DNA of 64,000 nt from contig JACREY010000022.1 in assembly GCA_016218085.1 (NCBI GenBank), positions 1 through 64,000 on the forward strand. Direction: 5' to 3'. The position numbers and the translations under genes are program-made. Below are positions 1-64,000 of the stretch, piece by piece. Position 1 is the first letter of the stretch. Each line of letters begins with the position of its first letter. The DNA is from Ignavibacteriota bacterium. Lineage in GTDB: Bacteria > Bacteroidota > Ignavibacteria > Tepidaquicellales > Tepidaquicellaceae. The notes under the pieces were generated by a model. The model had not been told where the DNA came from. It worked only from the letters and a program-made list of their open reading frames with translations, and made no database searches.

Positions 1-2319
1 ATTAGTTACCGGGTTGAAAGGATTGGGATAGTTCTGGAATAAATTAAATTTTTCGGGAATAATATCCGCTACCTTCCTGATTCCAATCGGAAAATTTGTT
101 TCATAAAAAGTTCTGACCGAATCTGTAAGCTGTTTTAACCTTGTGACGGAATTAAGATTGCTCGTACCACGCGCAATCAACTGAGCAATCACAAATTTAT
201 TCGATTCACCAGGCATCATTCTGAAATTATTTGCACCCGAACCAATTATATACCTTCTGTCTCCGGACGGGTTTGGAGCGTGAACTGCCCCCGTGCTGTC
301 TTTATTGCAGTTCCATATAGAGCCCTGAACTTCATTCCATCCGATATTGGTTTCTGGGTCACCGGGATAGCAGAATTTAGTTTTTTTCGGAGGATTGTAC
401 ATTGGATTCAGCCAGCAGGTGGAATCTTTCTTGTATCCGGACAGCATCAAATATGCTCCGTATGGTTCACCCGTAGGTGTGGATTCGCAAGGCGGCGGAG
501 TGCAGCTTGTACAGGAAAAATGCGAGAACGAAGTCATTTTCAATCTGATATTCGGGGTAACATTTCTGTTCAGAGGACTTCTTAGCAGTGTCATTCCGAC
601 TGCTGGTGGATTTGCACCGTATACCGGATCGCTGTTATCTCCGTTATAGCAGAAACCCAATTGCAAATTCGTATCACATCCAATAAAATCATCATCAGCA
701 CTTCCTAAGTCCAGATCACTGACAATTCCGGTACTCAGATTATCCCAGGCAATTGTACTTTTGTTTATGATGTCATAACTTAAGAATTGTACATTTCTTA
801 AATAATCAGGACTGTCGTAAACCCAGGCGGTTAAATGAAGCTCAGCTCCCATTGGTTGTGTACCGCCTCCGAAACCTTCTCCTCCATTGTGAGTGCTGTC
901 TGACGCATCAGTAAGGCAAATAAACAATGTTTGCTTTGCATATCTTACACCGGGAGTATCAATCAGGTATTCAAATGAACCGTTATTATTTACATCTATA
1001 AAAGGTGCACCAAACGGCACCATATCACTCCAGTGAATCCAGTCCCAGCTTGACGGCGTGTCGAAACCCTTTGTGTATTTATAAATTTTAAATCGCCCGT
1101 CAGTATAAAACACGCCGTTGTTGCAGTATCCCGGATAGTATTCTCCTTTATAAGATGCGGATGCCATCCTCAGCACTCCGTTTACTTTTCCTGCAAGAGT
1201 AAGCCCGGCACTGAATATTGCGAACTTTCCTGAATCTTTGGGCCATTCGAAACCGGGATAATTTTGACTTCTTGTGTCTATGTCAAAAATTCCGCTGTAT
1301 GTGAAAAATGACCGTATATTATTTCCGTCGAGTGAAGATGGATCCTGGCTATGAAATGAAGTATCGAGTGACCTTTTATAAATCTTTCCCTGATTGGCAA
1401 CAACATACAAATAATTATTCACAAATAATCCCGAACTGAAATTAACATTCGGTGCAAAAGGGTCATTCAGCCAGCTCTGACCTGCATTTGAAGTCCTCAG
1501 GACAACTCCCGCATTTCCCATTACCCAGAAAAATGTTAAATCATATTGACTTATTGACACAATCTGATTAAGGTTCTGCACGGTTCCGCTGTTCAGCTGT
1601 GTCCAGTTGGTTCCGCCGTTTGTCGTTTTCAGTATTATACCTCCGTTGCAGACTGCAAAACCAAGTGTCTCGCTTTTAAATAATATGGAATTTATTTCTG
1701 CCGAAATTCCTGTCACTTGCTGTGTCCAATTAATTCCCGCATTTATGCTTTTCAGCATAGTACCGTTCGAGCCGCCTGCCCACACAGTTTTACCGATTGA
1801 ATAAACTGTTTTCAGATTTGCAGTTGTAATTCCTGTGACCGGAATCCAGTTTCCCGTGCCGGGTACAATCAACTTGTAAATAATCGTGCCGGAATTACCA
1901 ACTATCAGGTATTTATAATTCAGAACGGAATCACCCGTTACGGCAGTACCCGCATTTAATTGCGCTGTGGTATTGCTGACCTGGCTTGCCCAGTTCTGTC
2001 CGGAATTTGTAGTGCCAATCAGAACACCGCTGCTCCCGAATACGAAATGTGTACTGCTTGTGATATTATTTTTTAACAGGAATCCTGAAAGGTTATTTGT
2101 TATGCCAAGTGCTACAGGATTCCATTCACTTAATCCTGAATTTGTTGATTTTAAAAGTAAACCGTTCACACCGGATATATAATAATTAGCATTCCCAATC
2201 GAATATAAGAAAGTAAGGTCACTGGTCGTGCCGCTTGGAATAGGATAGAAATATACGTTCTGTGAAAAGATTTGAGAATTTAGAAACACAAATACCAGGA
2301 GAAACATTAACTTTTTCAT
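1..2319 (-). CDS. T9SS-sorted secreted protein with Ycf48/BNR-like repeats (3' end cut by window edge)
   Basis: An open frame of 773 codons runs from an ATG at 2319 off the left edge, so the C-terminus is missing. AAGGAG lies just upstream of the ATG. A signal peptide (MKKLMFLLVFVFLNSQIFSQ) is followed in the first ~330 residues by repeated units of the type KTTNGGTNWTQ, SINAGINWTQ and TSNAGQSW, as in Ycf48/sortilin-like beta-propellers. A middle region rich in Asp, Gly and Asn follows. The last visible residues (EKFNLFQNYPNPFNPVTN) begin a type IX secretion C-terminal sorting domain. It is probably exported and anchored at or released from the cell surface. The function beyond that is unknown. 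The reading frame is certain; the product class is well supported. Confidence 0.85.
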   Translation of the reverse strand, partial: MKKLMFLLVFVFLNSQIFSQNVYFYPIPSGTTSDLTFLYSIGNANYYISGVNGLLLKSTNSGLSEWNPVALGITNNLSGFLLKNNITSSTHFVFGSSGVLIGTTNSGQNWASQVSNTTAQLNAGTAVTGDSVLNYKYLIVGNSGTIIYKLIVPGTGNWIPVTGITTANLKTVYSIGKTVWAGGSNGTMLKSINAGINWTQQVTGISAEINSILFKSETLGFAVCNGGIILKTTNGGTNWTQLNSGTVQNLNQIVSISQYDLTFFWVMGNAGVVLRTSNAGQSWLNDPFAPNVNFSSGLFVNNYLYVVANQGKIYKRSLDTSFHSQDPSSLDGNNIRSFFTYSGIFDIDTRSQNYPGFEWPKDSGKFAIFSAGLTLAGKVNGVLRMASASYKGEYYPGYCNNGVFYTDGRFKIYKYTKGFDTPSSWDWIHWSDMVPFGAPFIDVNNNGSFEYLIDTPGVRYAKQTLFICLTDASDSTHNGGEGFGGGTQPMGAELHLTAWVYDSPDYLRNVQFLSYDIINKSTIAWDNLSTGIVSDLDLGSADDDFIGCDTNLQLGFCYNGDNSDPVYGANPPAVGMTLLRSPLNRNVTPNIRLKMTSFSHFSCTSCTPPPCESTPTGEPYGAYLMLSGYKKDSTCWLNPMYNPPKKTKFCYPGDPETNIGWNEVQGSIWNCNKDSTGAVHAPNPSGDRRYIIGSGANNFRMMPGESNKFVIAQLIARGTSNLNSVTRLKQLTDSVRTFYETNFPIGIRKVADIIPEKFNLFQNYPNPFNPVTN

Positions 2320-2489
2320 TTTTATACTCCTTAATATTAATTTATCCGCAGTAAAAAACTTTTTATCCCAAAAAAATTACTGCCGGTTTTTTATATAGTC
2401 TAACATTTTATTTCCATTTATGCAAGATAATATTTTAATGACTGAAATATTCTCTAATTATTATATTTTACTGATAATTACATAAAATG

Positions 2490-2516
2490 AACCCTTCATT
2501 TTATTAATGAAGGGTT
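2490..2516 (-). terminator. Probable intrinsic terminator of mgtE
   Basis: An 11-bp perfect stem (aacccttcatt / aatgaagggtt) with a 5-nt loop lies just past the mgtE stop codon. On the minus strand it is followed by TTTTAT, a modest U-tract. On the plus strand T-rich sequence also follows, so it may work in both directions. Confidence 0.6.
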
Positions 2517-2540
2517 TAATAAATTTTTATTTTTTTATTT

Positions 2541-3920
2541 TTATAGAAGTGTGCCGGTGAGTAAAAGAGTAGCAACCGTAAAATAAATTATCAAACCTGT
2601 AACATCTACCATAGTTGCCACAAACGGAGCAGATGAAGTTGCCGGGTCCAGTCCGAATCTTTTTAAAACAAATGGAAGCATCGAGCCGGATAATGTCCCC
2701 CACATCACGACACCGATTAAGGTAAAAAATAAAGTCAATCCAATCAGAAACCAGTGCTCCCCATAAATATTTGAAAAAGAATTCCATACAAGAATTCTTA
2801 AGAAACCGATAATTCCAAGAACCAATCCTAGCAATAAACCTGATATAATTTCCCTTCTCATCACCCGCCACCAGTCTATCAATTTTATTTCACCTAAAGC
2901 CATGGCACGAATGGTTAATGTTGCAGCCTGTGAGCCTGAGTTTCCTCCGCTCGATATAATCAGTGGAATAAACAACGCAAGTACCACAGCTTTCGCAATT
3001 TCATGCTCGAAAAATCCCATAGCAGTTGCAGTTAACATTTCTCCGAAAAATAATATTACCAGCCACCCTGCACGTTTCCTTACCATCTGAAAAAGAGGTA
3101 CCGTTATATAAGGTTCATCCAGGGCTTCCATACCTCCGAACTTCTGAATATCTTCAGTGGCTTCTTCTTCGATTACGTCAATCACATCATCTGCTGTTAC
3201 TATTCCAACAAGATAGTTTTCATCATTTACTACGGGAATTACATAAAGGTCATATTCCTTGAACATTTCAACTGCTTTTTCCTTGTCGTCCATTACATTC
3301 AGACTTACATAAGTATTATTCATAATCTCTTCTGCAATCGAATCAGGTTTCGCAAGCAATACTTCTTTAATGGTTATTTCGTCCAGAATTTTTCCCGCGG
3401 AATCTGTAGCAAAGATTGTATCTATATATTCGACTTCTTTGCCTATTTTTCTGATATGGCTTAATACTTTTTCTATTGTCCATTGGGATTTAACCGCAAT
3501 GAAATCAGGTGTCATAATTCTTCCGATGCTGTCTTCAGGGTAACCCAGCAGCTTTACGGCTATTGCCCGCTCTTCAGGCGATAAAAGCCGTACAAGCTCT
3601 TTTACAACAGGCCCCGGAAGCTCTTCGAGAAACTCTGTTCTGTCGTCGGGAGACATTTCATTCAGAATCTCGGCAAGCTCCTCTTTTGCGAGTGATTTTA
3701 AAAGCTCTTCCTGAATATCAAATTCCAGATATTCGAATGTCTTGTATGAATTTTCTTTTGGTAAAATCCTGAATACTATTGCCCTGTCTTTTTCCGGGAT
3801 GTCTGATATTATGTCTGCCGTTTCGGAAGGATGCATTTCGGAAAAAATTTCCTTTAATGTAATCCAGTTGCGTGCATTTATTAACTGCTCTATTTCGGGT
3901 TGGATAAGCTGTCCAATCAT
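2541..3920 (-). CDS. mgtE: Magnesium transporter MgtE
   Basis: MgtE is an inner-membrane Mg2+ channel gated by intracellular Mg2+. At 459 residues it matches the usual ~450. An acidic helical N domain (about 1-130) is followed by a CBS pair (about 135-255) and about five membrane helices (about 285-459). The pore region carries the family signature SSGGNSGSQAAT, and the last helices contain DPATSSAPFVATMVDVTGL with the conserved ion-site Asp. The ATG at 3920 has AAGGAG upstream. The gene follows the TIGR02757 gene but is separated from it by ~110 bp, so it may have its own promoter. No M-box-like riboswitch could be recognised in that gap. Confidence 0.95.
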   Translation of the reverse strand: MIGQLIQPEIEQLINARNWITLKEIFSEMHPSETADIISDIPEKDRAIVFRILPKENSYKTFEYLEFDIQEELLKSLAKEELAEILNEMSPDDRTEFLEELPGPVVKELVRLLSPEERAIAVKLLGYPEDSIGRIMTPDFIAVKSQWTIEKVLSHIRKIGKEVEYIDTIFATDSAGKILDEITIKEVLLAKPDSIAEEIMNNTYVSLNVMDDKEKAVEMFKEYDLYVIPVVNDENYLVGIVTADDVIDVIEEEATEDIQKFGGMEALDEPYITVPLFQMVRKRAGWLVILFFGEMLTATAMGFFEHEIAKAVVLALFIPLIISSGGNSGSQAATLTIRAMALGEIKLIDWWRVMRREIISGLLLGLVLGIIGFLRILVWNSFSNIYGEHWFLIGLTLFFTLIGVVMWGTLSGSMLPFVLKRFGLDPATSSAPFVATMVDVTGLIIYFTVATLLLTGTLL

Positions 3921-4030
3921 TGTAAAACTCCTTATGGGAAAATATAATCTATATTTTACATCGGTGTTTAATTATTAATTAAAAAATGAATTAGAAACGT
4001 AAGATAAAAATTAATGATGTCAATTTCAAT

Positions 4031-4795
4031 TTAATTTGAAGTATCGCACAACTGAATATCATCGTGGCACAGTGCAAAATCATATTTCACCGGGTCTTTA
4101 GCATCATACTTTTTCAGCTTTTCTGTCAGTTCCACTGCGAATTTCATATCGCAGGATTTTCTTTTTATGAGTTTAAATTTTCTTGCCATCCTGTAAACGT
4201 GAATATCCACGGGCATCAGCAATTTCGATTTGTCGATTTCCTTCCCCCATATCCCGGTATCAATTTCATCTCTCCTCACCATCCACCTTAGAAATAAATT
4301 CAGTCTCTTGCAGGTTGAATTATTCCTCACGTCCGGCATCAGGTAATCATATCCCATCAGGTTCTTTAAATAACTTTTTCTCATCGAATCTGAAAAAAAT
4401 GTCAGCGCATTTAAAATATTTTTATCTTCATCGGAATATCTGACTTTGAATAAATTAAGCAGTGAACCGTATTCGCCGAAATTTACTTTTATATTCTGAA
4501 GAAGATTAATCAAATCAAAATGATTGTTAAACCTGTAATTCATCCCTTCAAAAAGTTTTACATCTTTCTTAAAATTAAAACTCATTATGAATAGATAAGG
4601 TCTGTATTCAATCCTGCTGAGAAATTCTTCGATGAATCTGTTTATTACTCCAATCTGACCGTAGGAATAACAGGCGGAAACAAGCCCGGTAATCTCAATA
4701 TCTCTTTTATCCTCATACTGATGAAGAAACCTGACAGGGTCTTCAGCCGAATGTATTGATTTGTACTTTTTGTATAAAGAATCTAAATTTATCAA
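4031..4795 (-). CDS. TIGR02757 family protein (DUF2400)
   Basis: The protein has 254 residues. It is recognised from family segments: DPVRFLHQYEDKRDIEI near the N-terminus, then KRLNLFLRWMVRRDEIDTGIW, LLMPVDIHVYRMARKF and DPVKYDFALCH. The family is distantly related to helix-hairpin-helix DNA glycosylases, but no enzymatic role is established and none is claimed here. The only usable start is a TTG at 4795; an in-frame stop lies ten codons upstream and no ATG is available. It begins 4 bp after the miaA stop, so it is almost certainly co-transcribed with miaA. The family is typical of Bacteroidetes and relatives. Confidence 0.85.
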   Translation of the reverse strand: MINLDSLYKKYKSIHSAEDPVRFLHQYEDKRDIEITGLVSACYSYGQIGVINRFIEEFLSRIEYRPYLFIMSFNFKKDVKLFEGMNYRFNNHFDLINLLQNIKVNFGEYGSLLNLFKVRYSDEDKNILNALTFFSDSMRKSYLKNLMGYDYLMPDVRNNSTCKRLNLFLRWMVRRDEIDTGIWGKEIDKSKLLMPVDIHVYRMARKFKLIKRKSCDMKFAVELTEKLKKYDAKDPVKYDFALCHDDIQLCDTSN

Positions 4796-4799
4796 GACT

Positions 4800-5726
4800 T
4801 TATTTTTTTGATGTGAATATTTCTATCACCCTGTTTGCAAGCCCGAATGCGTCAGTATTTTCATCCGCTTCAAGCCAGTTTATGCGCTCATCCCTCCTGA
4901 ACCAGGTCATCTGCCGCTTTGCGAACCTTCTCGAATTCTGCTTAATGTGAAATATCATTTCATCGTAAGTATATTCACCGTCAAAGTACATGAAAACTTC
5001 TTTTATTCCTACAGTGTTCAATGAATTATGTGTTTTCGGATGAAAACCTTTTTCTTTCAGCGCTTCAGCTTCCTTTACAAGCCCCTCTTCAATCATCATA
5101 TCCACCCTTTTGTTGATTCTCTCATAAAGGTATTCCCTGTCCATCATAATCCCGAACTGCACCGCCTCGAAATCCGCTTTTAAATTATTTTTCTGCAATT
5201 CGGATATCTTCTTGCCCGAAGCGTAATATACTTCGAGCGCCCTTATCACTCTCCTGAAATAATGCGGTGCCATCTTTTCTGCGGATTCGGGGTCAACTTG
5301 CTTCAATTTATCGAACAGATATTCTTTTCCGTGCTCCGCCATTTCTTCATTGAGCTTTTTCCTTATTTCCCTGTCTTTCACATCCTGCTCGAAAAATCCG
5401 TCAATTAAAGCCTGCAGATATAATCCGCTTCCCCCAATTACAACGGGGACTTTTCCTTTATCAAAAATATTTTCAACAATTTTTCTTGCATCCCTGCCGT
5501 ATTCACCGGCATTGTAAAGACGGTCTAATTCGATTTCTTCGAGGAAATAATGTTTAATGCCCTGCCGCTCCTTCAGTGAAGGAGTGGCAGTGGCTATAGG
5601 TATGTTTTTGTAAATCTGCCTCGAGTCGGCAGAAACAATTTCCGTTTCAAGTACTTTTGCCAGTTCAATAGCCAGCGATGTCTTTCCTGATGCAGTTGGT
5701 CCTGTTATGGCTATATATTTTCTCAT
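4800..5726 (-). CDS. miaA: tRNA dimethylallyltransferase MiaA
   Basis: MiaA transfers dimethylallyl from DMAPP to N6 of A37 in tRNAs reading UNN codons. The 308 residues match the family length. The P-loop GPTASGKT is at residues 8-15, followed by VSADSRQIYK, GGSGLYLQALIDG, and the C-terminal AKRQMTWFRRD. The start at 5726 lies 4 bp after the stop of the large secreted-protein gene upstream, and its stop is 4 bp before the next start. The three genes therefore form a tight run despite unrelated functions. Confidence 0.95.
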   Translation of the reverse strand: MRKYIAITGPTASGKTSLAIELAKVLETEIVSADSRQIYKNIPIATATPSLKERQGIKHYFLEEIELDRLYNAGEYGRDARKIVENIFDKGKVPVVIGGSGLYLQALIDGFFEQDVKDREIRKKLNEEMAEHGKEYLFDKLKQVDPESAEKMAPHYFRRVIRALEVYYASGKKISELQKNNLKADFEAVQFGIMMDREYLYERINKRVDMMIEEGLVKEAEALKEKGFHPKTHNSLNTVGIKEVFMYFDGEYTYDEMIFHIKQNSRRFAKRQMTWFRRDERINWLEADENTDAFGLANRVIEIFTSKK

Positions 5727-5730
5727 CTGA

Positions 5731-8697
5731 CTACTTTACCAGCACCATCCTCTTCACAGCTGAAAAATCCCCTGCTTTCATCTTATAAAAATAAACTCCG
5801 CTCGGATATTTCGATGCATCCCAGCTTATTTCATATGTCCCTGCTGTATGCTTTTCATTATCTATTGGAGTTGCTATTTCCTTACCTAATATATCAAATA
5901 TTTTTAAAGTCACATCACTGTTTTTTGAAATCTGATACCTGATATTTGTTGTCGGATTAAACGGATTGGGATAATTTTGTTCAAGACTGAATTTATCCGG
6001 CACAACTCCCGATATATTGCGAATTCCTATCGGAATATTGATACCGCCTGAAAAACAAATTAACCTGCTGTCCCTGCATCCGCCAATAAACTCTGTTGTA
6101 GAGTTACCGTCTATGCTGTTCAATACTGCGCACCTGTCTCCGCGCTGATTCAAAGAACTTCCCCAAATGTAAGCCCACATTTGAACACCGGTTGCTCCGT
6201 TCAGCACTCTGACTGTTCCCGGCTGCTGAGTGGAAATTAATATATCCCTTACACCGTCTCCGTTTACATCGCTCAAATAATCGACTCCCCTCAGATAGGA
6301 AGCACCAAGGAAATTCTGCCATATAATATTACTTGTCTTGGAATCAATTCTGTATGCCGCCTGAGGTCCGTACATAGTAAAATCAATATACCCGTTTGAA
6401 TCGATGTCATCGAGCAGGAGAATTCTTCCGTTATTGCTTGAGCCAAGCTGTTTTGTCCAGTTTACTGTGCCGTTATTTTCCGCCAGGCAGACAAGTTTTC
6501 CTGAGAATCCCCAGTTGCCGATTAACTCTTTAATTGTATCGGTACCGATTGAAGGAAATTCCTTTATTGTCCATAGCTTGCTGTCCGTTGGATAAGTCCA
6601 GGTCTGGTTGCCGTTGTTATCAAAACCATTTATGGAATAAGGTGTGCTTAATCCGATTGCCCCGCCAAAACTCGTTGCAACAACATCGCCTGTAAAATCA
6701 CAGGTCTGCGTAACGTAAAAAATCTGAGCCCCTGTAAGCCCGTTCAGACAAACCAGTGCATGCCTTCCGCCTGTTCCCGTTCCTGTTCCGCTCGCAGATA
6801 CAAGCACGTCGTTTATTCCGTCTCCGTTGTAGTCTTTCACAATGCTTACTGCTTCGATATCTCCGTCCGAATAGCTGACTGAATCACCCCATTCCCAAAT
6901 TTTCCTTCCTGTCCTTCCTGAAATTGTGTAAACCATTTCATTTCCGCCCGCACAGCCGATTACCACATCCTGAATCCCGTCTCCATCTATATCTGACCTG
7001 ATTTGCATTCCATCTTCCCACTGTACAGAACCTGTATTATTGTTATTATATCCAGTATTAAAAGACCATAAACTATCTGCTGTTATCGAAGCGTTTCCGT
7101 TGTAACAGGTTGTCAAATAATTTCCTGATGATACAATTACATCATTCACACCGTCTCCGTTTACATCGCCAATCTGCTTTATGCTTATAGGTTGAGGATC
7201 ATCGCTGTTTGTGTAGGGATTATCCAGAACATTTCCCTGCCAGTAAATTTCTCCGATAGTAGTCGGATTGGTATTTGTGCTGCCTGAAAGTGTAATTGTC
7301 TTTACAGGTGCATTTACTGCATTCGAATTTATTGTTGCCGTACCGGGATAGCTGCTGGCACCTGTGGGATGGAACCAGATTCTGAGACTTCTGATTCCCT
7401 GCACTCCTACCGTAATAGGAAAAGTAAGACCTGTTGTATCCAGCCTGTATGCAGGATTGTTAAAAGTAATGCTGTTTATTGATAAAACTGATGTTCCTGA
7501 ATTTATTATCTTAAAATTCCATCCGCAGAGAGAATTGTTTCTTCTTGCATTGTAATTATAAACCGAATCCGAAAGTAAAATATTCGCGCCTGTAAATACT
7601 CCCTTTCCCTTCAGCAAAATTGTCTTATTCGGATTTACCATATCATTATTCACCAAAACAAGATTTCCCGAAATCGAATCGTATGCGAGAGGAGAAAATG
7701 ATACCGTATAATTTTTCGACTGCCCCGGATTAATCGTATCCGGAACATTAGCAGGCGAAATGCCGAATCTCGGATTTGTTATATTCTTTCCTGTTATGAT
7801 TAATTTTGCCGAACCGTTATTGGTAACTGCTAAAGTCTGATTAGCTGTAGTTCCGATAGCAACATCTCCGAAATCTATTGTATTTGAAGAAGTGCTTATT
7901 ATCGGCGTACCCTGTCCGTTGATGGCATATTTGTAAAGCGTTCTGTATGCATAAGATGTGTTGCCTGCCCTGAAAGCTATCAGCCATAAATACTGCCCGT
8001 CCCAATACATACCGTGCGGGTCGCAGTCTCCATCAGGATCAGGCGACGGAAATGAAAACAAGGTATCACCTGTTGTCTGGCTGAATGCATAAATTCTTTC
8101 CGGCTCGCCGTGAAAATTATCATTCACGTAAAAAATCGTGTCCCCTTTTACCGCAAGCCCCTGAACCTGCCTGCCTCGTAAAGGAATTGTATCCACGATT
8201 GTCTTTGTTGCCAGACTCACTTTATATGCAAAAGCATTCGGATAAGTGGTGTAATCGGGAGAATAAACCGCAAACCACAGGTTATTTCCATCCAGCGCCA
8301 AGCCCGCAATTCCCGCGGCAAAAGTGCCGGTCATAATGCTGTCAATCTTCACGCCCGACATATTTATTTTATAAATTTTCGAGCCCGCAGTAGCATAATC
8401 CTGAGCGATCCAGAATCCCGTTCCGTCCCACGCAAGCCCGTGATTGAACTTAAACGGTGTGGTAAGACTATCCAGGAACTGCGCTGTTCTTGTGATTTTA
8501 TATAATTTTGTTGTAGGATAAGAAGCAGTATTATCATAATCAGTCCCTACCCATAGGGTATCATTTTTAGCCGTAATGCCCCAGAAATAATTATATATAT
8601 TATTATAAGGGAAATCGTATGCGCCTACTAAAGACTGGGAAAATCCCGTCAAAGCCGTGGAAAAGAAGAATAAAAATAGTAAAACTGATTTTTTCAT
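5731..8697 (-). CDS. Large secreted FG-GAP/HYDIN-like protein with T9SS C-terminal sorting domain
   Basis: The protein has 988 residues and a signal peptide (to about 21, FSQ). A beta-propeller-like region covers about 25-265. It is followed by two ASPM/SPD-2/Hydin-like modules (choice-of-anchor D; FGDVAIGTTANQTLAVTNNG near 280). A long region holds at least five FG-GAP/VCBS calcium-loop repeats such as DVNGDGVNDVIV, DIDGDGIQDVVIG and DYNGDGINDVLV. The last ~85 residues are a type IX sorting domain: FSLEQNYPNPFNPTTNI, then ILGKEIA, then YPSGVYFYKM and KRMVLVK. It is likely a surface-attached or released adhesin- or binding-type protein. The ligand is unknown. Confidence 0.9.
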   Translation of the reverse strand: MKKSVLLFLFFFSTALTGFSQSLVGAYDFPYNNIYNYFWGITAKNDTLWVGTDYDNTASYPTTKLYKITRTAQFLDSLTTPFKFNHGLAWDGTGFWIAQDYATAGSKIYKINMSGVKIDSIMTGTFAAGIAGLALDGNNLWFAVYSPDYTTYPNAFAYKVSLATKTIVDTIPLRGRQVQGLAVKGDTIFYVNDNFHGEPERIYAFSQTTGDTLFSFPSPDPDGDCDPHGMYWDGQYLWLIAFRAGNTSYAYRTLYKYAINGQGTPIISTSSNTIDFGDVAIGTTANQTLAVTNNGSAKLIITGKNITNPRFGISPANVPDTINPGQSKNYTVSFSPLAYDSISGNLVLVNNDMVNPNKTILLKGKGVFTGANILLSDSVYNYNARRNNSLCGWNFKIINSGTSVLSINSITFNNPAYRLDTTGLTFPITVGVQGIRSLRIWFHPTGASSYPGTATINSNAVNAPVKTITLSGSTNTNPTTIGEIYWQGNVLDNPYTNSDDPQPISIKQIGDVNGDGVNDVIVSSGNYLTTCYNGNASITADSLWSFNTGYNNNNTGSVQWEDGMQIRSDIDGDGIQDVVIGCAGGNEMVYTISGRTGRKIWEWGDSVSYSDGDIEAVSIVKDYNGDGINDVLVSASGTGTGTGGRHALVCLNGLTGAQIFYVTQTCDFTGDVVATSFGGAIGLSTPYSINGFDNNGNQTWTYPTDSKLWTIKEFPSIGTDTIKELIGNWGFSGKLVCLAENNGTVNWTKQLGSSNNGRILLLDDIDSNGYIDFTMYGPQAAYRIDSKTSNIIWQNFLGASYLRGVDYLSDVNGDGVRDILISTQQPGTVRVLNGATGVQMWAYIWGSSLNQRGDRCAVLNSIDGNSTTEFIGGCRDSRLICFSGGINIPIGIRNISGVVPDKFSLEQNYPNPFNPTTNIRYQISKNSDVTLKIFDILGKEIATPIDNEKHTAGTYEISWDASKYPSGVYFYKMKAGDFSAVKRMVLVK

Positions 8698-8743
8698 AAC
8701 AAATTTTTAAGTTTATAGTACCCAAAGGTAAGTAAAACTTTTC

Positions 8744-8775
8744 AATGAAAAAATTCAAAAAAAGGAGGTTGGGAG
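8744..8775 (+). repeat. A-rich/G-run direct repeat, copy 1
   Basis: A 20-nt stretch (aatgaaaaaattcaaaaaaa) followed by a G-rich tail is repeated almost exactly at 11563-11596. The two copies lie on either side of the TonB-type receptor gene. Low complexity makes chance similarity possible. Confidence 0.45.
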
Positions 8776-8795
8776 TAATTTTACTAATTTTTCCC

Positions 8796-11273
8796 TTATT
8801 CTTCAGTATGCTCTTCTAGCAATTTCTTCTTCCCGTTCTGAGATTTATCATCACTACCAAATCTGTAAGTAAAAGTAAGAAAAGCCATTCGGGAATTTCT
8901 TTTACGGTAATACTCTGCATAAAAAGTGTTATCCGATATCTCAGACTTGAATTTCGATGTGTTAAGAATATCTATGACTTTAAAAACAACGGTAAGCTTT
9001 TTATTGAAAAAATCTTTTTTGATTGCAATATCCAGGTAATAATCAGGCTCATTAAAACCTTGAGCAAGTGTAACCCGCGCCCCTCCCATAACATAGTTTT
9101 GGTCTCCAATACCCATTACACCTGAGGTTTTGCCCTGGTAATTAAATAAAAATTGAACTTCAAAATTACCCGGTAATTTAAAACCGCAGTTTATCTTCCC
9201 TACCCAGCTTTCGTATTCGCTGTTTTTACTTTCATTTCCGGCGTATGCAACTTTTAAATAAGTCAGGTTTGAATTAAAGTACCACCATTTCAAAATATTT
9301 CCGTTTAATAATAATTCCACACCGTATGTATTCGAATGCGCAAGATTTTTATATGTAAAATATGATGTACCGTTATTGTCGGCATAGATGTACCTTGTCA
9401 TTACATCATTGATATTTCTGAAAAACAAGGATGTTGTTACCGATAAAACAGGAAAATAGTAATTATGCGTCAGCTCAAAAGAATTAATATATTCAGGCTG
9501 TAAATCCGGATTTCCGAATCTCAATACCTGCGGGTCAGCGTTATTTACAAACGGATTTAACATAGCAGTACCAGGTCTGTTTATTCTTCGGGAATAATTA
9601 AATGCAATTTCAGATTTATTTGTAATTATTTGCTTAATATACAGGCTCGGGAAAATATCAATATAATTCTTTTCTTTAAAAAAATTTATATTTAATTGAT
9701 TTGCCTTTGAATTAGTCTGTTCTATCCTTATTCCTGCCTGATATGATAAATTCCTATATCCCCCCGAATAAATTCCATAAACCGAATTGATGTATTCCTT
9801 ATATTCAAAATCATTTTTCATAGAAATCTTATTTTCCCAATTACTGCTTGCATAATCATAATAATTCACGTTAAAATAAGAATCGTTTTCCCTGTATATT
9901 CCTTTAATTCCTGCTTCGATTTTACCTATATTCTCCAATCCTAATGTATAATCTCCCTGAACGCTGAAAATTTTAAGTCTGCTCTCCGTAAAGTCATTTT
10001 CGAGATATGGCAATGTATCTTTTGGGGTATTATCGGTGTTAAAAAAAGATTGTTTCATTCTCAAATCCAAATCATCTTTCGAATAGCTGAATTGAGAAGC
10101 AATATTAATAAAATGTTCTTTTGAAAAAGTTTTTTTGTAAAATGCCGATAAATCCAGACCGTTCCCGCTTATATCAAAAATATTTTTTTTCCCGTAAAAT
10201 AAAACGGGATTGTATTCTATGTCATAATTTCTATAAAACGTATTCTCTTCCCTCGTTCTTGCCCTGTTATTAAAAGCCATAGATATATTAAATTCGTTGT
10301 TTTTATCCGGAAAAAAACCGAAGGCAAGATTCCCCGTATGGCTTTGCAATCTGTTAGCTACATTATTTACCTGATTTAAAAAATGCAAAGTATCATTCAA
10401 AAAATTCGTAGTGCCGGTTGTTCCGTTTACGGACATATTAAACAATCTAAAATTATATGATGCCGTTAATGAATATTTATTTCTTTTAATATTGGCATTT
10501 GCCGAAAAATTATACTTATCCTGAGTACCTGCATTAAGTGATATGCTGAAATTATTTTTTGATTTTTCCGTTTCGGTATTTTTCTTCAAAACAATATTCA
10601 CAATTCCGGTAATTCCTTCGGATTCGTATTTTGAAGAAGGATTATTTATTATTTCAATTGATTCTATCATATTTGCGGGGATCAGGTCTAATGAAGCGTT
10701 CGGGTCCGAACTTAAAATTCCGGATTGATTACCGTTTATCAAAAATACAACGTTTGAATTTCCCCTTATGCTTATTCTGCCGTCACTGTCCATAGTTACC
10801 GATGGAATGCTTTTCAAAACATCGCTTGCAGTTCCGCTTTCGGAAATCATATTTTTTTCTACGTTGTAAACCTTCATATTGTCTTTATTCTCAAAATAAT
10901 ATCTTTCTGCATTTACCTCTATAGTTGCCGTTGAATCCAAAGAAGGGTTAAGAAATATTTTTCCCAAATCAACCTGCGGAGTGTTTCCGTTAACTTTTAT
11001 TTCCGAACTATAATCCGAATAGCCTATAAAACTTATAATGATTTTATATTTGGAATATCCGATATCCCTTAATTCGAATTCGCCTGATTTATTTGCAGAG
11101 GTTCCCTGCCTGTTTGTCGAATCCTTAACTGAAATTATTTTTATTATAGCATTTTCTATCGGCTTCTTATCTGCGGAATCCAGCACAACTCCTTTAACCA
11201 AAGTCTGGCTGAATAAAACGACCGGGAAAAAAAATATAAATATTAGATTTCTGAGCATAAATAAATTTTTCAT
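8796..11273 (-). CDS. TonB-dependent receptor-like outer-membrane beta-barrel protein
   Basis: The protein has 825 residues and a signal peptide ending near FSQ (about residue 23). A carboxypeptidase-regulatory-like domain follows (about 25-105; VKGVVLDSADKKPIENAIIKI). Next is a TonB plug (about 125-235) containing SDVLKSIPSVTMDSDGRISIRG and SIEIINNPSSKYESEGITGIVNIVLKK. The rest is a long barrel of the outer-membrane beta-barrel family 3 type, ending in LTFTYRFG plus a charged tail. It probably imports a substrate through the outer membrane, but the substrate is not indicated by neighbours. It is a single gene, preceded by ~500 bp without genes. Confidence 0.9.
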   Translation of the reverse strand: MKNLFMLRNLIFIFFFPVVLFSQTLVKGVVLDSADKKPIENAIIKIISVKDSTNRQGTSANKSGEFELRDIGYSKYKIIISFIGYSDYSSEIKVNGNTPQVDLGKIFLNPSLDSTATIEVNAERYYFENKDNMKVYNVEKNMISESGTASDVLKSIPSVTMDSDGRISIRGNSNVVFLINGNQSGILSSDPNASLDLIPANMIESIEIINNPSSKYESEGITGIVNIVLKKNTETEKSKNNFSISLNAGTQDKYNFSANANIKRNKYSLTASYNFRLFNMSVNGTTGTTNFLNDTLHFLNQVNNVANRLQSHTGNLAFGFFPDKNNEFNISMAFNNRARTREENTFYRNYDIEYNPVLFYGKKNIFDISGNGLDLSAFYKKTFSKEHFINIASQFSYSKDDLDLRMKQSFFNTDNTPKDTLPYLENDFTESRLKIFSVQGDYTLGLENIGKIEAGIKGIYRENDSYFNVNYYDYASSNWENKISMKNDFEYKEYINSVYGIYSGGYRNLSYQAGIRIEQTNSKANQLNINFFKEKNYIDIFPSLYIKQIITNKSEIAFNYSRRINRPGTAMLNPFVNNADPQVLRFGNPDLQPEYINSFELTHNYYFPVLSVTTSLFFRNINDVMTRYIYADNNGTSYFTYKNLAHSNTYGVELLLNGNILKWWYFNSNLTYLKVAYAGNESKNSEYESWVGKINCGFKLPGNFEVQFLFNYQGKTSGVMGIGDQNYVMGGARVTLAQGFNEPDYYLDIAIKKDFFNKKLTVVFKVIDILNTSKFKSEISDNTFYAEYYRKRNSRMAFLTFTYRFGSDDKSQNGKKKLLEEHTEE

Positions 11274-11780
11274 TTTACAAATTAAGATTATCGTAATTGT
11301 ATATAAACAGCAATTATAATGCCTAATGATAATTTAATTATAGAGGCTAATGGAAGGATTATAAAATATTTTTAGTCAGTTTTGTCGAATCTTCGTCAAT
11401 TATTTCTTAAATGCCTCTGCACTTTAAAGTTGAAAAACCGTTAAAGGAATAATTTCAATTTCACATTATCTATTGAATCTTCTGTTTATAGTTATTCTTC
11501 TTTTCCAAAACCTTTTGTTTTCTATTTATGATATTTATTTACCTTGGTATAATCGTAGAAGCAAATGAAAAAATTCAAAAAAAGGGAGTGGGGAAAGGTT
11601 ACACAAATCTAAAAAAACAAATATATTATAAATTTGAACCTCCCCCCCCACGTTCCGTTTTATATCCTATTTTCGCTGTCATTTCCCACTATTTTGTATT
11701 GAATTTGTAAAAACTTGTAAATTTATGTCAACTATCTTGAAATTCATTTTTAACATTCTTAGGTTTCAAAAAAAATCATT
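11274..11780. other. Intergenic region between divergent genes
   Basis: This 507-bp AT-rich stretch lies between the divergent receptor and lipoprotein genes and should contain both promoters. It holds the second copy of the A-rich/G-run repeat (11563-11596) and, ~45 bp later, a run of C (about 11641-11650). A 60-codon frame at 11528-11710 has no signal peptide, domain or ribosome site that I can support. I see no RNA gene. Confidence 0.5.
11563..11596 (+). repeat. A-rich/G-run direct repeat, copy 2
   Basis: The same orientation and the same 20-nt core as the copy at 8744-8775, again followed by a G-rich purine tail (aaagggagtggggaaagg). It lies about 290 bp upstream of the receptor start. 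Confidence 0.45.
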
Positions 11781-12206
11781 ATGAAAAAATTAATTGTAAT
11801 TATTAGTTTTCTTTTTTCTTCATTATTTTTATCCTGTTCCGCTCCCGAATATTGCCAAAATGATTATTCCTATATTATGAACTGTCCGCCTGATTCGGAT
11901 GGAATCTACAGACCTTATATAATTTCTCTTTCTCTCGATTCTCCTTTCAATGCTTTCTTTGATATTAAATGTGAAAGTGTATATGCTTTTAATTTAAATG
12001 ATACTATTACAAATGAAAACTATAACGCATTTTTAGCAATCAAAAATTTTAAAGTACTGCAATTTGAGTTTGTTTCTAAAAAATTCAGTTTTGCATATGA
12101 AACTTATTTAATGGACGATTTTTATACCGAAATTCCCATGAATTATGTTTCTTATATTGTTTTTTACGGTAGAAATATGTATTTCTCAGAAAATCAAAAA
12201 AAATAA
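11781..12206 (+). CDS. Hypothetical lipoprotein
   Basis: The protein has 141 residues and a lipoprotein signal (MKKLIVIISFLFSSLFLSCS); the lipobox Cys is near residue 19. The mature part contains CQNDYSYIMNCPPDSDG, with two more Cys early in the chain. It then has a beta-rich, aromatic-rich sequence without any motif that I recognise. Very low GC resembles the surrounding intergenic DNA. It is probably anchored in the inner or outer membrane facing the periplasm. The coding status rests on the convincing signal peptide and the start right after an AT-rich promoter-like stretch. Confidence 0.65.
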   Translation: MKKLIVIISFLFSSLFLSCSAPEYCQNDYSYIMNCPPDSDGIYRPYIISLSLDSPFNAFFDIKCESVYAFNLNDTITNENYNAFLAIKNFKVLQFEFVSKKFSFAYETYLMDDFYTEIPMNYVSYIVFYGRNMYFSENQKK

Positions 12207-12467
12207 AAATCATTGCTCAAAAACCCGAAAGCAAGTGGTTTTCATCAAAACACCTGCAATACACGCAGGAAATTATTTCTTAAATGAATTTTTATACTAA
12301 TTTATTCAATAATTTAATTTTCGCCGACTCGAATAATATTTAATGAAAAGAAATTAATTTTTATAACAGAACAACCAAATTTTTTCATTTTGAAATAAAT
12401 AAAAAGGAACTATTTTGAGAAATTCCTGTTAAATATAAAATTAAACTAATTAATTAAAGGAGCAGTA

Positions 12468-12836
12468 ATGAAAAAGAACTTTCTCTTTGCCGTAATAGTA
12501 ATTGCTATGATTTCTTTATTTTCAGCTAATAAATCAAATGCACAGGCACTGACTTACGATGTGGTGAATAATACAGGTTTTACTCTGGTTGATATTTTCG
12601 TAACACCAGCGGAATCCAATAACTGGGGAAACGATATTCTGCCCAACTCCCTTTTTGAAAACGGGGCTACCGTAACAGTAACTATCCCGGCTGACTACGG
12701 CACAACCTGCATGTTCGATATGAAAATCACCGATGAAGCAGGAAATTATGTTACTTTCTCTAATATTGATGCCTGCAAGCTGATTAAACTTCAAATCAAC
12801 GGCGACGGAACATTCCAGTACCTTGCAACAAAATAA
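12468..12836 (+). CDS. Small secreted protein with WGxDxL motif
   Basis: The protein has 122 residues. A strong AAAGGAG ribosome site precedes the ATG. The signal peptide ends at about residue 26 (KSNAQ/A). The mature ~96 residues start with YDVVNNTGFTLVDIFVTPAESNNW and carry WGNDIL at 53-58. Two Cys (81 and 103) could form a disulphide. This pattern of N-N-T-G-F, then W-G-x-D-x-L, then a G-rich loop, is one I have seen in small periplasmic proteins of unknown function. It has its own upstream region and a perfect terminator, so it is a single-gene unit, and good codon use with a strong ribosome site suggests high expression. Confidence 0.8.
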   Translation: MKKNFLFAVIVIAMISLFSANKSNAQALTYDVVNNTGFTLVDIFVTPAESNNWGNDILPNSLFENGATVTVTIPADYGTTCMFDMKITDEAGNYVTFSNIDACKLIKLQINGDGTFQYLATK

Positions 12837-12861
12837 GATTCAGTAAAAATATTTTTATTAT

Positions 12862-12890
12862 AAAAAGCCCGCCTCAGGCGGGCTTTTTTT
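12862..12890 (+). terminator. Intrinsic terminator of the small secreted protein gene
   Basis: A 12-bp perfect stem with a GC core (gcccgcc / ggcgggc), a 3-nt loop (tca) and an immediately following T-run. It is among the clearest terminators in the window. Confidence 0.92.
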
Positions 12891-12997
12891 ATGCAAAATG
12901 TAATAAGTAAATTTTATTAGCGGAAATTTTTTCTAAATTGCTTTTTTTACAATAAAAAAGTAATTTGAAAAAAACCTAAACGAAAGGAGAAATATCA

Positions 12998-13663
12998 ATG
13001 AAGCCTATCTTCAAGTATGTTCCGTTTTTATTAGTTTTTGCTTTTGCGATGTACCTTGTTGGATGCGTGAATCTTGACCAGAAGACCACTTTAAAATCCG
13101 ACGGCTCGGGTTCAATGAAAATCAAATATTGGACAAAATCATCAAACGTATCCGGTGATGAACTCGCAGGTTTTGGTTTTACTGATGCTAAAGTAAAATC
13201 AAACTATACTTCTTCTTCAACAGAACCAAGCAATATCAAAATAGAAAAGAATACAACGACAGACTCGATGATTACCGTTACACTTGAGGTGAATTTCAAA
13301 GACCTAAATAAACTTTCAGATGCTAAGGCGTTCTCGAAAATTAAATCGAGCTGGGCAAAGGGAAAAGAAGGTATGGATTTCAAATATACCCTCCTGCAGG
13401 ATACCTCGAATGCAAAACAGATGGGTATGAGCGATTATAAACTTACCTATGAATTCGAATTCCCGGGTGAAGTTCTTGCTACAAACGGCAAGAAAGACGG
13501 ACAGAAAGTAACCTGGAATAAAACAGTAGCCGACCTGAAAGAAGATGTTGACTTCACGGCATCCGTAAAAGAAGGAAAGAAATGCGGCTTATTCGGTCTC
13601 GAACTTCCGCTCGTTCTTTTAGTCGGAATGACCTTTGTTTATGGATTGAAAAGAAGGAAATAA
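12998..13663 (+). CDS. LppM-like lipoprotein with C-terminal membrane anchor
   Basis: The protein has 221 residues. AAAGGAG precedes the start. An N-terminal lipoprotein signal with lipobox YLVGC places the modified Cys at 23. It is followed by VNLDQKTTLKSDGSGSMKIKYW, a pattern (variable strand, then DGSG) like LppM/DUF3153-type domains. The C-terminus has a short hydrophobic helix (about 199-217, LELPLVLLVGMTFVYGL) and a basic KRRK end, so it may be held at both ends. The function is unknown. It stands alone between two terminators. Confidence 0.75.
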   Translation: MKPIFKYVPFLLVFAFAMYLVGCVNLDQKTTLKSDGSGSMKIKYWTKSSNVSGDELAGFGFTDAKVKSNYTSSSTEPSNIKIEKNTTTDSMITVTLEVNFKDLNKLSDAKAFSKIKSSWAKGKEGMDFKYTLLQDTSNAKQMGMSDYKLTYEFEFPGEVLATNGKKDGQKVTWNKTVADLKEDVDFTASVKEGKKCGLFGLELPLVLLVGMTFVYGLKRRK

Positions 13664-13691
13664 AATCCGATTCTTTTTTTATTAAAATTTT

Positions 13692-13720
13692 AAAGGCTGT
13701 CAGCGCAAGCGGCAGCCTTT
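13692..13720 (+). terminator. Intrinsic terminator downstream of the LppM-like gene
   Basis: The stem aaaggctg / cagccttt is extended by imperfect pairing around a gcaa loop, followed by a run of T. Confidence 0.85.
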
Positions 13721-13760
13721 TTTTTATTTGGGGTGGAAATATAATTACAAAACTGATTTT

Positions 13761-13936
13761 TAAGTGTCGCGGGGAGTCTCTCCGATGATCTTAATCGGAG
13801 GACTCCCGCAAAGTCATATTTCATCAAAATGAGTCATGGGATAACCATTAAGTGTCGCGGGGAGTCTCTCCGATGATCTTAATCGGAGGACTCCCGCAAA
13901 GTCACATTTCATCAAAATGAGTCACGGGATAGCCGT
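13761..13936. repeat. 88-bp tandem duplication containing two REP-like palindromes
   Basis: Two directly repeated units, 13761-13848 and 13849-13936, differ at only a few positions (for example catatt/cacatt and catggg/cacggg). Each carries a long imperfect palindrome (13769-13809 and 13857-13897) with arms of the form gcggggagtctctccgat and atcggaggactcccgc around a 7-nt loop. Each also carries the last eleven codons of the transposase gene on the minus strand. Copy 2 is the real gene end (NGYPVTHFDEM, stop) and copy 1 is a detached duplicate (NGYPMTHFDEI, stop). Confidence 0.9.
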
Positions 13937-14492
13937 TATAATTTTCAAGTTCGTAAAAACCAGCACTCGAATGCGGATAGTACCTGTAATCATCAACAAG
14001 ATTCCATTTAGGAACTACAGGATTCATATGAATATAATTTATTTTTTGAACTAAGAACTTTCTTGTAACTATAATTTTAAGGTCAAAAGATGGCTGAAAT
14101 ACCTGATGGATTTTTCCTTTCCTGTTTTCTTCTTCCTTCACTCCTTTAATCAAAGTTTTCATAATTTCTTTTTCTTTATTGTCTTTAAGTCTTTTAATTA
14201 TTTCATAAGCCATAAACCTCTTGCCTGTTCCGATTATTTGATTTATTGATTTCTCTGAATTTGTTTGTGAATTAATTTTTGATTTTTCGGAGGGATAAAA
14301 TATAATTGCGTGCAAATGGTTCGGCATTATAGTAAAAGCTGTGATTTGAATTCCTTTGGATTTTAAAATATCAAACCAGCTGTAAATATGGTCATAAATT
14401 TTTGTGCTGCTAAATAAATTTATCCACTTATAACAGGTTATTGTAAAGAAATAAAATACATCTTTGTCATATCTTGATTTTTTTAATGCCAT
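13902..14492 (-). CDS. REP-associated tyrosine transposase (RAYT, Y1_Tnp/HUH family)
   Basis: The enzyme family nicks and moves single-stranded REP/palindromic DNA. The ATG at 14492 is chosen because the further upstream frame to 14567 is encoded by the REP palindrome itself. From this start the protein has 196 residues. The HUH motif lies in MPNHLHAI (His59 and His61), and the late family motif YIHMNPVVPKWNLVDDYRYYPHSSAGFY is intact. A Tyr is present at 153 in YIHMNP, but I cannot say whether it is the nucleophile, since the segment before it (FQPSFDLKI) lacks the Tyr seen in many relatives. REP-like palindromes flank the gene on both sides in inverted orientation, which is the classical arrangement. 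Confidence 0.88.
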   Translation of the reverse strand: MALKKSRYDKDVFYFFTITCYKWINLFSSTKIYDHIYSWFDILKSKGIQITAFTIMPNHLHAIIFYPSEKSKINSQTNSEKSINQIIGTGKRFMAYEIIKRLKDNKEKEIMKTLIKGVKEEENRKGKIHQVFQPSFDLKIIVTRKFLVQKINYIHMNPVVPKWNLVDDYRYYPHSSAGFYELENYNGYPVTHFDEM

Positions 14493-14510
14493 GTATTTTA
14501 GTTTTTCCCT

Positions 14511-14551
14511 GCGAGAGTCCTCCGATAAAAAAAATCGGAGAGACTCTCCGC
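14511..14551. repeat. REP-like palindrome upstream of the transposase
   Basis: The arms gcgagagtcctccgat and atcggagagactctccgc surround an A7 loop. It is the inverse of the two palindromes downstream of the gene, sharing the ctccgat/atcggag core and the gcg...cgc ends. It lies ~20 bp upstream of the preferred start codon and could also fold over the ribosome-binding region of the transposase mRNA. Confidence 0.88.
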
Positions 14552-14641
14552 GACGAGCGAAGGACATTTATCAATAAATATATGAATTGAAATAACATTT
14601 ATCCATAAACTACGAACACCCCCCCTCTCTTTCCCCTGCCC

Positions 14642-14668
14642 ATTTATTTAATTGAAGTAAGGTTTTAA
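14642..14668 (+). repeat. 27-bp direct repeat, left copy (flanks Bro-N/Fic gene)
   Basis: It matches 15680-15706 at 26 of 27 positions (atttatt, then t or a, then aattgaagtaaggttttaa). It includes the stop codon of the Bro-N/Fic gene and is preceded by a C-rich pyrimidine tract, as is the other copy. Confidence 0.85.
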
Positions 14669-15543
14669 TTTTCTTCGTAATAATATGAGTAATCAATTCC
14701 TTTCATAAACATGTCCCGGCTTTTTATATCATCGGTAAGAGCATTTTTCAGGAGTCTTTTTATAGTTGAGCTGTTTACAGAGCTTTTAATCATAGCATTC
14801 AGATATTTGTCTTTGCTAATTTTACTCCAATCCACACATTTATTCAGACGTTTTTTTAGAATTAAATCGAGCCAGATGCGTTCGCTTCTCCCGTTGCCTT
14901 CCATAAACGGATGCGCAATATTCATTTCCACATATTTATCTGCAATTTCGTTGAAAGTATTTTCAGGCATTTGTTCGATACGGTTTAATGTTTTGTTTAA
15001 ATAGAGCGCCCTTGCAAACTGAAAACCGTCTTTAGAAATATTCTTTTGCCTGATTTGTCCTGCAAAGTCATATAATCCTCCAAACAGATAAGCGTGAATC
15101 TGCTGTAAGCCTTTGGTTGTGCCGACTTCAATGCTATTTATAAAAGAACTATCAAACAAAGCATATGCCTTTTGTTTGCTTTTACCGTCTATAGTTTCAT
15201 CGCTATATGTAAACCATTCCATAAAACGGTTTGCGGACTTGCCGGGAAATTCTTTGCCCAGTGCAATAATTCCGTTGTAATCGAGCATATCAGATAAACG
15301 CTTTTTGCCATCAGGTGCGAGAATTTTCAACCGGTTAGTATTACTAACCACTTCACTTTTTTCTTTTTTCAGTTTTGTTTTCAGATATTTCCAGTAATTC
15401 CGTGTCTTGGTGTAGTCGTTTTGGTTGGTCAGAACAGCAACAATATCCAAAACAGAAAACCACCATTTTGAATTTTCTTCATCCCAAACGGCACGAACCT
15501 CGCGGTCGTCAAAAAAACGGATTGATATTTTTGAATTACTCAT
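14665..15543 (-). CDS. Bro-N / Fic domain fusion protein
   Basis: The protein has 292 residues from the ATG at 15543; a GTG five codons upstream (15558) is an alternative. The N-terminal ~115 residues resemble the Bro-N DNA-binding domain of phage antirepressors ([20 protein letters not shown], later [22 protein letters not shown]). The C-terminal half is a Fic domain: [20 protein letters not shown], then the catalytic loop [12 protein letters not shown] with His211 and all loop residues intact. Fic enzymes transfer AMP or related groups to proteins. No [S/T]xxxE[G/N] inhibitory helix is evident and no small antitoxin gene adjoins, so its control is unclear. It stands alone, bracketed by 27-bp direct repeats, next to a REP transposase, which suggests acquired DNA. 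Confidence 0.88.
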
Positions 15544-15561
15544 ATTTTTATCGAGCACTTA

Positions 15562-15603
15562 TCCCGGGGAGTCTTCTGCTTTAGCACGGACTTCCGAAAC
15601 GGG
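15562..15603. repeat. Degenerate REP-like hairpin
   Basis: The arms cccg-gggagtc and gacttcc-cggg pair imperfectly around an A/T-rich loop just upstream of the Bro-N/Fic gene. The gggagtc element resembles the arms of the REP palindromes at 13.8 and 14.5 kb, so it may be a decayed copy. Weak evidence. Confidence 0.35.
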
Positions 15604-15679
15604 TATTTTTAATCAATATACTAATTGCTTTAATATTTTTCTATATACTATCATTCTTCCCCCCTTCTTTTTCCTACCT

Positions 15680-15706
15680 ATTTATTAAATTGAAGTAAGG
15701 TTTTAA
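15680..15706 (+). repeat. 27-bp direct repeat, right copy (flanks Bro-N/Fic gene)
   Basis: The partner of 14642-14668, in the same orientation with one mismatch and preceded by a C/T-rich tract (ccccccttctttttcc). It ends 18 bp before the start codon of the serine hydrolase, so it also forms part of that gene's leader. Confidence 0.85.
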
Positions 15707-15724
15707 AATGAATATATTTTACGG

Positions 15725-16882
15725 ATGGTTAAGAAGTTTTTACTGATAATATTATTTGCGGGAAATCTCGCATTTTCATACGATTTTTCAAAAATCGATT
15801 CGATTGTTTACAGCGGTATTTCCAATAAATTTTACCCCTGTGCACAGCTGATTATCGGGTATAATAGCGACCTTATTTATGAAAAATCTTACGGAAACCT
15901 GACCTATGATGAAAATTCCGAAAAACTCGGTGATTATCATCTTTTTGACCTCGCTTCGGTAACAAAGGTTGTTGCCGCAACTTCGGCAATTATGGTTTTG
16001 TATGAAAACGGTAAGATTAACCTCGATGAATATGCAGGGACTTATTTACCTGAGTTCAGCAATAACGGCAAAGAAAATATAACTGTAAGAAATCTTCTCC
16101 TGCATAATTCGGGTTTGAAGGCGTGGATTCCTTTTTACCAGTATTACAAAACAAAGGAAGAAGTTTTAAGCGCAATATTCAATATTGCTCCCGTAAATAA
16201 ACCGGGCGCAAAATTTGTTTACAGCGATTTGAATGCAATCCTTCTCGGATTAATAGTCGAAAGAGTTTCCGGAACAACACTGGATGAATTTTGCATAAGA
16301 AATATTTTCTATCCACTTGGTATGAAAAACACATTTTTTAATCCTGTAGAAGAAAAAAAGAAATACTGCGTTCCGACTGAAAACGATACTTACTGGAGAA
16401 ATAAACAGCTTCAGGGCGAAGTGCACGATGAAGCCGCATCCATACTCGACGGAGTATCCGGCAATGCAGGGCTTTTTTCAACAGCAAGGGATTTATTCGA
16501 TTTTATGAGAATGATGGAGAACAAAGGTTTTTATTACAATCCATATACAAGAGGATTAAAGAAAGAAAGATTGTTTAAGGAAGAAACAGTGGATTTATTT
16601 ACTTCCCGCGCTGCAGGTCTTAATTACCTTAATACGCGCGCACTCGGCTGGGATACGAAGCCCGAGCCGAATAAATACAGAATTCCGTGCGGCGAATCTT
16701 TTTCGGATAAATGCTTCGGGCATACGGGCTATACAGGCACGAGTGTCTGGTGTGATAAGGACAGGCATATTATCGTAATATTGTTAACAAACAGAGTTTA
16801 TCCTTACAGGGGAAATGAAGGCATCAAGGAAATAAGGCCTGATTTACACAACGAAATTATATCTTTACTAAAAAATAATTAA
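15725..16882 (+). CDS. Exported serine hydrolase of the class C beta-lactamase family
   Basis: The protein has 385 residues and a signal peptide (about 1-18, ending AFS). The catalytic SxxK is SVTK in LFDLASVTKVVAATSA, the second motif is YSD in KFVYSDLNAILLG, and the third is HTG in FGHTGYTGTSVW. These families include periplasmic esterases and D-aminopeptidases or carboxypeptidases acting on peptidoglycan. True antibiotic resistance is not implied. It starts the long plus-strand block and is followed 34 bp later by the P5C dehydrogenase gene. Confidence 0.88.
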   Translation: MVKKFLLIILFAGNLAFSYDFSKIDSIVYSGISNKFYPCAQLIIGYNSDLIYEKSYGNLTYDENSEKLGDYHLFDLASVTKVVAATSAIMVLYENGKINLDEYAGTYLPEFSNNGKENITVRNLLLHNSGLKAWIPFYQYYKTKEEVLSAIFNIAPVNKPGAKFVYSDLNAILLGLIVERVSGTTLDEFCIRNIFYPLGMKNTFFNPVEEKKKYCVPTENDTYWRNKQLQGEVHDEAASILDGVSGNAGLFSTARDLFDFMRMMENKGFYYNPYTRGLKKERLFKEETVDLFTSRAAGLNYLNTRALGWDTKPEPNKYRIPCGESFSDKCFGHTGYTGTSVWCDKDRHIIVILLTNRVYPYRGNEGIKEIRPDLHNEIISLLKNN

Positions 16883-16916
16883 TAAATATTTTACAAAACA
16901 AATAAAAATTTTAAAT

Positions 16917-18479
16917 ATGAAACTCCCAAAATTCAAGAACGAACCGCTGACAGATTTTACAGATAAGAAAAACAGGAAAGCTTTTGAAAAAGCACTCGAA
17001 ACAGTGACAATGAGATTTAAAAAAGAATACCCTCTCCGCATTGGCGAAGAGAAATTATATACTGACGATAAACTGAAATCATATAATCCTTCTAATCCCG
17101 ATGAAATAATAGGAACATTTCAGAAAGCCACAGCCGAGCAGGCAATTCGTGCAATCGAAATTGCTCACGCAAAATTCTATGAATGGAAAGAAACTCCTGC
17201 AAAGAAGAGAGCGGAATACCTTCTGAAAGCCGCTAAGATTATGAGAAAACGCAAACACGAATTTTCCGCAATGATGGTGTATGAAGAAGGAAAGAACTGG
17301 ATTGAAGCGGATGCCGATACGGCAGAGGCAATTGACTTTATGGAATTTTACGCAAGGGAAATTCTCCGCTATTCAGCCGAACAGCCGATAGTGAAAATCC
17401 CCGGCGAAGACAATTATCTTGAATACATTCCGCTTGGAGTAGGACTTGTAATTCCTCCGTGGAATTTCCCGCTTGCAATTCTGGTAGGAATGACAACAGC
17501 ATCTTTTGTCTGCGGCAATACAGTTGTACTGAAACCATCGAGCGACTCCCTTGCTATTGCGCAGATGTTCATAGATTTACTCGATGAAGTTAAACTGCCC
17601 GCAGGAGTTGTAAACTTCGTAACAGGCGGCGGCGGTTCAATCGGCGACGTGCTTGTACAGCATCATTTGACAAGATACATTTCATTCACAGGCTCAATGG
17701 AAGTCGGCTTGAGAATAAACGAACTTGCGGCAAAGAAACAACCTTCACAAATCTGGATTAAGAGAGTGATTGCTGAAATGGGCGGCAAAGACACAATTAT
17801 AGTTGATAAAGAAATCTATGATATAGAAGATGCGGCAAACGGAGTTATAGCGGCGGCATTCGGATTCCAGGGACAGAAATGTTCTGCTTGCTCGAGAGTT
17901 ATTGTTCACGATAGCATTTATGATGAATTCTGCGACCTGCTTGCTTCAAAAGCAAATGCTTTAAAAGTTGATGAAGCGAAATATTTTCCGAATTTGGGAC
18001 CTGTAATCAACCAGAAATCAAAAGACAAAATTCTCGAATACATCAATAAGGCTGTAGAAGAAGGCGGAAAAATTATTGCAGGAGGAATTCCGCTCGATAA
18101 ACCGGGATACTTCGTGCTTCCGACGGTTATCAAAGACGTAAAACCAATGGATACAATTTCACAGGAAGAGATTTTCGGACCCGTGCTTGCGGTGATTAAA
18201 TCGGAAAACTTCGATGGGTCTCTGATGATTGCCAATAACACGATTTACGGATTAACTGGCGCAGTTTACACAAAGAACAAAAAGAAACTCGAAAGAGCCG
18301 CGCGTGAATTCCACGTAGGCAATCTGTACTTCAACAGGAAATGCACAGGCGCGCTCGTAGGCGCTCAGCCATTCGGCGGATTCAATATGAGCGGTACCGA
18401 TTCCAAGGCAGGCGGAAGGGACTATCTCGGACTCTTTATGCAGGCAAAAACAGTTGTTAAAAAAATTATAAAAAAATAA
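16917..18479 (+). CDS. pruA: L-glutamate gamma-semialdehyde (1-pyrroline-5-carboxylate) dehydrogenase
   Basis: It oxidises glutamate semialdehyde to glutamate with NAD+ in proline and arginine catabolism. The 520 residues resemble monofunctional RocA/PruA enzymes from end to end (YPLRIGEEKLYT, then RKRKHEFSAMMVYEEGK, then EADADTAEAIDFMEFYAR). The NAD-binding segment is GNTVVLKPSSDS; the general base is Glu287 in AEMGGKD and the nucleophile is Cys322 in GFQGQKCSACSR. The C-terminal GALVGAQPFGGFNMSGTDSKAGG is also typical. No proline dehydrogenase gene is adjacent. Confidence 0.93.
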   Translation: MKLPKFKNEPLTDFTDKKNRKAFEKALETVTMRFKKEYPLRIGEEKLYTDDKLKSYNPSNPDEIIGTFQKATAEQAIRAIEIAHAKFYEWKETPAKKRAEYLLKAAKIMRKRKHEFSAMMVYEEGKNWIEADADTAEAIDFMEFYAREILRYSAEQPIVKIPGEDNYLEYIPLGVGLVIPPWNFPLAILVGMTTASFVCGNTVVLKPSSDSLAIAQMFIDLLDEVKLPAGVVNFVTGGGGSIGDVLVQHHLTRYISFTGSMEVGLRINELAAKKQPSQIWIKRVIAEMGGKDTIIVDKEIYDIEDAANGVIAAAFGFQGQKCSACSRVIVHDSIYDEFCDLLASKANALKVDEAKYFPNLGPVINQKSKDKILEYINKAVEEGGKIIAGGIPLDKPGYFVLPTVIKDVKPMDTISQEEIFGPVLAVIKSENFDGSLMIANNTIYGLTGAVYTKNKKKLERAAREFHVGNLYFNRKCTGALVGAQPFGGFNMSGTDSKAGGRDYLGLFMQAKTVVKKIIKK

Positions 18480-18481
18480 TT

Positions 18482-18718
18482 ATGAGAACCTTTAAATTCT
18501 TAACATCAATAGCGGTACTTCTCGGAATCTTAAGCTGCAGCAAGATTTCGGAAAAGGTCGAGCAGAAAGTTAACGAGAAAATTGACCAGACTATAGATGA
18601 GAATCTGAAAAAAATCGATTCCACACTGAACAAAACTGATATTGACTCATTAAAAAAATTAATGAAGAGTCTTGACTCGACTTACAACAAGGATAAAGGT
18701 AAATCGGATAAAAAATAA
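18482..18718 (+). CDS. Small coiled-coil lipoprotein
   Basis: The protein has 78 residues. A lipoprotein signal ends in the lipobox LGILSCS (Cys near 19). The remaining ~60 residues are highly charged and helical with heptad-like spacing (EKVEQKVNEKIDQTIDENLKKI), ending in a Lys-rich tail. It starts 2 bp after the P5C dehydrogenase stop, so it is translated from the same transcript. The function is unknown; it could act as an Lpp-like spacer, but there is no direct evidence. Confidence 0.75.
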   Translation: MRTFKFLTSIAVLLGILSCSKISEKVEQKVNEKIDQTIDENLKKIDSTLNKTDIDSLKKLMKSLDSTYNKDKGKSDKK

Positions 18719-18745
18719 ATTTATTAAATTAAATATATCACATAA

Positions 18746-19966
18746 ATGAAAATCCACGAATTTCAGGCAAAATCCATTTTAAAAAAATTCGGAGTCGGAG
18801 TGCAGGATGGTATTGCAATTACATCCATTGCAGAATTCGATGATGCTATTCAGAAATTAAAAGAAAACGGCGCTACTCAGTTTGTAGTCAAGTCGCAGAT
18901 TCACGCCGGCGGAAGAGGCAAGGGAATTGTTTACAATAAATACAACCGCGATGAAGTTGTAATCGAAGGCGGAGTCAAATTTTTCGGAGATAATATTGAA
19001 AAAGCAAAAGACTATGCGTCCAAAATACTTGGAAATATTCTTGTAACTCACCAGACAGGTAAGGAAGGCAAGGAAATTCAGACACTCTTTATCGCTGAAG
19101 GGCTTGATTATAAAAAGGAACTCTACCTTGGAATACTTCTCGACAGACAGAACTCCAAGAATGTAATTATGGCTTCAACCGAAGGCGGAGTTGAAATAGA
19201 AAAAGTCGCAGCTGAAACTCCGGAAAAAATTATCAAGGTATGGATTGAACCATCAATAGGAATTTCCTCTTACCAGGCACGCGAACTTGCAACAGGTTTG
19301 CAGCTCGAAGGAAATGCTTATAAGGATTTTCTGAAATTCATAGTGAAATTGTATAAGGCATATGAAAGCACTGATGCTTCGCTTGTCGAAATTAATCCAA
19401 TGGTAATCACAAATGACGACAGAATACTTGCACTCGATGCTAAAGTAAACCTGGATGATAATGCAGTCGAGAGATATCCCGAATATTATGCAATGAGGGA
19501 CCTGAACGAAGAAGACCCTCTTGAAATAGAAGCATCAAAATCAAATCTGAATTACATCAAGCTGGACGGAAATGTGGGCTGTATGGTAAACGGTGCCGGT
19601 CTTGCAATGGCTACAATGGATTTGATTAAGCTTGCAGGCGGCGAACCCGCAAACTTCCTGGATGTGGGCGGAACGGCTTCAGCCGAAACAGTTGAAAACG
19701 GATTCAGGATTATTTTATCGGATAAGAATGTAAAAGCAATTTTAATTAATATCTTCGGCGGAATAGTCCGCTGTGACAGGGTTGCAACAGGCGTCGTACA
19801 GGCATCCCGCAATCTCAATATTCCCGTACCGGTTGTCGTAAGACTCCAGGGAACAAATGCCGGGGAAGCTAAAAAAATTCTCGATGAGTCAGGTCTGAAC
19901 CTGATTTCTGCCACTACTCTCGAAGATGCGGCACAAAAAGTTACAATGGCAATTTCAGGTAGTTAG
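18746..19966 (+). CDS. sucC: Succinyl-CoA ligase (ADP-forming) beta subunit
   Basis: The protein has 406 residues, somewhat longer than the usual ~388. An ATP-grasp N-terminal domain (MKIHEFQAKSILKKFGV; QIHAGGRGKG), the metal/nucleotide site VEINPMVI, and the ligase domain with DVGGTASAETV and NIFGGIVRCDRVATG are all present. With the alpha subunit it converts succinyl-CoA to succinate with substrate-level phosphorylation in the TCA cycle. The alpha subunit gene sucD, normally adjacent, is not in this window. A terminator follows directly, so sucC ends its transcript here. Confidence 0.94.
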   Translation: MKIHEFQAKSILKKFGVGVQDGIAITSIAEFDDAIQKLKENGATQFVVKSQIHAGGRGKGIVYNKYNRDEVVIEGGVKFFGDNIEKAKDYASKILGNILVTHQTGKEGKEIQTLFIAEGLDYKKELYLGILLDRQNSKNVIMASTEGGVEIEKVAAETPEKIIKVWIEPSIGISSYQARELATGLQLEGNAYKDFLKFIVKLYKAYESTDASLVEINPMVITNDDRILALDAKVNLDDNAVERYPEYYAMRDLNEEDPLEIEASKSNLNYIKLDGNVGCMVNGAGLAMATMDLIKLAGGEPANFLDVGGTASAETVENGFRIILSDKNVKAILINIFGGIVRCDRVATGVVQASRNLNIPVPVVVRLQGTNAGEAKKILDESGLNLISATTLEDAAQKVTMAISGS

Positions 19967-19999
19967 AATTTTTGAAAATAAATTTTGTTTAATATCCTA

Positions 20000-20032
20000 T
20001 CACGGCTTAAATATAAGCCGTGAAGTTTTTTG
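20000..20032 (+). terminator. Intrinsic terminator of sucC
   Basis: A 10-bp perfect stem (tcacggctta / taagccgtga) with a 4-nt loop, followed by agtttttt. Confidence 0.9.
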
Positions 20033-20061
20033 TATTCTTTTTATAAAATAAAAAATAAATT

Positions 20062-21096
20062 ATGTCATACGAAAATATTATCGCTGATTATTCTCTAACT
20101 TACGACGATATTTCAATATTACCTAATCAGATATCCGAACTGAAGCACCGCTCTGACTGCGATACTTCGGTCGAATTCCTCGGGCTGAATCTTTCCGTTC
20201 CGATAATCGCCTCCCCTATGAATACGGTTTGCGGAGGAAGAATGGCAAAAGCACTTTCTGAATTGAAATGCCTCGGGGTGATACACAGGTTTAATTCAAC
20301 AGAAGAGCAGATTGAGGAATTCACTGAAAACGGATTACTTATTAGCGATTTTAAAGCTGCAGCTGTAGGAATCAATCAGGATACTGAAATTAAAAGAATT
20401 CAAAAGCTCGCAGACGCAGGAATAAAAATATTCTGTATAGATATAGCAAACGGCGGCTCTAAAATGATTGAAAAATTTATAAATAAAATTTCGAAATTAA
20501 TAAAAGATTATAAACTTAAAATTATCGCCGGTAATGTTGCAAGCTATGAAACAACAAAATATTTAATCGGACTGGAAGTTGATGCAATCAGAGTCGGAAT
20601 CGGTAATGGTGCGATGTGCTCGACATCGATTAAATCGGGTATCGGAATAGGACAGGTCGATGCGATAATCCGAGCGCTTCAGGCAAAGAAGGATACAAAA
20701 AGCACGGTAAAAATAATTGCGGACGGCGGAATCAGCAGCCCGGGCGCAATGTGCAAGGCTATGGCGTTAGGTTGTGATGCGGTTATGTTCGGTCGCGTGC
20801 TTGCAGGAACGGAAGAAGCACCCGGCGATGTTCTAAAATATAACAATCAGCGCTGGAAAAAATACTGCGGAAGCGCATCATTCGCAGTTAAACAGGAAAA
20901 CAAAAACTATATCGAGGGAGAAGAATCTCTCGTTCCGTATAAAGGCAATGTAACTAAACTTATTAAGGAATACCGCGAAGGTCTTCAATCCTCAATGAGT
21001 TACCTTAATTCAAAAACTCTTGATGAATACAAAAATAATTCCACTTTTGTCAGGCTGACAAGTCACTCTTTTGATGAAAGAAAACCTCAGGTATAA
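20062..21096 (+). CDS. GMP reductase / IMP dehydrogenase family protein without CBS domains
   Basis: The protein has 344 residues, the length of GMP reductases, and lacks the CBS insert of standard IMP dehydrogenase. The TIM barrel carries [21 protein letters not shown] and the phosphate loops [12 protein letters not shown] and [17 protein letters not shown]. The catalytic loop is [13 protein letters not shown] with Cys186 and Thr188. The usual GxGSxCxT is altered (GNGAMCST), and the flap is YCGSAS instead of YRGMGS or YYGMSS. The C-terminal EG...VPYKG is typical. It either reduces GMP to IMP or does the IMPDH reaction; sequence alone does not settle this. Confidence 0.85.
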
Positions 21097-21126
21097 TTCC
21101 GGATGTATTTACATAATTTTAACTAA

Positions 21127-22374
21127 ATGAAAATAAAACAAAAAAATACTCTAATTGCAATTCTAACGATTGGTTTTCTTCTCAGATTGTGTTTTTTAAT
21201 ATTTTTTTGTAACCTTGAAAAAGATTTTTATTGGGAATTTGGTAATATTGCAAAAAATCTTCAAGCTGGAAATGGATATTCGCTTTATTATTTTAGTAAC
21301 GATTCTCTAAAACATGATTTCAATCCGGTTAAAAAGCCATATCCTTCTGCCTTTATGCCGCCTGGATATGTTTTTTATATATACCCGTTCCTTGAAATAA
21401 ATAGTGTTGAAATAAGAAATATTTTTCTGCTTTTATCTCAAATTATATTAAGTTTACTGTTAATTTTTGCTTCTTATTTTTTTGCTGCAAAATATTTTTC
21501 TGAGCGAATAGGTATTATAACTGCTTTAATAATTTCTGTATTGCCTGAATTTATTTATTCAAGTTTGACATTTAATGCTGTTATTCATTATCACTTATTA
21601 ATTATCCTTTCGCTCTTCTTTATTATGGATAATAATTTTTGCTCTGATTATAAGAAAATTGTGATTTTTTCAGTAATATCAGCACTTATTTTGTTTTTCC
21701 GAAGTGAGTATTCTGTTTTTCTATTTTTTATATTACTATTTTATTTTTTTAAAAAGCAATATAAAGTTGTTTTTTGTATTACTTCTATCATTTGTGTACT
21801 TTATTCACCCTGGATTATTAGAAATTATATTGTTTTTGGAGAGTTTGTTCCTTTTACAACAAGCGCAGGACTTAATTTTTATCGAGGACATAACAAGGAG
21901 GCAATCGGCGATTGGGGCCCAATCGAATTTGTTAGAGAAATAAGGGATAAAAGTGAAAGCAAGAATTTTGAAACAGCTTATAATAAATCCTATTTTTATA
22001 AAGCAATAGAATCTGTGAAGACAGATTATAATAAAGAAATTAAAAATATTTTTATTAAAATATATAATTTTTGGATTATAAACCCTGATGACGAAAGATC
22101 TTTCAATTTTTTTTATTTATTTCCATCATTAGTCATATTGGGTCTGTCTATTTTTGGTTTCTTCAAAACCTTCTCTTATTCAAAATATAGTTTCATATAT
22201 TTATTTTTGTTTTACTCTACTTTAATAGCAATTGTTTTTTTTGCAATTCCAAGATACCAGATAATGATGAAAATAGCGATAATTCCTTTCGCAGCATTTA
22301 CTATAGATTATTTTTTGTTAAAAAAGAAAAAATCAATAGGGTTTTTTACCAAAAAGGAAATCGATAATAATTAA
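21127..22374 (+). CDS. GT39-like membrane glycosyltransferase
   Basis: The protein has 415 residues and about 9-10 hydrophobic helices. The first periplasmic loop has acidic and aromatic residues (EKDFYWEFGNIAKNLQAGNGY) and later PSAFMPPGYVFYIYP, the pattern of polyprenyl-phosphate-dependent ArnT/PMT-type glycosyltransferases, where the early acidic residue is catalytic. It is expected to move a sugar from an undecaprenyl carrier to a lipid or protein outside the inner membrane. The base composition is visibly more AT-rich than its neighbours, with many A/T-ending codons, which may mark transfer or simply its Phe/Ile/Tyr-rich composition. Confidence 0.78.
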   Translation: MKIKQKNTLIAILTIGFLLRLCFLIFFCNLEKDFYWEFGNIAKNLQAGNGYSLYYFSNDSLKHDFNPVKKPYPSAFMPPGYVFYIYPFLEINSVEIRNIFLLLSQIILSLLLIFASYFFAAKYFSERIGIITALIISVLPEFIYSSLTFNAVIHYHLLIILSLFFIMDNNFCSDYKKIVIFSVISALILFFRSEYSVFLFFILLFYFFKKQYKVVFCITSIICVLYSPWIIRNYIVFGEFVPFTTSAGLNFYRGHNKEAIGDWGPIEFVREIRDKSESKNFETAYNKSYFYKAIESVKTDYNKEIKNIFIKIYNFWIINPDDERSFNFFYLFPSLVILGLSIFGFFKTFSYSKYSFIYLFLFYSTLIAIVFFAIPRYQIMMKIAIIPFAAFTIDYFLLKKKKSIGFFTKKEIDNN

Positions 22375-22393
22375 TACGAAAAAATAATAAGAA

Positions 22394-23827
22394 ATGCTCA
22401 AAGTATTCTGGTTTAGAAAAGATTTACGGTTGAAAGATAATAAAACCCTCTTGGAATTCATTGATTCCGTAGGCGTAGATGATTCTTTTCTTTTCCTTTA
22501 TATAAAAAACAAAAACTCGTATAAATATTTCGGCGAAAAAAGGATTGCATTTCTTCATGAATGCATTTTTGAGCTGGGTATTGAACTCGAAAAAAATAAA
22601 TTAAAATTAAATGTCCTAAGCGGTTCTTCTGAAGAGATTTTCAGGAACTTAATAAATAAATTCGGAAAAACAGAAGTATTTGCCGGAAGGCAGATAGAGC
22701 CATTCTGCATTTCAAGGGATAATAAAAATAAAAAGTTGCTCGAAGAAAATTCAGGCAGACTAAATTTAATTGAAGATATAAACATGGTTCCTTTTAATGA
22801 ATCGGTTAAAGATAACGGAACACCTTACACAGTTTTTACTCCGTTCAAAAATAAGTTTTTAAGGATTCTTAGTCCGGTTCATTATGCAGAATCCAAAGTG
22901 AATCTTTCAAAACTAAACAGGAAAAACGAATTACAGCTGAATAATAATTTTGATTTCGAAAGTGAATATAAAAAGTTTGATAAATCGGGTTTTCTGAAAG
23001 GCGGAAGAAGTAATGCAGTTGTTCTTTTAAATTATTTCTTCAAAAGTAAAATAAAGAATTACGCAGTTGACCGCGACTTCCCTGCTATTGAAGGTACAAG
23101 CCTGCTTTCGGCGCATCTGCATTTTGGGACAATAAGCATAAGAGAGTGTTTTCGTGCATACAAAGAAGCCGCAAAAGATACTAAGGGCACTGATGAAATA
23201 TATAAATGGCGAGAAGAGCTAATCTGGCGGGAATTTTATTATAGCATCACATATCATTTTCCGCACGTGATTAATTCTGCTTTCAAAAAAGATTATGATA
23301 AAGTTAAATGGAATTACGATAAAAGAATGTTTAAGTTGTGGTGCGAAGGAAAAACAGGATTCCCCATTGTGGATGCCGGAATGCGCCAGTTGAACAAAGA
23401 AGGCTGGATGCATAACAGGGTAAGAATGATTGTTGCAATGTTCCTCACCAAAGATTTACTGATTGACTGGCGTTGGGGAGAAAAATATTTTGCAGAAAAA
23501 CTTATTGACCTGGATTTCTCGTCCAACAACGGCGGATGGCAGTGGTCTGCTTCAACCGGATGCGATGCTCAGCCTTATTTCAGAATTTTTAATCCGTACC
23601 TGCAAAGTAAAAAATATGATTCGGACGGAATTTATATAAAACGGTATGTACCTGAATTGACAAATGTAAAAACAAAATATATACATAACCCTTCCGAAAT
23701 GCCTGCGGCAGAACAGTCTGCATGCGGTGTAATTATCGGAAATGATTACCCGGCTCCGATTGTTAACCATTCGGAAGTAAGTAAAATCGCTATTGAAACT
23801 TTTAAAAACATAAAAAATAAACCATAA
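22394..23827 (+). CDS. phr: Deoxyribodipyrimidine photolyase
   Basis: It repairs UV-induced pyrimidine dimers using light and FADH-. The 477 residues start with VFWFRKDLRLKDN, and the N-terminal alpha/beta antenna-binding domain covers about 1-130. The FAD-binding C-terminal domain has WREELIWREFYYSI, GFPIVDAGMRQLNKEGWMHNR, then DFSSNNGGWQWSASTGCDAQPYFRIFNP, the class I photolyase/cryptochrome signature including the Trp residues for electron transfer. It sits 19 bp after the glycosyltransferase stop. Confidence 0.93.
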   Translation: MLKVFWFRKDLRLKDNKTLLEFIDSVGVDDSFLFLYIKNKNSYKYFGEKRIAFLHECIFELGIELEKNKLKLNVLSGSSEEIFRNLINKFGKTEVFAGRQIEPFCISRDNKNKKLLEENSGRLNLIEDINMVPFNESVKDNGTPYTVFTPFKNKFLRILSPVHYAESKVNLSKLNRKNELQLNNNFDFESEYKKFDKSGFLKGGRSNAVVLLNYFFKSKIKNYAVDRDFPAIEGTSLLSAHLHFGTISIRECFRAYKEAAKDTKGTDEIYKWREELIWREFYYSITYHFPHVINSAFKKDYDKVKWNYDKRMFKLWCEGKTGFPIVDAGMRQLNKEGWMHNRVRMIVAMFLTKDLLIDWRWGEKYFAEKLIDLDFSSNNGGWQWSASTGCDAQPYFRIFNPYLQSKKYDSDGIYIKRYVPELTNVKTKYIHNPSEMPAAEQSACGVIIGNDYPAPIVNHSEVSKIAIETFKNIKNKP

Positions 23828-23845
23828 AATTTAATTATTATTACA

Positions 23846-24607
23846 ATGAGAAAAAAATTTATTGCCGGTAACTGGAAAATGAATACAACTTCGGTAACTT
23901 CCAAAGACCTTTTGTCAGGATTAGTTAGCGGTTTATCAGATGAAATACTTGAAAAAGTAGATGTAGTTGTCTGTCCACCGTTCACTTCGCTTGCAACAAC
24001 AAATGAAGTAATAAAAAATAAAAAAATCGGAATCGGTGCGCAGAATATTCATCAGAAAGACGAAGGTGCTTATACCGGAGAAATCTCAGCTCCAATGATT
24101 AAAAGCCTGAACTGCGGATATGTTATTCTCGGGCACAGCGAGCGCAGGCAGTACTTCGGCGAAACAAACCACCTCATTAATGCTAAAATAAAAAATGCGC
24201 TAAAGTACGGAATTAAACCAATCCTCTGCGTCGGCGAAACTCTGGATGAAAGAGAAAATAATATGCATATGAAAATCGTGGATGACCAGGTAACACTTTG
24301 CCTTAAAGACCTCACAAAAGAAGATATGAAGAATGTCATTATTGCTTATGAACCCGTATGGGCAATCGGCACCGGCAAAACAGCCACACCTGATATGGCT
24401 AATGAAATGCATATAATAATTAGGCAGGCTCTCGAAAATATATTCGGAAAAGATACAGCAGATTCAACCAGAATATTATACGGAGGAAGTATGAACGATA
24501 AAAATGCCGCTGAACTTCTTGCAAAACCTGATATAGACGGTGGACTTATCGGCGGTGCAGCACTTAAAGCAGATAACTTTATAAAAATTATTCAAAGCGC
24601 ATATTAA
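23846..24607 (+). CDS. tpiA: Triosephosphate isomerase
   Basis: It interconverts dihydroxyacetone phosphate and glyceraldehyde 3-phosphate. The 253 residues form a complete TIM barrel: Lys11 in GNWKMN, His97 in LGHSERRQYFGE, Glu169 in AYEPVWAIGTGKTA, and the phosphate loop LYGGSMNDKNA. The start is 18 bp after the photolyase stop and a strong terminator follows. Confidence 0.96.
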   Translation: MRKKFIAGNWKMNTTSVTSKDLLSGLVSGLSDEILEKVDVVVCPPFTSLATTNEVIKNKKIGIGAQNIHQKDEGAYTGEISAPMIKSLNCGYVILGHSERRQYFGETNHLINAKIKNALKYGIKPILCVGETLDERENNMHMKIVDDQVTLCLKDLTKEDMKNVIIAYEPVWAIGTGKTATPDMANEMHIIIRQALENIFGKDTADSTRILYGGSMNDKNAAELLAKPDIDGGLIGGAALKADNFIKIIQSAY

Positions 24608-24627
24608 TATTCTGAATTTTAATTATT

Positions 24628-24666
24628 AAATACCATCATTTTTTTAAAATGATGGTATTTTTTTCT
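24628..24666 (+). terminator. Intrinsic terminator of tpiA
   Basis: A 15-bp perfect stem (aaataccatcatttt / aaaatgatggtattt) with a 3-nt loop, followed by a T-run. Confidence 0.9.
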
Positions 24667-24783
24667 GTAAATATAAGTTTTATACCCTTTTATCCCTACC
24701 ATAAAGCAATTTTTTTCCTTATTTTGCTGTTTATCAAAATATCAGTCTGTATATATTTTAAAACTTAAACAAAATTTACGAAA

Positions 24784-25959
24784 ATGAAAGAAGTTGTAAT
24801 TGTTTCTGCAGTCAGAACCCCAATTGGAAGTTTTCAGGGTGCGCTATCTTCTTTAACAGCTCCTCAACTTGGTGCAATTGCCATTAAAGAAGCAGTTAGC
24901 AGAGCAGGAATTAAGAATGAAGATGTATCAGAAGTTATTATGGGATGTGTTCTTCCCGCAGGTGTAGGACAGGCTCCCGCCCGTCAGGCAGCAATCTATG
25001 CAGGACTTCCCGAATCTGTTCCCTGCCTTACAATTAATAAAGTATGCGGCTCCGGACTTAAATCTGTTATGCTCGGCGCCCAGGCAATTATGTGCGGCGA
25101 TGCAGATGTCGTGGTTGCAGGTGGAATGGAATCAATGAGCAATGTTCCCTATTACCTCGATAAGGCAAGAACTGGCTACAGAATGGGAAACGGCACACTT
25201 CTCGACGGTATGATAAAAGACGGTCTTTGGGATGTATATAATAATTTTCATATGGGCAATGCAGCCGAACTCTGCGCACGAGAAATGAAAATCACCCGCC
25301 GGCAACAGGATGAATTTGCAACAGAAAGCTATAAAAAGGCTCTGAACTCAATCGAAAAAGGTTTATTCAAGGAAGAAATAGTAGAAGTTAAAATAAAAGG
25401 GAAAAAAGGCGATGTGGTTGTTTCCAATGACGAAGAACCCGGAAAAGTGAATTTTGAAAAAGGCCTTCAGCTCAGACCTGCTTTCGAAAAAGACGGAACG
25501 GTAACGGCATTCAATGCATCGAAAATAAACGACGGTGCAGCAGCTCTCGTGCTTATGTCAAAAGAAAAAGCAGATTCGCTCGGATTAAAACCTCTTGCAA
25601 AAATAGTATCACAGATTTCATTTGCGCAAAAACCGGAATGGTTTACTACCGCTCCGGGATTTGCAATTAATAATATTCTAAAAAAAGCAAATTTAAAACT
25701 CGAAGATATAGATTTATTCGAAGCTAACGAAGCATTTTCAGTGCAATGCCTCGCTGTTAACCAAGTGGCAAACCTTGACCCCGCTAAAGTAAATGTAAAC
25801 GGCGGCGCAACCGCCCTCGGACACCCGATAGGAGCAAGCGGCGCAAGGATTCTGACTACGCTTTTGTATGCTATGAAAAACAGGAATGCAAAAAGAGGTA
25901 TCGCAACGCTATGCATCGGCGGAGGAGAAGCAAGCGCTGTTATAGTTGAAAAAATATAA
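24784..25959 (+). CDS. Acetyl-CoA C-acetyltransferase (thiolase)
   Basis: The protein has 391 residues. It condenses two acetyl-CoA to acetoacetyl-CoA or runs in reverse. The nucleophile is Cys88 in NKVCGSGLKS; His347 is in GGATALGHPIGASGAR and Cys377 in TLCIGGGEA. The length and motifs match the biosynthetic/AtoB-type thiolases. The next genes encode 3-hydroxyacyl-CoA and acyl-CoA dehydrogenases, so this is a short-chain (C4) acyl-CoA pathway. Confidence 0.93.
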   Translation: MKEVVIVSAVRTPIGSFQGALSSLTAPQLGAIAIKEAVSRAGIKNEDVSEVIMGCVLPAGVGQAPARQAAIYAGLPESVPCLTINKVCGSGLKSVMLGAQAIMCGDADVVVAGGMESMSNVPYYLDKARTGYRMGNGTLLDGMIKDGLWDVYNNFHMGNAAELCAREMKITRRQQDEFATESYKKALNSIEKGLFKEEIVEVKIKGKKGDVVVSNDEEPGKVNFEKGLQLRPAFEKDGTVTAFNASKINDGAAALVLMSKEKADSLGLKPLAKIVSQISFAQKPEWFTTAPGFAINNILKKANLKLEDIDLFEANEAFSVQCLAVNQVANLDPAKVNVNGGATALGHPIGASGARILTTLLYAMKNRNAKRGIATLCIGGGEASAVIVEKI

Positions 25960-25988
25960 TAAAACTTTAAATATATTTAACAAAAACT

Positions 25989-26837
25989 ATGGAAATAAAA
26001 AAGGTTACTGTAGTAGGTGCAGGAACTATGGGAAATGGTATTGCCCATACTTTCGCTCAGTTCAATTATGAAGTCAACCTCGTTGATGTAAATCAGGAAT
26101 TCCTCGACAGAGGAATTTCGACAATCTCCAAAAACATAGACCGCCAAATTAAAAAAGGAATCGTTTCAGAAGAAAGAAAAAAAGAAATTCTATCAAGCAT
26201 TAAACCCTCTGCCGATATTTTGGTTGCAAAAGATTCAGATTTAGTAATCGAGGCAGCAACCGAAAATCCGGAAATTAAGAAAAATATATTCAGGACCCTC
26301 GATGGAATATGCAAGCCCGATTGCATACTTGCAAGCAATACTTCATCCATATCCATCACAGAAATCGCAGCTGTTACAAAGCGCCCTGATAAAGTTATTG
26401 GAATGCATTTTATGAATCCCGTTCCTATGATGCAGCTCGTGGAAATAATCCGTGGGCTTGCTACTTCGCAGGAAGTTTATGAAATCATCAAGCTTACTTC
26501 AGAAAGACTTTCTAAAGTTCCCGTCGAAGTAAATGATTATCCCGGATTCATCTCAAACAGAATCCTTATGCCTATGATAAATGAGGCAGTTTATTGCGTA
26601 ATGGAGGGTGTCGCAAATGCAGAAGCAATCGATACTGTAATGAAACTCGGAATGAATCACCCTATGGGACCGCTTACACTCGCAGATTTCATCGGTCTTG
26701 ATGTCTGCCTGTCCATTATGGAAGTTCTTTACGATGGTCTCGGCGATTCCAAATACCGCCCCTGCCCGCTTCTTAAAAAAATGGTTGCCGCAGGACATTT
26801 GGGTAGAAAATCGGGAATCGGGTTTTACAAATATTAA
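25989..26837 (+). CDS. 3-hydroxybutyryl-CoA dehydrogenase
   Basis: The protein has 282 residues, the length of the monofunctional enzyme. The N-terminal NAD(P) fold has [17 protein letters not shown]; the catalytic region has [17 protein letters not shown] with the conserved His at 140, and the C-terminal dimerisation domain has [19 protein letters not shown]. It reduces acetoacetyl-CoA to 3-hydroxybutyryl-CoA or the reverse. It lies between the thiolase and acyl-CoA dehydrogenase genes. No crotonase gene is present between them or elsewhere in the window. Confidence 0.93.
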
Positions 26838-26845
26838 ATCTTTAA

Positions 26846-26883
26846 ACGCAAAGTACGCAAAGTAATACGCAAAGAACGCAAAG
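26846..26883 (+). repeat. Four copies of an acgcaaag octamer
   Basis: acgcaaag occurs at 26846, 26855, 26867 and 26876, nearly tandem, in the gap between the hydroxyacyl-CoA dehydrogenase and acyl-CoA dehydrogenase genes. The last copy runs into aaaggag, resembling a ribosome site, but it lies ~55 bp before the next start. Confidence 0.7.
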
Positions 26884-26941
26884 GAGAACATTTAAAATAA
26901 TATTAAACCAACACAATTATTAATTAAATTTCTTACAAAAA

Positions 26942-28084
26942 ATGAAATTCGAATTAACAGAGGAGCACAAATATATAAAAGACACTGCAAAAGACTTTGC
27001 AGAAAATGAAATTGCACCATCAGCAGTGGAAAGAGATATAAAAGCGGAATTCCCGACAGAAATTGTTAAAAAACTCGGCGAACTCGGCTTTATGGGTATG
27101 ATGGTTTCCCCCGATTGGGGCGGAGCCGGTATGGATACTGTCAGCTATGTAATTGCTATGGAAGAAATATCAAAAGTTGATGCCTCGGTAGGAGTGATTA
27201 TGTCAGTTAATAACTCCCTCGTATGCTATGGAATGGAAAAATGGGGTACGGACACTCAAAAGGAAAAATATCTCAAACCTCTGGCTATGGGTCAGAAACT
27301 TGGTGCCTTCTGTTTATCCGAACCCGAAGCCGGTTCAGATGCCACACAGCAGAGAACCGAAGCTGTACTTAAAGGCGACCATTACATCCTGAACGGTATG
27401 AAAAACTGGATTACAAACGGTACTTCGGCAGACTATTATTTAATTCAGGCAATGACAGATAAGTCTAAAGGATATAAGGGGATTACGACGTTTATCGTAG
27501 AGAAAAACTTCGAGGGTTTCGAAGTCGGAAAAAAAGAAGATAAACTCGGAATCAGGGGCTCAGATACTTGCTCAATTGGTCTGAATAACTGTATAGTACC
27601 AAAGGAAAATGTCCTTGGAGAAGAAGGTTTGGGATTCAAGATTGCAATGGAAACCCTTAACGGCGGCAGGATAGGAATTGCCTCACAGGCTCTCGGAATT
27701 GCTCAGGCTTCCCTCGAAGCCTCTGTCAGGTATTCAAAAGAAAGAAAAGCTTTCAATTCACCTATATCAAACCTTCAGGCAATTCAGTTTAAACTTGCTG
27801 ATATGGCTATGAATACGGAAGCTTCAAGACTCCTTATTTTCAACGCAGCCCTTAAAAAAGATGCAAAGCTTCCCTTCGCAAAAGAAGCCGCTGAAGCAAA
27901 ACTTTTTGCAAGTAAAACGGCAGTAAATAATGCACTCGAAGCTATTCAGGTTCACGGCGGGTATGGCTATGTGAGAGAATATCTGGTAGAAAGGTTTCTC
28001 CGCGATGCAAAAATCACGGAAATCTACGAAGGAACAAGCGAAATTCAGAAAATCGTAATCGCAAGAGATTTGCTAAAAGATTAA
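26942..28084 (+). CDS. Short-chain (butyryl-CoA-type) acyl-CoA dehydrogenase
   Basis: The protein has 380 residues, the standard length. The FAD-binding loop is GAFCLSEPEAGSDATQQRTEA, followed by YILNGMKNWITNGTSADYY. The catalytic base Glu363 is in IYEGTSEIQKIVIARDLL, the position used by short-chain enzymes. It oxidises butyryl-CoA to crotonyl-CoA and passes electrons to an ETF, which is not encoded here. Confidence 0.93.
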   Translation: MKFELTEEHKYIKDTAKDFAENEIAPSAVERDIKAEFPTEIVKKLGELGFMGMMVSPDWGGAGMDTVSYVIAMEEISKVDASVGVIMSVNNSLVCYGMEKWGTDTQKEKYLKPLAMGQKLGAFCLSEPEAGSDATQQRTEAVLKGDHYILNGMKNWITNGTSADYYLIQAMTDKSKGYKGITTFIVEKNFEGFEVGKKEDKLGIRGSDTCSIGLNNCIVPKENVLGEEGLGFKIAMETLNGGRIGIASQALGIAQASLEASVRYSKERKAFNSPISNLQAIQFKLADMAMNTEASRLLIFNAALKKDAKLPFAKEAAEAKLFASKTAVNNALEAIQVHGGYGYVREYLVERFLRDAKITEIYEGTSEIQKIVIARDLLKD

Positions 28085-28094
28085 AAGATTTGTA

Positions 28095-28130
28095 ATCCCG
28101 ATGTCGTCAAAAGAGCTGACTCATCGGGAT
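28095..28130. repeat. Palindromic element downstream of acyl-CoA dehydrogenase
   Basis: Inverted arms atcccgatg and catcgggat, 18 nt apart, lie just after the acyl-CoA dehydrogenase gene. No T-run follows on either strand, so it is a poor terminator and may be a dispersed palindromic repeat. The rest of the gap to 28255 contains a looser aaccgg/ccggtt pair (about 28189-28232) and no gene. Confidence 0.5.
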
Positions 28131-28255
28131 GCAAAGAACGCGGATTTGTAAGATTACTGTTGAAGTTGCTTATCACCGATATAATAACCGGTGCAGGTTC
28201 GTATTATGTGGTGAGTCTCCGGTTTTTTGAGTCTTCCGATATAAAAACGAAATCC

Positions 28256-28480
28256 TTAAACTAAAAGTTTAAACTCTTCAACAGACATTCCTGCTTGTCT
28301 TATTATTGCTCTTAATGTTCCCTTTGCAATTTCTTTGTGATTCGGAATAGTCAATCTTCTGAATGGATAATTTGCATTTCTTAAAATAATATGACTTCCG
28401 GTTTGGTGGTCTATAAGATAACCAATCTTATATAATGTTTTTACAAGGTCATTTGCAGATAAGACAGGTAGCCGGCTCAC
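28256..28480 (-). CDS. hicA: HicA family mRNA interferase toxin
   Basis: The protein has 74 residues and a double-stranded-RNA-binding-like fold. The catalytic His is in QTGSHIILRN, after the family start LPVLSANDLVKTLYKIGY, and RRLTIPNHKEIAKGTLRAIIRQAG completes the domain. The start is a GTG at 28480, overlapping the hicB stop by 4 bp, so the antitoxin is translated first and the two are coupled. It cleaves mRNA when not bound by HicB. Confidence 0.93.
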   Translation of the reverse strand: MSRLPVLSANDLVKTLYKIGYLIDHQTGSHIILRNANYPFRRLTIPNHKEIAKGTLRAIIRQAGMSVEEFKLLV

Positions 28481-28689
28481 ACTGCAATCTCCACTATCTC
28501 TTCTGAAATGGATGGAGGAATAGGTTCGTTGTGCTTTTTCAAACTTTCAAGATATCCTTTTATAGCATCTTTTGCATTTTCGATTGCTTCATTTCTTGTT
28601 TTACCCTGCGAAATGCATCCCGGTAAAGATGGAACTTCAGTAACAAACATCTTATCTTCGTCTTGCTCTATAAATATTCTATATTTCAT
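28477..28689 (-). CDS. hicB: HicB family antitoxin
   Basis: The protein has 70 residues with the partial RNase H-like HicB fold: YRIFIEQDEDKMFVTEVPSLPGCISQGKTRNEAIENAKDAI. The C-terminal DNA-binding extension found in longer HicB proteins is absent, so autoregulation would need another factor. It is the first gene of the pair; the ATG is at 28689. Confidence 0.92.
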   Translation of the reverse strand: MKYRIFIEQDEDKMFVTEVPSLPGCISQGKTRNEAIENAKDAIKGYLESLKKHNEPIPPSISEEIVEIAV

Positions 28690-28828
28690 TTATTATTTTT
28701 TTTACTTCTTATAATAAATTGTAAAATATTATATTAAAAATCAAATGAAATATAGATGATGGAAAAATTAGAAAAACATAAACCTATTGGTAGAGCAGTC
28801 TCCGCTCTTCTAAATTTCCCTTCAAAAA

Positions 28829-30859
28829 TTACTTCACGAGCAGCATCTTCTTAGTTTCCGAATAATCCCCCGCCGTCAGTTTGTAATAATATACCCCGCT
28901 CGGATAACTGCTCCCGTCCCAGGAGACTTCATACGTTCCGGGAGACTGTTTTTGATTCACTAAAACCTCTATTTCCTTTCCGAGAATACTAAAAACTGCT
29001 AACTTAATAACTTTATAACTTTCAACTTTATAACTTATTTTCGTACTCGGATTAAACGGATTCGGATAGTTCTGAGATAATGAATACTTATCAGGCACTT
29101 CGGAACTTATATTTTGTATTCCTATAATCTCCGTCAGTCCTCTCTTCCAAACAGAAGCAAGATATGTACCGGCAAAAACTTTATCTCCTGCAAATGTAAA
29201 AGAAGTAATACCGTAGCCTTCAAGCCCCTGATTTCTAACCCGCCAGTTTGTTCCGAAATTTGTTGTCAGGAATAATATTCCGCAGCTGCTGAGAAATATG
29301 TTTGTACCTGACTGGTAAATTCTCGTATTCTCGCAGTACATCGATAATCCCGAGCATACAGGATACCAGTTAAAGCCTCCGTTTGAAGTCCTGAAAACGC
29401 TGTCACACCTACCTATCATTATATTATTTCCCTCGAATGCAAAATCCTGGATATGACCTTCAAAATTAATGCTTGTCCAGGTGTTTCCGTTATCTGTCGA
29501 TTTATATGTTCCTTCACCGTATGTGCCCGCATAAACAATGCCATTATAACTTCCCATTCCTGTTATATCACGCGATGGCAATCCTGCATTTACCGAATCC
29601 CAGGTGTCTCCGTTATTTGTTGTTCTGCAAACTCCATTATCATGAGTTCCAATGAAAAATGCAGTGCTCGTCGCAGTGGATGATTCAACATTGTTCTTTG
29701 TATATCCTGTTGAGGTCCAGTTAAAGCCCGAATTTGTTGATTTAAAAATACCACCTGAAGTAATCGCAAAAATATAACTGTTGAATATTCTTAACTTACT
29801 CACCCTGTAATTGTTTAATCCTGTATTCTGCCAGTTATCTCCGTAATCAGACGAAACAAATAATCCTTTATATGCGGCTGCTAATACATACCCGTTTGTA
29901 TATAATAAATCCCAAATCTCCCGGGCGGTTAATCCTGAATTTTTATCCGTCCACAAAGAACCGTTGTTCGTTGTGCAGAATATTCCGTTGTCTGTTCCTG
30001 TATATGTATTTGCTCCATATGTAAAAACAGTATTGAAATAACTCACAGGCAATCCGTTCATTACTTCTGACCAGCTTGCTCCGCCGTTTATAGAAAGGTA
30101 AATATTAGCGGTTGTCCCTGCAAATAAATTTGTGCCTGATGTATAAATGCACCTTAAATAATTATTCGACATACCGGAATTTGACAAACTCCAGTTCTGC
30201 CCGTTATCAGTTGTTTTATACACGCCTGTATTCGTTCCTGCAAAAACACTGTTTCCTAAGGATGTTATGCCATAGACATACATATTTCCAAGTCCGTTAT
30301 TTGCTTCTGTAAAGTTAACTCCTCCGTTTGTTGAAATATAAAACCCTCCCCCGAATGATCCTGCATAAACATTTGTGCCTGATGCGTGTAAAGACCAGAA
30401 ATTTCCGGGTGATACACAGGTTGTCCAGTTCTGACCGTTGTTAGTTGTCCTGTATATTCCCCCGACTGTCCCTATTGCGTTAAAAGCGGCTATTAATGCA
30501 TTTCCTGATACTGCCAGTGAACTGATGCGAAGATAATTCAAACCTCCGTTCGCCTGACTCCAGCTTGCCCCGTCATTAGTGGATAAATAAATCCCTGATT
30601 GCGTCCCTGCAAATAAATTATTGCCGATAGAGGCGAATGATCTGACATCTTTTCCGGATAAACCCGGTATGACTGACCATGATACTCCGAGGTTTGTGGA
30701 ATAATAACCCTCGCAATATGTCCCTGCATAAAGTTTACCATTGTAGTAATATAAACCCGCTGCATTTCCTCCGAATGGACCGTTTGTCCTAATCCATTGT
30801 GCCTGCAAATCCGCTGAATGGATAATTAGGATTATTAAAATTATAATTAACTTTTTCAT
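28829..30859 (-). CDS. T9SS-sorted secreted beta-propeller (BNR/Ycf48-like repeats)
   Basis: The ATG at 30859 is preferred over an ATG 33 codons upstream because it begins a clean signal peptide (MKKLIIILIILIIHSADLQAQ). The mature protein has about thirteen repeats of the form STNGGxxWxxx (TTNNGQNWT, STNDGASWSQ, STDNGNTWTS), as in sortilin/Ycf48-type propellers. The end is a T9SS sorting domain (YSLSQNYPNPFNPSTKISY, then ILGKEIEVLV, then YPSGVYYYKL, ending KKMLLVK). Part of this sorting domain is encoded by an AAGTTATAA-type repeat (29001-29037). It probably acts at the cell surface; the ligand is unknown. Confidence 0.9.
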   Translation of the reverse strand: MKKLIIILIILIIHSADLQAQWIRTNGPFGGNAAGLYYYNGKLYAGTYCEGYYSTNLGVSWSVIPGLSGKDVRSFASIGNNLFAGTQSGIYLSTNDGASWSQANGGLNYLRISSLAVSGNALIAAFNAIGTVGGIYRTTNNGQNWTTCVSPGNFWSLHASGTNVYAGSFGGGFYISTNGGVNFTEANNGLGNMYVYGITSLGNSVFAGTNTGVYKTTDNGQNWSLSNSGMSNNYLRCIYTSGTNLFAGTTANIYLSINGGASWSEVMNGLPVSYFNTVFTYGANTYTGTDNGIFCTTNNGSLWTDKNSGLTAREIWDLLYTNGYVLAAAYKGLFVSSDYGDNWQNTGLNNYRVSKLRIFNSYIFAITSGGIFKSTNSGFNWTSTGYTKNNVESSTATSTAFFIGTHDNGVCRTTNNGDTWDSVNAGLPSRDITGMGSYNGIVYAGTYGEGTYKSTDNGNTWTSINFEGHIQDFAFEGNNIMIGRCDSVFRTSNGGFNWYPVCSGLSMYCENTRIYQSGTNIFLSSCGILFLTTNFGTNWRVRNQGLEGYGITSFTFAGDKVFAGTYLASVWKRGLTEIIGIQNISSEVPDKYSLSQNYPNPFNPSTKISYKVESYKVIKLAVFSILGKEIEVLVNQKQSPGTYEVSWDGSSYPSGVYYYKLTAGDYSETKKMLLVK

Positions 30860-31000
30860 AAAATTATCATTTAAATTTATAAATAATTTTATTTCATAAA
30901 TAGAGTAGTATATTTTTCGTATTAGCCGGTATAAAAATAAAAAATCAAACCTGCTCACATTTCAAATATAGTAAATAATTCCAAGATATGAAGCAAGTAA

Positions 31001-31039
31001 AAAAAAAGAGGTCAAAAGCAGCTTTTGACCTCTTTTTTT
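31001..31039. terminator. Bidirectional intrinsic terminator
   Basis: A 17-bp perfect stem (aaaaaaagaggtcaaaa / ttttgacctcttttttt) with loop gcagc. A-runs and T-runs on both sides let it work on both strands; it ends the dprA-to-OMP run on the minus strand. Confidence 0.9.
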
Positions 31040-31056
31040 TAAAATTTTATTGTTTC

Positions 31057-31773
31057 TTACCAGAAACCAAAACTTGCTTTTACGCTCAGATTGATACTGT
31101 TAAAATTACTTGCTACAGAAGTTATTACAGGTGCAGGTCCGTGTATTGCAAGCGGAACAATTCTGTAACTGAATTCAAATCCCAGTCCTATCTGCCCTGC
31201 ATAATCATATCCGCCTGAAATCGTTGCATTGTATCGCCAGAAGCTGTTTGAATAAGATGCAAACTTTATTGGATTTGTCGAATAGTTATACTCTTGAGTG
31301 TAAACTGCATTATCATAACTTTCCTGAATGTACATCGGCCCTCCGCCGATTCCAATAAAAATATTGTTCACAAATGAAAACGTCTTTTTAGCAAGCGGAT
31401 AAAGTTTCATTTTAACATTTATCGGAAGCGTGAATAAATTTGCTTTGTTCGGGAGATAATAATAATTACTTATTCCGTCGTTGTAATAAAACCCCTTGTT
31501 ATTGCTAGATTGCGCAAAGACAAACGCTGGATTGAATTCAAGTGCTATGTGCCTGTTGAATTTGTATCCCGCGCTAATGTTTATTTCGCTCAAAAATGAT
31601 GAAGTGTTAAGATTCAAAACAGGGTAAATCCTGCTGACATCTGAACTTGTAAAAATCAGCAGTGAATATCCGACACCGGCATAATAATTTCCCTTGTCCC
31701 TGTCCTTCATCTGGGCTGAAACGAAATTATTTGAGGCCGATACTAATATTAATATTAAAATTATTTTCCTCAT
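31057..31773 (-). CDS. Outer-membrane beta-barrel protein (porin-like)
   Basis: The protein has 238 residues and a signal peptide (about 1-21, VSAQ). The mature part is made of alternating polar/hydrophobic strands with Gly/aromatic endings ([42 protein letters not shown]) and ends in VKASFGFW with a terminal aromatic residue, as in barrels inserted by BAM. It is a small eight-stranded type by size. It overlaps the hslU stop by 4 bp, so it is translationally coupled to a cytoplasmic protease gene. Confidence 0.82.
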
Positions 31774-33218
31774 AATATATATCTGCTTAAATCACGGTTT
31801 TTAACTATTTTTGATAATTTTTCGTTTACAAGCTTTTTGTCAATATCAATCTTGCTTTTCTTCTGCTTATCAGGAACGTCAAATAGAATATCTTCCAGCA
31901 GGGTTGTCAATATTGTATGCAGCCTTCTTGCACCGATATTCTCAACCTGCTCATTCACTTCAGCCGCAATCTTGGCAATTTCGAAAATAGAATCTTCCTT
32001 AAACAAAAGCTCAACACCTTCTGTTTTTAAAAGAGCAATATATTGCTTAATCAGTGCATTTTCTGGTTGCGTCAGAATTTTATAAAAATCATCCTCATTT
32101 AAGCTGTTAAGCTCAACCCTGATTGGGAATCTACCCTGTAGTTCGGGAATCAAATCACTTGGCTTGGCAATATGAAATGCACCCGATGCAATAAAAAGAA
32201 TATGGTCTGTTTTTACAGGTCCGTATTTAGTGATTACTGTCGAACCTTCCACTATCGGCAGTAAATCTCTCTGAACACCTTCTCTCGATACATCCGGTCC
32301 GGAAGCTTTTCCGCTGTTTCCTGCTATCTTATCTATCTCATCTATAAAAACAATACCCGAATTCTGAACTTTATCTACCGCTTCCTTAATCACATTATCC
32401 ATATCAATCAGTTTCTGGGATTCCTCCTGTGTCAGTATCTTCTTTGCTTCTGCGACACTAAGTTTCCTCTTCTTGGATTTCTTCGGCATAAGATTTCCGA
32501 ATAAATCCTGAAGGTTAAGTCCCATTTCTTCCAGTCCAATTGGTCCTAATACCTGAAGCATCGGCATATTATCCGCGGTTAAATCCATCTCTATTATCCT
32601 GTTGTCAAGCTTGCCTTCCACAAGCTGCTTGTATAATTTCTCACGTGTCTTCGCGTTCTGCTCCGCTTCGTCAATAGGCTTTTCTCCTTCGGCTGACATT
32701 ATTCCCTCATCCGCCGGAACGGCAGGTATTGAACTTCCGTTTTTCTTCTTTATCGGCGGTATCATAATATCAAGTATCCTGTCATAAGCGTTTTCTTCCG
32801 CTTTCTTTTCTACAATCTTTGCCTTTTCCTGCTTCACTATGTTAACTGATAAATCCATTAGTTCCCTTATCATCGATTCAACATCTCTCCCTACATATCC
32901 AACCTCAGTAAACTTTGATGCCTCAACCTTTACAAAAGGAGCATTTGCTAATTTGGAAATTCTTCTTGCTATTTCAGTCTTTCCTACACCCGTGGGACCT
33001 ATCATTATTATATTATTGGGCATTATTTCATCCTTCATCGACTCCGGAACCTGCTGCCTTCGCCACCTGTTCCTTAATGCAATTGCTACGGATTTCTTTG
33101 CATTGTCCTGCCCTATAATGTATTTATTAAGCTCGCTTACAATCTGGGACGGGGTTAACTGATCAATTTCTTCCCGCTTCTTTTTACCGTTTTTTTCTTC
33201 TTTATTTCCTTGTGTCAT
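31770..33218 (-). CDS. hslU: ATP-dependent protease ATPase subunit HslU
   Basis: The protein has 482 residues with an ~18-residue charged N-terminal extension before [22 protein letters not shown]. Walker A GPTGVGKT is at 74-81, Walker [13 protein letters not shown] near 300, and an inserted I domain carries acidic and Lys-rich stretches. The C-terminal LSRYIL is the tail that docks into HslV. It unfolds proteins for HslV. It follows hslV by ~50 bp. Confidence 0.95.
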
Positions 33219-33267
33219 TAATAAATTATTTTCTTTATATAAATCGGTATAACTATCAACAATATAT

Positions 33268-33807
33268 TTATGTTAGCTCTACAATATTAATTTTATTGTT
33301 AGTATAAATACAAATATTTGATGCCTGATTTAAAGACTCATTAACAATTTCTTTTGCTGATAACTTTGTGTATTTTACCAGCACTCTGGCTGCCGAAAGT
33401 GCATACGGTCCACCCGAACCAATTGCAACAATACCGTCATCCGGCTCAATCACATCACCTGTACCGGAAATTATTAATGCCTTATCTTTATCGACTACAG
33501 CCAACAGCGCTTCAAGCCTCCTTAAATATTTGTCCGTTCTCCATTCTTTTGCTAGCTCGGTAGCAGCTCTTAATAAATTGCCCTTATACTGCTCAAGTTT
33601 CCCCTCGAATCTTTCAAAGAGAGTAAAAGCATCTGAAGTAGCGCCTGCAAATCCTACAAGCACTTTATCATTGAATATCTTCCTTACTTTTTTTGCTGTA
33701 TGCTTCATCACGGTATTCCCCATTGTCACCTGACCGTCGCTTCCAATTACAGCTTTTCCATCTCTTATTAATCCGATTACTGTTGTTGATCTGATATTTC
33801 TTTTCAT
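33268..33807 (-). CDS. hslV: ATP-dependent protease peptidase subunit HslV
   Basis: The protein has 179 residues. This is the proteasome-beta-like peptidase whose active Thr is exposed by removal of a short leader; here [12 protein letters not shown] places it at Thr8 after [30 protein letters not shown] and [18 protein letters not shown] are typical. It begins 5 bp after the rpoN stop. Confidence 0.95.
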
Positions 33808-33812
33808 TTTAC

Positions 33813-35279
33813 TTATCTTAATTTTCTTCTTAATCTTGCTTTAGGAATCTTCATTGCCTCCCTGTATTTTGCCACAGTTCTCCTTGCAATCTTGAATCCC
33901 AGTTTATTTAATTCCCTTGTCAAATCATCATCATTCAGTGGTTTGTACTGATTTTCGGCTTCGATTATCTCTTTTATCTTGGCTCTGATTTCCTTGGTTG
34001 ATACGTCCTCGCCTTCGTCAGTCTTTAAATAATTACTAAAGAAATATTTAAGCTCGTAGATTCCAAAATCAGTCTGAACATATTTCCCCCTCACCGTTCT
34101 GCTTACGGTGGAAATGTCCATCCTGATATCCTCCGCTACATCCTTTTCATACATTGGCTTTAGGTTCTCACCCATATTATCGAAAAACTCCCTTTGCCTT
34201 TTTAAAATCGAGCTCATTACTTTTAACATCGTCTGCCTTCTCGATTTTATGGCATCTATAAACCATTTAGCCCTTTCATAATTGTTCTTCACAAATTCCT
34301 TTGTCGATTTATCTCCCTTTCTACCAAGATTATCTGTCAAATCCCTGTATGCTTTGCTAAGTCTTAATACAGGTACGTTCCTGTCATTTATTTCAACCTT
34401 ATATTCATTATTCTCTTTCCTGACTATCAGGTCCGGGTAAATATAATGATTGTCCGTCGAATCACCGATATATCCCGGCTTTGGATTTAGCTTTGATATT
34501 AATTCAAATACCTTGTTTAATACATCAATCTCTACATTTAGTTCCTTCATCAGCTTTTCATAGTTCTTAAGCCTGAATTCCTCAAAAAATTCATTCAGAA
34601 CTCTTTTAGCTGTTTCCTTTACATCAGCATAATTTGTCAGCAGGTCAATCTGCTTTAATAAACATTCTTTCAGATTTCTGGATGCTATTCCGGGAGGGTC
34701 GAACGTCTGTATTTCCGCAATTACAAATACAATTTCCCTCTCGGTGAAAACTTCCCCGGAAAATTCAGTATCCTCTTTTTGCTTGTCAAGGTCTGCTATT
34801 ATCTCTTCATTGCTTTCCCTTATGTATCCTTCATCATCCAGGTTACCGATAATGACTTCACCAATGAAAACATCTTTTTCGCTGAGTCCGGATAAATGAA
34901 GCTGTGACAGCAGATTGTCCGTCATGGATAATCCGCTCTTCCAGATATTTTCATAATTAATTGTCTTCTGGGATGACTCGTAGTCTTCGGTTTTATATCC
35001 GTCGATTTCAGAATTGGCAAAATCATCCATGTCAAATTCCTCTTCCTTCTTGTCTACTTCATCAAACTCCTTCTCCGGCTCATCTGCTGACTCTTTTTCT
35101 TCTACTTCCTTCTCTTCCGCAAAATCATCTTCTAGCTCCTCAAGAAAAGGATTTTGTTCAATCTCCTGCCTTACCATCTGTTCAATCGACAAAATGGGAA
35201 CAGCCAGCAGACTCTGCTTCTGAATAATCTGAGGCAATGTCTTTTGAAGTAATTTCTGAGACTGCGTCTGTTTCAACAT
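33813..35279 (-). CDS. rpoN: RNA polymerase sigma-54 factor
   Basis: The protein has 488 residues. The Gln/Leu-rich activator region I is at the N-terminus ([20 protein letters not shown]), an acidic linker covers about 55-95, then come the core-binding domain and a helix-turn-helix. The C-terminal RpoN box [10 protein letters not shown] is intact. It directs transcription from -24/-12 promoters with bEBP activators, none of which is encoded in the window. Location inside a dprA-hslUV run differs from the usual lptB-rpoN neighbourhood. Confidence 0.95.
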
Positions 35280-35288
35280 TGTGTAAAA

Positions 35289-35852
35289 CTATTTATCGTT
35301 AATTAAATGTTTAAAATTATTAAAAAAATCTTTTCCAAAAGCTCTTTCCAGAGCTTCTTTTAAAAATTCAAATACACTCGAATTCATTTCCCCGCCTTTT
35401 GATATTGCATCATCACACTCGCTCATTCTTTCATACCGCAGCACATTTCTTTCCTCCCCGTAAACCCTTATAGGAAATAACTCGCAAGATATCGGTTTTT
35501 TAAAATCAATCTCGCCTTTCCTGAATGACGTTTCGAAAATACATCTTGCAATTCCACCCTCTGCAATATACGAAAAAACGCAATCTTCATCGTTGACATT
35601 ATTTAGGTAGATTTTTTCACCTTCCCTGAACCAGAATCCCTTTTTTTCTATCACTTCGAGGTTTCTTTCGGGTATGCCGGCTTCCACTTTTTTAAAAACT
35701 TCTTCGATTTTGCCGATTTCTTCTTCTTCAAGCGGGGCTCCGTACCTGCTCCTTATCGTACAGCAGCCGCCCTTGCACATTTCAAGATTGCAAAAGAACT
35801 TATTCGTAAATAACCTGTCGTCTATAAAATATTTTTTGTTGTCTTTCGTCAA
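35289..35852 (-). CDS. DUF3109 family Cys-rich protein
   Basis: The protein has 187 residues. The family pattern is clear: FFCNLEMCKGGCCTIRSRYGAPLEEEE, then CVFSY, RCIFETSFRKGEI, KPISCELFPIRV and a final Cys in MSECDDA. The Cys set resembles metal or Fe-S binding in YkgJ-like proteins, but no function is established. The start is a TTG at 35852 that overlaps the dprA stop by 4 bp, with no in-frame ATG before the conserved Cys. Confidence 0.88.
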   Translation of the reverse strand: MTKDNKKYFIDDRLFTNKFFCNLEMCKGGCCTIRSRYGAPLEEEEIGKIEEVFKKVEAGIPERNLEVIEKKGFWFREGEKIYLNNVNDEDCVFSYIAEGGIARCIFETSFRKGEIDFKKPISCELFPIRVYGEERNVLRYERMSECDDAISKGGEMNSSVFEFLKEALERAFGKDFFNNFKHLINDK

Positions 35853-36982
35853 ATCCTTATAAAATATTTACCGGGAAGCTGCTTTATCAGCCCCTTAAAT
35901 TCCAGAGTCAGCAGGTTCACAAGGCAATCTGAAATGCTTAATCCGGTCTTTTCATTGATTTCATCAATATGTCTCGGCTCGTTGCTTAGCACATCCAGCA
36001 GGCTTCTTTCGAAAATGCTTAGTTCAATTCCCCTTGCGGTTGCTTCTTTCAAGTTTACTATATCTTTTTTTAAAAAACTATCTATTTTGTAATTCAATTC
36101 CGAAAAAATATCTTCTACGGAATCAACAAGCTTCGCCTGTCCTTTCTTAATAAGATTGTTGCATCCTTCGGATTTCTTCGAATATATGTATCCCGGTACT
36201 GCAAATACCTCCTTGTTCTGGTCGAGTGCAAATTCTGCTGTTATCAGAGAGCCTCCTTTTATTCCGGTTTCAATAATCAGAGTTCCGAGACTAATACCGC
36301 TGATAATCCTGTTCCTTCTCGGAAAGTTCATTTTGTCAGGTCCCGTTCCAGGTTCGAATTCGGATATAACTGCTCCGTTTGAAATTATTTCCTCATAAAG
36401 CTGTCTGTTATCGGGAGGATATACCACGTCGGCTCCGCATCCAAGAACAGCGTAAGTCTGGTTGTTGCTTTCTATTGCTGCCTTATGGGCTGTTGAATCT
36501 ATCCCCCTTGCCATGCCGCTTACAACCGGAATCATGTTTGCAGATAATTCCTCGACAAGCTTCCTGCAAGCATTTCTGCCGTATTCAGATGGATACCTGG
36601 TACCAACAACACTGAGTGAAAATGCGTCGTTCTTTGTAAGATTTCCTTTGTAGTATAAAATTACCGGTGCATCATATATATTTTTCAGGTTGGAAGGGTA
36701 CTCTTCATCCGTAATGCTCAGAATACTTATACCGGCTTTTTCTGAACGCATTAGTATAGACTCAAAGTCTTTTTCTGTCTTTGAAAAGTCTTTCTTGGCA
36801 TTTATTATATTTCCTGCCAGTGCGTCGTTTATGCCGTCTATCTTTTTTAAAAAATCAAAGCTGAAAAGATACCTGTCATCAAGATTCTTTATAGCCGAAA
36901 GGATGCCCTTTATCTTGACGTTTCCCAGACTTTTTACCTTTGTCAGAAAATAAAGGTATTTTAATTTCTCTGTTCTGTCCAT
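35849..36982 (-). CDS. dprA: DNA processing protein DprA
   Basis: DprA loads RecA on incoming single-stranded DNA in natural transformation. The ATG at 36982 (MDRTEKLKYLYFL) gives 377 residues, the usual length; a TTG 17 codons upstream adds a non-conserved stretch. An HhH-like N-terminal region is followed by the Rossmann fold with SVVGTRYPSEYGR, GMARGIDSTAHKAAIE, LGCGADVVYPPDN and EFEPGTGPDKMNFPRRNRIISG. The C-terminal winged helix is present (about 310-377). Confidence 0.94.
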   Translation of the reverse strand: MDRTEKLKYLYFLTKVKSLGNVKIKGILSAIKNLDDRYLFSFDFLKKIDGINDALAGNIINAKKDFSKTEKDFESILMRSEKAGISILSITDEEYPSNLKNIYDAPVILYYKGNLTKNDAFSLSVVGTRYPSEYGRNACRKLVEELSANMIPVVSGMARGIDSTAHKAAIESNNQTYAVLGCGADVVYPPDNRQLYEEIISNGAVISEFEPGTGPDKMNFPRRNRIISGISLGTLIIETGIKGGSLITAEFALDQNKEVFAVPGYIYSKKSEGCNNLIKKGQAKLVDSVEDIFSELNYKIDSFLKKDIVNLKEATARGIELSIFERSLLDVLSNEPRHIDEINEKTGLSISDCLVNLLTLEFKGLIKQLPGKYFIRI

Positions 36983-37039
36983 ATTAAAATATTTTCCGGT
37001 GTTGCATAATAACAGATGGAAATTCAGTAACAACTAAAA

Positions 37040-37077
37040 AAAAAGTCTCGGTAAATATTTATTAACCGAGACTTTTT
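37040..37077 (-). terminator. Intrinsic terminator of the NlpC/P60 gene
   Basis: A 13-bp perfect stem (aaaaagtctcggt / accgagacttttt) with a 12-nt loop lies between the NlpC/P60 stop and the dprA start. A-rich sequence on the plus strand gives a U-tract on the minus strand. Confidence 0.88.
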
Positions 37078-37095
37078 AAAAGAAAACTTTTTTTC

Positions 37096-37722
37096 TTAAT
37101 CAAGAACTCTTTTTGCTCTCAAAAAAACTCTTGAATAAAAATCCGAATCAAGCGACGCTACTGCTACGCCAGTTTTGGAACCTGAATGAACAAAATATCC
37201 GTCACCCAGATAAATTCCTACGTGTGATACTCTGCCTCTTCCCCTTGTATCGAAGAAAAGCAGGTCTCCGAATTTTAAATCTTCAACAGCTACCTCAACA
37301 CCTACATTCGACTGCTCGTATGAAGTTCTCGGTAATGCTACTCCTAAAGCCTGAAACATTACTGCCTGAACAAAACCTGAACAATCAATTCCGCGTTTCG
37401 AAGTACCTCCCCATAAATAAGGGGTGTTAAGATATTCAATTACTTTGTACATGACCTCGTCTCTGTCTTTCGAGACGTTGATTGTGGTCGGGGTATTAAA
37501 TCCGGCTATTGAACTTGATAATGACTCAAGATTGACTTTTGTTAAGGAAGTCTTCTGAGATAAGATGTTCGTGGTTACCGAGCGTTTATTCTTGTATCCA
37601 TCAACATCTTTCTTCTTGACGTCATTACGCGAGAGTTCATAGCTGCCGGAACAACCGGTCATTATCGAAAAGCTCACGAGAAGCAGTGTGGATAATAACC
37701 AAAGTCTTCCGTTTTTCAACAT
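37096..37722 (-). CDS. NlpC/P60 family cysteine peptidase lipoprotein
   Basis: This is a cell-wall hydrolase cleaving stem-peptide bonds (gamma-D-Glu-DAP type). The ATG at 37722 is chosen because GGAG lies 7 nt before it; an ATG four codons upstream has none. From there the protein has 208 residues. The lipobox is IMTGC, then a linker of ~60 residues, then the catalytic domain with Cys114 (GIDCSGFVQAV), His167 (RVSHVGIYLG) and His179 (FVHSGS). It is a single gene between terminator and gap. Confidence 0.92.
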   Translation of the reverse strand: MLKNGRLWLLSTLLLVSFSIMTGCSGSYELSRNDVKKKDVDGYKNKRSVTTNILSQKTSLTKVNLESLSSSIAGFNTPTTINVSKDRDEVMYKVIEYLNTPYLWGGTSKRGIDCSGFVQAVMFQALGVALPRTSYEQSNVGVEVAVEDLKFGDLLFFDTRGRGRVSHVGIYLGDGYFVHSGSKTGVAVASLDSDFYSRVFLRAKRVLD

Positions 37723-37867
37723 TGGATTCTCCATTTATAATTTATAAAAGAACGATGATTAAATTTATAAAAAATTATTTCTTATTTCAAGACCTAAATT
37801 AAACTTTCTTACAAACAGATAATATTATATGATAGTTAGAAATTGAGGATATCTTTGTCATTTAATC

Positions 37868-38881
37868 TTAATTTTTTAAAATCCCTTCCATTAATTCATT
37901 TACCACTTTATTGCCGCTTCCCTCAATCTGATAAACAGGTATTTCCTCAAAAATATCTTTGAACCTCATCCCTGTAATAAACAGTATTTTCGATAAAACC
38001 ACACCTTTCTCGCAGTTACCGTAAATAACTGTTGCACTTCTTGATGTCACAGACGGGAATCCTGTCCTTGGGTTAAATATGTGATGATACCTTACCGAAT
38101 CTATAATCCTGAACCTCTCGTAATCCCCGCTTGTAAGCACGCCTGTGTTTTCAACTTCAAAAGATGCAGTGATTAAATCGTTTTTCCTTGGGTCCTTTAT
38201 TCCAACCACCCATTTTCTCCCGTTCGCTTTTCTGCCGCTTGCATAAATATCCCCTCCACCGCTTATCAGGAAATCATTTACCCCTCTTTTTCTTAATTCT
38301 TCAACAGCCCTGTCAAGTGCGTATCCCTTTGCTATCCCGCCTAAATCAATCAAAACTCCTTCCTTTGCAAAACTAATTGTCGAATCTTCATAGTTAAGCT
38401 TAATAAAATTGTAATCGACTGAACCTAATAGCTTCTTTATCACCGTGGATTCAGGCGGTGTCTCAATAGGATGCTCTGAATTGAATCCCCAGTAATTAGT
38501 AAGCGGTCCTACGCTTATATCAAAATACCCTTCAAATAACTTTGAATACTTAATGCTCCTATCAATCAAACCGAACAATTCTTTTGATAATTTGACCGGC
38601 TTCCTGTATGCATTCCTGTTGACATAGCTTATTTCAGTCGAATCTCTGTAATTACTTGTGAAATTTTCAATTCGCTCAACTTCCTTTAATGCATAGTACA
38701 TTGCCTTTTTACCCGAATCGATGCTCGTATGAACTGCAGTGATTTGAAATTCCGTTCCCATCAGATACTTGCCGGCTGACATTTCGAACTTAACTTCATC
38801 CTGAGAATGAATTTTTCCGTATGCAAACAAAAAAAGGAACATCGAAATAATCAGTGTTCCTTTAAAATTTATATTTTTCAT
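37868..38881 (-). CDS. apbE: FAD:protein FMN transferase ApbE
   Basis: It attaches FMN covalently to Ser/Thr of extracytoplasmic redox proteins, using FAD. The 337 residues include a signal peptide (to about 27, HSQ), then LMGTEFQITA, VERIENFTSNYRDSTEI, FDISVGPL, DLGGIAKGYALDRA, FLISGGGDIYASG, and TSGDYERF with HHIFNPRTGFP, the Mg/FAD site. It is the last gene of a six-gene minus-strand run with redox proteins, 14 bp after the NusG-II gene, so its substrate is probably encoded there. Confidence 0.93.
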   Translation of the reverse strand: MKNINFKGTLIISMFLFLFAYGKIHSQDEVKFEMSAGKYLMGTEFQITAVHTSIDSGKKAMYYALKEVERIENFTSNYRDSTEISYVNRNAYRKPVKLSKELFGLIDRSIKYSKLFEGYFDISVGPLTNYWGFNSEHPIETPPESTVIKKLLGSVDYNFIKLNYEDSTISFAKEGVLIDLGGIAKGYALDRAVEELRKRGVNDFLISGGGDIYASGRKANGRKWVVGIKDPRKNDLITASFEVENTGVLTSGDYERFRIIDSVRYHHIFNPRTGFPSVTSRSATVIYGNCEKGVVLSKILFITGMRFKDIFEEIPVYQIEGSGNKVVNELMEGILKN

Positions 38882-38895
38882 TTAATCCTTTTTTA

Positions 38896-39534
38896 TTATT
38901 CGGCAAATATGTGCAGCTCGTTTGGTATGCAGGTAATATAATCACCGGGTTTCCTAATGGAGCTCATCTGTTTGCAGATTTTATGCCTGCATTCAGTGTC
39001 TTTTACTTTTACGGAACTGCCCGTTACATCAATTACCATTTTGCCTGTTTTGCCGTTGAGTGTATATATGCCTGAATTACCGGGTGAAAGCTTAGAAATT
39101 ATGATTCCTTTTTTTGCAATTATAATATTCTTCACTTCAAAGCCGCTATTCCTGTATAATCTTACTCTCACGGGATTTGTTAACATCCCGGGAAGACTCA
39201 GCATATCCCTTATCTCCCTTAACTTCAATCCTGTATCATCAAATGATCTCGTGTAATCGACAAGATTATTATCTTTAACAAAAATCAGGTCTCCCATTAC
39301 GCTTCCTGCTACAGGATATTCGGAATAATTTATGCTTCCGCTCCCGAGCATTCCGCTTTTGGCGAACTCTTCAAGCATCTGTACCGCCAAATCAGCATTG
39401 CCCGTTATTACCTCCAGTGAAAAATTCTCCCCTTCTGCCGGAGCGCCTGCCAGCATTGATTTTGCGGCATTCGGAAGTACCATCCCCGCTGCTGCAAAAA
39501 TACCCGCTGCTTTTAAAAAATTTCTTCTGTCCAT
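38896..39534 (-). CDS. Tat-exported protein with NusG domain II
   Basis: The protein has 212 residues. A twin-arginine signal (MDRRNFLKAAG, then alanine-rich) implies folding or cofactor insertion before export. Residues ~130-212 match NusG domain II: KGIIISKLSPGNSG, GKMVIDVTGSSVKVKDTEC, HKICKQMSSIRKPGDYITCIPN. The two conserved Cys clusters are intact. NusG-II proteins are known near ApbE in other bacteria. The function is unknown; electron transfer or metal binding is inferred from context. Confidence 0.85.
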   Translation of the reverse strand: MDRRNFLKAAGIFAAAGMVLPNAAKSMLAGAPAEGENFSLEVITGNADLAVQMLEEFAKSGMLGSGSINYSEYPVAGSVMGDLIFVKDNNLVDYTRSFDDTGLKLREIRDMLSLPGMLTNPVRVRLYRNSGFEVKNIIIAKKGIIISKLSPGNSGIYTLNGKTGKMVIDVTGSSVKVKDTECRHKICKQMSSIRKPGDYITCIPNELHIFAE

Positions 39535-39538
39535 TTTG

Positions 39539-40681
39539 TTAAATTGATATTTTAAACCCTAATGATATTAAATATGCATACAAATCATTCATCCTCATTG
39601 CCCAGTCAGGAGAATCTGTATGCCTGTGATAAAAACCAATGCTTCCTAAAAAAGTCAGTTTTTCATTATTTAAAACCGGTATCCTGTTTTCCTTATTCCC
39701 TTTGTAAGAGAATCCGAGTGATACGTCGTTCGTGTAACCCGAATTAAGCTTGCTGTCAACTGCCATTAACGGCTCAACCTCAGTATATATCTCCTTGAAG
39801 AAATATGCCCTGGTCTGAATGTACTGCCTGTATGAAAATATCATATTCAGGTTTTCGGTGAGATGTGTCTTAAACTGCGCTTCCGCTGTATGCGACCTTA
39901 TATCCCACGTGTCCCAGTAATATCTGTAACCTAAAAGTATTGTTGACAATCGGGATATTCCGAAATTAGTTCTTATTCCCGCAGCCTTCCTTATTCTTTT
40001 CTCCGGCGTTACAGGCTCTAATGTCTTTAAAAAGAATCCGTTTACAATCCTCACTACCTGGTATCCGTCAAGCATGTAACCATCGACATTGGTTAAAGAA
40101 AAATCCAGCTGTGTCACTATTTTTTTAGAAAGAATCTGAGTCAGACCGAAATTAAAACTGTTGGTAGTTCTGTCCTTAGTCCATGTTCTTGTCTGAGGAA
40201 AAATTTTATCGAAATTACCTGCATACCCCAGCTGAAGCACGGTATTCTTTTTCGCAAAGGGAATCGAGATGTTTGCCGTAAAGGTTCTTGAAGAGTAATC
40301 GTGCTCTGTGCTGTACATTCCGTTTGCCGAAACAGTAACATCCGAAAAATTCCTGGTCACGCCAAGACTTACCTGATGCCTTAGTTCATCAGGTGTATCA
40401 TCGGCACCGCCGTATTTATTTGTCGTGGCTGATGTTATTCCGTCAACCTGAAATTTCGTTTTCATAGATGCGGAACTGATTGCATCAACAAGATATGAAC
40501 CAGTAACAGAGGTATTTTTATCCAGGCTCTTGGTTACATTTATTGTCGGATATATAACATTCAGTCTGAAATTATCGAAGTATGAATTGAAATTCACCTG
40601 TATCTCTTCTTCCGGCAGTTCCTGAGTCAAAACGTAAGAAGGAAGTATTATCAGAATTAAAAAAAACAATTTTTTAACCAC
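39539..40681 (-). CDS. DUF3570 outer-membrane protein
   Basis: The protein has 380 residues, starts at GTG 40681 and has a signal peptide ending about residue 20 (VLTQ). The body is barrel-like, with alternating strands and family segments NVIYPTINVTKSL, VSLGVTRNFSDVTVS and FNFGLTQILSKKIVTQLDFSLTNVDGYMLDGYQVV. Two N-terminal motifs resemble ApbE flavinylation sites: D66-A-I-S-S-A-S72 and D80-G-I-T-S-A-T86. The start overlaps the DUF4266 stop by 8 bp. Co-location with DUF4266, TlpA and ApbE supports a joint redox role. Confidence 0.87.
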   Translation of the reverse strand: MVKKLFFLILIILPSYVLTQELPEEEIQVNFNSYFDNFRLNVIYPTINVTKSLDKNTSVTGSYLVDAISSASMKTKFQVDGITSATTNKYGGADDTPDELRHQVSLGVTRNFSDVTVSANGMYSTEHDYSSRTFTANISIPFAKKNTVLQLGYAGNFDKIFPQTRTWTKDRTTNSFNFGLTQILSKKIVTQLDFSLTNVDGYMLDGYQVVRIVNGFFLKTLEPVTPEKRIRKAAGIRTNFGISRLSTILLGYRYYWDTWDIRSHTAEAQFKTHLTENLNMIFSYRQYIQTRAYFFKEIYTEVEPLMAVDSKLNSGYTNDVSLGFSYKGNKENRIPVLNNEKLTFLGSIGFYHRHTDSPDWAMRMNDLYAYLISLGFKISI

Positions 40682-40886
40682 AGCCGCAGCCTCCTCCCTG
40701 TGAACCGTTCCCGCCTTCGGACCCTTCCCTGATATTAATATAATGCTCTTTTATTCCCTTCTGTATTGGATTTTCATCAAACATCATGTTAGGGTCGGAT
40801 AACCTTTCGCGCTCCCAGGGCTGTACAACGGCACATCCGGATAATGCAGCAAATAAAAACAATATGAAAAAATAAAATAATTTCAA
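40674..40886 (-). CDS. DUF4266 small lipoprotein
   Basis: The protein has 70 residues. The start is a TTG at 40886; the signal ends in the lipobox ALSGC (Cys18). The mature ~53 residues carry the family pattern VQPWERERLSDPNMMF and a Gly-rich end SQGGGCGCG with two Cys. It overlaps the DUF3570 gene. It is always a tiny companion of DUF3570 in the clusters I know. The CGC end could bind a metal or form a disulphide, which would explain the adjacent thioredoxin-like gene; that part is inference. Confidence 0.85.
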   Translation of the reverse strand: MKLFYFFILFLFAALSGCAVVQPWERERLSDPNMMFDENPIQKGIKEHYINIREGSEGGNGSQGGGCGCG

Positions 40887-40889
40887 TTT

Positions 40890-41381
40890 CTATTCTTTTA
40901 ATAAAGCTTCGATTTCACTTTTGAATTTTTCTTTTTCACCCGGGTCGTATCCTACTGTAATAAATTTTACCACGCCATTTTTATCAATTATTAAAGTCGT
41001 AGGAATTCCTTCCACTTTGTAAAGATTGCCGATTTTGGAATCCGGATCCGAAATATTTTTAAATTTCACTTCTTTACCGAGTTTTTTGATGAAAGCTGTC
41101 ATGTTTTTGACATCTTCATCCAGATTAATTCCAAGCACGGAAAAATCCTTATCTGAATACTGGTCATAAAGCTCTATAAGAAAAGGAAAACCTTCCTTGC
41201 AGGGCCTGCACCAGCTTGCCCAGAAATCAACCACAAGAACTTTTCCTTTAAAATCAGACAGGCTGACAGTTTCTCCGCCCGCAGTCTTGCCGCTGAACTC
41301 AGGAGCCGGCTTGCCTTTTTCCTGTGCGAAAATTAAAAAAGGTAAAAATAAAATTAATAATGCTAAATGTATTTTCTTCAT
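40890..41381 (-). CDS. TlpA-like thiol:disulphide oxidoreductase
   Basis: The protein has 163 residues. A signal peptide (about 1-20, IFAQ) is followed by the thioredoxin-fold domain with the active site WASWCRPC (Cys58 and Cys61), VVDFWASW before it, and the cis-Pro loop VEGIPTTLIID. It acts in the periplasm as a reductant or maturation factor, probably for the Cys-containing neighbours or for cytochrome c haem attachment. The start is 10 bp after the cytochrome gene stop. Confidence 0.92.
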   Translation of the reverse strand: MKKIHLALLILFLPFLIFAQEKGKPAPEFSGKTAGGETVSLSDFKGKVLVVDFWASWCRPCKEGFPFLIELYDQYSDKDFSVLGINLDEDVKNMTAFIKKLGKEVKFKNISDPDSKIGNLYKVEGIPTTLIIDKNGVVKFITVGYDPGEKEKFKSEIEALLKE

Positions 41382-41391
41382 GCTATTTTTT

Positions 41392-41700
41392 TTAATTTAA
41401 TCTCTTTGATCTTGTATCGTCTTTTTCTTCCCAATTCCTTCCGTGACATTGAATGCAGGAAGGCGTCCACCTGTACACGCCGTTTATCTTTACTGACATT
41501 CCCTTGATATTATCTGTATGGCACTCCATGCAGTCATCAAATTCAATTTCTTTTCCTGTTTCCTTATGCATTATTCCTTTCAAATTTCTGGTGTGGTCCG
41601 GAAGCAGTGCATCCCTCGGTGCTGTGGGAAAAATTCCGTCACAACTGCTTATAATTGCAGCAAGTGCAAATAACGCCAATATTGTTAAGAATATTTTCAA
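41392..41700 (-). CDS. Small diheme c-type cytochrome-like lipoprotein
   Basis: The protein has 102 residues and starts at TTG 41700. The lipoprotein signal ends ISSC (Cys20). Two haem-binding motifs are visible: CMECH (57-61) and CIQCH (82-86). The short spacing and small size resemble multihaem cytochrome-type domains rather than class I cytochromes. It is the first gene of the six-gene redox run and probably delivers or accepts electrons at the membrane surface. Confidence 0.8.
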   Translation of the reverse strand: MKIFLTILALFALAAIISSCDGIFPTAPRDALLPDHTRNLKGIMHKETGKEIEFDDCMECHTDNIKGMSVKINGVYRWTPSCIQCHGRNWEEKDDTRSKRLN

Positions 41701-41817
41701 ATTTTTCTGATAATTAAAACAATCTTATACTTTATTTTATCAATATAATATAGCTAACTAAAAATAATTATTTTAGTTCAATTTTTATTGTAAAAAATTG
41801 TAAATTTCTTTGAACTT

Positions 41818-42636
41818 TTAACGGTTTCGTTTTTTCGAATTTATTATATCATTTAAAGCTTCTGCTTTCGATCCGGTCTTTTCCTCGTAATCTGCTATGG
41901 AAGTGAATTTACTGCTATCGAATATTATGCCCCTGCTTGAATTAACGAGGAAAATATTATTTTTAATGTTTTTCATTAATGCATCTATATCATTTCCCTG
42001 TGCCCCGATTCCCGGTATTAGTATTGAAATGTTTTTGTACTTTGTTGTAATTTTTTTTATCAGTGATGTATGGTTCGCGCCAATTACAAATCCGGTTTGC
42101 CCGTATCTGTCCCACTCTATACATTTTTCTATTACTCTTTCATAAAAGAACTTTTTCCCTGTTCTTATCTGCTGAAAATCTTCCGATCCGGGATTTGATG
42201 TCAGTGCCAATACATAAATCCCCTTATCCCTTCTGGAAAGAAAAGGCTCTACCGAATCTCTTCCCATGTATGGGTTTACCGTCATCGAATCAAAACCGTA
42301 TTCATCAAAATATGACTTTGCATAGTATTCATCCGTGTTTCCGATATCTCCTCTTTTTCCGTCGCAAATTTTCAACCGCGAACCCGGTATATGTTCTACT
42401 GTCCCTCTTAATGACTCATGAAATCCCTTTCCAAGTGCCTCATAAAATGCAAGATTCAATTTATATCCTGCTGAAAAATCCTTGGTAGCGTTAATAACTG
42501 ATTTGTTAAATTCGAGCACCGGATTTTTTTTCTTCAGGAAAATTTCGGGAATTTTCTTTAAGTCAGGGTCCAGTCCGATTATGAGATTAGACCTGCTTTT
42601 CTTTATTGCCTGCTTTATCTTTTCTGAGTAATTCAT
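41818..42636 (-). CDS. pyrF: Orotidine 5'-phosphate decarboxylase (type 2)
   Basis: The protein has 272 residues, the longer type 2 form. It makes UMP. NLIIGLDPDLKKIP at the start, KLNLAFYEALG, the catalytic DGKRGDIGNTDEYYAKSYF and LALTSNPGSEDFQ are typical. It begins 5 bp after the rodA stop, so it is the last gene of the cell-shape run. Confidence 0.94.
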   Translation of the reverse strand: MNYSEKIKQAIKKSRSNLIIGLDPDLKKIPEIFLKKKNPVLEFNKSVINATKDFSAGYKLNLAFYEALGKGFHESLRGTVEHIPGSRLKICDGKRGDIGNTDEYYAKSYFDEYGFDSMTVNPYMGRDSVEPFLSRRDKGIYVLALTSNPGSEDFQQIRTGKKFFYERVIEKCIEWDRYGQTGFVIGANHTSLIKKITTKYKNISILIPGIGAQGNDIDALMKNIKNNIFLVNSSRGIIFDSSKFTSIADYEEKTGSKAEALNDIINSKKRNR

Positions 42637-42641
42637 TTTAT

Positions 42642-43871
42642 TTATAAATATAAGTTTCTGTGCCTGTATGTATTCATTCCGATTCCAATCATAGCCATGA
42701 ATGTCAGCAATGATGATACACCGTAACTGACCAGCGGGAGAGGAATGCCAATGACCGGCATTATGCCTATTGTCATTCCGACATTTATGAAAAGGTGAAA
42801 TAAAAATAAACTTGCAAATCCTATGCAGACAAGGCTTAAAAATTTATTTCTGGATGTTGATGCGTTGTTAATAAGTCTGATAATTATTATCAGATACAAT
42901 AAAATTATTACGGATGCACCAATCAAACCGAATTCTTCACCTATCATGCAGAAAATAAAATCTGTCCATTGTTCGGGTATGAACCTTAACTGAGTCTGCG
43001 TGCCCTGCAAAAGCCCTTTCCCGAATATCCCTCCCGAACCGATAGCAACCTTTGACTGTATTACATTATACCCGCTTCCAAGCGGGTCAAGAGTCGGATC
43101 GAATAATGCCATAATCCTGTTTTGCTGGTAAACCTGAAGCTTTGAGTATAAAAAATGAACGGAAAATCCTGCAATTAAATTGATTATAAATACAAACGAA
43201 GATAATAATATTCCCTTCTTGAAGAAATACAGTGAAATCAACACTACAACTAATCCGGCATAAAAATATATCTGTCCCAAAAATGATAAAATTGCCAAAG
43301 CTATTGGAGTTATTATCACAAAAAGTACAAAGGGGGATAAGCCTGCCCAGAAGAAAATCGGTAAAAGAAAAGATAAAAATACGAGCGAGGTTCCCGTATC
43401 ATTCTGAAGCTTTACAAGTGCAAAAGGTATCAGAACAAATATGCAGGCTTTTATAAAATCAAGCATCTTGTTCGGATTCTTTTCAGAATCACCGGGATTC
43501 AGAAAATTTGCGAGTGCCATAACAGTTGCAATCTTGGCAAATTCAGAGGGCTGTATTCCGAATCCGCCTATGTAAAACCAGCTCTTATTGCCGTTAATGG
43601 TTTTACCGAAAACCAAAACCAATATCAGAAGAAAAATTGCAAAACCGTAAGATGCATACGAAAATTTTGAGAAATATTTTGGCGGAAGCAGACTGATTAC
43701 AACCATTATGACAAGTCCGATAATTCCGAAGACCATCTGTTTCAGATAAAAATCTGTTCCTCCGGTATTGCCGAATGTTGCGCTGAATATGGCGACAATT
43801 CCTATCGCAACCATAATTATAGTTGTTGAAAATAAAACCAGGTCGTATTTATCGGTAAATTTTTCCTTCAT
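42642..43871 (-). CDS. rodA: Rod shape-determining protein RodA (SEDS glycosyltransferase)
   Basis: It polymerises lipid II glycan strands with PBP2 during elongation. The 409 residues have about ten membrane helices; FVFGKTINGNKSWFYIGGFGIQPSEFAKIATVM and GSGGIFGKGLLQGTQTQLRFIPEQWTDFIFCMIGEEFG are SEDS signatures, with PLPLVSYGVSSLL near the end. It starts 5 bp after the mrdA stop. Confidence 0.95.
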   Translation of the reverse strand: MKEKFTDKYDLVLFSTTIIMVAIGIVAIFSATFGNTGGTDFYLKQMVFGIIGLVIMVVISLLPPKYFSKFSYASYGFAIFLLILVLVFGKTINGNKSWFYIGGFGIQPSEFAKIATVMALANFLNPGDSEKNPNKMLDFIKACIFVLIPFALVKLQNDTGTSLVFLSFLLPIFFWAGLSPFVLFVIITPIALAILSFLGQIYFYAGLVVVLISLYFFKKGILLSSFVFIINLIAGFSVHFLYSKLQVYQQNRIMALFDPTLDPLGSGYNVIQSKVAIGSGGIFGKGLLQGTQTQLRFIPEQWTDFIFCMIGEEFGLIGASVIILLYLIIIIRLINNASTSRNKFLSLVCIGFASLFLFHLFINVGMTIGIMPVIGIPLPLVSYGVSSLLTFMAMIGIGMNTYRHRNLYL

Positions 43872-43876
43872 CAGAA

Positions 43877-45664
43877 TCAGTCATTTACTTTTATTACATT
43901 ACTTTCACTGTATGTGTCAGCACTGTTGCCGCTAAGATACCTTACCATTATCGCAGCCGCAATCGGGGCAGCAAACTGATTGCCCCATCCTGCATTTTCT
44001 CCGAGAACACATACTGCAATCTTCGGGTCACCGTATGGAGCATATCCTACAAACCAGGAATGGTTGTTCCCGTTAGGATTCTGTGCAGTACCCGTTTTTC
44101 CTGCTAATATATATTCGCTGTTCCTTATGTTCTTTGCCGTTCCCGTTCCGTTTACTACCAGATACATTCCCTTCTTTACCGCATCATAATATTTCTGCGG
44201 AAAATCAATTTTCCTCTGCGTGAACTGAAGCATTTTTTCCTCGCTTGTAGTCTGGTTTACAACTTTTTTTACGAAATGCGGCTGATTGTATATTCCATCC
44301 ATGCATATTGCGGATACGTATGCTACCATCTGTACAGGCGATACTCCGAGCTCTCCCTGTCCTATGCCAAGACTTACAAGCAGTCCCTGCCCCCATTTAT
44401 TCTGCCCGTAAACTTTATTGAAATAAGCTGTCGAAGGCAGCAAACCTGATGTCTCGTGAGGAAGGTCTATGCCTGTCCTGGCTCCAAATCCGAACATCTT
44501 GCTGTACTTTGTATAATTATCTAGACCAATCATCAGTGACAGCTTGTAAAAGAATACGTTCGCCGAAACCTCAAGCGCTCGGGTCAGGTTTATCGAGCCG
44601 TAAGCTCCGTGATCTTCGAATGTCCTGTTTCCGAATGTAAATGAACCACCGCAGGCAATTGTGGATGTTGTAGTGATTTTTTCAGAACCAAGTCCGGCAA
44701 AACCCATCATCATTTTCCAGGTAGAGCCGGGAGGATATTTGGTCTGGGTTACCCTGTTGAAAACAGGCTTGTTCTCATCACTGAAAAGCTTTGCAATCGA
44801 TTTTGCATCAGGCGTGCCCGAAAATATCGATAAATCAAAATCAGGTTTGGATACCATGCATAGTATTTCTCCGTTTCTCGGGTCAACTGCTATTATCGCT
44901 CCTCTTTTGTTTAACATTAATTTCTCCGCATATTCCTGTAAATCAGCATCAAGAGATAAATGCAGGTCCGAACCGTTTAGTGCCTTTATATCGTTCATTC
45001 CGTCATTATATGGACCAACTTCCCTTCCGTTTACATCAACGGAAATTAGCTTGCTTCCCTTTTCTCCTCTTAAATATGTTTCGTAATATCTCTCGAGCCC
45101 TGTTGAACCGACAAGGTCTCCTTGCCTGTAGTAAGTACCATCCTGCTCTTCAAGCTGCTTTTCCGTTATTTCCCCGTTGTATCCGAAAATATGAGAACCT
45201 CTGAATTTTATCGGATAGTACCTTAAAGATTCTACTTGATAACTTACCCCCTTCAGTCTTTCCCTGTTCTCCTCTATGTAAGAAATCAGTTTGAAATCTA
45301 TGTCACGCTTGACCTTGACAGGATTGAACCTGTTTGTGCCCTTTGCTTTCGATAATAATTCCTTTATGTAGCCGGGTTCTTCCCCTATTAACGAGGAAAC
45401 TTCATCAATCAGATTCTTGTCAAACTGGAATGGGGTTATTGTTAAAGTATAAGAAGGTTTGTTGTCAACAAGCACTTTCCCGTTCCTGTCAAACATCAGT
45501 CCCCTTGCAGGTGTTTCTGTTATTTTCTTGATTGAATTTTTCTGGGATTCCTTTCCAAATTCCTTTTCCTGTACGACCTGAAGCTGAACAAGCCTTGTTA
45601 TCAGCAATATCACGGCTAAAATGCTTATGCCTATGAACACATATTTCCTTACTGCTGAATCCAA
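43877..45664 (-). CDS. mrdA: Penicillin-binding protein 2 (transpeptidase)
   Basis: This is the elongasome transpeptidase, partner of RodA. Of its 595 residues, one membrane helix lies at about 9-28. The dimerisation domain starts ETPARGLMFDRNGKVLVDN, and the catalytic domain has Ser314 in PPGSTWKMM, SAN at 367-369 and KTGTAQ at 523-528. The start is a TTG at 45664, 1 bp after the mreD stop. Confidence 0.95.
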   Translation of the reverse strand: MDSAVRKYVFIGISILAVILLITRLVQLQVVQEKEFGKESQKNSIKKITETPARGLMFDRNGKVLVDNKPSYTLTITPFQFDKNLIDEVSSLIGEEPGYIKELLSKAKGTNRFNPVKVKRDIDFKLISYIEENRERLKGVSYQVESLRYYPIKFRGSHIFGYNGEITEKQLEEQDGTYYRQGDLVGSTGLERYYETYLRGEKGSKLISVDVNGREVGPYNDGMNDIKALNGSDLHLSLDADLQEYAEKLMLNKRGAIIAVDPRNGEILCMVSKPDFDLSIFSGTPDAKSIAKLFSDENKPVFNRVTQTKYPPGSTWKMMMGFAGLGSEKITTTSTIACGGSFTFGNRTFEDHGAYGSINLTRALEVSANVFFYKLSLMIGLDNYTKYSKMFGFGARTGIDLPHETSGLLPSTAYFNKVYGQNKWGQGLLVSLGIGQGELGVSPVQMVAYVSAICMDGIYNQPHFVKKVVNQTTSEEKMLQFTQRKIDFPQKYYDAVKKGMYLVVNGTGTAKNIRNSEYILAGKTGTAQNPNGNNHSWFVGYAPYGDPKIAVCVLGENAGWGNQFAAPIAAAIMVRYLSGNSADTYSESNVIKVND

Positions 45665-45665
45665 T

Positions 45666-46163
45666 TTAATAACCTTCCTTTAAAACTTTTTTACGGGGGA
45701 AAATGATGTAGATAACACTTACCAGCGTTGTGTAAGTAGATGTTGTCAGAATATATTTCGAAAATATCTCAATGAAATTCAAAGATAATCCCTGAAAATA
45801 AATTAAATAATAAATGAAATTCGAAATCATCGAACCTAAAAAAATTACAATCAGGAAATTAAGTTTCGTCAGGTATTTGTCGCCTTCAGTCCGGAATCCG
45901 CCCGCAGCAAAACCCGTCACCGAATACGCAAGCGCAGTTAACCCCAGGAAAGAACCGCTTACCAGGTCAATCGTAAAACCTGCAATGAACCCTGTCACCG
46001 AACCGAATATCTTTCCCTCGGATACGGCAATATAAACCAGCGCAATTAGAACAAGGTCAGGGGTTATATTGTAAGCAGATAGAGAAATTAGCCATATCAG
46101 CGTCTTCTGTATAAGAATCAGCACGAAAAGAATTACAAAATATTTTGTGAATTTTATTGTCAA
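45666..46163 (-). CDS. mreD: Rod shape-determining protein MreD
   Basis: The protein has 165 residues and about five membrane helices, the usual size and topology. ITPDLVLIALVYIAVSEGKIFGSVTGFIAGFTIDLVSG resembles the conserved core (PDLxLI..G.. GxxxGFxxGLxxD). The start is a TTG at 46163. Its place between mreC and mrdA confirms the identity more than sequence alone does. Confidence 0.9.
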   Translation of the reverse strand: MTIKFTKYFVILFVLILIQKTLIWLISLSAYNITPDLVLIALVYIAVSEGKIFGSVTGFIAGFTIDLVSGSFLGLTALAYSVTGFAAGGFRTEGDKYLTKLNFLIVIFLGSMISNFIYYLIYFQGLSLNFIEIFSKYILTTSTYTTLVSVIYIIFPRKKVLKEGY

Positions 46164-46172
46164 AATCTTTTC

Positions 46173-47000
46173 CTATTTTTTCTGAAATACTTTCTCGAGC
46201 TCAACTCGCTCCCTGCTCGAAACAAATTTTAATATAAAGACCTCTTCCAGAACAGAAAAATCTACAAGCGGGGTTACTACAACCTTCTTGAATAAATTAT
46301 CAAGGTTCCCTGTTTCGGTCACAGTTCCGATTGGAATTCCTGCCGGATAAATGTTGCTGTATTCTGAAGTTATTATAACATCCCCGACATTTACATCCGC
46401 GCTCTTCTGTATATTTGCTACTGTCACGCTCGAAACACCGTCATAACTCAATATCCCGTCAAGCCTGTTTCTCTGTACTTTTACCGTAATCCTCATATCC
46501 TTGTTGTATAATATTTGGGCTATCGAGTAATTCCTGCTTGTTGCCACTATTCTGCCTACAAGTCCTGCATCTGTTATTACAGGCATGTTAATCGCTACAC
46601 TGTCGCTTTCCCCTACATTTAGAGTTATCGTATTCCTGGTCTGAAGCAGTGATTTGTTTATGATTTTTCCGCTTACCACTCCAAGAGTATTTTTATCCTT
46701 GAAGTTCAAAAGCCTTGTCAGTCTTATGTTTTCAAGCTTTGACTCCTTTAAAGAGGCAATTTCATTCGCAAGCTTTATGTTGTTTTCCCTTAACTGCTTG
46801 TTTTCCCTCTCCATGTCAAATACATTCGGAATTGCGGATATTCCGCTTTCAACGGTACCGAATGATGTTAATGCCGCAGCGCGCAAAAATCTTATCTGTG
46901 GATTGTCGTTCAGGAATATTAAAATCAGAGAAATGACTATCAGAACTGCAAGCGTAATGTATTCTTTTAAATCTAATATAAAGTAACCTAACTTTTTCAA
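46173..47000 (-). CDS. mreC: Rod shape-determining protein MreC
   Basis: The protein has 275 residues. One N-terminal membrane helix (about 14-31) is followed by a coiled coil (about 62-95, ERENKQLRENNIKLANEIASLKE) and the beta-barrel domain with GKIINKSLLQTRNTITLNVGESDSV, and GLVGRIVATSRNYSIAQ. It links MreB to the periplasmic wall enzymes. The start is a TTG at 47000. Confidence 0.93.
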   Translation of the reverse strand: MKKLGYFILDLKEYITLAVLIVISLILIFLNDNPQIRFLRAAALTSFGTVESGISAIPNVFDMERENKQLRENNIKLANEIASLKESKLENIRLTRLLNFKDKNTLGVVSGKIINKSLLQTRNTITLNVGESDSVAINMPVITDAGLVGRIVATSRNYSIAQILYNKDMRITVKVQRNRLDGILSYDGVSSVTVANIQKSADVNVGDVIITSEYSNIYPAGIPIGTVTETGNLDNLFKKVVVTPLVDFSVLEEVFILKFVSSRERVELEKVFQKK

Positions 47001-47022
47001 TTAAATACTATATGAAATAAAT

Positions 47023-48042
47023 TTATCTTTTTAACATTACTTTTCTGTATAAGTTCAGGTCTTCGAGAACTTTTCCCGTGCCCCTTGCTACTGCCGTTAA
47101 CGGGTCTTCTGCTACGTGAACCGGTACCCCGGTTTCCATCCTTATCCTTTCATCAAGCCCTTTCAGAAGTGCACCGCCTCCTGTCAGGAAAATTCCCTTT
47201 TCAAGAATATCTGCGGATAATTCAGGTGCTGTTTTTTCAAGTGCAACCTTTACAGCTTCTATCATCTGCTGTACAGGAGCATTCAGGGCTTCCCTTATCT
47301 CAACCGTACTTGCTTCCGTGTATTTTGGAACACCTGCTACCAGATCCCTTCCCTTTACTTCGAACCTGATTTCACCGTCAGGCAATGGCATTACCGAACC
47401 GACCTGGCATTTGATTTCTTCGGCAGTTGTCTCGCCGATTAATATGTTCTGGTTGTTTCTGAAAAATCTTACTATAGCATCAGTGAGCTCGTCACCGGCT
47501 ATTCTTATCGAAACATTATTTGCTATTCCGGAAAGCGTTATGACCGCGATTTCAGTCGTTCCGCCGCCGATATCGACTATCATACTGCCCGATGGCGCCG
47601 TTACATCAAGCCCAATACCGATAGCGGCAGCCATTGGCTCGGATATTAGATGCACTTCTTTTGCACCGGCGTGCTCTGCTGTATCCCTTACTGCCCTTTT
47701 TTCAACTTCTGTTATCCCGCTCGGTACGCATACTACAATCCTTCTCGCAGGCATAAAACTCGACGTAATCTTTTTTATAAACTCCTTTATCATTCCTTCT
47801 GCCATTTCAAAATCCGCTATTACTCCGTCCCTTAATGGCCTTATTGTATTCAGTTCCTTGTGCACTTTTCCGACCATCTTCTTAGCTTCATTACCGATAG
47901 CAACAATTTTCTTTGTATCAACATCAAACGTTACTATTGAAGGTTCATTCAATACTATTCCCTTGCCCTTCATATATATCAGAGTGTTTGCTGTACCTAA
48001 ATCTATTGCTATGTCATTTGAAAAAAATCTAAAAAACGGCAT
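47023..48042 (-). CDS. mreB: Actin-like rod shape protein MreB
   Basis: The protein has 339 residues. The ATPase fold starts with DIAIDLGTANTLIYMKGKGIVLNEPS, and the phosphate loops are VDIGGGTTEIAVI and LTGGGALLKGLDE, all typical. It is the first gene of mreBCD-mrdA-rodA-pyrF, so the promoter should lie in the 141-bp gap before it, which holds a 14-bp palindrome. Confidence 0.96.
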   Translation of the reverse strand: MPFFRFFSNDIAIDLGTANTLIYMKGKGIVLNEPSIVTFDVDTKKIVAIGNEAKKMVGKVHKELNTIRPLRDGVIADFEMAEGMIKEFIKKITSSFMPARRIVVCVPSGITEVEKRAVRDTAEHAGAKEVHLISEPMAAAIGIGLDVTAPSGSMIVDIGGGTTEIAVITLSGIANNVSIRIAGDELTDAIVRFFRNNQNILIGETTAEEIKCQVGSVMPLPDGEIRFEVKGRDLVAGVPKYTEASTVEIREALNAPVQQMIEAVKVALEKTAPELSADILEKGIFLTGGGALLKGLDERIRMETGVPVHVAEDPLTAVARGTGKVLEDLNLYRKVMLKR

Positions 48043-48080
48043 TTTCTATTTTTCCTTTTCTCTTTCTCTAAATTTTCTGT

Positions 48081-48094
48081 TTTATACGTATAAA
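48081..48094. promoter_or_regulatory. 14-bp perfect palindrome upstream of mreB
   Basis: tttatacgtataaa reads the same on both strands and lies 39-52 bp before the mreB start codon. It could be an operator or contain a -10-like TATAAA. No function is shown. Confidence 0.4.
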
Positions 48095-48183
48095 CACTAA
48101 ATTTATTAATAATAATTTTTATTAACAAATCATTAATATTACCTTATTTTTAAACCTTTTATAGTAAAAATATCAAGTAGTTT

Positions 48184-49704
48184 TTAATGCTTGAAATGCC
48201 TGTAGCCCGTAAATACAAGACATAAGCCCCTTTCATCGGCCTCCTTTATTACTTCTTCATCACGTACAGAACCGCCCGGATGAATTATACAGGATGCCTT
48301 GACTTTTGAAATTTCCACAACATTATCAGGGAACGGGAAAAATGCGTCCGAAGCCACTACACTGTCTTTTAGACATAATCCGAATTCTTTTGCTTTCATT
48401 ATTGCAATTTCCGTCGAATCGATTCTCGAAGGCTGACCTGCCCCTACACCCAGAGTCTGTAAATCCCGTACAAAAACAATTGCATTTGATTTTGTATGCT
48501 TCACAACTTTGTATGCAAATATCATATCCCTTACCTGCTCATCCGAAGGTATTTTCTTTGAAACAATTTTAAGCTCGTCTGGTTTCAAAACAAGATTATC
48601 CCTTTCCTGGTATAAATATCCTCCTGTAATTTTTCTTAATTCATTAGATTCACTGCTGAATTCAAAACTTACAAGCCTTCTGTTTTTCTTTTTGATTAAA
48701 AGCTCAAGCGAGTCATCGTCGAAACCGGGTGCAAGTATAATTTCCGAAAAAATCTTGTCCGCTTCCATAGCTGCTGCAAGGTCAAGCTTCCTGTTGAAAA
48801 TTATAATTCCACCGTAAGGAGATACTGTGTCTGTTGCAAATGCCCTCCTGTAAGCATCAGTCAGATTGTCCGAAGTTGCCACCCCGCTTGGATTTCCGTG
48901 CTTAATTATCGTTGCAGTAGGCGCATCTCCCCTGAATTCGCTTATCACACTGTATGCGGCATCTATGTCGAGCATATTGTTGTAGGAAAGTTCCTTGCCG
49001 TGAAGCACCTTGTAAATTTCATCGAAATTTTCCTTATACAATACCGCATTCTGATGAGGATTTTCTCCGTACCTCAAATGCTGGGAATTGCCCAGCTTAA
49101 TCCAGCTGTCTTTTACTTCGGATAATCCGTTGAAATATTTTTCAATATCAACATCATATTGCGCAATGTACGCAAAAGCATCGCGGGCAAGGTGCATTGA
49201 GTATTCATATGGAAATTTTCCTTCATACTTTTTAAAATCTTCTATGTAAGATTTATATTTTGCCTGCGATACTATTACATTTATGTGTTTGAAATTTTTT
49301 GCCGCAGCCCTGATAAGGCTCACTCCTCCGATATCTATCTGTTCTATTGCCTCTTCCGTCGTTACTCCCGGCTTGCTGACGGTTTCCTTGAAAGGATAAA
49401 GATTAACAACAACTAAATCGAAAAAAGGCAGGTTGTTTTTCTCCATGTCCTTTTTGTGCTCTTCATTTCCCTTCATCGCAAGCAATCCTGCAAATACATT
49501 CGGATGAAGAGTCTTAACCCTCCCTCCGAGAATTTCCGGAAATCCCGTCAAACCCTCTACAGTGCTTACTTTCACGCCGTTTTCCTTCAGATGCTTGAAT
49601 GTGCCCCCGGTAGAAATAATGTCAAAACCCAGACCCTCCAGTTCCTTTGCAAATTCAAGTATTCCTGTCTTGTCAAAAACGCTGATTAAAACTTTTTTCC
49701 CCAT
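48184..49704 (-). CDS. purH: Bifunctional AICAR formyltransferase / IMP cyclohydrolase
   Basis: It does the last two steps of IMP synthesis. Of its 506 residues, the N-terminal MGS-like cyclohydrolase domain (VLISVFDKTGILEFAKELE; GGRVKTLHPNVFAGLLA) is followed by the formyltransferase domain with LRYGENPHQNAVLY and KHGNPSGVA; the C-terminal IHPGGSVRDEEVI is intact. The ATG is at 49704. Confidence 0.96.
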   Translation of the reverse strand: MGKKVLISVFDKTGILEFAKELEGLGFDIISTGGTFKHLKENGVKVSTVEGLTGFPEILGGRVKTLHPNVFAGLLAMKGNEEHKKDMEKNNLPFFDLVVVNLYPFKETVSKPGVTTEEAIEQIDIGGVSLIRAAAKNFKHINVIVSQAKYKSYIEDFKKYEGKFPYEYSMHLARDAFAYIAQYDVDIEKYFNGLSEVKDSWIKLGNSQHLRYGENPHQNAVLYKENFDEIYKVLHGKELSYNNMLDIDAAYSVISEFRGDAPTATIIKHGNPSGVATSDNLTDAYRRAFATDTVSPYGGIIIFNRKLDLAAAMEADKIFSEIILAPGFDDDSLELLIKKKNRRLVSFEFSSESNELRKITGGYLYQERDNLVLKPDELKIVSKKIPSDEQVRDMIFAYKVVKHTKSNAIVFVRDLQTLGVGAGQPSRIDSTEIAIMKAKEFGLCLKDSVVASDAFFPFPDNVVEISKVKASCIIHPGGSVRDEEVIKEADERGLCLVFTGYRHFKH

Positions 49705-49757
49705 AATGTTTATAATAAAATTTTAAAATTATCAATTAATTTATTACGCTCTTCATT

Positions 49758-49785
49758 CAGAATTCATAATTCAGAATTCATAATT
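49758..49785. repeat. Two tandem copies of a 14-bp repeat at the purN end
   Basis: cagaattcataatt occurs at 49758-49771 and 49772-49785. The second copy encodes the last residues of PurN (NYEF) and part of its stop codon. Confidence 0.8.
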
Positions 49786-50364
49786 ACGTTCTATCATGCT
49801 AAGCGCTTCCGCATAACACCTGTGCTCCAGCTTCAATACTTTTTTCTGAAGCGTTTCCGCCGTATCTTCGGACTCAACCAATACTTTCTCCTGCAGAATA
49901 ATTTCTCCCCTGTCATATTCCTCATTAACATAATGAATTGTCACACCTGATTCTTTCACGCCCGACTCTATCACTGCATTGTGCACATTCATTCCGTACA
50001 TCCCCTTTCCGCCAAAAGCAGGCAGCAAGGCAGGATGAATATTAATTATCCTGTTATGATATTTCCTTATTATTTTTTCATCTATTATCTTCATGTAGCC
50101 GGCAAGAACAATAAAATCAATCTTATGCTGTTCCATTTTATTTAAAAATATTTCCGCATATTCTTCTTCGCTTATATCCGGATACTTTTTTCTGCTGATG
50201 TGAAAATGAGGAATGTCAAACTCATCGGCAATCTTTACTGCTCCGCAATCGGAATTATTTGTTATCAAAAGTGATATATCCGATTTAATAATTCCTGATT
50301 TCTTTGCTTCAATTAATGCCCTGAAATTTGTTCCCGAACCCGATGCAAATATGCAGATATTCAA
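49771..50364 (-). CDS. purN: Phosphoribosylglycinamide formyltransferase
   Basis: It formylates GAR with 10-formyl-THF in purine synthesis. Of its 197 residues, NICIFASGSGTNFRALIEA is at the N-terminus, and the catalytic NIHPALLPAFGGKGMYG and ESGVTIHYVNEEYDRGEII are intact. The start is a TTG at 50364. It lies next to purH in the same direction, with a 66-bp gap. Confidence 0.95.
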   Translation of the reverse strand: MNICIFASGSGTNFRALIEAKKSGIIKSDISLLITNNSDCGAVKIADEFDIPHFHISRKKYPDISEEEYAEIFLNKMEQHKIDFIVLAGYMKIIDEKIIRKYHNRIINIHPALLPAFGGKGMYGMNVHNAVIESGVKESGVTIHYVNEEYDRGEIILQEKVLVESEDTAETLQKKVLKLEHRCYAEALSMIERNYEF

Positions 50365-50495
50365 TGTTGTTTGTGTTTAACAAAAATACTTAATTAAATA
50401 AGTATTTTCAAATCTATTTCCATTTTCTACATTCGATTTTCCAAAACTCTAATTAATATTTACCGTTTTCCTTTTTCCGTATTCCATTTTCCGGT

Positions 50496-53054
50496 TCAAA
50501 ACTTCGCGCTTATCCCCAACGTCGGCAGTATAGGTACCATCCCCGTCGTCTCCTGCCTTATCGATAAATCTGACCTCAACGTATATTTGTACCCAAGCAC
50601 ATTTTTCCTGTTATATACATTTACCACATCGAGATAAAAAGACCAGTCTGCCTTCCAGAATGTTGCATAAGCCGTAAACCTTACATCCAGTCTGTGATAA
50701 TCAGGCCTTCGCTCGTTGAACCTGTTCTCGTCCCCGCCCATATCAAGATTGAACAAAACCTGATTTACAAGAGGATTCACTACTAGGCTGTCATTGTAAA
50801 TTCGCGGAGTAACACCTACCGGCTTTGTGTACGGAAAATTAGTAGCATAAGACCATCTTGCACCGATTTCAAACCACGTGTTAAATCTGTAATTCAATAC
50901 TGCATTTGCTATTATCGGCTGGTCAAACCTGAAGGGCTTTTCAAGCCCGTCCCTTACCCTGGTCGTCTTCGATAATGAAAAATTCACCCAGCCCGTAAGT
51001 TCTGTTTTCGGTCCTGAATATTTCTTCTCAAGACTAAGCTCTATCCCGTACGCATCACCCGTAGCACCATTCATTGGGTTAGAAGTTACTGAATCAAATG
51101 GAATTTTTTCTGATGACCTGTACCAGTTCTGCGGATTCTTCATATATGCAGGGTCGTGATTGTTCGGATTGTATAAATAATATTCATACCTGCTTGATTT
51201 TATTTTTTCCTGAACTATCAGATTGTCAAACCGCTTGTAATATCCTTCTACTCTCAACTGCCATTCGTTGTTCAGCCACCTGTCAACTCCGAGTATGAAA
51301 TGCAATGAGCGCTCAGCCTTCAGCCTGTCGCCTGCTTCACCTGTCAGATTGTAAAATGTCTGATTGTCAACCAGCTTTTCGTATCCGGGAGACTGGTAAT
51401 AAACTCCTACCGCACTCCTGATTGTCGTGAGCGGGTCAATGGCATATCCGAAATTTATCCTGGGCGATACGTAAACCGCTTTTAAAAATGAATAATAATC
51501 CAGTCTCAGTGACGGCTGATAATAAAACTTGTCCTTTATCTGAAACCTCCCCTGTGCATACATATTTGCCCTGTAATTGTTGTTGCCTTCTATGCTGAAA
51601 TCCTCCAGCAGCGCAGACATTCCGGGAAATGACCTTATGTATGCTTTGAAATTTTCATCAAGCTGAAGCGTGTATGTTAGGTCTGTCTTAATCATATCCA
51701 CTCCTGCTCCGAATTCGTACTTGTTCTTTCCTTCCACGTATACTGTCCTGTTTCCGAGCGAGTATTTTGTGAATATGTACTTTGATGCAAAATTAAATCC
51801 AAGCAATGCCCCGATTGACTTTAGAGAATCCCTCTGCCCGGGCGTTAAATTTTCCTTGTCAATAAGCGGGTCCAGTATGTCCCCCTCAAAATCGTTATCA
51901 CCCTTGTTCTTGTACCAGGATAATGTCGTTTTTGAAATCAGGTTTGCATTGGGTATGTAATGCCAGCCAAGCGAAACGACATTGTTTATAGTTTCATCAT
52001 TCACATTCACACTGTCGGGGTTGGTTCTCTCAGGTCCGGGAATTATAGCAACTCCGTCTCTTGAAAAAATTCCGTTCACTATAAACTTGTGCTTTCCAAA
52101 AGGTCCGAATGCAAATTTCATCTGCAAATCTTCGAATGAAGGAAAAGATGAATCATCTGAAATTAATTTCTGCTTCCTGGCAAACGGCCCGAGTATCAGG
52201 TCGTAATATGTCCTCCTCGATGAAACAATCCACGAACCGGGAATACTCCATGGATTTTTTCCCTGAAGAATTGCATTTGCGCTCGCTATGTTTATGTTCG
52301 TCATGAAACTTAATGCCCTGTCCCTCGTGCCTTCCCTGTTAAGCACATCCAGCACTGCCGAAAGCCTGTCACCGTATTTCGCGGGAAAACCTCCCGTTAT
52401 TAAATTTATATCCGATAAAGTTTCGGGATTGAACATGCTTACAAGCCCGTAAAGCCTGTACGGATTGAATATCTCTACTTCATCCATTATAATTAAATTC
52501 TGGTCGGGCCCCGAGCCGCGTATCACAAGCTGGGATGTAAAATCATTTGGAGAAGATATTCCCGGCAGCGACTTCAACGAGCGCATTACATCTTCAAATG
52601 CACCCGGAAGTATTTTTATATTCTTTGGAGTTACATTGAAAAGACTCGTCCTTAAATCATTCTGGCTTTGCCTGAATACTCCCTCTACATCTATTTCATC
52701 TGTAGTGTATATCCTGTCAGTCAATACTACGCTTAATTTCCTTACCTCACCTTTGTTCAATAATACATTGTCATCTTCAAATGAAATGTATCCTTCAAGA
52801 GTTACTATTACTGAATATTTTCCGGCATGCAATATGAAATTGTGCTGACCTGTGCTGCCGGTTCTCACGCTTGTGTCCGCTCCGTTCCCTTTTATGGTTA
52901 TCAGCGCATTGCTGAGTTTCTTTCCCCTGTCGTTTGTTACCTGTACCTTAATTTCCGATTTTACTGAATCCTGTTGTGCATTACCTTTGATGAAAAAACC
53001 TAGGGATAAAATAACCGCAAATATAAATATATTACTTTTTATTTTTTCTGACAT
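50496..53054 (-). CDS. TonB-dependent receptor
   Basis: The ATG at 53054 (MSEKIKSNIFIFAVILSLG) gives a clear signal peptide ending NAQ; a start ten codons upstream is less likely. The protein has about 852 residues. A carboxypeptidase-regulatory-like domain (about 35-115) is followed by a plug with VMRSLKSLPGISSPNDFTSQLVIRGSGPDQNLIIMDEVEI and GGFPAKYGDRLSAVLDV, then a ~22-strand barrel ending LGISAKF. The substrate is unknown. The upstream gap faces the divergent M23 peptidase gene. Confidence 0.92.
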   Translation of the reverse strand: MSEKIKSNIFIFAVILSLGFFIKGNAQQDSVKSEIKVQVTNDRGKKLSNALITIKGNGADTSVRTGSTGQHNFILHAGKYSVIVTLEGYISFEDDNVLLNKGEVRKLSVVLTDRIYTTDEIDVEGVFRQSQNDLRTSLFNVTPKNIKILPGAFEDVMRSLKSLPGISSPNDFTSQLVIRGSGPDQNLIIMDEVEIFNPYRLYGLVSMFNPETLSDINLITGGFPAKYGDRLSAVLDVLNREGTRDRALSFMTNINIASANAILQGKNPWSIPGSWIVSSRRTYYDLILGPFARKQKLISDDSSFPSFEDLQMKFAFGPFGKHKFIVNGIFSRDGVAIIPGPERTNPDSVNVNDETINNVVSLGWHYIPNANLISKTTLSWYKNKGDNDFEGDILDPLIDKENLTPGQRDSLKSIGALLGFNFASKYIFTKYSLGNRTVYVEGKNKYEFGAGVDMIKTDLTYTLQLDENFKAYIRSFPGMSALLEDFSIEGNNNYRANMYAQGRFQIKDKFYYQPSLRLDYYSFLKAVYVSPRINFGYAIDPLTTIRSAVGVYYQSPGYEKLVDNQTFYNLTGEAGDRLKAERSLHFILGVDRWLNNEWQLRVEGYYKRFDNLIVQEKIKSSRYEYYLYNPNNHDPAYMKNPQNWYRSSEKIPFDSVTSNPMNGATGDAYGIELSLEKKYSGPKTELTGWVNFSLSKTTRVRDGLEKPFRFDQPIIANAVLNYRFNTWFEIGARWSYATNFPYTKPVGVTPRIYNDSLVVNPLVNQVLFNLDMGGDENRFNERRPDYHRLDVRFTAYATFWKADWSFYLDVVNVYNRKNVLGYKYTLRSDLSIRQETTGMVPILPTLGISAKF

Positions 53055-53263
53055 TAATAATTTAAACCAAATTAAAACATTCATAAATTACAACAATTTA
53101 ATTTTTATAAACAATTCATTTTGCCCTGTTTTTTTAAAAAATTGCATTTTTTATACTTTTTCCCTTCTCTCAATTATTTATTTTTCATAATGTTATTTAC
53201 TTTTTATATTAAATATCTTAAATTTTTAAATTATACCAAAAAAAACTCTTTGATTATCTCATT

Positions 53264-54100
53264 ATGAACAGAAAAATTACCACTGTTTTGCTGGTAAGTA
53301 ATGACAGAGAAGAAACAAAATCTTTCAACATCCCAACAATTCACGTTCAGAGATTTAAAAAATATTTTGTTTCTTTCCTTTCATTGACTGCCTTGACGGT
53401 TATTTTTATTTCTTACCTGCTGATAAGCCTTAGCAGCTATTCAAATGAAAAGCAGCAGCTAATGAATAAAATCGCCTCTATGGAAAACGACGTTAAGCTG
53501 ATTGATTCGCTCAATATTAAAACAAAGATAAATGACATCGAGAATAATATTTTGTTCTTCAATAATTACCTTCGCGAGCGCGGTATAAAGCCGGGTGATA
53601 AACAAAAGGATATTGGAGGAGCTGTAGATTCAAATGAAAGATATGATTTATCGGTCTATGATTACTATAATAACTACTCCGCACTTCTGCTTTCAACGGC
53701 AAATAATCTTCCGCTTGGCTATCCTTTTATAGGCGAAATGCGCTCCGATTACGGCTACCGCCCGAATCCCTTCGGCGGACGCGGCTCGGAATTTCACAAG
53801 GGACTCGACCTTAAAGGAAATATCGGCGATACCGTTCGCTGTACCGGAGAAGGAATCGTTTCTCAGGCAGACTGGGACAAGGGCTACGGCAAGTGCGTCG
53901 TCATAAAGCATACCTATGGCATAGAATGCCTCTTCGGGCATCTTTCGGAATTTAACGTCACTACCGGACAGAAAGTGAAAGCAGGTGACGTAATCGGATT
54001 CATCGGCTCCACGGGACGCTCCACCGGTCCGCACCTCCACTACGAAATAAGAGTAAACGGAATAGATATCAATCCACACAATTTTTTAACATTAAACTGA
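53264..54100 (+). CDS. M23 family peptidoglycan endopeptidase
   Basis: The protein has 278 residues. It has a short cytoplasmic N-terminus, one membrane helix (about 34-56) and a coiled coil (about 60-105). The LytM domain is GYRPNPFGGRGSEFHKGLDLKG (His178, Asp182), then HTYGIECLFGHLSEF, and HLH at 257-259. All zinc and catalytic residues are visible. It starts a two-gene operon with bactofilin 8 bp downstream, a pairing known from other bacteria in which the hydrolase and bactofilin act together on cell shape. Confidence 0.93.
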   Translation: MNRKITTVLLVSNDREETKSFNIPTIHVQRFKKYFVSFLSLTALTVIFISYLLISLSSYSNEKQQLMNKIASMENDVKLIDSLNIKTKINDIENNILFFNNYLRERGIKPGDKQKDIGGAVDSNERYDLSVYDYYNNYSALLLSTANNLPLGYPFIGEMRSDYGYRPNPFGGRGSEFHKGLDLKGNIGDTVRCTGEGIVSQADWDKGYGKCVVIKHTYGIECLFGHLSEFNVTTGQKVKAGDVIGFIGSTGRSTGPHLHYEIRVNGIDINPHNFLTLN

Positions 54101-54107
54101 AAATAAA

Positions 54108-54542
54108 ATGTTCGGACAAAAAAATAAGGAAATATCATCATCCATCAGCACAACATCGCGCTCCTCTGATTCATCTCAGATAAAAACCTTAATCAGCGAA
54201 GGATGCCGCTTCGAGGGAAATCTTTTCTCCCCTTCCAATACACGCATAGACGGATATGTAACCGGAAACCTTACCGGTGAAAACGGGCTAATCATAGGCG
54301 ACAAAGGTAGTATCGTAGGCGATATCAGTGCTATAGAGGCAGTGATTTACGGAACTGTACGCGGTAACATAAAAGCCCATAAACTCGAAATCAAAGGAAC
54401 GGGAAAAATTCTCGGCGACGTAGTGGTTGACCATATCATTATGGAATATGGCTCTCACTTCAACGGCAACCTGAAAATGAACGAACCCAAGGAAGACTTG
54501 TCCAAAGCCGCATTCGATTTGCCTGAAGAAAAGAAAGAGTAG
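54108..54542 (+). CDS. Bactofilin family cytoskeletal protein
   Basis: The protein has 144 residues. It polymerises without nucleotide into filaments under the membrane. The hydrophilic N-terminus (about 1-28) precedes the beta-helix core: LISEGCRFEGNLFSPSNTRIDGYVTGNLTGEN and repeated G-x-I/V-x-G turns up to KILGDVVVDHIIMEYGSHFNG. A charged tail follows. It is co-transcribed with the M23 peptidase. Confidence 0.93.
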   Translation: MFGQKNKEISSSISTTSRSSDSSQIKTLISEGCRFEGNLFSPSNTRIDGYVTGNLTGENGLIIGDKGSIVGDISAIEAVIYGTVRGNIKAHKLEIKGTGKILGDVVVDHIIMEYGSHFNGNLKMNEPKEDLSKAAFDLPEEKKE

Positions 54543-54649
54543 AAATAATAAATAAAAAGTAATGTTATTGCATTACACTAAATAATACTGACAATGATAA
54601 AATAAAATTGAAAAATCAATTATATTTGTATATATTACTAAAACAAAAT

Positions 54650-54811
54650 ATGAAAAGAGAATATAACATAATAATAGAAAAAGATTCCGAGGGATATTAC
54701 ATTGGATATGTACCTGAACTTAAAGGATGTCATACTCAGGCAAAAACAATAGATGAACTGATGAATAGGATGCAAGAAGTGATTGAGTTATGTGAAGAGG
54801 TAACTCATTAA
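54650..54811 (+). CDS. Orphan short HicB-like protein
   Basis: The ATG at 54650 gives 53 residues; a TTG at 54608 would add 14 non-conserved ones. The sequence KREYNIIIEKDSEGYYIGYVPELKGCHTQAKTIDELMNRMQEVI is the HicB/UPF0150 fold. There is no HicA gene beside it, and it lacks a DNA-binding tail. It may be a remnant or a stand-alone regulator of a HicA elsewhere. Confidence 0.75.
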   Translation: MKREYNIIIEKDSEGYYIGYVPELKGCHTQAKTIDELMNRMQEVIELCEEVTH

Positions 54812-55520
54812 AATACACAAAAACCCACTACAACTCGGTCCCGTTTACCCTCCGGATCAAGTCCTCTTTGGGAACGCACAACACTCAATAAAAAAACAAA
54901 GACACAAAATTTCTCAAAATGATAATTGTAACGTTACACAGTGTTATATAAATTAAATCTCTGATTATTATTTAATAAGGCATTTTTTCAAAAAAGTGTT
55001 ACAGTTTTGTAACATTTTTGTTTTTCTGCTTGCAAATTTTAAAGAAAATGCCCTTTTTCAAGGATGACTCCTAAACTGTTACACATTTTTGTACCAGTTT
55101 TGTTCTCCTGATAGTAAAAAAATATATGCTTCAGATATTTAAGAAAAGAAATCCATATTTAAAAGAACGGATACTATCCCATATTAATATATGGTATATG
55201 GATTTAAAAAGCAAGGGAGGATTTAGTTTAAAAGTTTATAAAGTTTATAAAGTTGTGAAGTTTGTTAGGTTTGTAAAGACTATCGGGAGTTCAAAGAATG
55301 GAGTCTCACCAACATAACTAAAAACCCGCTCTGTCATTCCGGTGCGCAACGGCGGATCATTGACGCGTACACAGTGATTTTTAAAGGATAATAGAAAGAG
55401 CGGCTACACTGTAACCCATCACTCCACCTATATTGTCACCCCCGCATGCTGAACGTTCTGTGCGAAATCCCGACCTGTCGGGACTTTAGGCGGGGGTCTC
55501 GTTCTTGATTTTGTTATTTT
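54812..55520. other. Structured non-coding region
   Basis: A 709-bp stretch between the orphan HicB gene and the 3' end of the CHAT-like gene. It holds a 12-bp palindrome tgtaacgttaca (54927-54938), a nested inverted repeat (ggcatttt 54979-54986 with aaaatgcc 55045-55052, enclosing tgttac 54997-55002 with gtaaca 55009-55014), another tgttac at 55078, aagtttata tandem repeats (about 55225-55280), and GC-richer palindromes at 55326-55403 and 55438-55497. A 63-codon frame at 55126-55317 is mostly repeat and is not called as a gene. Confidence 0.6.
55438..55497. repeat. Nested palindromic element
   Basis: The outer arms acccccgc (55438-55445) and gcgggggt (55490-55497) enclose an inner hairpin tcccgac-ct-gtcggga (55468-55483). 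It lies just beyond the CHAT-like gene stop on the minus strand. There is no proper T-run, so it looks more like a dispersed palindromic repeat than a terminator. Confidence 0.65.
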
Positions 55521-56234
55521 TTATCTTTTATTATCCTTTTTGATCCTTGATAATATTTTCATTAACTTTTCTTTCTTTTCAAGTTCATTATTTAAAAATT
55601 CTATTTCTTTTTCTAAACTTTCTGAATCAGGAGTTAAAGAATACTTTCTAAAATTTGATTTTGGAATTAATTTTAGATCAATAATATCTTTTCTTTGGAA
55701 ATAATTGATATCCATTAAAAAAGTATTTGATAGTTTTTGTAAATTAAATATTATTGCATCTTTAGGCATTTTATTTTCATTAGAATCAAATATTAGAGTA
55801 TAAAAAGAAGCCCAAATTACAGCAGAATAATGGAAATAAATTGATTCACTAAAACCGGCTATTGAAAGACATTCTGTTTTATTAAATATTTCTTTTGCAA
55901 AATTATCATTTGCAATTAAACACGATGAAAAGAATACTCTTTTTCCTTTGAGTTTTGTTCCTAAGATTGTTGCAAATTCTGAATATGAAATTCTGTCATA
56001 TGTCAAATCAATATATTCTTCATTTGCGTGACATGAAAAATGAAGATATTTATATTCACTTTTGACAAATTCATTTAAAATATTTATTAATTCTTTTTTT
56101 GTTCTAATGTAATGATATAAAGTCTTCTTTTTATAATAATTCAAGATATTTTTTATAATACCTCCTTCCATTAACTTTTCATTTTCGTTTTCTCGAGTTA
56201 ATGACTCTATAATAAATACATTCGGATCACCCAT
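55521..56234 (-). CDS. CHAT/caspase-like protein
   Basis: The protein has 237 residues. The core (about 60-150) reads YLHFSCHANEEYIDLTYDR with His69, then LKGKRVFFSSCLIAND with Cys105, then SIAGFSESIYFHYSAVIW. This is the His...Cys arrangement and strand pattern of CHAT/caspase-like cysteine peptidases, in a minimal form without TPR repeats. The C-terminus (about 205-237) is a charged coiled coil. It is the last gene of a three-gene minus-strand cassette, 50 bp after the HEPN-like gene. It would be expected to cleave a protein target when triggered. Catalysis is inferred from the motif only. Confidence 0.7.
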   Translation of the reverse strand: MGDPNVFIIESLTRENENEKLMEGGIIKNILNYYKKKTLYHYIRTKKELINILNEFVKSEYKYLHFSCHANEEYIDLTYDRISYSEFATILGTKLKGKRVFFSSCLIANDNFAKEIFNKTECLSIAGFSESIYFHYSAVIWASFYTLIFDSNENKMPKDAIIFNLQKLSNTFLMDINYFQRKDIIDLKLIPKSNFRKYSLTPDSESLEKEIEFLNNELEKKEKLMKILSRIKKDNKR

Positions 56235-56284
56235 ATTATTAAATAATTAAGTAATTAAATATTATTAAATTTAAATTATAAAAA

Positions 56285-57103
56285 TTAATTTGCGAATTTT
56301 GTATTTCGAAATACTATTTCATTAAGATCAGAAAAAAAAGACAGTAAATTGTATTCGGTAATAGGAGCATCACCAGGATGTGCACATTGACATCTTAAAT
56401 CAAAACATCCTTTTAATCTAGTATGCTGATTACTATCAATTAAACCGATCCCTTCTATAATCCATAGGACTATTGTATCAAAAACTTCACGAAGTTCACT
56501 CAAAGAATTTATATTTTGAGTAGAATTGAATCTCTTAAATCTTCCTACAGTTTTGCTTGATAATGAAGCTGAAGTTATATTAAATTTTTCAAACCCAATT
56601 TTTTCAATTTTTTTCTGGATTCTATCAATAGCAGCACACCAACCTAAAATTACTGCTGCTCTATAATAACCATTAGTCGCACATTTTATAGCTTCTATCA
56701 AATACTCGTTTTCTTCTTGATTCGGAAGCCCTCCAAGAATTTTAGTTAGTAATGTTTCATTTGATGGAGTCGTTGGATTTTTCTGCAAAGGTATTATTAA
56801 TTCATCCCTAAATTTTTTTAATATATTTTTCAATGAATCTTCATAACTAGTTTTCAAATTATTTGGTGCACTTATTTTTATTAATCTACTAAAATTATCT
56901 GAATAATAATCCAAAACATTCTTTTCTAAAGACGATATTGCATATAATTCATCTGCTAATCCTGAAAACCAATATTCACCAATATGTTCAGCTTCTTTTC
57001 TTATCTCTTTTTTTGAAATAGATTTTGCTTTTTCTTTAGATATTTCTTTTTTTAGAAATTGCAATCTTTCGTGTAACGATTTTATTTTATCAGTATTAAT
57101 CAT
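56285..57103 (-). CDS. Putative HEPN-domain protein with RxxxxH motif
   Basis: The protein has 272 residues. The N-terminal half is helical and charged. The C-terminal half resembles HEPN domains: NGYYRAAVILGWCAAIDRIQKKI, then a long helix, then LRCQCAHPGDAPITEYNLLSFF with Arg237 and His242 in the R-x4-H spacing used by HEPN ribonucleases. The upstream gene overlaps it by 4 bp (ATGA), so the two are coupled. It probably acts as an RNase effector. The family is not recognised by name. Confidence 0.65.
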   Translation of the reverse strand: MINTDKIKSLHERLQFLKKEISKEKAKSISKKEIRKEAEHIGEYWFSGLADELYAISSLEKNVLDYYSDNFSRLIKISAPNNLKTSYEDSLKNILKKFRDELIIPLQKNPTTPSNETLLTKILGGLPNQEENEYLIEAIKCATNGYYRAAVILGWCAAIDRIQKKIEKIGFEKFNITSASLSSKTVGRFKRFNSTQNINSLSELREVFDTIVLWIIEGIGLIDSNQHTRLKGCFDLRCQCAHPGDAPITEYNLLSFFSDLNEIVFRNTKFAN

Positions 57104-57711
57104 TGTAATGTTTTAATTATTTCAGCTAAACGGCTTTTTCCTTCTGATGACAATGAAATGTTTGGATTATTTTTATCATATGTTTTAAAATTATCAAACA
57201 TGGTCTTATTATATTTAAAATATGTTGCAAAATTTGCAGGGTCATAACATTTTCTCTGAACTGTTTCTTTCCTGACATCTTCGCCATTAAAGTGAAAACT
57301 TCCGATTTGAATAGCATTTTTTAACGATTCCAATAGAGCTATCCTTAGTTGACTTTCAGATGCTTTTGTAGTTTTTAGATCGTCATATAATGGTTTTAAT
57401 ATTCCATTTTCCAAATAAAATATCTGGCTAATTTGTTCAATCGATACACTTTCCTTTTTCATAAATTGTTTAACTTTAACATGTAAATCTTTTTCTTGAA
57501 TATTATCTTGCTTTGATTCTGAATGAGTTTCTTCATTGCTATTTGTTGACCTTTTCTCAATTGTGTTTTCGTCGCTATTTCCTAGTTTAGGTCTACTAAT
57601 TTCTAATAAATAATTTGAAAGTAATAACTCAAAACATTTTTCTTGCAAATTATCAGGACATTCTTTTGCAATTTTAGCAAATTCATGAACTTTATTTTTT
57701 ATGTTATCCAT
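57100..57711 (-). CDS. Hypothetical protein, first gene of the HEPN/CHAT-like cassette
   Basis: The protein has 203 residues and no signal peptide or membrane segment. A helical N-terminus (about 1-40) is followed by a hydrophilic Ser/Asn/Glu-rich linker (about 42-75). The C-terminal globular part (about 76-203) contains AIQIGSFHFNGEDVRKE, YDPANFATYFKYNKTMFD and a final ISLSSEGKSRLAEIIKTL. I do not recognise the family. It overlaps the HEPN-like gene by 4 bp. It could be a sensor, adaptor or antitoxin of the cassette, but sequence gives no direct clue. Confidence 0.7.
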   Translation of the reverse strand: MDNIKNKVHEFAKIAKECPDNLQEKCFELLLSNYLLEISRPKLGNSDENTIEKRSTNSNEETHSESKQDNIQEKDLHVKVKQFMKKESVSIEQISQIFYLENGILKPLYDDLKTTKASESQLRIALLESLKNAIQIGSFHFNGEDVRKETVQRKCYDPANFATYFKYNKTMFDNFKTYDKNNPNISLSSEGKSRLAEIIKTLQ

Positions 57712-57822
57712 AATGTGATTAATTTATTTATTAATATAATTTATTATATTATTATTGTTAATTTACAATTTATAAATTTAATTTACAATTAAGATTTATA
57801 TTTCCCCTATTGTTTTTGCACA

Positions 57823-57855
57823 ATAAAAAAAGGGATTCGCTTTCACAAATCCCTT
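57823..57855 (-). terminator. Intrinsic terminator of the HtrA gene
   Basis: The stem aagggatt / aatccctt with a ~10-nt loop lies 28 bp past the protease stop. On the minus strand it is followed by a run of T. Confidence 0.88.
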
Positions 57856-57883
57856 AATATAATTGCTTAATAATTAAGTATTT

Positions 57884-59074
57884 CTATTCCAATTTCATCT
57901 CTATCATCTTTTCGCTTCCGGAGCGGAGGACTTTTAATTTTACGACATCCCCTTTTCTCATATCGTTGATTGCGAAAACCAAATCCTGCTCGTTGCGGAT
58001 TTTTTCATCGTTGCAGGCGATAATCACATCTTCTACTTTCAGTCCTGCCCTGTCCGATACTCCGCCTCTCTGAATCTGCGTAACTATTACGCCGTTCTTA
58101 TCATTGAGTCCGAGATATTTTGCAATCTGGTCGTCAATAGCCTGAATCCTGAATCCTACATTCGAACTGCGTTCAATCTTTCCGCCGGATTTTAATTCTT
58201 CCATAATTTTCTTAACGCGGTTAATCGAAATCGCAAAGCCCACGCCGATGCTTCCCTGGCTGAACTGGCTTCCCGTGTAAATAATCGTATTCATTCCGAT
58301 TACGTTTCCTTCCGCATCCACAAGCGGTCCGCCTGAATTTCCGGAGTTGATTGATGCGTCTGTCTGAATCATATCTTTATAAACCCTGTTGCCTTCGGCG
58401 CTGACTTTCATATTTGTTGCGCTGACTACGCCGACCGTAACGGTAGGCTTGTCATTTATTTCAAAAAGTCCGAACGGATTTCCAAGTGCAATCACCCACT
58501 CGCCTATTATGATGTTATCGGAGTTTCCGAAATTAATAAACGGAAGTCCTTTTTTATCAATCTTTAAAAGTGCTACGTCTGATACGGGGTCGGAGCCGAT
58601 TAGCTTCGCAGTTACGGTTTCGCCTGTTGTCAGGGTTACTGAAATTTTTGTCGCATTCCCTGCAACGTGGTCATTGGTAAGAATATATCCGTCTTCCGAA
58701 ATTATATAACCCGAGCCGAGTCCTCTTACAACCTGCTTTTGCGGACCCATATCACCGAAGAACTGTCTGAAAAACGGGTCATTGGAAAACGGGTCCTGTA
58801 CAGTTCGGACTTCTTCCACGTTTATGCCGACTATGCACTTCGAAACTTTTTCGATTGCTCTGGTAATTGCGGTCTGCCTTTCTTCCGAAACGTTTTGGTT
58901 CAATTGCTTCTTATCAGTCTGCGTAAGGCTCTGGTTTGTATTGCCTTTATTTTTAAAAAATTTTGTAAGGACAATTCCGCCGAGTAGCATTCCCGCTATC
59001 AGCGTGAATATAATTACGAGCGGAAGAATAATTTTGTACCTGTTCATTGGATTAACTTTTGTCATTGTTTCCAT
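57884..59074 (-). CDS. HtrA/DegP-like periplasmic serine protease
   Basis: The protein has 396 residues. One N-terminal membrane anchor (about 14-37) and a Gln/Asn-rich linker precede the trypsin-like domain with His136 (TNDHVAG), Asp166 (VSDVALLKI) and Ser247 (GNSGGP). A single PDZ domain (about 300-395) follows, containing GVIVTQIQRGGVSDRAGLKVEDVI. The DegS-like layout (anchor, protease, one PDZ) fits a role in envelope quality control or stress signalling. It follows the transketolase gene by 11 bp. Confidence 0.93.
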   Translation of the reverse strand: METMTKVNPMNRYKIILPLVIIFTLIAGMLLGGIVLTKFFKNKGNTNQSLTQTDKKQLNQNVSEERQTAITRAIEKVSKCIVGINVEEVRTVQDPFSNDPFFRQFFGDMGPQKQVVRGLGSGYIISEDGYILTNDHVAGNATKISVTLTTGETVTAKLIGSDPVSDVALLKIDKKGLPFINFGNSDNIIIGEWVIALGNPFGLFEINDKPTVTVGVVSATNMKVSAEGNRVYKDMIQTDASINSGNSGGPLVDAEGNVIGMNTIIYTGSQFSQGSIGVGFAISINRVKKIMEELKSGGKIERSSNVGFRIQAIDDQIAKYLGLNDKNGVIVTQIQRGGVSDRAGLKVEDVIIACNDEKIRNEQDLVFAINDMRKGDVVKLKVLRSGSEKMIEMKLE

Positions 59075-59085
59075 AAATATATTAA

Positions 59086-60045
59086 TTATTTTTTTCTTTT
59101 AAGATTCTTTTTTACTTTATTAATAATTGCATTTTTGTCTATTCCGTATTTTGCCATAAGTTCTTCCATCGTGCCGCTTTCGCCAAAGGTATCATTCACA
59201 GCCACGTAATCCATCGGCACAGGATTATTCTGCACTAATACTTCCGCCACTGCACTGAATAGTCCGCCGTGCTTCTGATGGTCTTCGCACGTAATCACGA
59301 GTCCTGTTTCATTTGCGGCTTTCACGAGAATTTCAGAATCAATCGGTTTGATTGTATGCATATTAATTACTCTTGCCGAAATTCCTTCTTTCTTCAACTG
59401 CTCCGATGCCTTGATTGCTTCCCACACGAGAAGTCCGTTTGCCACAAGCGTTACATCGTTTCCGTCTATAAGTGTATTCGCTTTTCCGAATTGAAAAGTT
59501 GCATTTTTATCCGTGAAGTTAGGAGTCTTATCCCTGTAAAAGCGTATATAAAAAGGTCCGTTAACCTCGACACATTTTTTTACAGCAAGGAAAGTTTCAT
59601 TATAATCGCAGGGAGTAACCACGGTCATATGCGGCAAAACCCGCATCAATGCTACATCTTCGAGAGATTGGTGTGTGGCGCCGTCAGGACCGACCGATAT
59701 TCCGCAGTGCGATGCGCAGATTTTCACGTTCATTTCGCTGTAAGCCAGCGACTGCCTGATTTGGTCGAACGGTCTGCCTGCGGCAAATTCACCGTAAGCG
59801 GAAGCAAAAGGAATTTTTCCTGCAACTGCAAGCCCTGCCGCAGTACCCATCATATCCTGCTCTGCTATTCCCACGGAAATAAATCTCTCGGGAAATTTTT
59901 CTTTGAATAAACTTGTCTTTACCGAGCCGCTTACATCTCCGCCAAGTACGACAATATTTGGGTTTTCTGCTCCGAGTTCAATTAGCGCATCGGCAAATCC
60001 CTGTCTGGTTTCTTTAAGTTCAGGATTAATTAAGTCAAATGTCAT
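59086..60045 (-). CDS. Transketolase C-terminal subunit
   Basis: The protein has 319 residues, the length of the pyrimidine-binding plus C-terminal half of a split transketolase. ETRQGFADALIELG, SVGIAEQDMMGTAAGLA with the conserved Glu that activates TPP, YGEFAAGRPFDQIRQSLAYS, SVGPDGATHQSLEDVALMR and INMHTIKPID are typical. The N-terminal (TPP diphosphate-binding) half is normally the gene just upstream, but upstream here is a divergent sensor kinase, so its partner must be encoded elsewhere. Confidence 0.92.
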   Translation of the reverse strand: MTFDLINPELKETRQGFADALIELGAENPNIVVLGGDVSGSVKTSLFKEKFPERFISVGIAEQDMMGTAAGLAVAGKIPFASAYGEFAAGRPFDQIRQSLAYSEMNVKICASHCGISVGPDGATHQSLEDVALMRVLPHMTVVTPCDYNETFLAVKKCVEVNGPFYIRFYRDKTPNFTDKNATFQFGKANTLIDGNDVTLVANGLLVWEAIKASEQLKKEGISARVINMHTIKPIDSEILVKAANETGLVITCEDHQKHGGLFSAVAEVLVQNNPVPMDYVAVNDTFGESGTMEELMAKYGIDKNAIINKVKKNLKRKK

Positions 60046-60180
60046 ATATATTTTATAGTATATTTAATAAAAATAATTTTTTTAAAAAAAGATTTCAAAT
60101 CATTTTTCCGCACCGAAAACCATATCGGTATAAATTCAATACTGTATTTAAATTAATAGTTTTTAACACTATATTAATAT

Positions 60181-62358
60181 ATGTATAACAAAATTCAGTT
60201 CAAGATAATTGCATTAATTTTGTTAATTACTGCAATTTTTGTTTTCGGTCTGATTTCACTCCGGAATGCCGAAAACAGGAACTATTCTTCTTTCATAAAA
60301 GGCAGAATAGCTGAAAAAGATACCGTCATCAGGAAAATTATCAGCCTGAAAAGCGAAACACTTATAACCTATGTTTTTGATTACTCCTACTGGGATGAAA
60401 TGGTTACTTTCTCCAGAACCAAAGAGGAAAAATGGGCTGAAGAAAATATTGTTCCATCTATTAAAACGTTCGGACTTGATGCTGTATGGATTTTAGATAA
60501 TGATTTTAATACGTCTTATTCGCTTAATTCTGCCAATGACAGGGCTTTTACTCTTCCGATTACAAAGGAAGACTTTAAATCAATAGTTAATAAAAATCTT
60601 TTTTCTCACTTTTTTGTATATACAACCCGCGGGCTGATGGAAATCAGCATAGCTCCACTACAGCCCGGAGCAGATTTGCAGAGGGTGACAATTCCGCTCG
60701 GATATTATATCGGAGGAAGACTCTGGACAAAGGAATATCTTGATAATATTTCCGAGTTGACTTACAGCCGGATGGAAATTCTAAAAAATCCTAAGGATTC
60801 CATTATCAATGAAGACCTGAGTTCATTCGAATTCGTAAATGTTATCGAATTGAAAGACTGGAACGGCTCCACGCTAAGCAGGCTTAATGCCGTGACTACA
60901 TCATATTCAACCAAAGAATTTCTCAAACTTGAAAATTACCAGTTCATCGCTACTATCTTTTTCATAGTTCTTGTTATACTTCTGATTTCACTTTATTTGT
61001 TCAAGCTGTTGAACAAACCGCTTAAAGCAATTACACTAAGCCTCGAAAAAGAAAGTTCGAAACCGCTCGAGGAACTGACAAGCAGGAAAAATGAATTCGG
61101 GGAAATCGCACGGCTAATAAATGAATTTTTTGAAAATAAGAACTCTCTGCTTGCCGAAATAATGATGAGAACAAATGCAGAAAATTTACTGATTAAAAAT
61201 CAGGCGGAATTAATTAAGGCGAAAGAAAAAGCTGAAGAGTTAAGCAAACTTAAATCCAACCTTCTTGCAAATCTCAGCCACGAATTCAGAACTCCCCTTA
61301 GCGGAATTATTGGACTCTCTGAACTTCTGAAATTGGACTCTCACGATGAAGAGCAAAAAAGACTTCTTAATGATATCTCTGTTTCCGGTAAAAGACTTCA
61401 CGATACCCTTAATTCAATTTTACTTCTTGCTCAGTTTGAATCTTCCGATATTACCGTTCACAAAGAAAAATTTAACTTAGGAACAGAAATACGAAGTCAG
61501 TTTGAAAATATTAAATACAAAGCTGAAGATAAAAACCTTGAACTTAAAATTATACTTGAAGAAGAAGATATCTATCTGGATACTGACAGGGATTTAATCA
61601 AACAGATTCTTTTCAACCTTTACGATAATGCTGTAAAATTTACGGTTAAAGGCTCGATTAAAATCAAGCTGTCATCAAGAATTATAAACGGAATGCTGAA
61701 TGCTGAGGTGAATATAAGTGATACCGGTATAGGAATTCAGAAAAAAGATATCGATTTTATATTTGATGAATTCAGACAGGGCAGCGAAGGATTCAAGCGC
61801 AAATACGAAGGTACCGGACTCGGACTTACACTTACAAAGAAAATACTCGGAATCCTCGGCGGTAAAATCGAGTGCAGAAGCGAGCCCGGCATCGGTACTA
61901 CCTTTACTGTATTCATACCCGCTTTCAAGATAATAAATATGGAAGAGGAAATGGAAAAAGATATTTCCGGACAAAAAGTAAAACCTTTGAATGTACTTTT
62001 CGTTGAAGATAATCCTTCCAACCAGTACGTTTTTAAGAAATTCATAGAGGATGTAGTAAACGTCGATTTTGCTTCAACAGGGGAAAATGCACTTGAGTTT
62101 GTTAAAATAAAACATTATGACCTGATTTTTATGGATATAAATCTCGGTCCGGGAATGGACGGAATAGAAACTCTTAAAAAAATTCGTGAAACGGAAGGCA
62201 AAGAAAATTTAATCGTTGCTGCACTTACCGGATATGCAATGGAAAACGACAGGGAACATTTCCTTTCCTGCGGTTTTGACTACTTCATCGTAAAACCGTT
62301 CGGAAAAAATGACCTCTTAAATGTGATAAACGATATTAAAAACAAGAAAACGAATTGA
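60181..62358 (+). CDS. Hybrid sensor histidine kinase / response regulator with CHASE4-like sensor
   Basis: The protein has 725 residues. Two membrane helices (about 8-27 and 258-280) bracket a periplasmic CHASE4-like domain (FDYSYWDEMVTF, WAEENIVPSIKTFGLDAVW). HAMP/linker helices follow, then the kinase core with phospho-His367 in NLSHEFRTPLSG, ATP motifs DNAVKFT and DTGIGI, EGTGLGLTLTKK. A receiver domain has Asp652 in LIFMDINLG and Lys705 in YFIVKPFG. There is no DNA-binding output domain. The second kinase gene starts 5 bp later. Confidence 0.93.
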   Translation: MYNKIQFKIIALILLITAIFVFGLISLRNAENRNYSSFIKGRIAEKDTVIRKIISLKSETLITYVFDYSYWDEMVTFSRTKEEKWAEENIVPSIKTFGLDAVWILDNDFNTSYSLNSANDRAFTLPITKEDFKSIVNKNLFSHFFVYTTRGLMEISIAPLQPGADLQRVTIPLGYYIGGRLWTKEYLDNISELTYSRMEILKNPKDSIINEDLSSFEFVNVIELKDWNGSTLSRLNAVTTSYSTKEFLKLENYQFIATIFFIVLVILLISLYLFKLLNKPLKAITLSLEKESSKPLEELTSRKNEFGEIARLINEFFENKNSLLAEIMMRTNAENLLIKNQAELIKAKEKAEELSKLKSNLLANLSHEFRTPLSGIIGLSELLKLDSHDEEQKRLLNDISVSGKRLHDTLNSILLLAQFESSDITVHKEKFNLGTEIRSQFENIKYKAEDKNLELKIILEEEDIYLDTDRDLIKQILFNLYDNAVKFTVKGSIKIKLSSRIINGMLNAEVNISDTGIGIQKKDIDFIFDEFRQGSEGFKRKYEGTGLGLTLTKKILGILGGKIECRSEPGIGTTFTVFIPAFKIINMEEEMEKDISGQKVKPLNVLFVEDNPSNQYVFKKFIEDVVNVDFASTGENALEFVKIKHYDLIFMDINLGPGMDGIETLKKIRETEGKENLIVAALTGYAMENDREHFLSCGFDYFIVKPFGKNDLLNVINDIKNKKTN

Positions 62359-62363
62359 ATTAA

Positions 62364-63881
62364 ATGATGAAAACAACCGTTAAAAAAACTAAATCACCTG
62401 AATCAGATTTTGAAAAAAGATACAGGGATATTTATAATACAGTAAGCGAGGCTATTTATATTCTGAATGAAGAAGGCGTTTTCATAGATGTGAACAGAGG
62501 CGCTGAAATTATGTACGGATATTCACGCGAAGAGCTTATCGGAATGTCCCCTGCCGATGTGTCTGCCCCGGGGAAAAATGACCTGGAACAAACTGCAAAA
62601 TTCCTGGCAGAAGCTTTTAATGGAAAACCGAGTATTTTTGAATTCTGGGGGCGTCGGAAAAATAATGAAATTTTTCCAAAAGAAGTTATTCTTAATCCGG
62701 GAAATTATCTCGGGAAAAAAGCCATCATCGCAACTGCAAGGGATATTTCCGAAAGGAAAAAATATGAAATTGAATTATCGAAAATCCAGTCACGCCTTGC
62801 TCTGATATTCAATAACTTTCCCAATATGGTGCTTTATGAATCAAACGGACCGAATGATTTTATTTCCGAAAATGTAGTCGATATGCTGGGATACCCCCCG
62901 TACCTGTTTACTCAGAATGTTAAATTTATAAATTCGCTCGTGCATCCGGAATACAGAAAAGACCTTGAACCAAAAATCTTGAAATGGATGGAAGACTGCA
63001 AATCAGGAAATCTCAAAATTGAATATCCTTGCAGAAGGGCGGACGGAGAGTATATATGGATTGAAGATTTCCTTCAGAAAGAAATTTCAGAAGACGGTAA
63101 ACCATACATAATCGGAATGATGACGGATATATCCGAAAGAAAAAACCAGATGGAAAAACTGAAGGAATATGCAGAAGAATTAAAAAACCTTAACTCAAGT
63201 AAAGACAAATTTTTCTCTATAATTGCCCATGACCTTCGCAGCCCTTTCAACGGACTGCTTGGCTTCTCAACCGTTCTGCTCGAAGAGCTTTCCGAGCTTA
63301 CTTCGGAAGAAATCAAAGAGTATGCAGGTTATATTCATACATCCGCAAAAACGGTTTATAACCTCGTTGATAACCTGCTCCAGTGGTCGAGAATCCAGAC
63401 AGGACGAATTGAATACCAGCCGATAAAAATTGACCTGTATGAAGAGGTTTTCAAAGCCATTGAACTCTTCAGCAGCAATGCTATTACCAAGAGAATAAAA
63501 CTGATAAATGATATTCAACCGGATGTTTTTGTTCACGCCGACCAGAATATGCTTAGAAGCATTATGCAAAACCTGATTTCTAACGGAATTAAATTTACGG
63601 GACACGGCGGCACAATTAAAATTTCTTCAAAAGAAAAAAACGAAAGAATTGAAATTGAAATAGCCGACAGCGGTGTCGGAATTGAAACAAAGGATATCGC
63701 TAAACTTTTCAGAATTGATTCTCAGTATTCAAGCCTTGGCACTGCAAATGAAGAAGGCACCGGTCTGGGTCTTATTCTTACAAAAGAACTCGTCGAAAAA
63801 AACAGAGGGCAAATCTGGGTGAAAAGCACTATGAAAAAAGGTACATCCTTCTTCTTCACCCTCCCGAAATGGAATAAATAA
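62364..63881 (+). CDS. PAS domain sensor histidine kinase
   Basis: The protein has 505 residues and is soluble, without membrane segments. Two PAS domains (about 18-130 and 143-258, each ending in a DISERK motif) are followed by a kinase core with His289 in FSIIAHDLRSPFNGLLG, an N box QNLISNGIKFTG, DSGVGIETKD and GTGLGLILTKELVEK. It probably senses a small ligand or redox state in the cytoplasm and works with the hybrid kinase upstream, which would supply a receiver domain. Confidence 0.93.
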   Translation: MMKTTVKKTKSPESDFEKRYRDIYNTVSEAIYILNEEGVFIDVNRGAEIMYGYSREELIGMSPADVSAPGKNDLEQTAKFLAEAFNGKPSIFEFWGRRKNNEIFPKEVILNPGNYLGKKAIIATARDISERKKYEIELSKIQSRLALIFNNFPNMVLYESNGPNDFISENVVDMLGYPPYLFTQNVKFINSLVHPEYRKDLEPKILKWMEDCKSGNLKIEYPCRRADGEYIWIEDFLQKEISEDGKPYIIGMMTDISERKNQMEKLKEYAEELKNLNSSKDKFFSIIAHDLRSPFNGLLGFSTVLLEELSELTSEEIKEYAGYIHTSAKTVYNLVDNLLQWSRIQTGRIEYQPIKIDLYEEVFKAIELFSSNAITKRIKLINDIQPDVFVHADQNMLRSIMQNLISNGIKFTGHGGTIKISSKEKNERIEIEIADSGVGIETKDIAKLFRIDSQYSSLGTANEEGTGLGLILTKELVEKNRGQIWVKSTMKKGTSFFFTLPKWNK

Positions 63882-63882
63882 C

Positions 63883-64000
63883 ATGGAAAATGTAAGACTT
63901 ACCCAAATGGTAAAATCGGCAGGATGCGCTGCCAAACTGTTCCCTTTTATACTTTCCGATGCACTGAAAGATATTGACTGGGGAAAAAATGAAAATGTCC
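63883..64000 (+). CDS. selD: Selenide, water dikinase SelD (5' fragment, cut by window edge)
   Basis: The 39 visible codons start at an ATG 1 bp after the preceding stop and run off the right edge. VRLTQMVKSAGCAAKLFPF matches the SelD N-terminus, with the catalytic Cys at 15 and the ATP-site Lys at 18. SelD makes selenophosphate for selenocysteine or selenouridine. The catalytic residue here is Cys, not selenocysteine. Short, but the motif is characteristic. Confidence 0.85.
   Translation, partial: MENVRLTQMVKSAGCAAKLFPFILSDALKDIDWGKNENV

Follow-up and report, generated by a model that had tools for sequence, protein, structure and literature searches.

A putative cytochrome-equipped variant of the ApbE/DUF3570 gene cluster with a predicted flavin-bearing outer-membrane barrel

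A tight run of six genes, read on the minus strand from 41700 to 37868 of the window (the whole stretch of 64,000 nucleotides analysed here), probably encodes a variant of the known ApbE/DUF3570/thioredoxin/DUF4266 cluster that is equipped with a cytochrome, and we put the probability of this reading, including the maturation and the electron relay proposed below, at about two in three. Clusters with these four components have been described as 'DsbD systems' (Méheust et al. 2021, PMC8238504). The window protein DUF3570 is likely to be modified by ApbE, it is predicted to fold into a barrel of the outer membrane, and the genes for a diheme lipoprotein and for a Tat-exported NusG_II protein accompany it in the same run.

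The gene run and the substrate of its ApbE

Gene calls and Pfam matches bear out the composition that had been reported in a first-pass annotation of this DNA, namely a diheme lipoprotein, TlpA, DUF4266, DUF3570, a Tat/NusG_II protein and ApbE, with neighbouring genes separated by, or overlapping by, a few bases (Table 1). The run is flanked by unrelated genes, pyrF (orotidine 5'-phosphate decarboxylase) upstream and an NlpC/P60 gene downstream. Promoter and terminator scans of the window gave matches at no more than chance level, and a search of its 64 kb for a Fur box found none.

Table 1. Coordinates of the six genes and of the two motif sites (positions in the window)
Feature	Coordinates	Strand	Details
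Diheme lipoprotein, 102 aa, TTG start	41392..41700	-	Lipobox Cys20; haem sites CMECH and CIQCH
TlpA/ResA-type periplasmic thioredoxin, 163 aa	40890..41381	-	WCRPC active site; Redoxin/AhpC-TSA 3e-29
DUF4266 lipoprotein, 70 aa	40674..40886	-	Pfam 6.5e-20; Gly-rich C-terminal tail ending GGGCGCG (CXC)
DUF3570 protein, 380 aa, GTG start at 40681	39539..40681	-	Pfam 5.9e-43; predicted 16-strand outer-membrane beta-barrel
Flavinylation motif 1 codons, D66-A-I-S-S-A-S72	40466..40486	-	Extracellular end of DUF3570 strand 3 (predicted)
Flavinylation motif 2 codons, D80-G-I-T-S-A-T86	40424..40444	-	DUF3570 loop 70-98
Tat-signal protein with C-terminal NusG_II (DUF1312) domain, 212 aa	38896..39534	-	NusG_II 1.5e-11; weak TAT_signal match
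ApbE, FAD:protein FMN transferase, 337 aa, with signal peptide	37868..38881	-	Pfam E=1e-70

DUF3570 carries two ApbE-type motifs at a conserved position, and their codons lie at 40424-40486, where the first-pass annotation had placed them, when residues are counted from the GTG start at 40681. Its further statement that the other five products of the run are free of such a motif also holds, as a scan of all six proteins with the pattern D-x-x-[ST]-[GS]-A-[ST] returned DUF3570 only. When the window DUF3570 sequence was shuffled in 20,000 trials, at least one such motif appeared in 0.4% of them and two in 0. The canonical ApbE motif is D-x-x-[ST]-G-A-[ST], and a Gly to Ala change at its position 5 lowers the flavinylation of another ApbE substrate to about 50% (PMC12052999). 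The canonical Gly is absent from both window motifs, which have Ser in its place, and therefore modification of the window protein is to be considered likely but unproven; in other DUF3570 proteins Ser, Ala or Asn is common at this position.

ApbE-associated DUF3570 proteins have two conserved [ST]GA[ST] motifs, and the Chlorobium luteolum protein is flavinylated by its cognate ApbE, with both Ser-to-Ala changes needed to abolish the modification (PMC8238504). For comparison, DUF3570 loci were collected from a sample of the window's phylum together with 79 named loci from many phyla; among named relatives, metagenome bins of Ignavibacteria come closest, at up to 69% identity. The first-pass annotation had regarded poor conservation of the motif residues as evidence against its proposal, and the alignment revealed instead that 118/119 full-length DUF3570 proteins have one or more [ST][GSAN][AS][ST] sites in the loop that joins strands 3 and 4, while the form of the motif that contains the Asp is nearly missing outside this loop (5 in all among the same 119). 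Members of one DUF3570 clade without linked apbE (loci L032, L033, L104, L119, L121 and L130) have lost motif 1, but their loop still contains a TGA[ST], which only some of them combine with the Asp, and apbE is present elsewhere in their genomes. Comparison of loci with and without linked apbE was also tried as a test of the motif and was rejected as non-discriminating, because all of the searched genomes that have no apbE near DUF3570 (10/10) have one elsewhere.

The window genome, which is 98.3% complete, yielded a single match each for ApbE, DUF3570 and NusG_II, and none for FMN_bind, NqrB/RnfD or DUF2271. Thus, DUF3570 is the sole substrate found for the sole ApbE of this genome among the families tested. 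The replacement of the canonical Gly by Ser in both motifs could indicate that they are vestigial and that ApbE acts on another substrate, which is nevertheless very improbable, given that no other tested substrate family occurs in the genome, that DUF3570 proteins from related runs retain the second motif as D-G-[IV]-[ST]-S-A-[ST] in the alignments inspected, and that three motifs are present in those of L036 and L037, two loci of the Chloroherpetonaceae type. The conserved motif loop, the single ApbE and the absence of the three tested substrate families strongly support DUF3570 as the flavinylated protein, which was the main inference of the first-pass annotation; since DUF3570 had already been published as an ApbE substrate (PMC8238504), this inference was right and not new. 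In the literature searched, which covered few subscription journals, that paper is the only one that names DUF3570 or DUF4266.

Predicted fold and topology of DUF3570

No convincing solved relative of DUF3570 was found by sequence. An AlphaFold2 model built from 56 sequences (pLDDT 87.3, pTM 0.82) contains 16 long strands and has the features expected of a barrel, with an even number of strands, a last strand that ends at the C-terminus, and short turns opposed to long loops. In VIA-align comparisons its best neighbours are the outer-membrane barrels of BamA (Z 21.0), BcsC (20.1), PelB (20.0) and PgaA (4y25, 19.2), all of which have 16 strands, and the C-terminus of the model superposes on the barrel C-terminus of these neighbours. 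Both termini of outer-membrane barrels are usually periplasmic, and with the model oriented in this way the periplasmic turns average 4.3 residues versus 15.9 for the extracellular loops, including the flavin loop, which in the window protein comprises 29 residues and would lie on the extracellular side. The model and this asymmetry in loop length support the outer-membrane location that had been suggested for DUF3570 at the outset.

Conservation is also unevenly distributed over the predicted barrel. The extracellular strand thirds and loops hold 38 of the 45 most conserved residues versus 183 of the 354 positions (hypergeometric p 1e-6), and the bias persists when the motif residues are left out (p 8e-6). 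In porins it is usually the loops that vary most, and therefore a conserved site at the extracellular mouth of DUF3570 is notable. The model places the predicted flavins at the end of the barrel that faces the cell surface, an arrangement for which no prior description was found.

Loop 71-97 has a pLDDT under 50 in the model, and therefore the flavins could instead fold into the lumen. The same flavinylated barrel, with its flavin loop in the lumen or at the periplasmic face, might then reduce periplasmic disulfides, metals or siderophore-bound iron instead of passing electrons to the cell surface. Such a function would be in keeping with the thioredoxin and CXC partners of most clusters and the occurrence of VIT1 in 25 published clusters (PMC8238504), which point to thiol and iron chemistry, and with the fact that conserved polar residues are found not only in loops but also in strands. 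However, conservation is concentrated at the long-loop end, which is the outside in the canonical barrel orientation, and we regard this alternative as unlikely.

Distribution of the cassette and the NusG_II protein

The gene order diheme lipoprotein, TlpA, DUF4266, DUF3570, Tat-NusG_II and ApbE recurs across phyla, with TlpA as a variable member that was not detected in loci L034 and L035. This cassette was seen in Ignavibacteria, Kapabacteria, Calditrichaeota, KSB1, Gemmatimonadetes and Chloroherpetonaceae, and is partly present on truncated contigs of Latescibacterota and Eisenbacteria. On a DUF3570 tree of 119 rows, the 16 NusG_II cassettes and two further loci (L082 and L084) make up one side of one branch (SH-aLRT 100), and the cassette state requires one change over the whole tree. 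The two further loci retain the diheme protein, TlpA, DUF4266 and DUF3570 without a nearby apbE, and each of their genomes has an apbE elsewhere, downstream of genes that are Nqr-like as judged by eye from the sequence. Of the 91 loci whose flanks are complete, 86 have DUF4266 close to DUF3570, 82 a TlpA-like protein and 66 ApbE. All NusG_II cassettes with full flanks (11/11) also contain the diheme protein, ApbE and DUF4266, and the co-occurrence of NusG_II and the diheme protein across the 91 loci has a p value of 3e-11, uncorrected for relatedness. No description was found of this six-gene cassette, which combines a diheme lipoprotein with Tat-NusG_II in one supported DUF3570 clade.

The diheme lipoprotein gave weak cytochrome c matches only, and no convincing solved relative was found for it by sequence. 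In an alignment of 15 sequences, its family has haem sites of the form CX2CH or CX4CH, plus a CX2CH, and two invariant histidines, H36 and H45, which could serve as distal haem ligands; a homologue in L037/L081 has eleven CXXCH. As for DUF4266, the C-terminal CXC is present in 124/124 distinct homologues, and where both elements could be placed, the distance from the lipobox Cys to the CXC is 49 residues, which is the median as well as the minimum.

The last protein encoded before ApbE matches PF07009 (NusG_II) above the cut-off and, with its Tat motif and the structural matches given below, falls among the exported proteins that have the fold of NusG domain II. Residues 132-212 of its model align with solved NusG_II/DUF1312 structures at Z 11-14 (4esn 14.3, 3ld7 13.7), while the N-terminal domain gave weak matches with Z under 5 in a structure search with the whole model. 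Tat export is often used for proteins that are loaded with their cofactors in the cytoplasm, and in 14 homologues the RRxF Tat motif and the pattern C182-x-H184-x2-C187 ... C202-x-P204 are invariant. These features would suit a metal or Fe-S electron carrier (CxHxxC...C) that is matured in the cytoplasm, exported by Tat, and acts between the diheme protein and DUF3570.

The genomic company of NusG_II argues for a different role. In L173 a Tat-NusG_II gene stands directly upstream of apbE, beside Rnf genes and without DUF3570, and related Tat-NusG_II genes are directly upstream of apbE in L170 and L174. Locus L159, also without DUF3570, has the order EetB-family gene (PF07456), shorter NusG_II gene, apbE, two ABC ATPases and CbiQ-type gene, and in Listeria EetB is an FAD-export subunit (PMC9973259). 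Because NusG_II accompanies apbE in such Rnf and flavin-export loci without DUF3570, it is probably an accessory of ApbE or of FAD supply, and their repeated co-occurrence points to a helper of protein flavinylation that has yet to be characterised. The same loci, which have no DUF3570 or diheme protein, make the electron-carrier role doubtful, and the solved NusG_II structures nearest to the window protein belong to uncharacterised proteins. The assignment as an accessory follows guilt by association; the first-pass annotation had given NusG_II no role.

Proposed electron path and comparison with known systems

In the cytochrome-equipped cluster that we favour, S72 and T86 of DUF3570 would receive their FMN in the periplasm from ApbE, which is probably aided by the Tat-exported NusG_II protein. 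Flavinylation would most likely precede the folding of the barrel and its insertion into the outer membrane, because ApbE is periplasmic and the loop would finally be on the far side. The folded 16-strand barrel would then hold the FMN loop at its conserved, polar extracellular mouth, and a periplasmic relay might connect the surface flavins, in either direction, with the chain from DsbD via TlpA to the CXC at the end of DUF4266, with the diheme lipoprotein, or with both. The outcome would be a flavin-based electron route across the outer membrane. Two DsbD_TM-type membrane proteins are encoded on other contigs of the window genome.

The first-pass annotation had envisaged a flavinylated barrel fed by the cytochrome, of which the flavinylation and the barrel are supported, but the cytochrome feed is unproven, since a diheme protein is not linked in most DUF3570 clusters, which have a thioredoxin-like protein together with DUF4266, the CXC lipoprotein, instead. 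A more specific arrangement can be put forward tentatively, with the odds leaning against it, in which a 16-strand barrel with two covalent FMNs (three in some relatives) at its extracellular mouth, the diheme lipoprotein and a CXC lipoprotein that reaches into the barrel, both of which connect it to the periplasm, and an ApbE aided by NusG_II make up a compact conduit. Surface flavins together with a cytochrome of their own would amount to a testable claim, namely that in phyla which have been little studied, electrons cross the outer membrane via a barrel that carries flavins.

The porin-cytochrome conduits MtrCAB and PioAB combine an outer-membrane barrel with a protein of about ten haems as an electron route, and the window cluster resembles them in pairing such a barrel with a haem protein in a proposed route across the outer membrane. 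It differs from them in the covalent flavins expected on the barrel, in having two haems versus about ten (only two CXXCH are present in the window protein), and in the predicted 16 strands; the last two features set it outside the Mtr/Pio type, in which a multihaem MtrA-like cytochrome is combined with an MtrB-like barrel. EetA of Listeria may also be a NusG_II protein. The EetB/FmnA/EcfAA' FAD exporter with ApbE of the Listeria EET locus (PMC9973259) is matched in L159, where NusG_II again travels with apbE, whereas the window cassette has no linked transporter genes and its NusG_II protein bears a Tat signal as well as an additional domain at the N-terminus.

With the clusters described in PMC8238504 the window shares the four core genes, the two ApbE motifs of DUF3570 and the C-terminal CXC of DUF4266. 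It differs in its TlpA/ResA-like thioredoxin, in the Ser that replaces Gly in both motifs, and in its DsbD-family proteins, which are unlinked (DsbD had no match on the window's contig), although a linked DsbD is present in only a subset of the published clusters. The main text of PMC8238504 mentions neither NusG nor a barrel. Furthermore, the window cluster has the diheme lipoprotein and the Tat-NusG_II protein in addition, and compared with the papers searched its new elements are the cassette variant, the association with NusG_II and the predicted flavin site on the surface side.

Diheme protein beside DUF3570 at loci without linked apbE

At two comparison loci without linked apbE, L032 and L121, the DUF3570/DUF4266 pair lies near a protein of ~750 aa that matches PF18582, the hydrazine-synthase-alpha middle domain (E about 1e-21), and carries two CXXCH haem sites. 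By sequence, this is a putative HzsA-like diheme protein linked to DUF3570.

Tat-NusG_II next to apbE

A Tat-NusG_II gene (~245 aa) lies directly 5' of apbE at L170, L173 and L174, and its product is a candidate general partner of ApbE. At L173, Rnf genes adjoin the two.

Cytochrome-rich and multi-copy loci

The lipoprotein homologue in the Chloroherpetonaceae cassette (L081) has eleven CXXCH. The cassette is preceded by genes for a cytochrome b C-terminal part and for a protein of 870 aa that carries eight CXXCH; a CcmF-like gene lies downstream of it. L061 and L063 each hold several DUF3570 copies, grouped around TlpA, DUF4266 and ApbE; at L061 a gene with eight CXXCH lies upstream and a DsbD gene, to which a TlpA-matching gene of L063 is comparable, follows ApbE.

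Features at the comparison loci (coordinates within each locus)
Feature	Locus	Position
Putative HzsA-like diheme protein	L032	5763-8036
Putative HzsA-like diheme protein	L121	4767-7010
Tat-NusG_II gene	L170	1492-2232
Tat-NusG_II gene	L173	1501-2244
Tat-NusG_II gene	L174	1012-1743
Chloroherpetonaceae cassette neighbourhood	L081	870-3482 and 5998-7176
Multi-copy DUF3570 locus	L061	4478-14456
Multi-copy DUF3570 locus	L063	6894-11127

What the first reader, a model, noticed from the sequence alone, without database searches (positions are those of the whole stretch)
55521..57711. Three-gene cassette: unknown protein, HEPN-like RNase candidate and minimal CHAT/caspase-like protease
Seen: three minus-strand genes, the first two overlapping by 4 bp and the third 50 bp later, embedded in very AT-rich DNA between housekeeping genes and next to an orphan HicB gene and palindromic repeats. 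The second protein has R237-x4-H242 in a HEPN-like context. The third has His69 and Cys105 in a CHAT-like context. Known: HEPN RNases and CHAT proteases are recurrent effectors of phage defence and cell suicide (for example CHAT partners of type III-E CRISPR). Inference: the three form one defence or toxin module with two different effectors, or an RNase with a protease trigger, and the 203-residue protein as sensor or inhibitor. I do not know a described system with this exact set.
Basis: partly seen in the sequence, partly recalled or inferred. Interest (0 to 1): 0.82.

Follow-up and report, generated by a model that had tools for sequence, protein, structure and literature searches.

The report
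Two-gene RNase module beside CHAT gene
A small DNA-binding-like protein and an RNA-cutting-like protein form a two-gene unit found together in distant bacteria and probably guard against phages, while the protease-like gene beside them here is mostly not a fixed partner.

Summary
The three genes are real and correctly placed. The first two form a conserved two-gene module: in all 11 loci with the full-length HEPN protein (Acidobacteria, Deltaproteobacteria, Bradyrhizobiaceae, Bacteroidetes) the 203-aa homologue lies directly upstream, and the two families diverge in step (r = 0.93). Protein 2 is an N-terminal helical domain plus a HEPN domain, with R-x4-H-P in 11 of 11. Protein 1 is a helical hairpin, a disordered linker and a predicted winged helix. 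In five further loci the same N-terminal domain carries other C-terminal parts (TIR-like in 2, pP_pnuc nuclease in 2, untyped in 1), each behind a small upstream gene. The libraries and papers searched describe no such family. Closest is the HEPN + winged-helix pair of type IX retrons, but this genome has no reverse-transcriptase match. Protein 3 is CHAT-related (H69 and C105 align with a genuine CHAT domain). Its family usually stands alone; a CHAT gene lies just downstream of the pair in 2 of 9 assessable loci (here and L049). The 3.3-kb AT-rich block is an insertion between bactofilin and htrA; relatives show the empty site. Most likely an abortive-infection or toxin-antitoxin-like module; function untested.

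The parts
57100..57711 (-). gene A (P0001, 203 aa): N-terminal helical hairpin (residues 2-39), low-confidence linker (about 41-70), C-terminal predicted winged helix (114-203); constant partner of gene B
   Evidence: AF2 model mean pLDDT 84.9; best VIA match AF1382 2qvo Z 8.1, rmsd 2.5 over 77 residues, list dominated by winged-helix proteins; homologue directly upstream of gene B in 11 of 11 loci
56285..57103 (-). gene B (P0002, 272 aa): N-terminal helical domain (residues 1-112) plus C-terminal HEPN domain (131-272)
   Evidence: AF2 model mean pLDDT 87.3; HEPN AF0298 2hsb Z 10.3, rmsd 2.5 over 111 residues; phrog_27609 E 1.8e-8 and PD-T7-3 E 0.0025 on the HEPN part
56378..56395 (-). R237-x4-H242 motif of the HEPN domain, followed by P243-G244
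   Evidence: invariant in 11 of 11 rows of A4
56768..57103 (-). N-terminal helical domain of gene B, the constant part found with other C-terminal parts elsewhere
   Evidence: profile-profile match A6 against A9 over 109 columns, probability 97.4, E 1.2e-11; five further loci with other C-terminal parts
55521..56234 (-). gene C (P0003, 237 aa): CHAT-like cysteine-protease candidate, H69 and C105; probably a neighbour rather than a fixed part
   Evidence: DUF6642 E 1.6e-4, below its cut-off; H69 and C105 invariant in 5 of 5 aligned sequences; family profile hits a Pfam CHAT domain in L049
54543..57883 (.). inserted block between convergent bactofilin and htrA; holds genes A, B, C and the HicB orphan
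   Evidence: in 4 of 4 relatives whose fetched stretch matches both flanking genes, the matched parts lie 119-165 bp apart; low GC
54608..54811 (+). orphan HicB-like gene in the same inserted block; no evidence that it belongs to the module
   Evidence: Pfam HicB_lk_antitox E 1.9e-6; tblastn finds it only in this genome's own loci among the 83 loci held

Best explanation
Genes A and B form a two-gene, laterally moving effector module. Gene B is a HEPN ribonuclease carried on a constant N-terminal helical docking domain. Gene A has a helical hairpin, a flexible linker and a DNA-binding winged helix. It most likely docks on gene B's N-terminal domain, holds the RNase silent, and acts as the sensor or autoregulator. 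When phage infection disturbs gene A or the nucleic acid it is bound to, the HEPN dimer is freed, cuts RNA (most likely tRNA) and stops growth of the infected cell. Shown by computation: the conserved pair, co-divergence, motif conservation, predicted folds, other C-terminal domains on the same docking domain, and insertion at this site. Inferred: A-B contact, DNA binding, inhibition by A, the trigger, RNA cleavage and phage defence. Gene C is a CHAT-like protease candidate in the same insertion block and is usually not a partner.
For: Adjacency: 11 of 11 loci with full-length gene B, found with gene B alone as query, have gene A directly upstream. In the nine measured the spacing runs from -4 to +7 bp. 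Co-divergence: distance matrices of the two families (11 rows each) correlate at r = 0.93, and 0 of 10,000 permutations reach it. HEPN: R-x4-H-P in 11 of 11; fold match to AF0298. Gene A: winged-helix matches. Other C-terminal parts behind the same N-terminal domain: TIR-like (P0015 TIR_2 E 0.016, below cut-off; P0007, 43% identical to it, had no TIR hit) and pP_pnuc_1 (P0008 E 1.2e-13; P0017 E 3.4e-9). Defence genes nearby: Shedu SduA E 1e-30 and PDC-S11 E 2.2e-19 at L048; SIR2-like at L049; type II restriction enzyme 27 bp downstream at G218. Insertion with empty sites in relatives. A HEPN + winged-helix pair is reported to work this way in retron-Kva2 (PMC13405049, abstract start and passages seen).
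Against: No experiment. Foldseek found no PDB match at E <= 0.001 for either model; pTM is only 0.57 and 0.64. Winged-helix Z of about 8 is within the range the tool calls common. The small partners of the TIR-like and nuclease versions were not shown to be homologous to gene A (hhalign probability 3.3). Defence neighbours are clear at only 3 of the related loci, and the window's copy sits among housekeeping genes. Gene-A relatives in seven genomes of one other family stand next to housekeeping genes, and 0 of those 7 has a gene-B match (one search had no positive control), so the gene-A domain can also serve a different, possibly chromosomal role.
Confidence: 0.6

Rival explanations
1. A plain type II toxin-antitoxin (addiction) pair: gene A is a DNA-binding antitoxin that represses its own operon and blocks the HEPN toxin; no phage sensing.
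For: Small two-gene operon, partner gene first, overlapping or nearly overlapping genes, DNA-binding-like fold with a flexible linker, HEPN toxin candidate.
Against: TIR-like and nuclease domains on the same docking domain are more typical of defence modules (my judgement). Nearby Shedu, SIR2 and R-M genes at three loci. The two readings overlap and were not separated here.
Confidence: 0.25
2. One reading: all three genes form one defence module in which the CHAT protease and the HEPN RNase act together, for instance the protease cuts gene A to release the RNase.
For: Same strand, 50-bp gap, one inserted block. In L049 a 582-aa protein with a Pfam CHAT domain (E 9.9e-11) lies 807 bp downstream of the pair on the same strand, so a CHAT gene is close downstream in 2 of 9 assessable HEPN-pair loci.
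Against: The gene-C family profile, run on the ORFs of 16 pair-locus files (L041-L049, L014, L032, L033, L035, L072-L074; L014 and L046 are the same place, and L041 and L042 end just after the pair), hit L049 alone: 15 of 16 had no match at E <= 1. Four of four other relatives of gene C examined have no profile match to genes A or B in the fetched stretch. The two CHAT genes belong to different architectures.
Confidence: 0.15
3. Gene B is a non-catalytic, MtlR-like HEPN regulator, and A and B form a transcription-control pair rather than a toxin system.
For: MtlR (HEPN superfamily) is the top Foldseek row for gene B, although E is 1.0; gene A looks DNA-binding.
Against: The R-x4-H motif is invariant in 11 of 11 at as little as 22% identity, which argues for catalysis; behind the same N-terminal domain other loci carry pP_pnuc nuclease or TIR-like parts.
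Confidence: 0.1

Closest known systems
Type IX retron (retron-Kva2), PMC13405049
   Same: Operon with a HEPN RNase and a winged-helix protein; the passages seen report the HEPN dimer sequestered and freed by a phage protein, giving tRNA degradation and growth arrest.
   Different: No reverse transcriptase: 0 RVT_1 matches in the window's genome, and in the 14 genomes searched none on the contig of a pair, although 5 of 14 have one on another contig and some pair contigs are short. HEPN here carries an N-terminal helical domain and a canonical R-x4-H, which the paper says Kva2 HEPN lacks.
PD-T7-3 / BxaP (DUF4145-type HEPN defence proteins; PMC9519451, PMC10799925)
   Same: Remote similarity restricted to the HEPN part (PADLOC E 0.0025 for P0002 and 2.8e-5 for P0005).
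   Different: PD-T7-3 is called a single-protein system (PMC10799925 passages); here there is an N-terminal domain and a constant upstream partner.
HEPN-MNT toxin-antitoxin pairs
   Same: Two-gene unit with HEPN toxin; a HEPN-MNT structure, 8xeh, is in the Foldseek list at E 6.1, not significant.
   Different: The partner is a predicted winged helix, not a minimal nucleotidyltransferase (the MNT partner is recalled knowledge).
CHAT proteases (Pfam PF12770; TPR-CHAT of type III-E CRISPR, Borvo)
   Same: Gene C has the His and Cys positions of a CHAT domain. CHAT in Borvo and type III-E is listed in PMC10952713 (passage).
   Different: Gene C is a small protein (237 aa) that Pfam's CHAT model does not report and that is below the DUF6642 cut-off; no Cas-like gene was noticed beside it among the ORFs.

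Membership tests
HEPN superfamily | R-x4-6-H catalytic motif | tested here: met
   R237-x4-H242, invariant in 11 of 11
HEPN superfamily | HEPN helical fold | tested here: met
   AF0298 HEPN 2hsb Z 10.3, rmsd 2.5 over 111 residues for residues 131-272; Foldseek itself not significant, E 9.6 for 2hsb, and Z under about 13 can be a common arrangement for helical models
HEPN superfamily | homodimeric RNase activity | not testable with these tools
   needs biochemistry
Type IX retron | reverse transcriptase in the operon | tested here: not met
   0 RVT_1 matches in the window's genome; in 14 genomes searched none on the contig of a pair, 5 of 14 have one elsewhere; 3 of 14 control genomes ring
Type IX retron | HEPN and winged-helix proteins encoded together | tested here: met
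   predicted folds of adjacent genes; homology to the retron proteins not tested
CHAT protease | His-Cys dyad in conserved strand-turn contexts | tested here: met
   H69 and C105 in 5 of 5 sequences and aligned to L049's CHAT domain
CHAT protease | Pfam CHAT model above its cut-off | tested here: not met
   no CHAT hit for P0003 up to E 1; 3 of 4 relatives hit at E 0.033, 0.18 and 0.12, all below cut-off, the fourth not at all
CHAT protease | caspase-like fold | not tested
Type II toxin-antitoxin | toxin neutralised by direct binding of the partner | not testable with these tools
   needs co-expression and pull-down
Anti-phage defence system | enrichment next to known defence genes | tested here: inconclusive
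   clear at L048, L049 and G218; not seen at the window; bulk scans of 103 neighbours do not name the matching protein; no background rate measured
Known systems in PADLOC-DB 2.0.0 | significant match of the gene A or gene B architecture to a listed system | tested here: not met
   no match up to the limits used for the gene-A proteins scanned (P0001, P0009, P0012, and P0010, P0011, P0016, P0018, P0020 of the variants); among gene-B proteins the only matches at E <= 0.01 are to C-terminal parts

The most novel reading that the evidence does not exclude
A broad, undescribed family of reverse-transcriptase-free immune modules: a small winged-helix sensor protein paired with one constant helical docking domain that carries interchangeable killers (HEPN RNase, TIR-like, pPIWI-associated-type nuclease and at least one untyped domain), spread over several phyla. 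In some lineages, here and in L049, it is reinforced by a CHAT protease.
Probability: 0.35. Interest if true: 0.8.

Novelty: new variant of a known kind. Interest (0 to 1): 0.6.

Why it matters
If true, it separates the HEPN + winged-helix switch from retrons and shows it working without msDNA, with the docking domain as an exchangeable socket for different effectors. It would give a compact two-gene system of about 1.4 kb in which sensing, restraint and killing can be dissected, and a search handle (the docking domain) for further effectors. It also cautions against reading three adjacent genes in one island as one system.

Tried and rejected
Plasmid and phage records held no relative of gene B at E <= 0.01 and plasmids none of gene A; P0007 and P0008 had none in plasmids at E <= 0.001; gene C had two plasmid records and no phage record. 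Viral-contig scans with A1 and with P0003 gave no confirmed relative. Sequence searches of the PDB with A6, A7, A9 and P0003 gave nothing credible. Rfam found nothing at gathering score in 54500-58000. The order-level searches around G218 and G369 added no new locus.

Dropped before counting pairs: G522 (a HEPN part joined to a tyrosine recombinase, L034), G379 and G519 (only the HEPN part matches, in 442- and 432-aa frames), G081 (weak match, E 2.2e-4, in a frame that reads to me as an unrelated protein), and the 364 of 373 pattern stretches that tblastn did not confirm. Dropped from the gene-C relatives: G212 (E 8.8e-4, only residues 180-229).

Considered and rejected: retron (no RT match); the HicB orphan as antitoxin of the HEPN (opposite strand, no tblastn match in the other loci held); a universal three-gene system. 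The fold rows for gene B's N-terminal domain are a generic helical-bundle crowd (Csm2, talin, receptors), and I draw no kinship from them. PADLOC scans of neighbours covered 103 of the 120 non-window ORFs listed (50, 53; 17 mostly short or overlapping ones and the 9 window neighbours were left out). They show only the first 25 of 83 and of 72 families, do not name the matching protein and include generic helicases, so I used only the proteins scanned by name.

Papers: passages only were seen of PMC3710099, PMC10799925, PMC9519451, PMC12839542, PMC10853773, PMC13405049 and PMC10952713, plus the starts of abstracts in listings; the others were seen as search listings. 'Not described' rests on nine searches of an open-access library and on Pfam, NCBIfam, PHROGs and PADLOC. 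NCBIfam and PHROGs were asked only about the window's own four proteins.
Full report
What is there. The window is the first 64 kb of a 148-kb contig (G000:C16). Three minus-strand ORFs stand at the given coordinates with the stated overlap and gap, and the motif residues are as stated. Genes A, B and C have GC 0.27, 0.275 and 0.225 against 0.41-0.44 in the neighbours htrA, bactofilin, M23 and TonB-type genes.

It is an insertion. I fetched the htrA region of nine relatives from the same family. In the four where the stretch also has a bactofilin match (L075, the same genus, and L077, L079, L080), htrA and bactofilin are convergent and the matched parts lie 119-165 bp apart. In the window 3,341 bp lie between the two genes. 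In the other five there was no bactofilin match in the stretch (one, L076, ends soon after htrA). Gene B had no match in the 28 other family members searched, one of them of the same genus. So the block 54543-57883 is a gain, probably recent.

Genes A and B are one unit. Gene B alone as query (alignment A1) found nine loci among genome contigs at 36-61% identity: Acidobacteria (L042, L043, L044, L047), Deltaproteobacteria (L045, L048), Bradyrhizobiaceae (L049), a Bacteroidetes MAG (L046 = G218) and an unassigned bacterium (L041). All nine have the gene-A homologue directly upstream, as do G369:C49 (L032) and the window: 11 of 11 loci with a full-length gene B. Four other matches (G522, G379, G519, G081) cover only part of gene B and are not counted. 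In the nine loci measured, spacing is -4 to +7 bp. Pairwise distances in the two families correlate at r = 0.93, Spearman 0.87, with 0 of 10,000 label permutations reaching it; related hosts contribute to this figure. The module is sporadic: 7 of 391 genomes of the class matched A1, of which 4 (G000, G218, G369, G453) carry the N-terminal domain. With N-terminal profiles, 3 of 395 phylum genomes and 4 of 171 genomes of the class of G745, two of them already known, matched at E <= 0.01.

Gene B is an N-terminal helical domain plus HEPN. AF2 gave mean pLDDT 87.3 and pTM 0.57. Residues 131-272 align to the HEPN protein AF0298 (2hsb) with Z 10.3 and rmsd 2.5 over 111 residues; Foldseek itself found no PDB match at E <= 0.001. 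R237, H242, P243 and G244 are invariant in 11 of 11 rows down to 22% identity. PHROG 27609 (E 1.8e-8) and, weakly, PD-T7-3 match the same part.

Gene A. AF2 gave mean pLDDT 84.9: helical hairpin 2-39, a stretch of very low confidence at 41-65, and a confident part from about 71 to 203. VIA rows for 114-203 are mostly winged-helix proteins, best 2qvo with Z 8.1. This is suggestive but within the range the tool calls common. Relatives, several with AT-hook-like RGRPPK linkers (motif recalled), stand next to lysA- or recJ-like genes in seven genomes of another family (gene names are my reading of the translations). 0 of the 7 has a gene-B match, in a call without a positive control. That fits DNA binding for the domain and shows it has a second, non-module life.

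Swapped C-terminal parts. The N-terminal domain of gene B recurs in five loci with another C-terminal part, each behind a 172-208-aa gene on the same strand: G453 (L033) and G780 (L073) with a TIR-like part (P0015 TIR_2 E 0.016, below cut-off; P0007 is 43% identical to it but had no TIR hit of its own; the PDB search with both found nothing); G369:C15 (L035) and G218:C31 (L072) with pP_pnuc_1 (E 1.2e-13 and 3.4e-9, both above cut-off); and G866 (L074) with an untyped helical-looking part ending in RN-x2-HP. The shared N-terminal domain between the HEPN and TIR-like versions is supported by profile comparison: probability 97.4, E 1.2e-11 over 109 columns. The small upstream proteins of these five align with each other at 19-41% identity to the first, but homology to gene A was not shown (hhalign probability 3.3).

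Gene C. Pfam DUF6642 at E 1.6e-4 is below its cut-off. Relatives were found in a Paracoccus plasmid, a Salmonella plasmid record and two genomes of the phylum, G320 and G173; a third genome match, G212, covers 50 residues only and was dropped. H69 and C105 are among seven invariant positions in the five aligned sequences. A profile of these five, run against 1,033 ORFs of at least 100 aa of the loci held (the relatives' own loci left out), hit one ORF besides the window's own gene: L049 9579-11327, E 2.5e-6. Pfam reads that ORF as CHAT at E 9.9e-11, and H and C align. So gene C is CHAT-related, though Pfam's CHAT model does not report it directly. Profiles of genes A and B found nothing at E <= 1 in the ORFs of the four relatives' stretches of 4-12.5 kb.

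Is gene C part of it? Counting loci with at least 2 kb after a HEPN-type pair (the window, L043, L044, L045, L046/L014, L047, L048, L049, L032), CHAT is close downstream in 2 of 9: here at 50 bp, and in L049 at 807 bp with a 160-aa gene and a doubtful 67-aa ORF between. L041 and L042 end 17 and 146 bp after the pair. The five variant loci have no match either. In the others the next ORF differs: a type II restriction enzyme (G218, 27 bp), a GIY-YIG-like protein (L045, 66 bp, E 0.0053 and below cut-off), a membrane-type protein by eye (L032, 79 bp), or opposite-strand ORFs. This is against a fixed three-gene system, but two CHAT genes of different architecture beside so rare a pair is more than I expected and is not explained.

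Function. Defence genes stand near L048 (Shedu E 1e-30, PDC-S11 E 2.2e-19, a TIR/cyclase-like gene E 1.5e-9), L049 (SIR2-like, just upstream on the other strand) and G218 (restriction enzyme E 1.9e-55). I saw none at the window, and no named one at the rest. The nearest worked example is retron-Kva2, where a winged-helix protein, msDNA and RT cage a HEPN RNase that phage protein D5 releases (PMC13405049; abstract and passages only). The window's genome has no RVT_1 match. Of 14 genomes searched 5 have one, none on the contig of a pair. I therefore propose an RT-free analogue: A restrains B, infection lifts the restraint, B cuts RNA. A plain toxin-antitoxin reading remains open.

Novelty. The nine paper searches and the family libraries used show no description of this pair or of the docking domain, but the paper library is open access only and PADLOC-DB is from 2023. 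I rate it a new variant of a known kind.

Noticed in passing
L034:6884-8275: A HEPN domain like that of gene B is fused to the C-terminus of a tyrosine recombinase (phage integrase E 1.2e-14) in G522; I would call this fusion unusual.
   Followed up: partly
L049:9579-11327: 582-aa protein with a long N-terminal part and a C-terminal CHAT domain (Pfam E 9.9e-11), downstream of a HEPN pair and a SIR2-like gene.
   Followed up: partly
L015-L021 (gene-A relatives at about 6.6-8.3 kb): Proteins of 230-256 aa with a gene-A-like C-terminal domain, several with RGRPPK-type linkers, next to lysA/recJ-like genes in one family; perhaps a chromosomal DNA-binding protein.
   Followed up: partly
window 21127-23827: A second AT-rich stretch: genes of 415 aa (GC 0.254) and 477 aa (GC 0.349), which may be another acquired block.
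   Followed up: no
L054:1-12001: The gene-C relative in G320 lies among large genes that look like nucleases or other defence genes by eye (for example 1796-4693 and 9201-11999).
   Followed up: no
L074:2287-3099: A version of the module with an untyped C-terminal part ending in RN-x2-HP, which may be another HEPN-like family.
   Followed up: no
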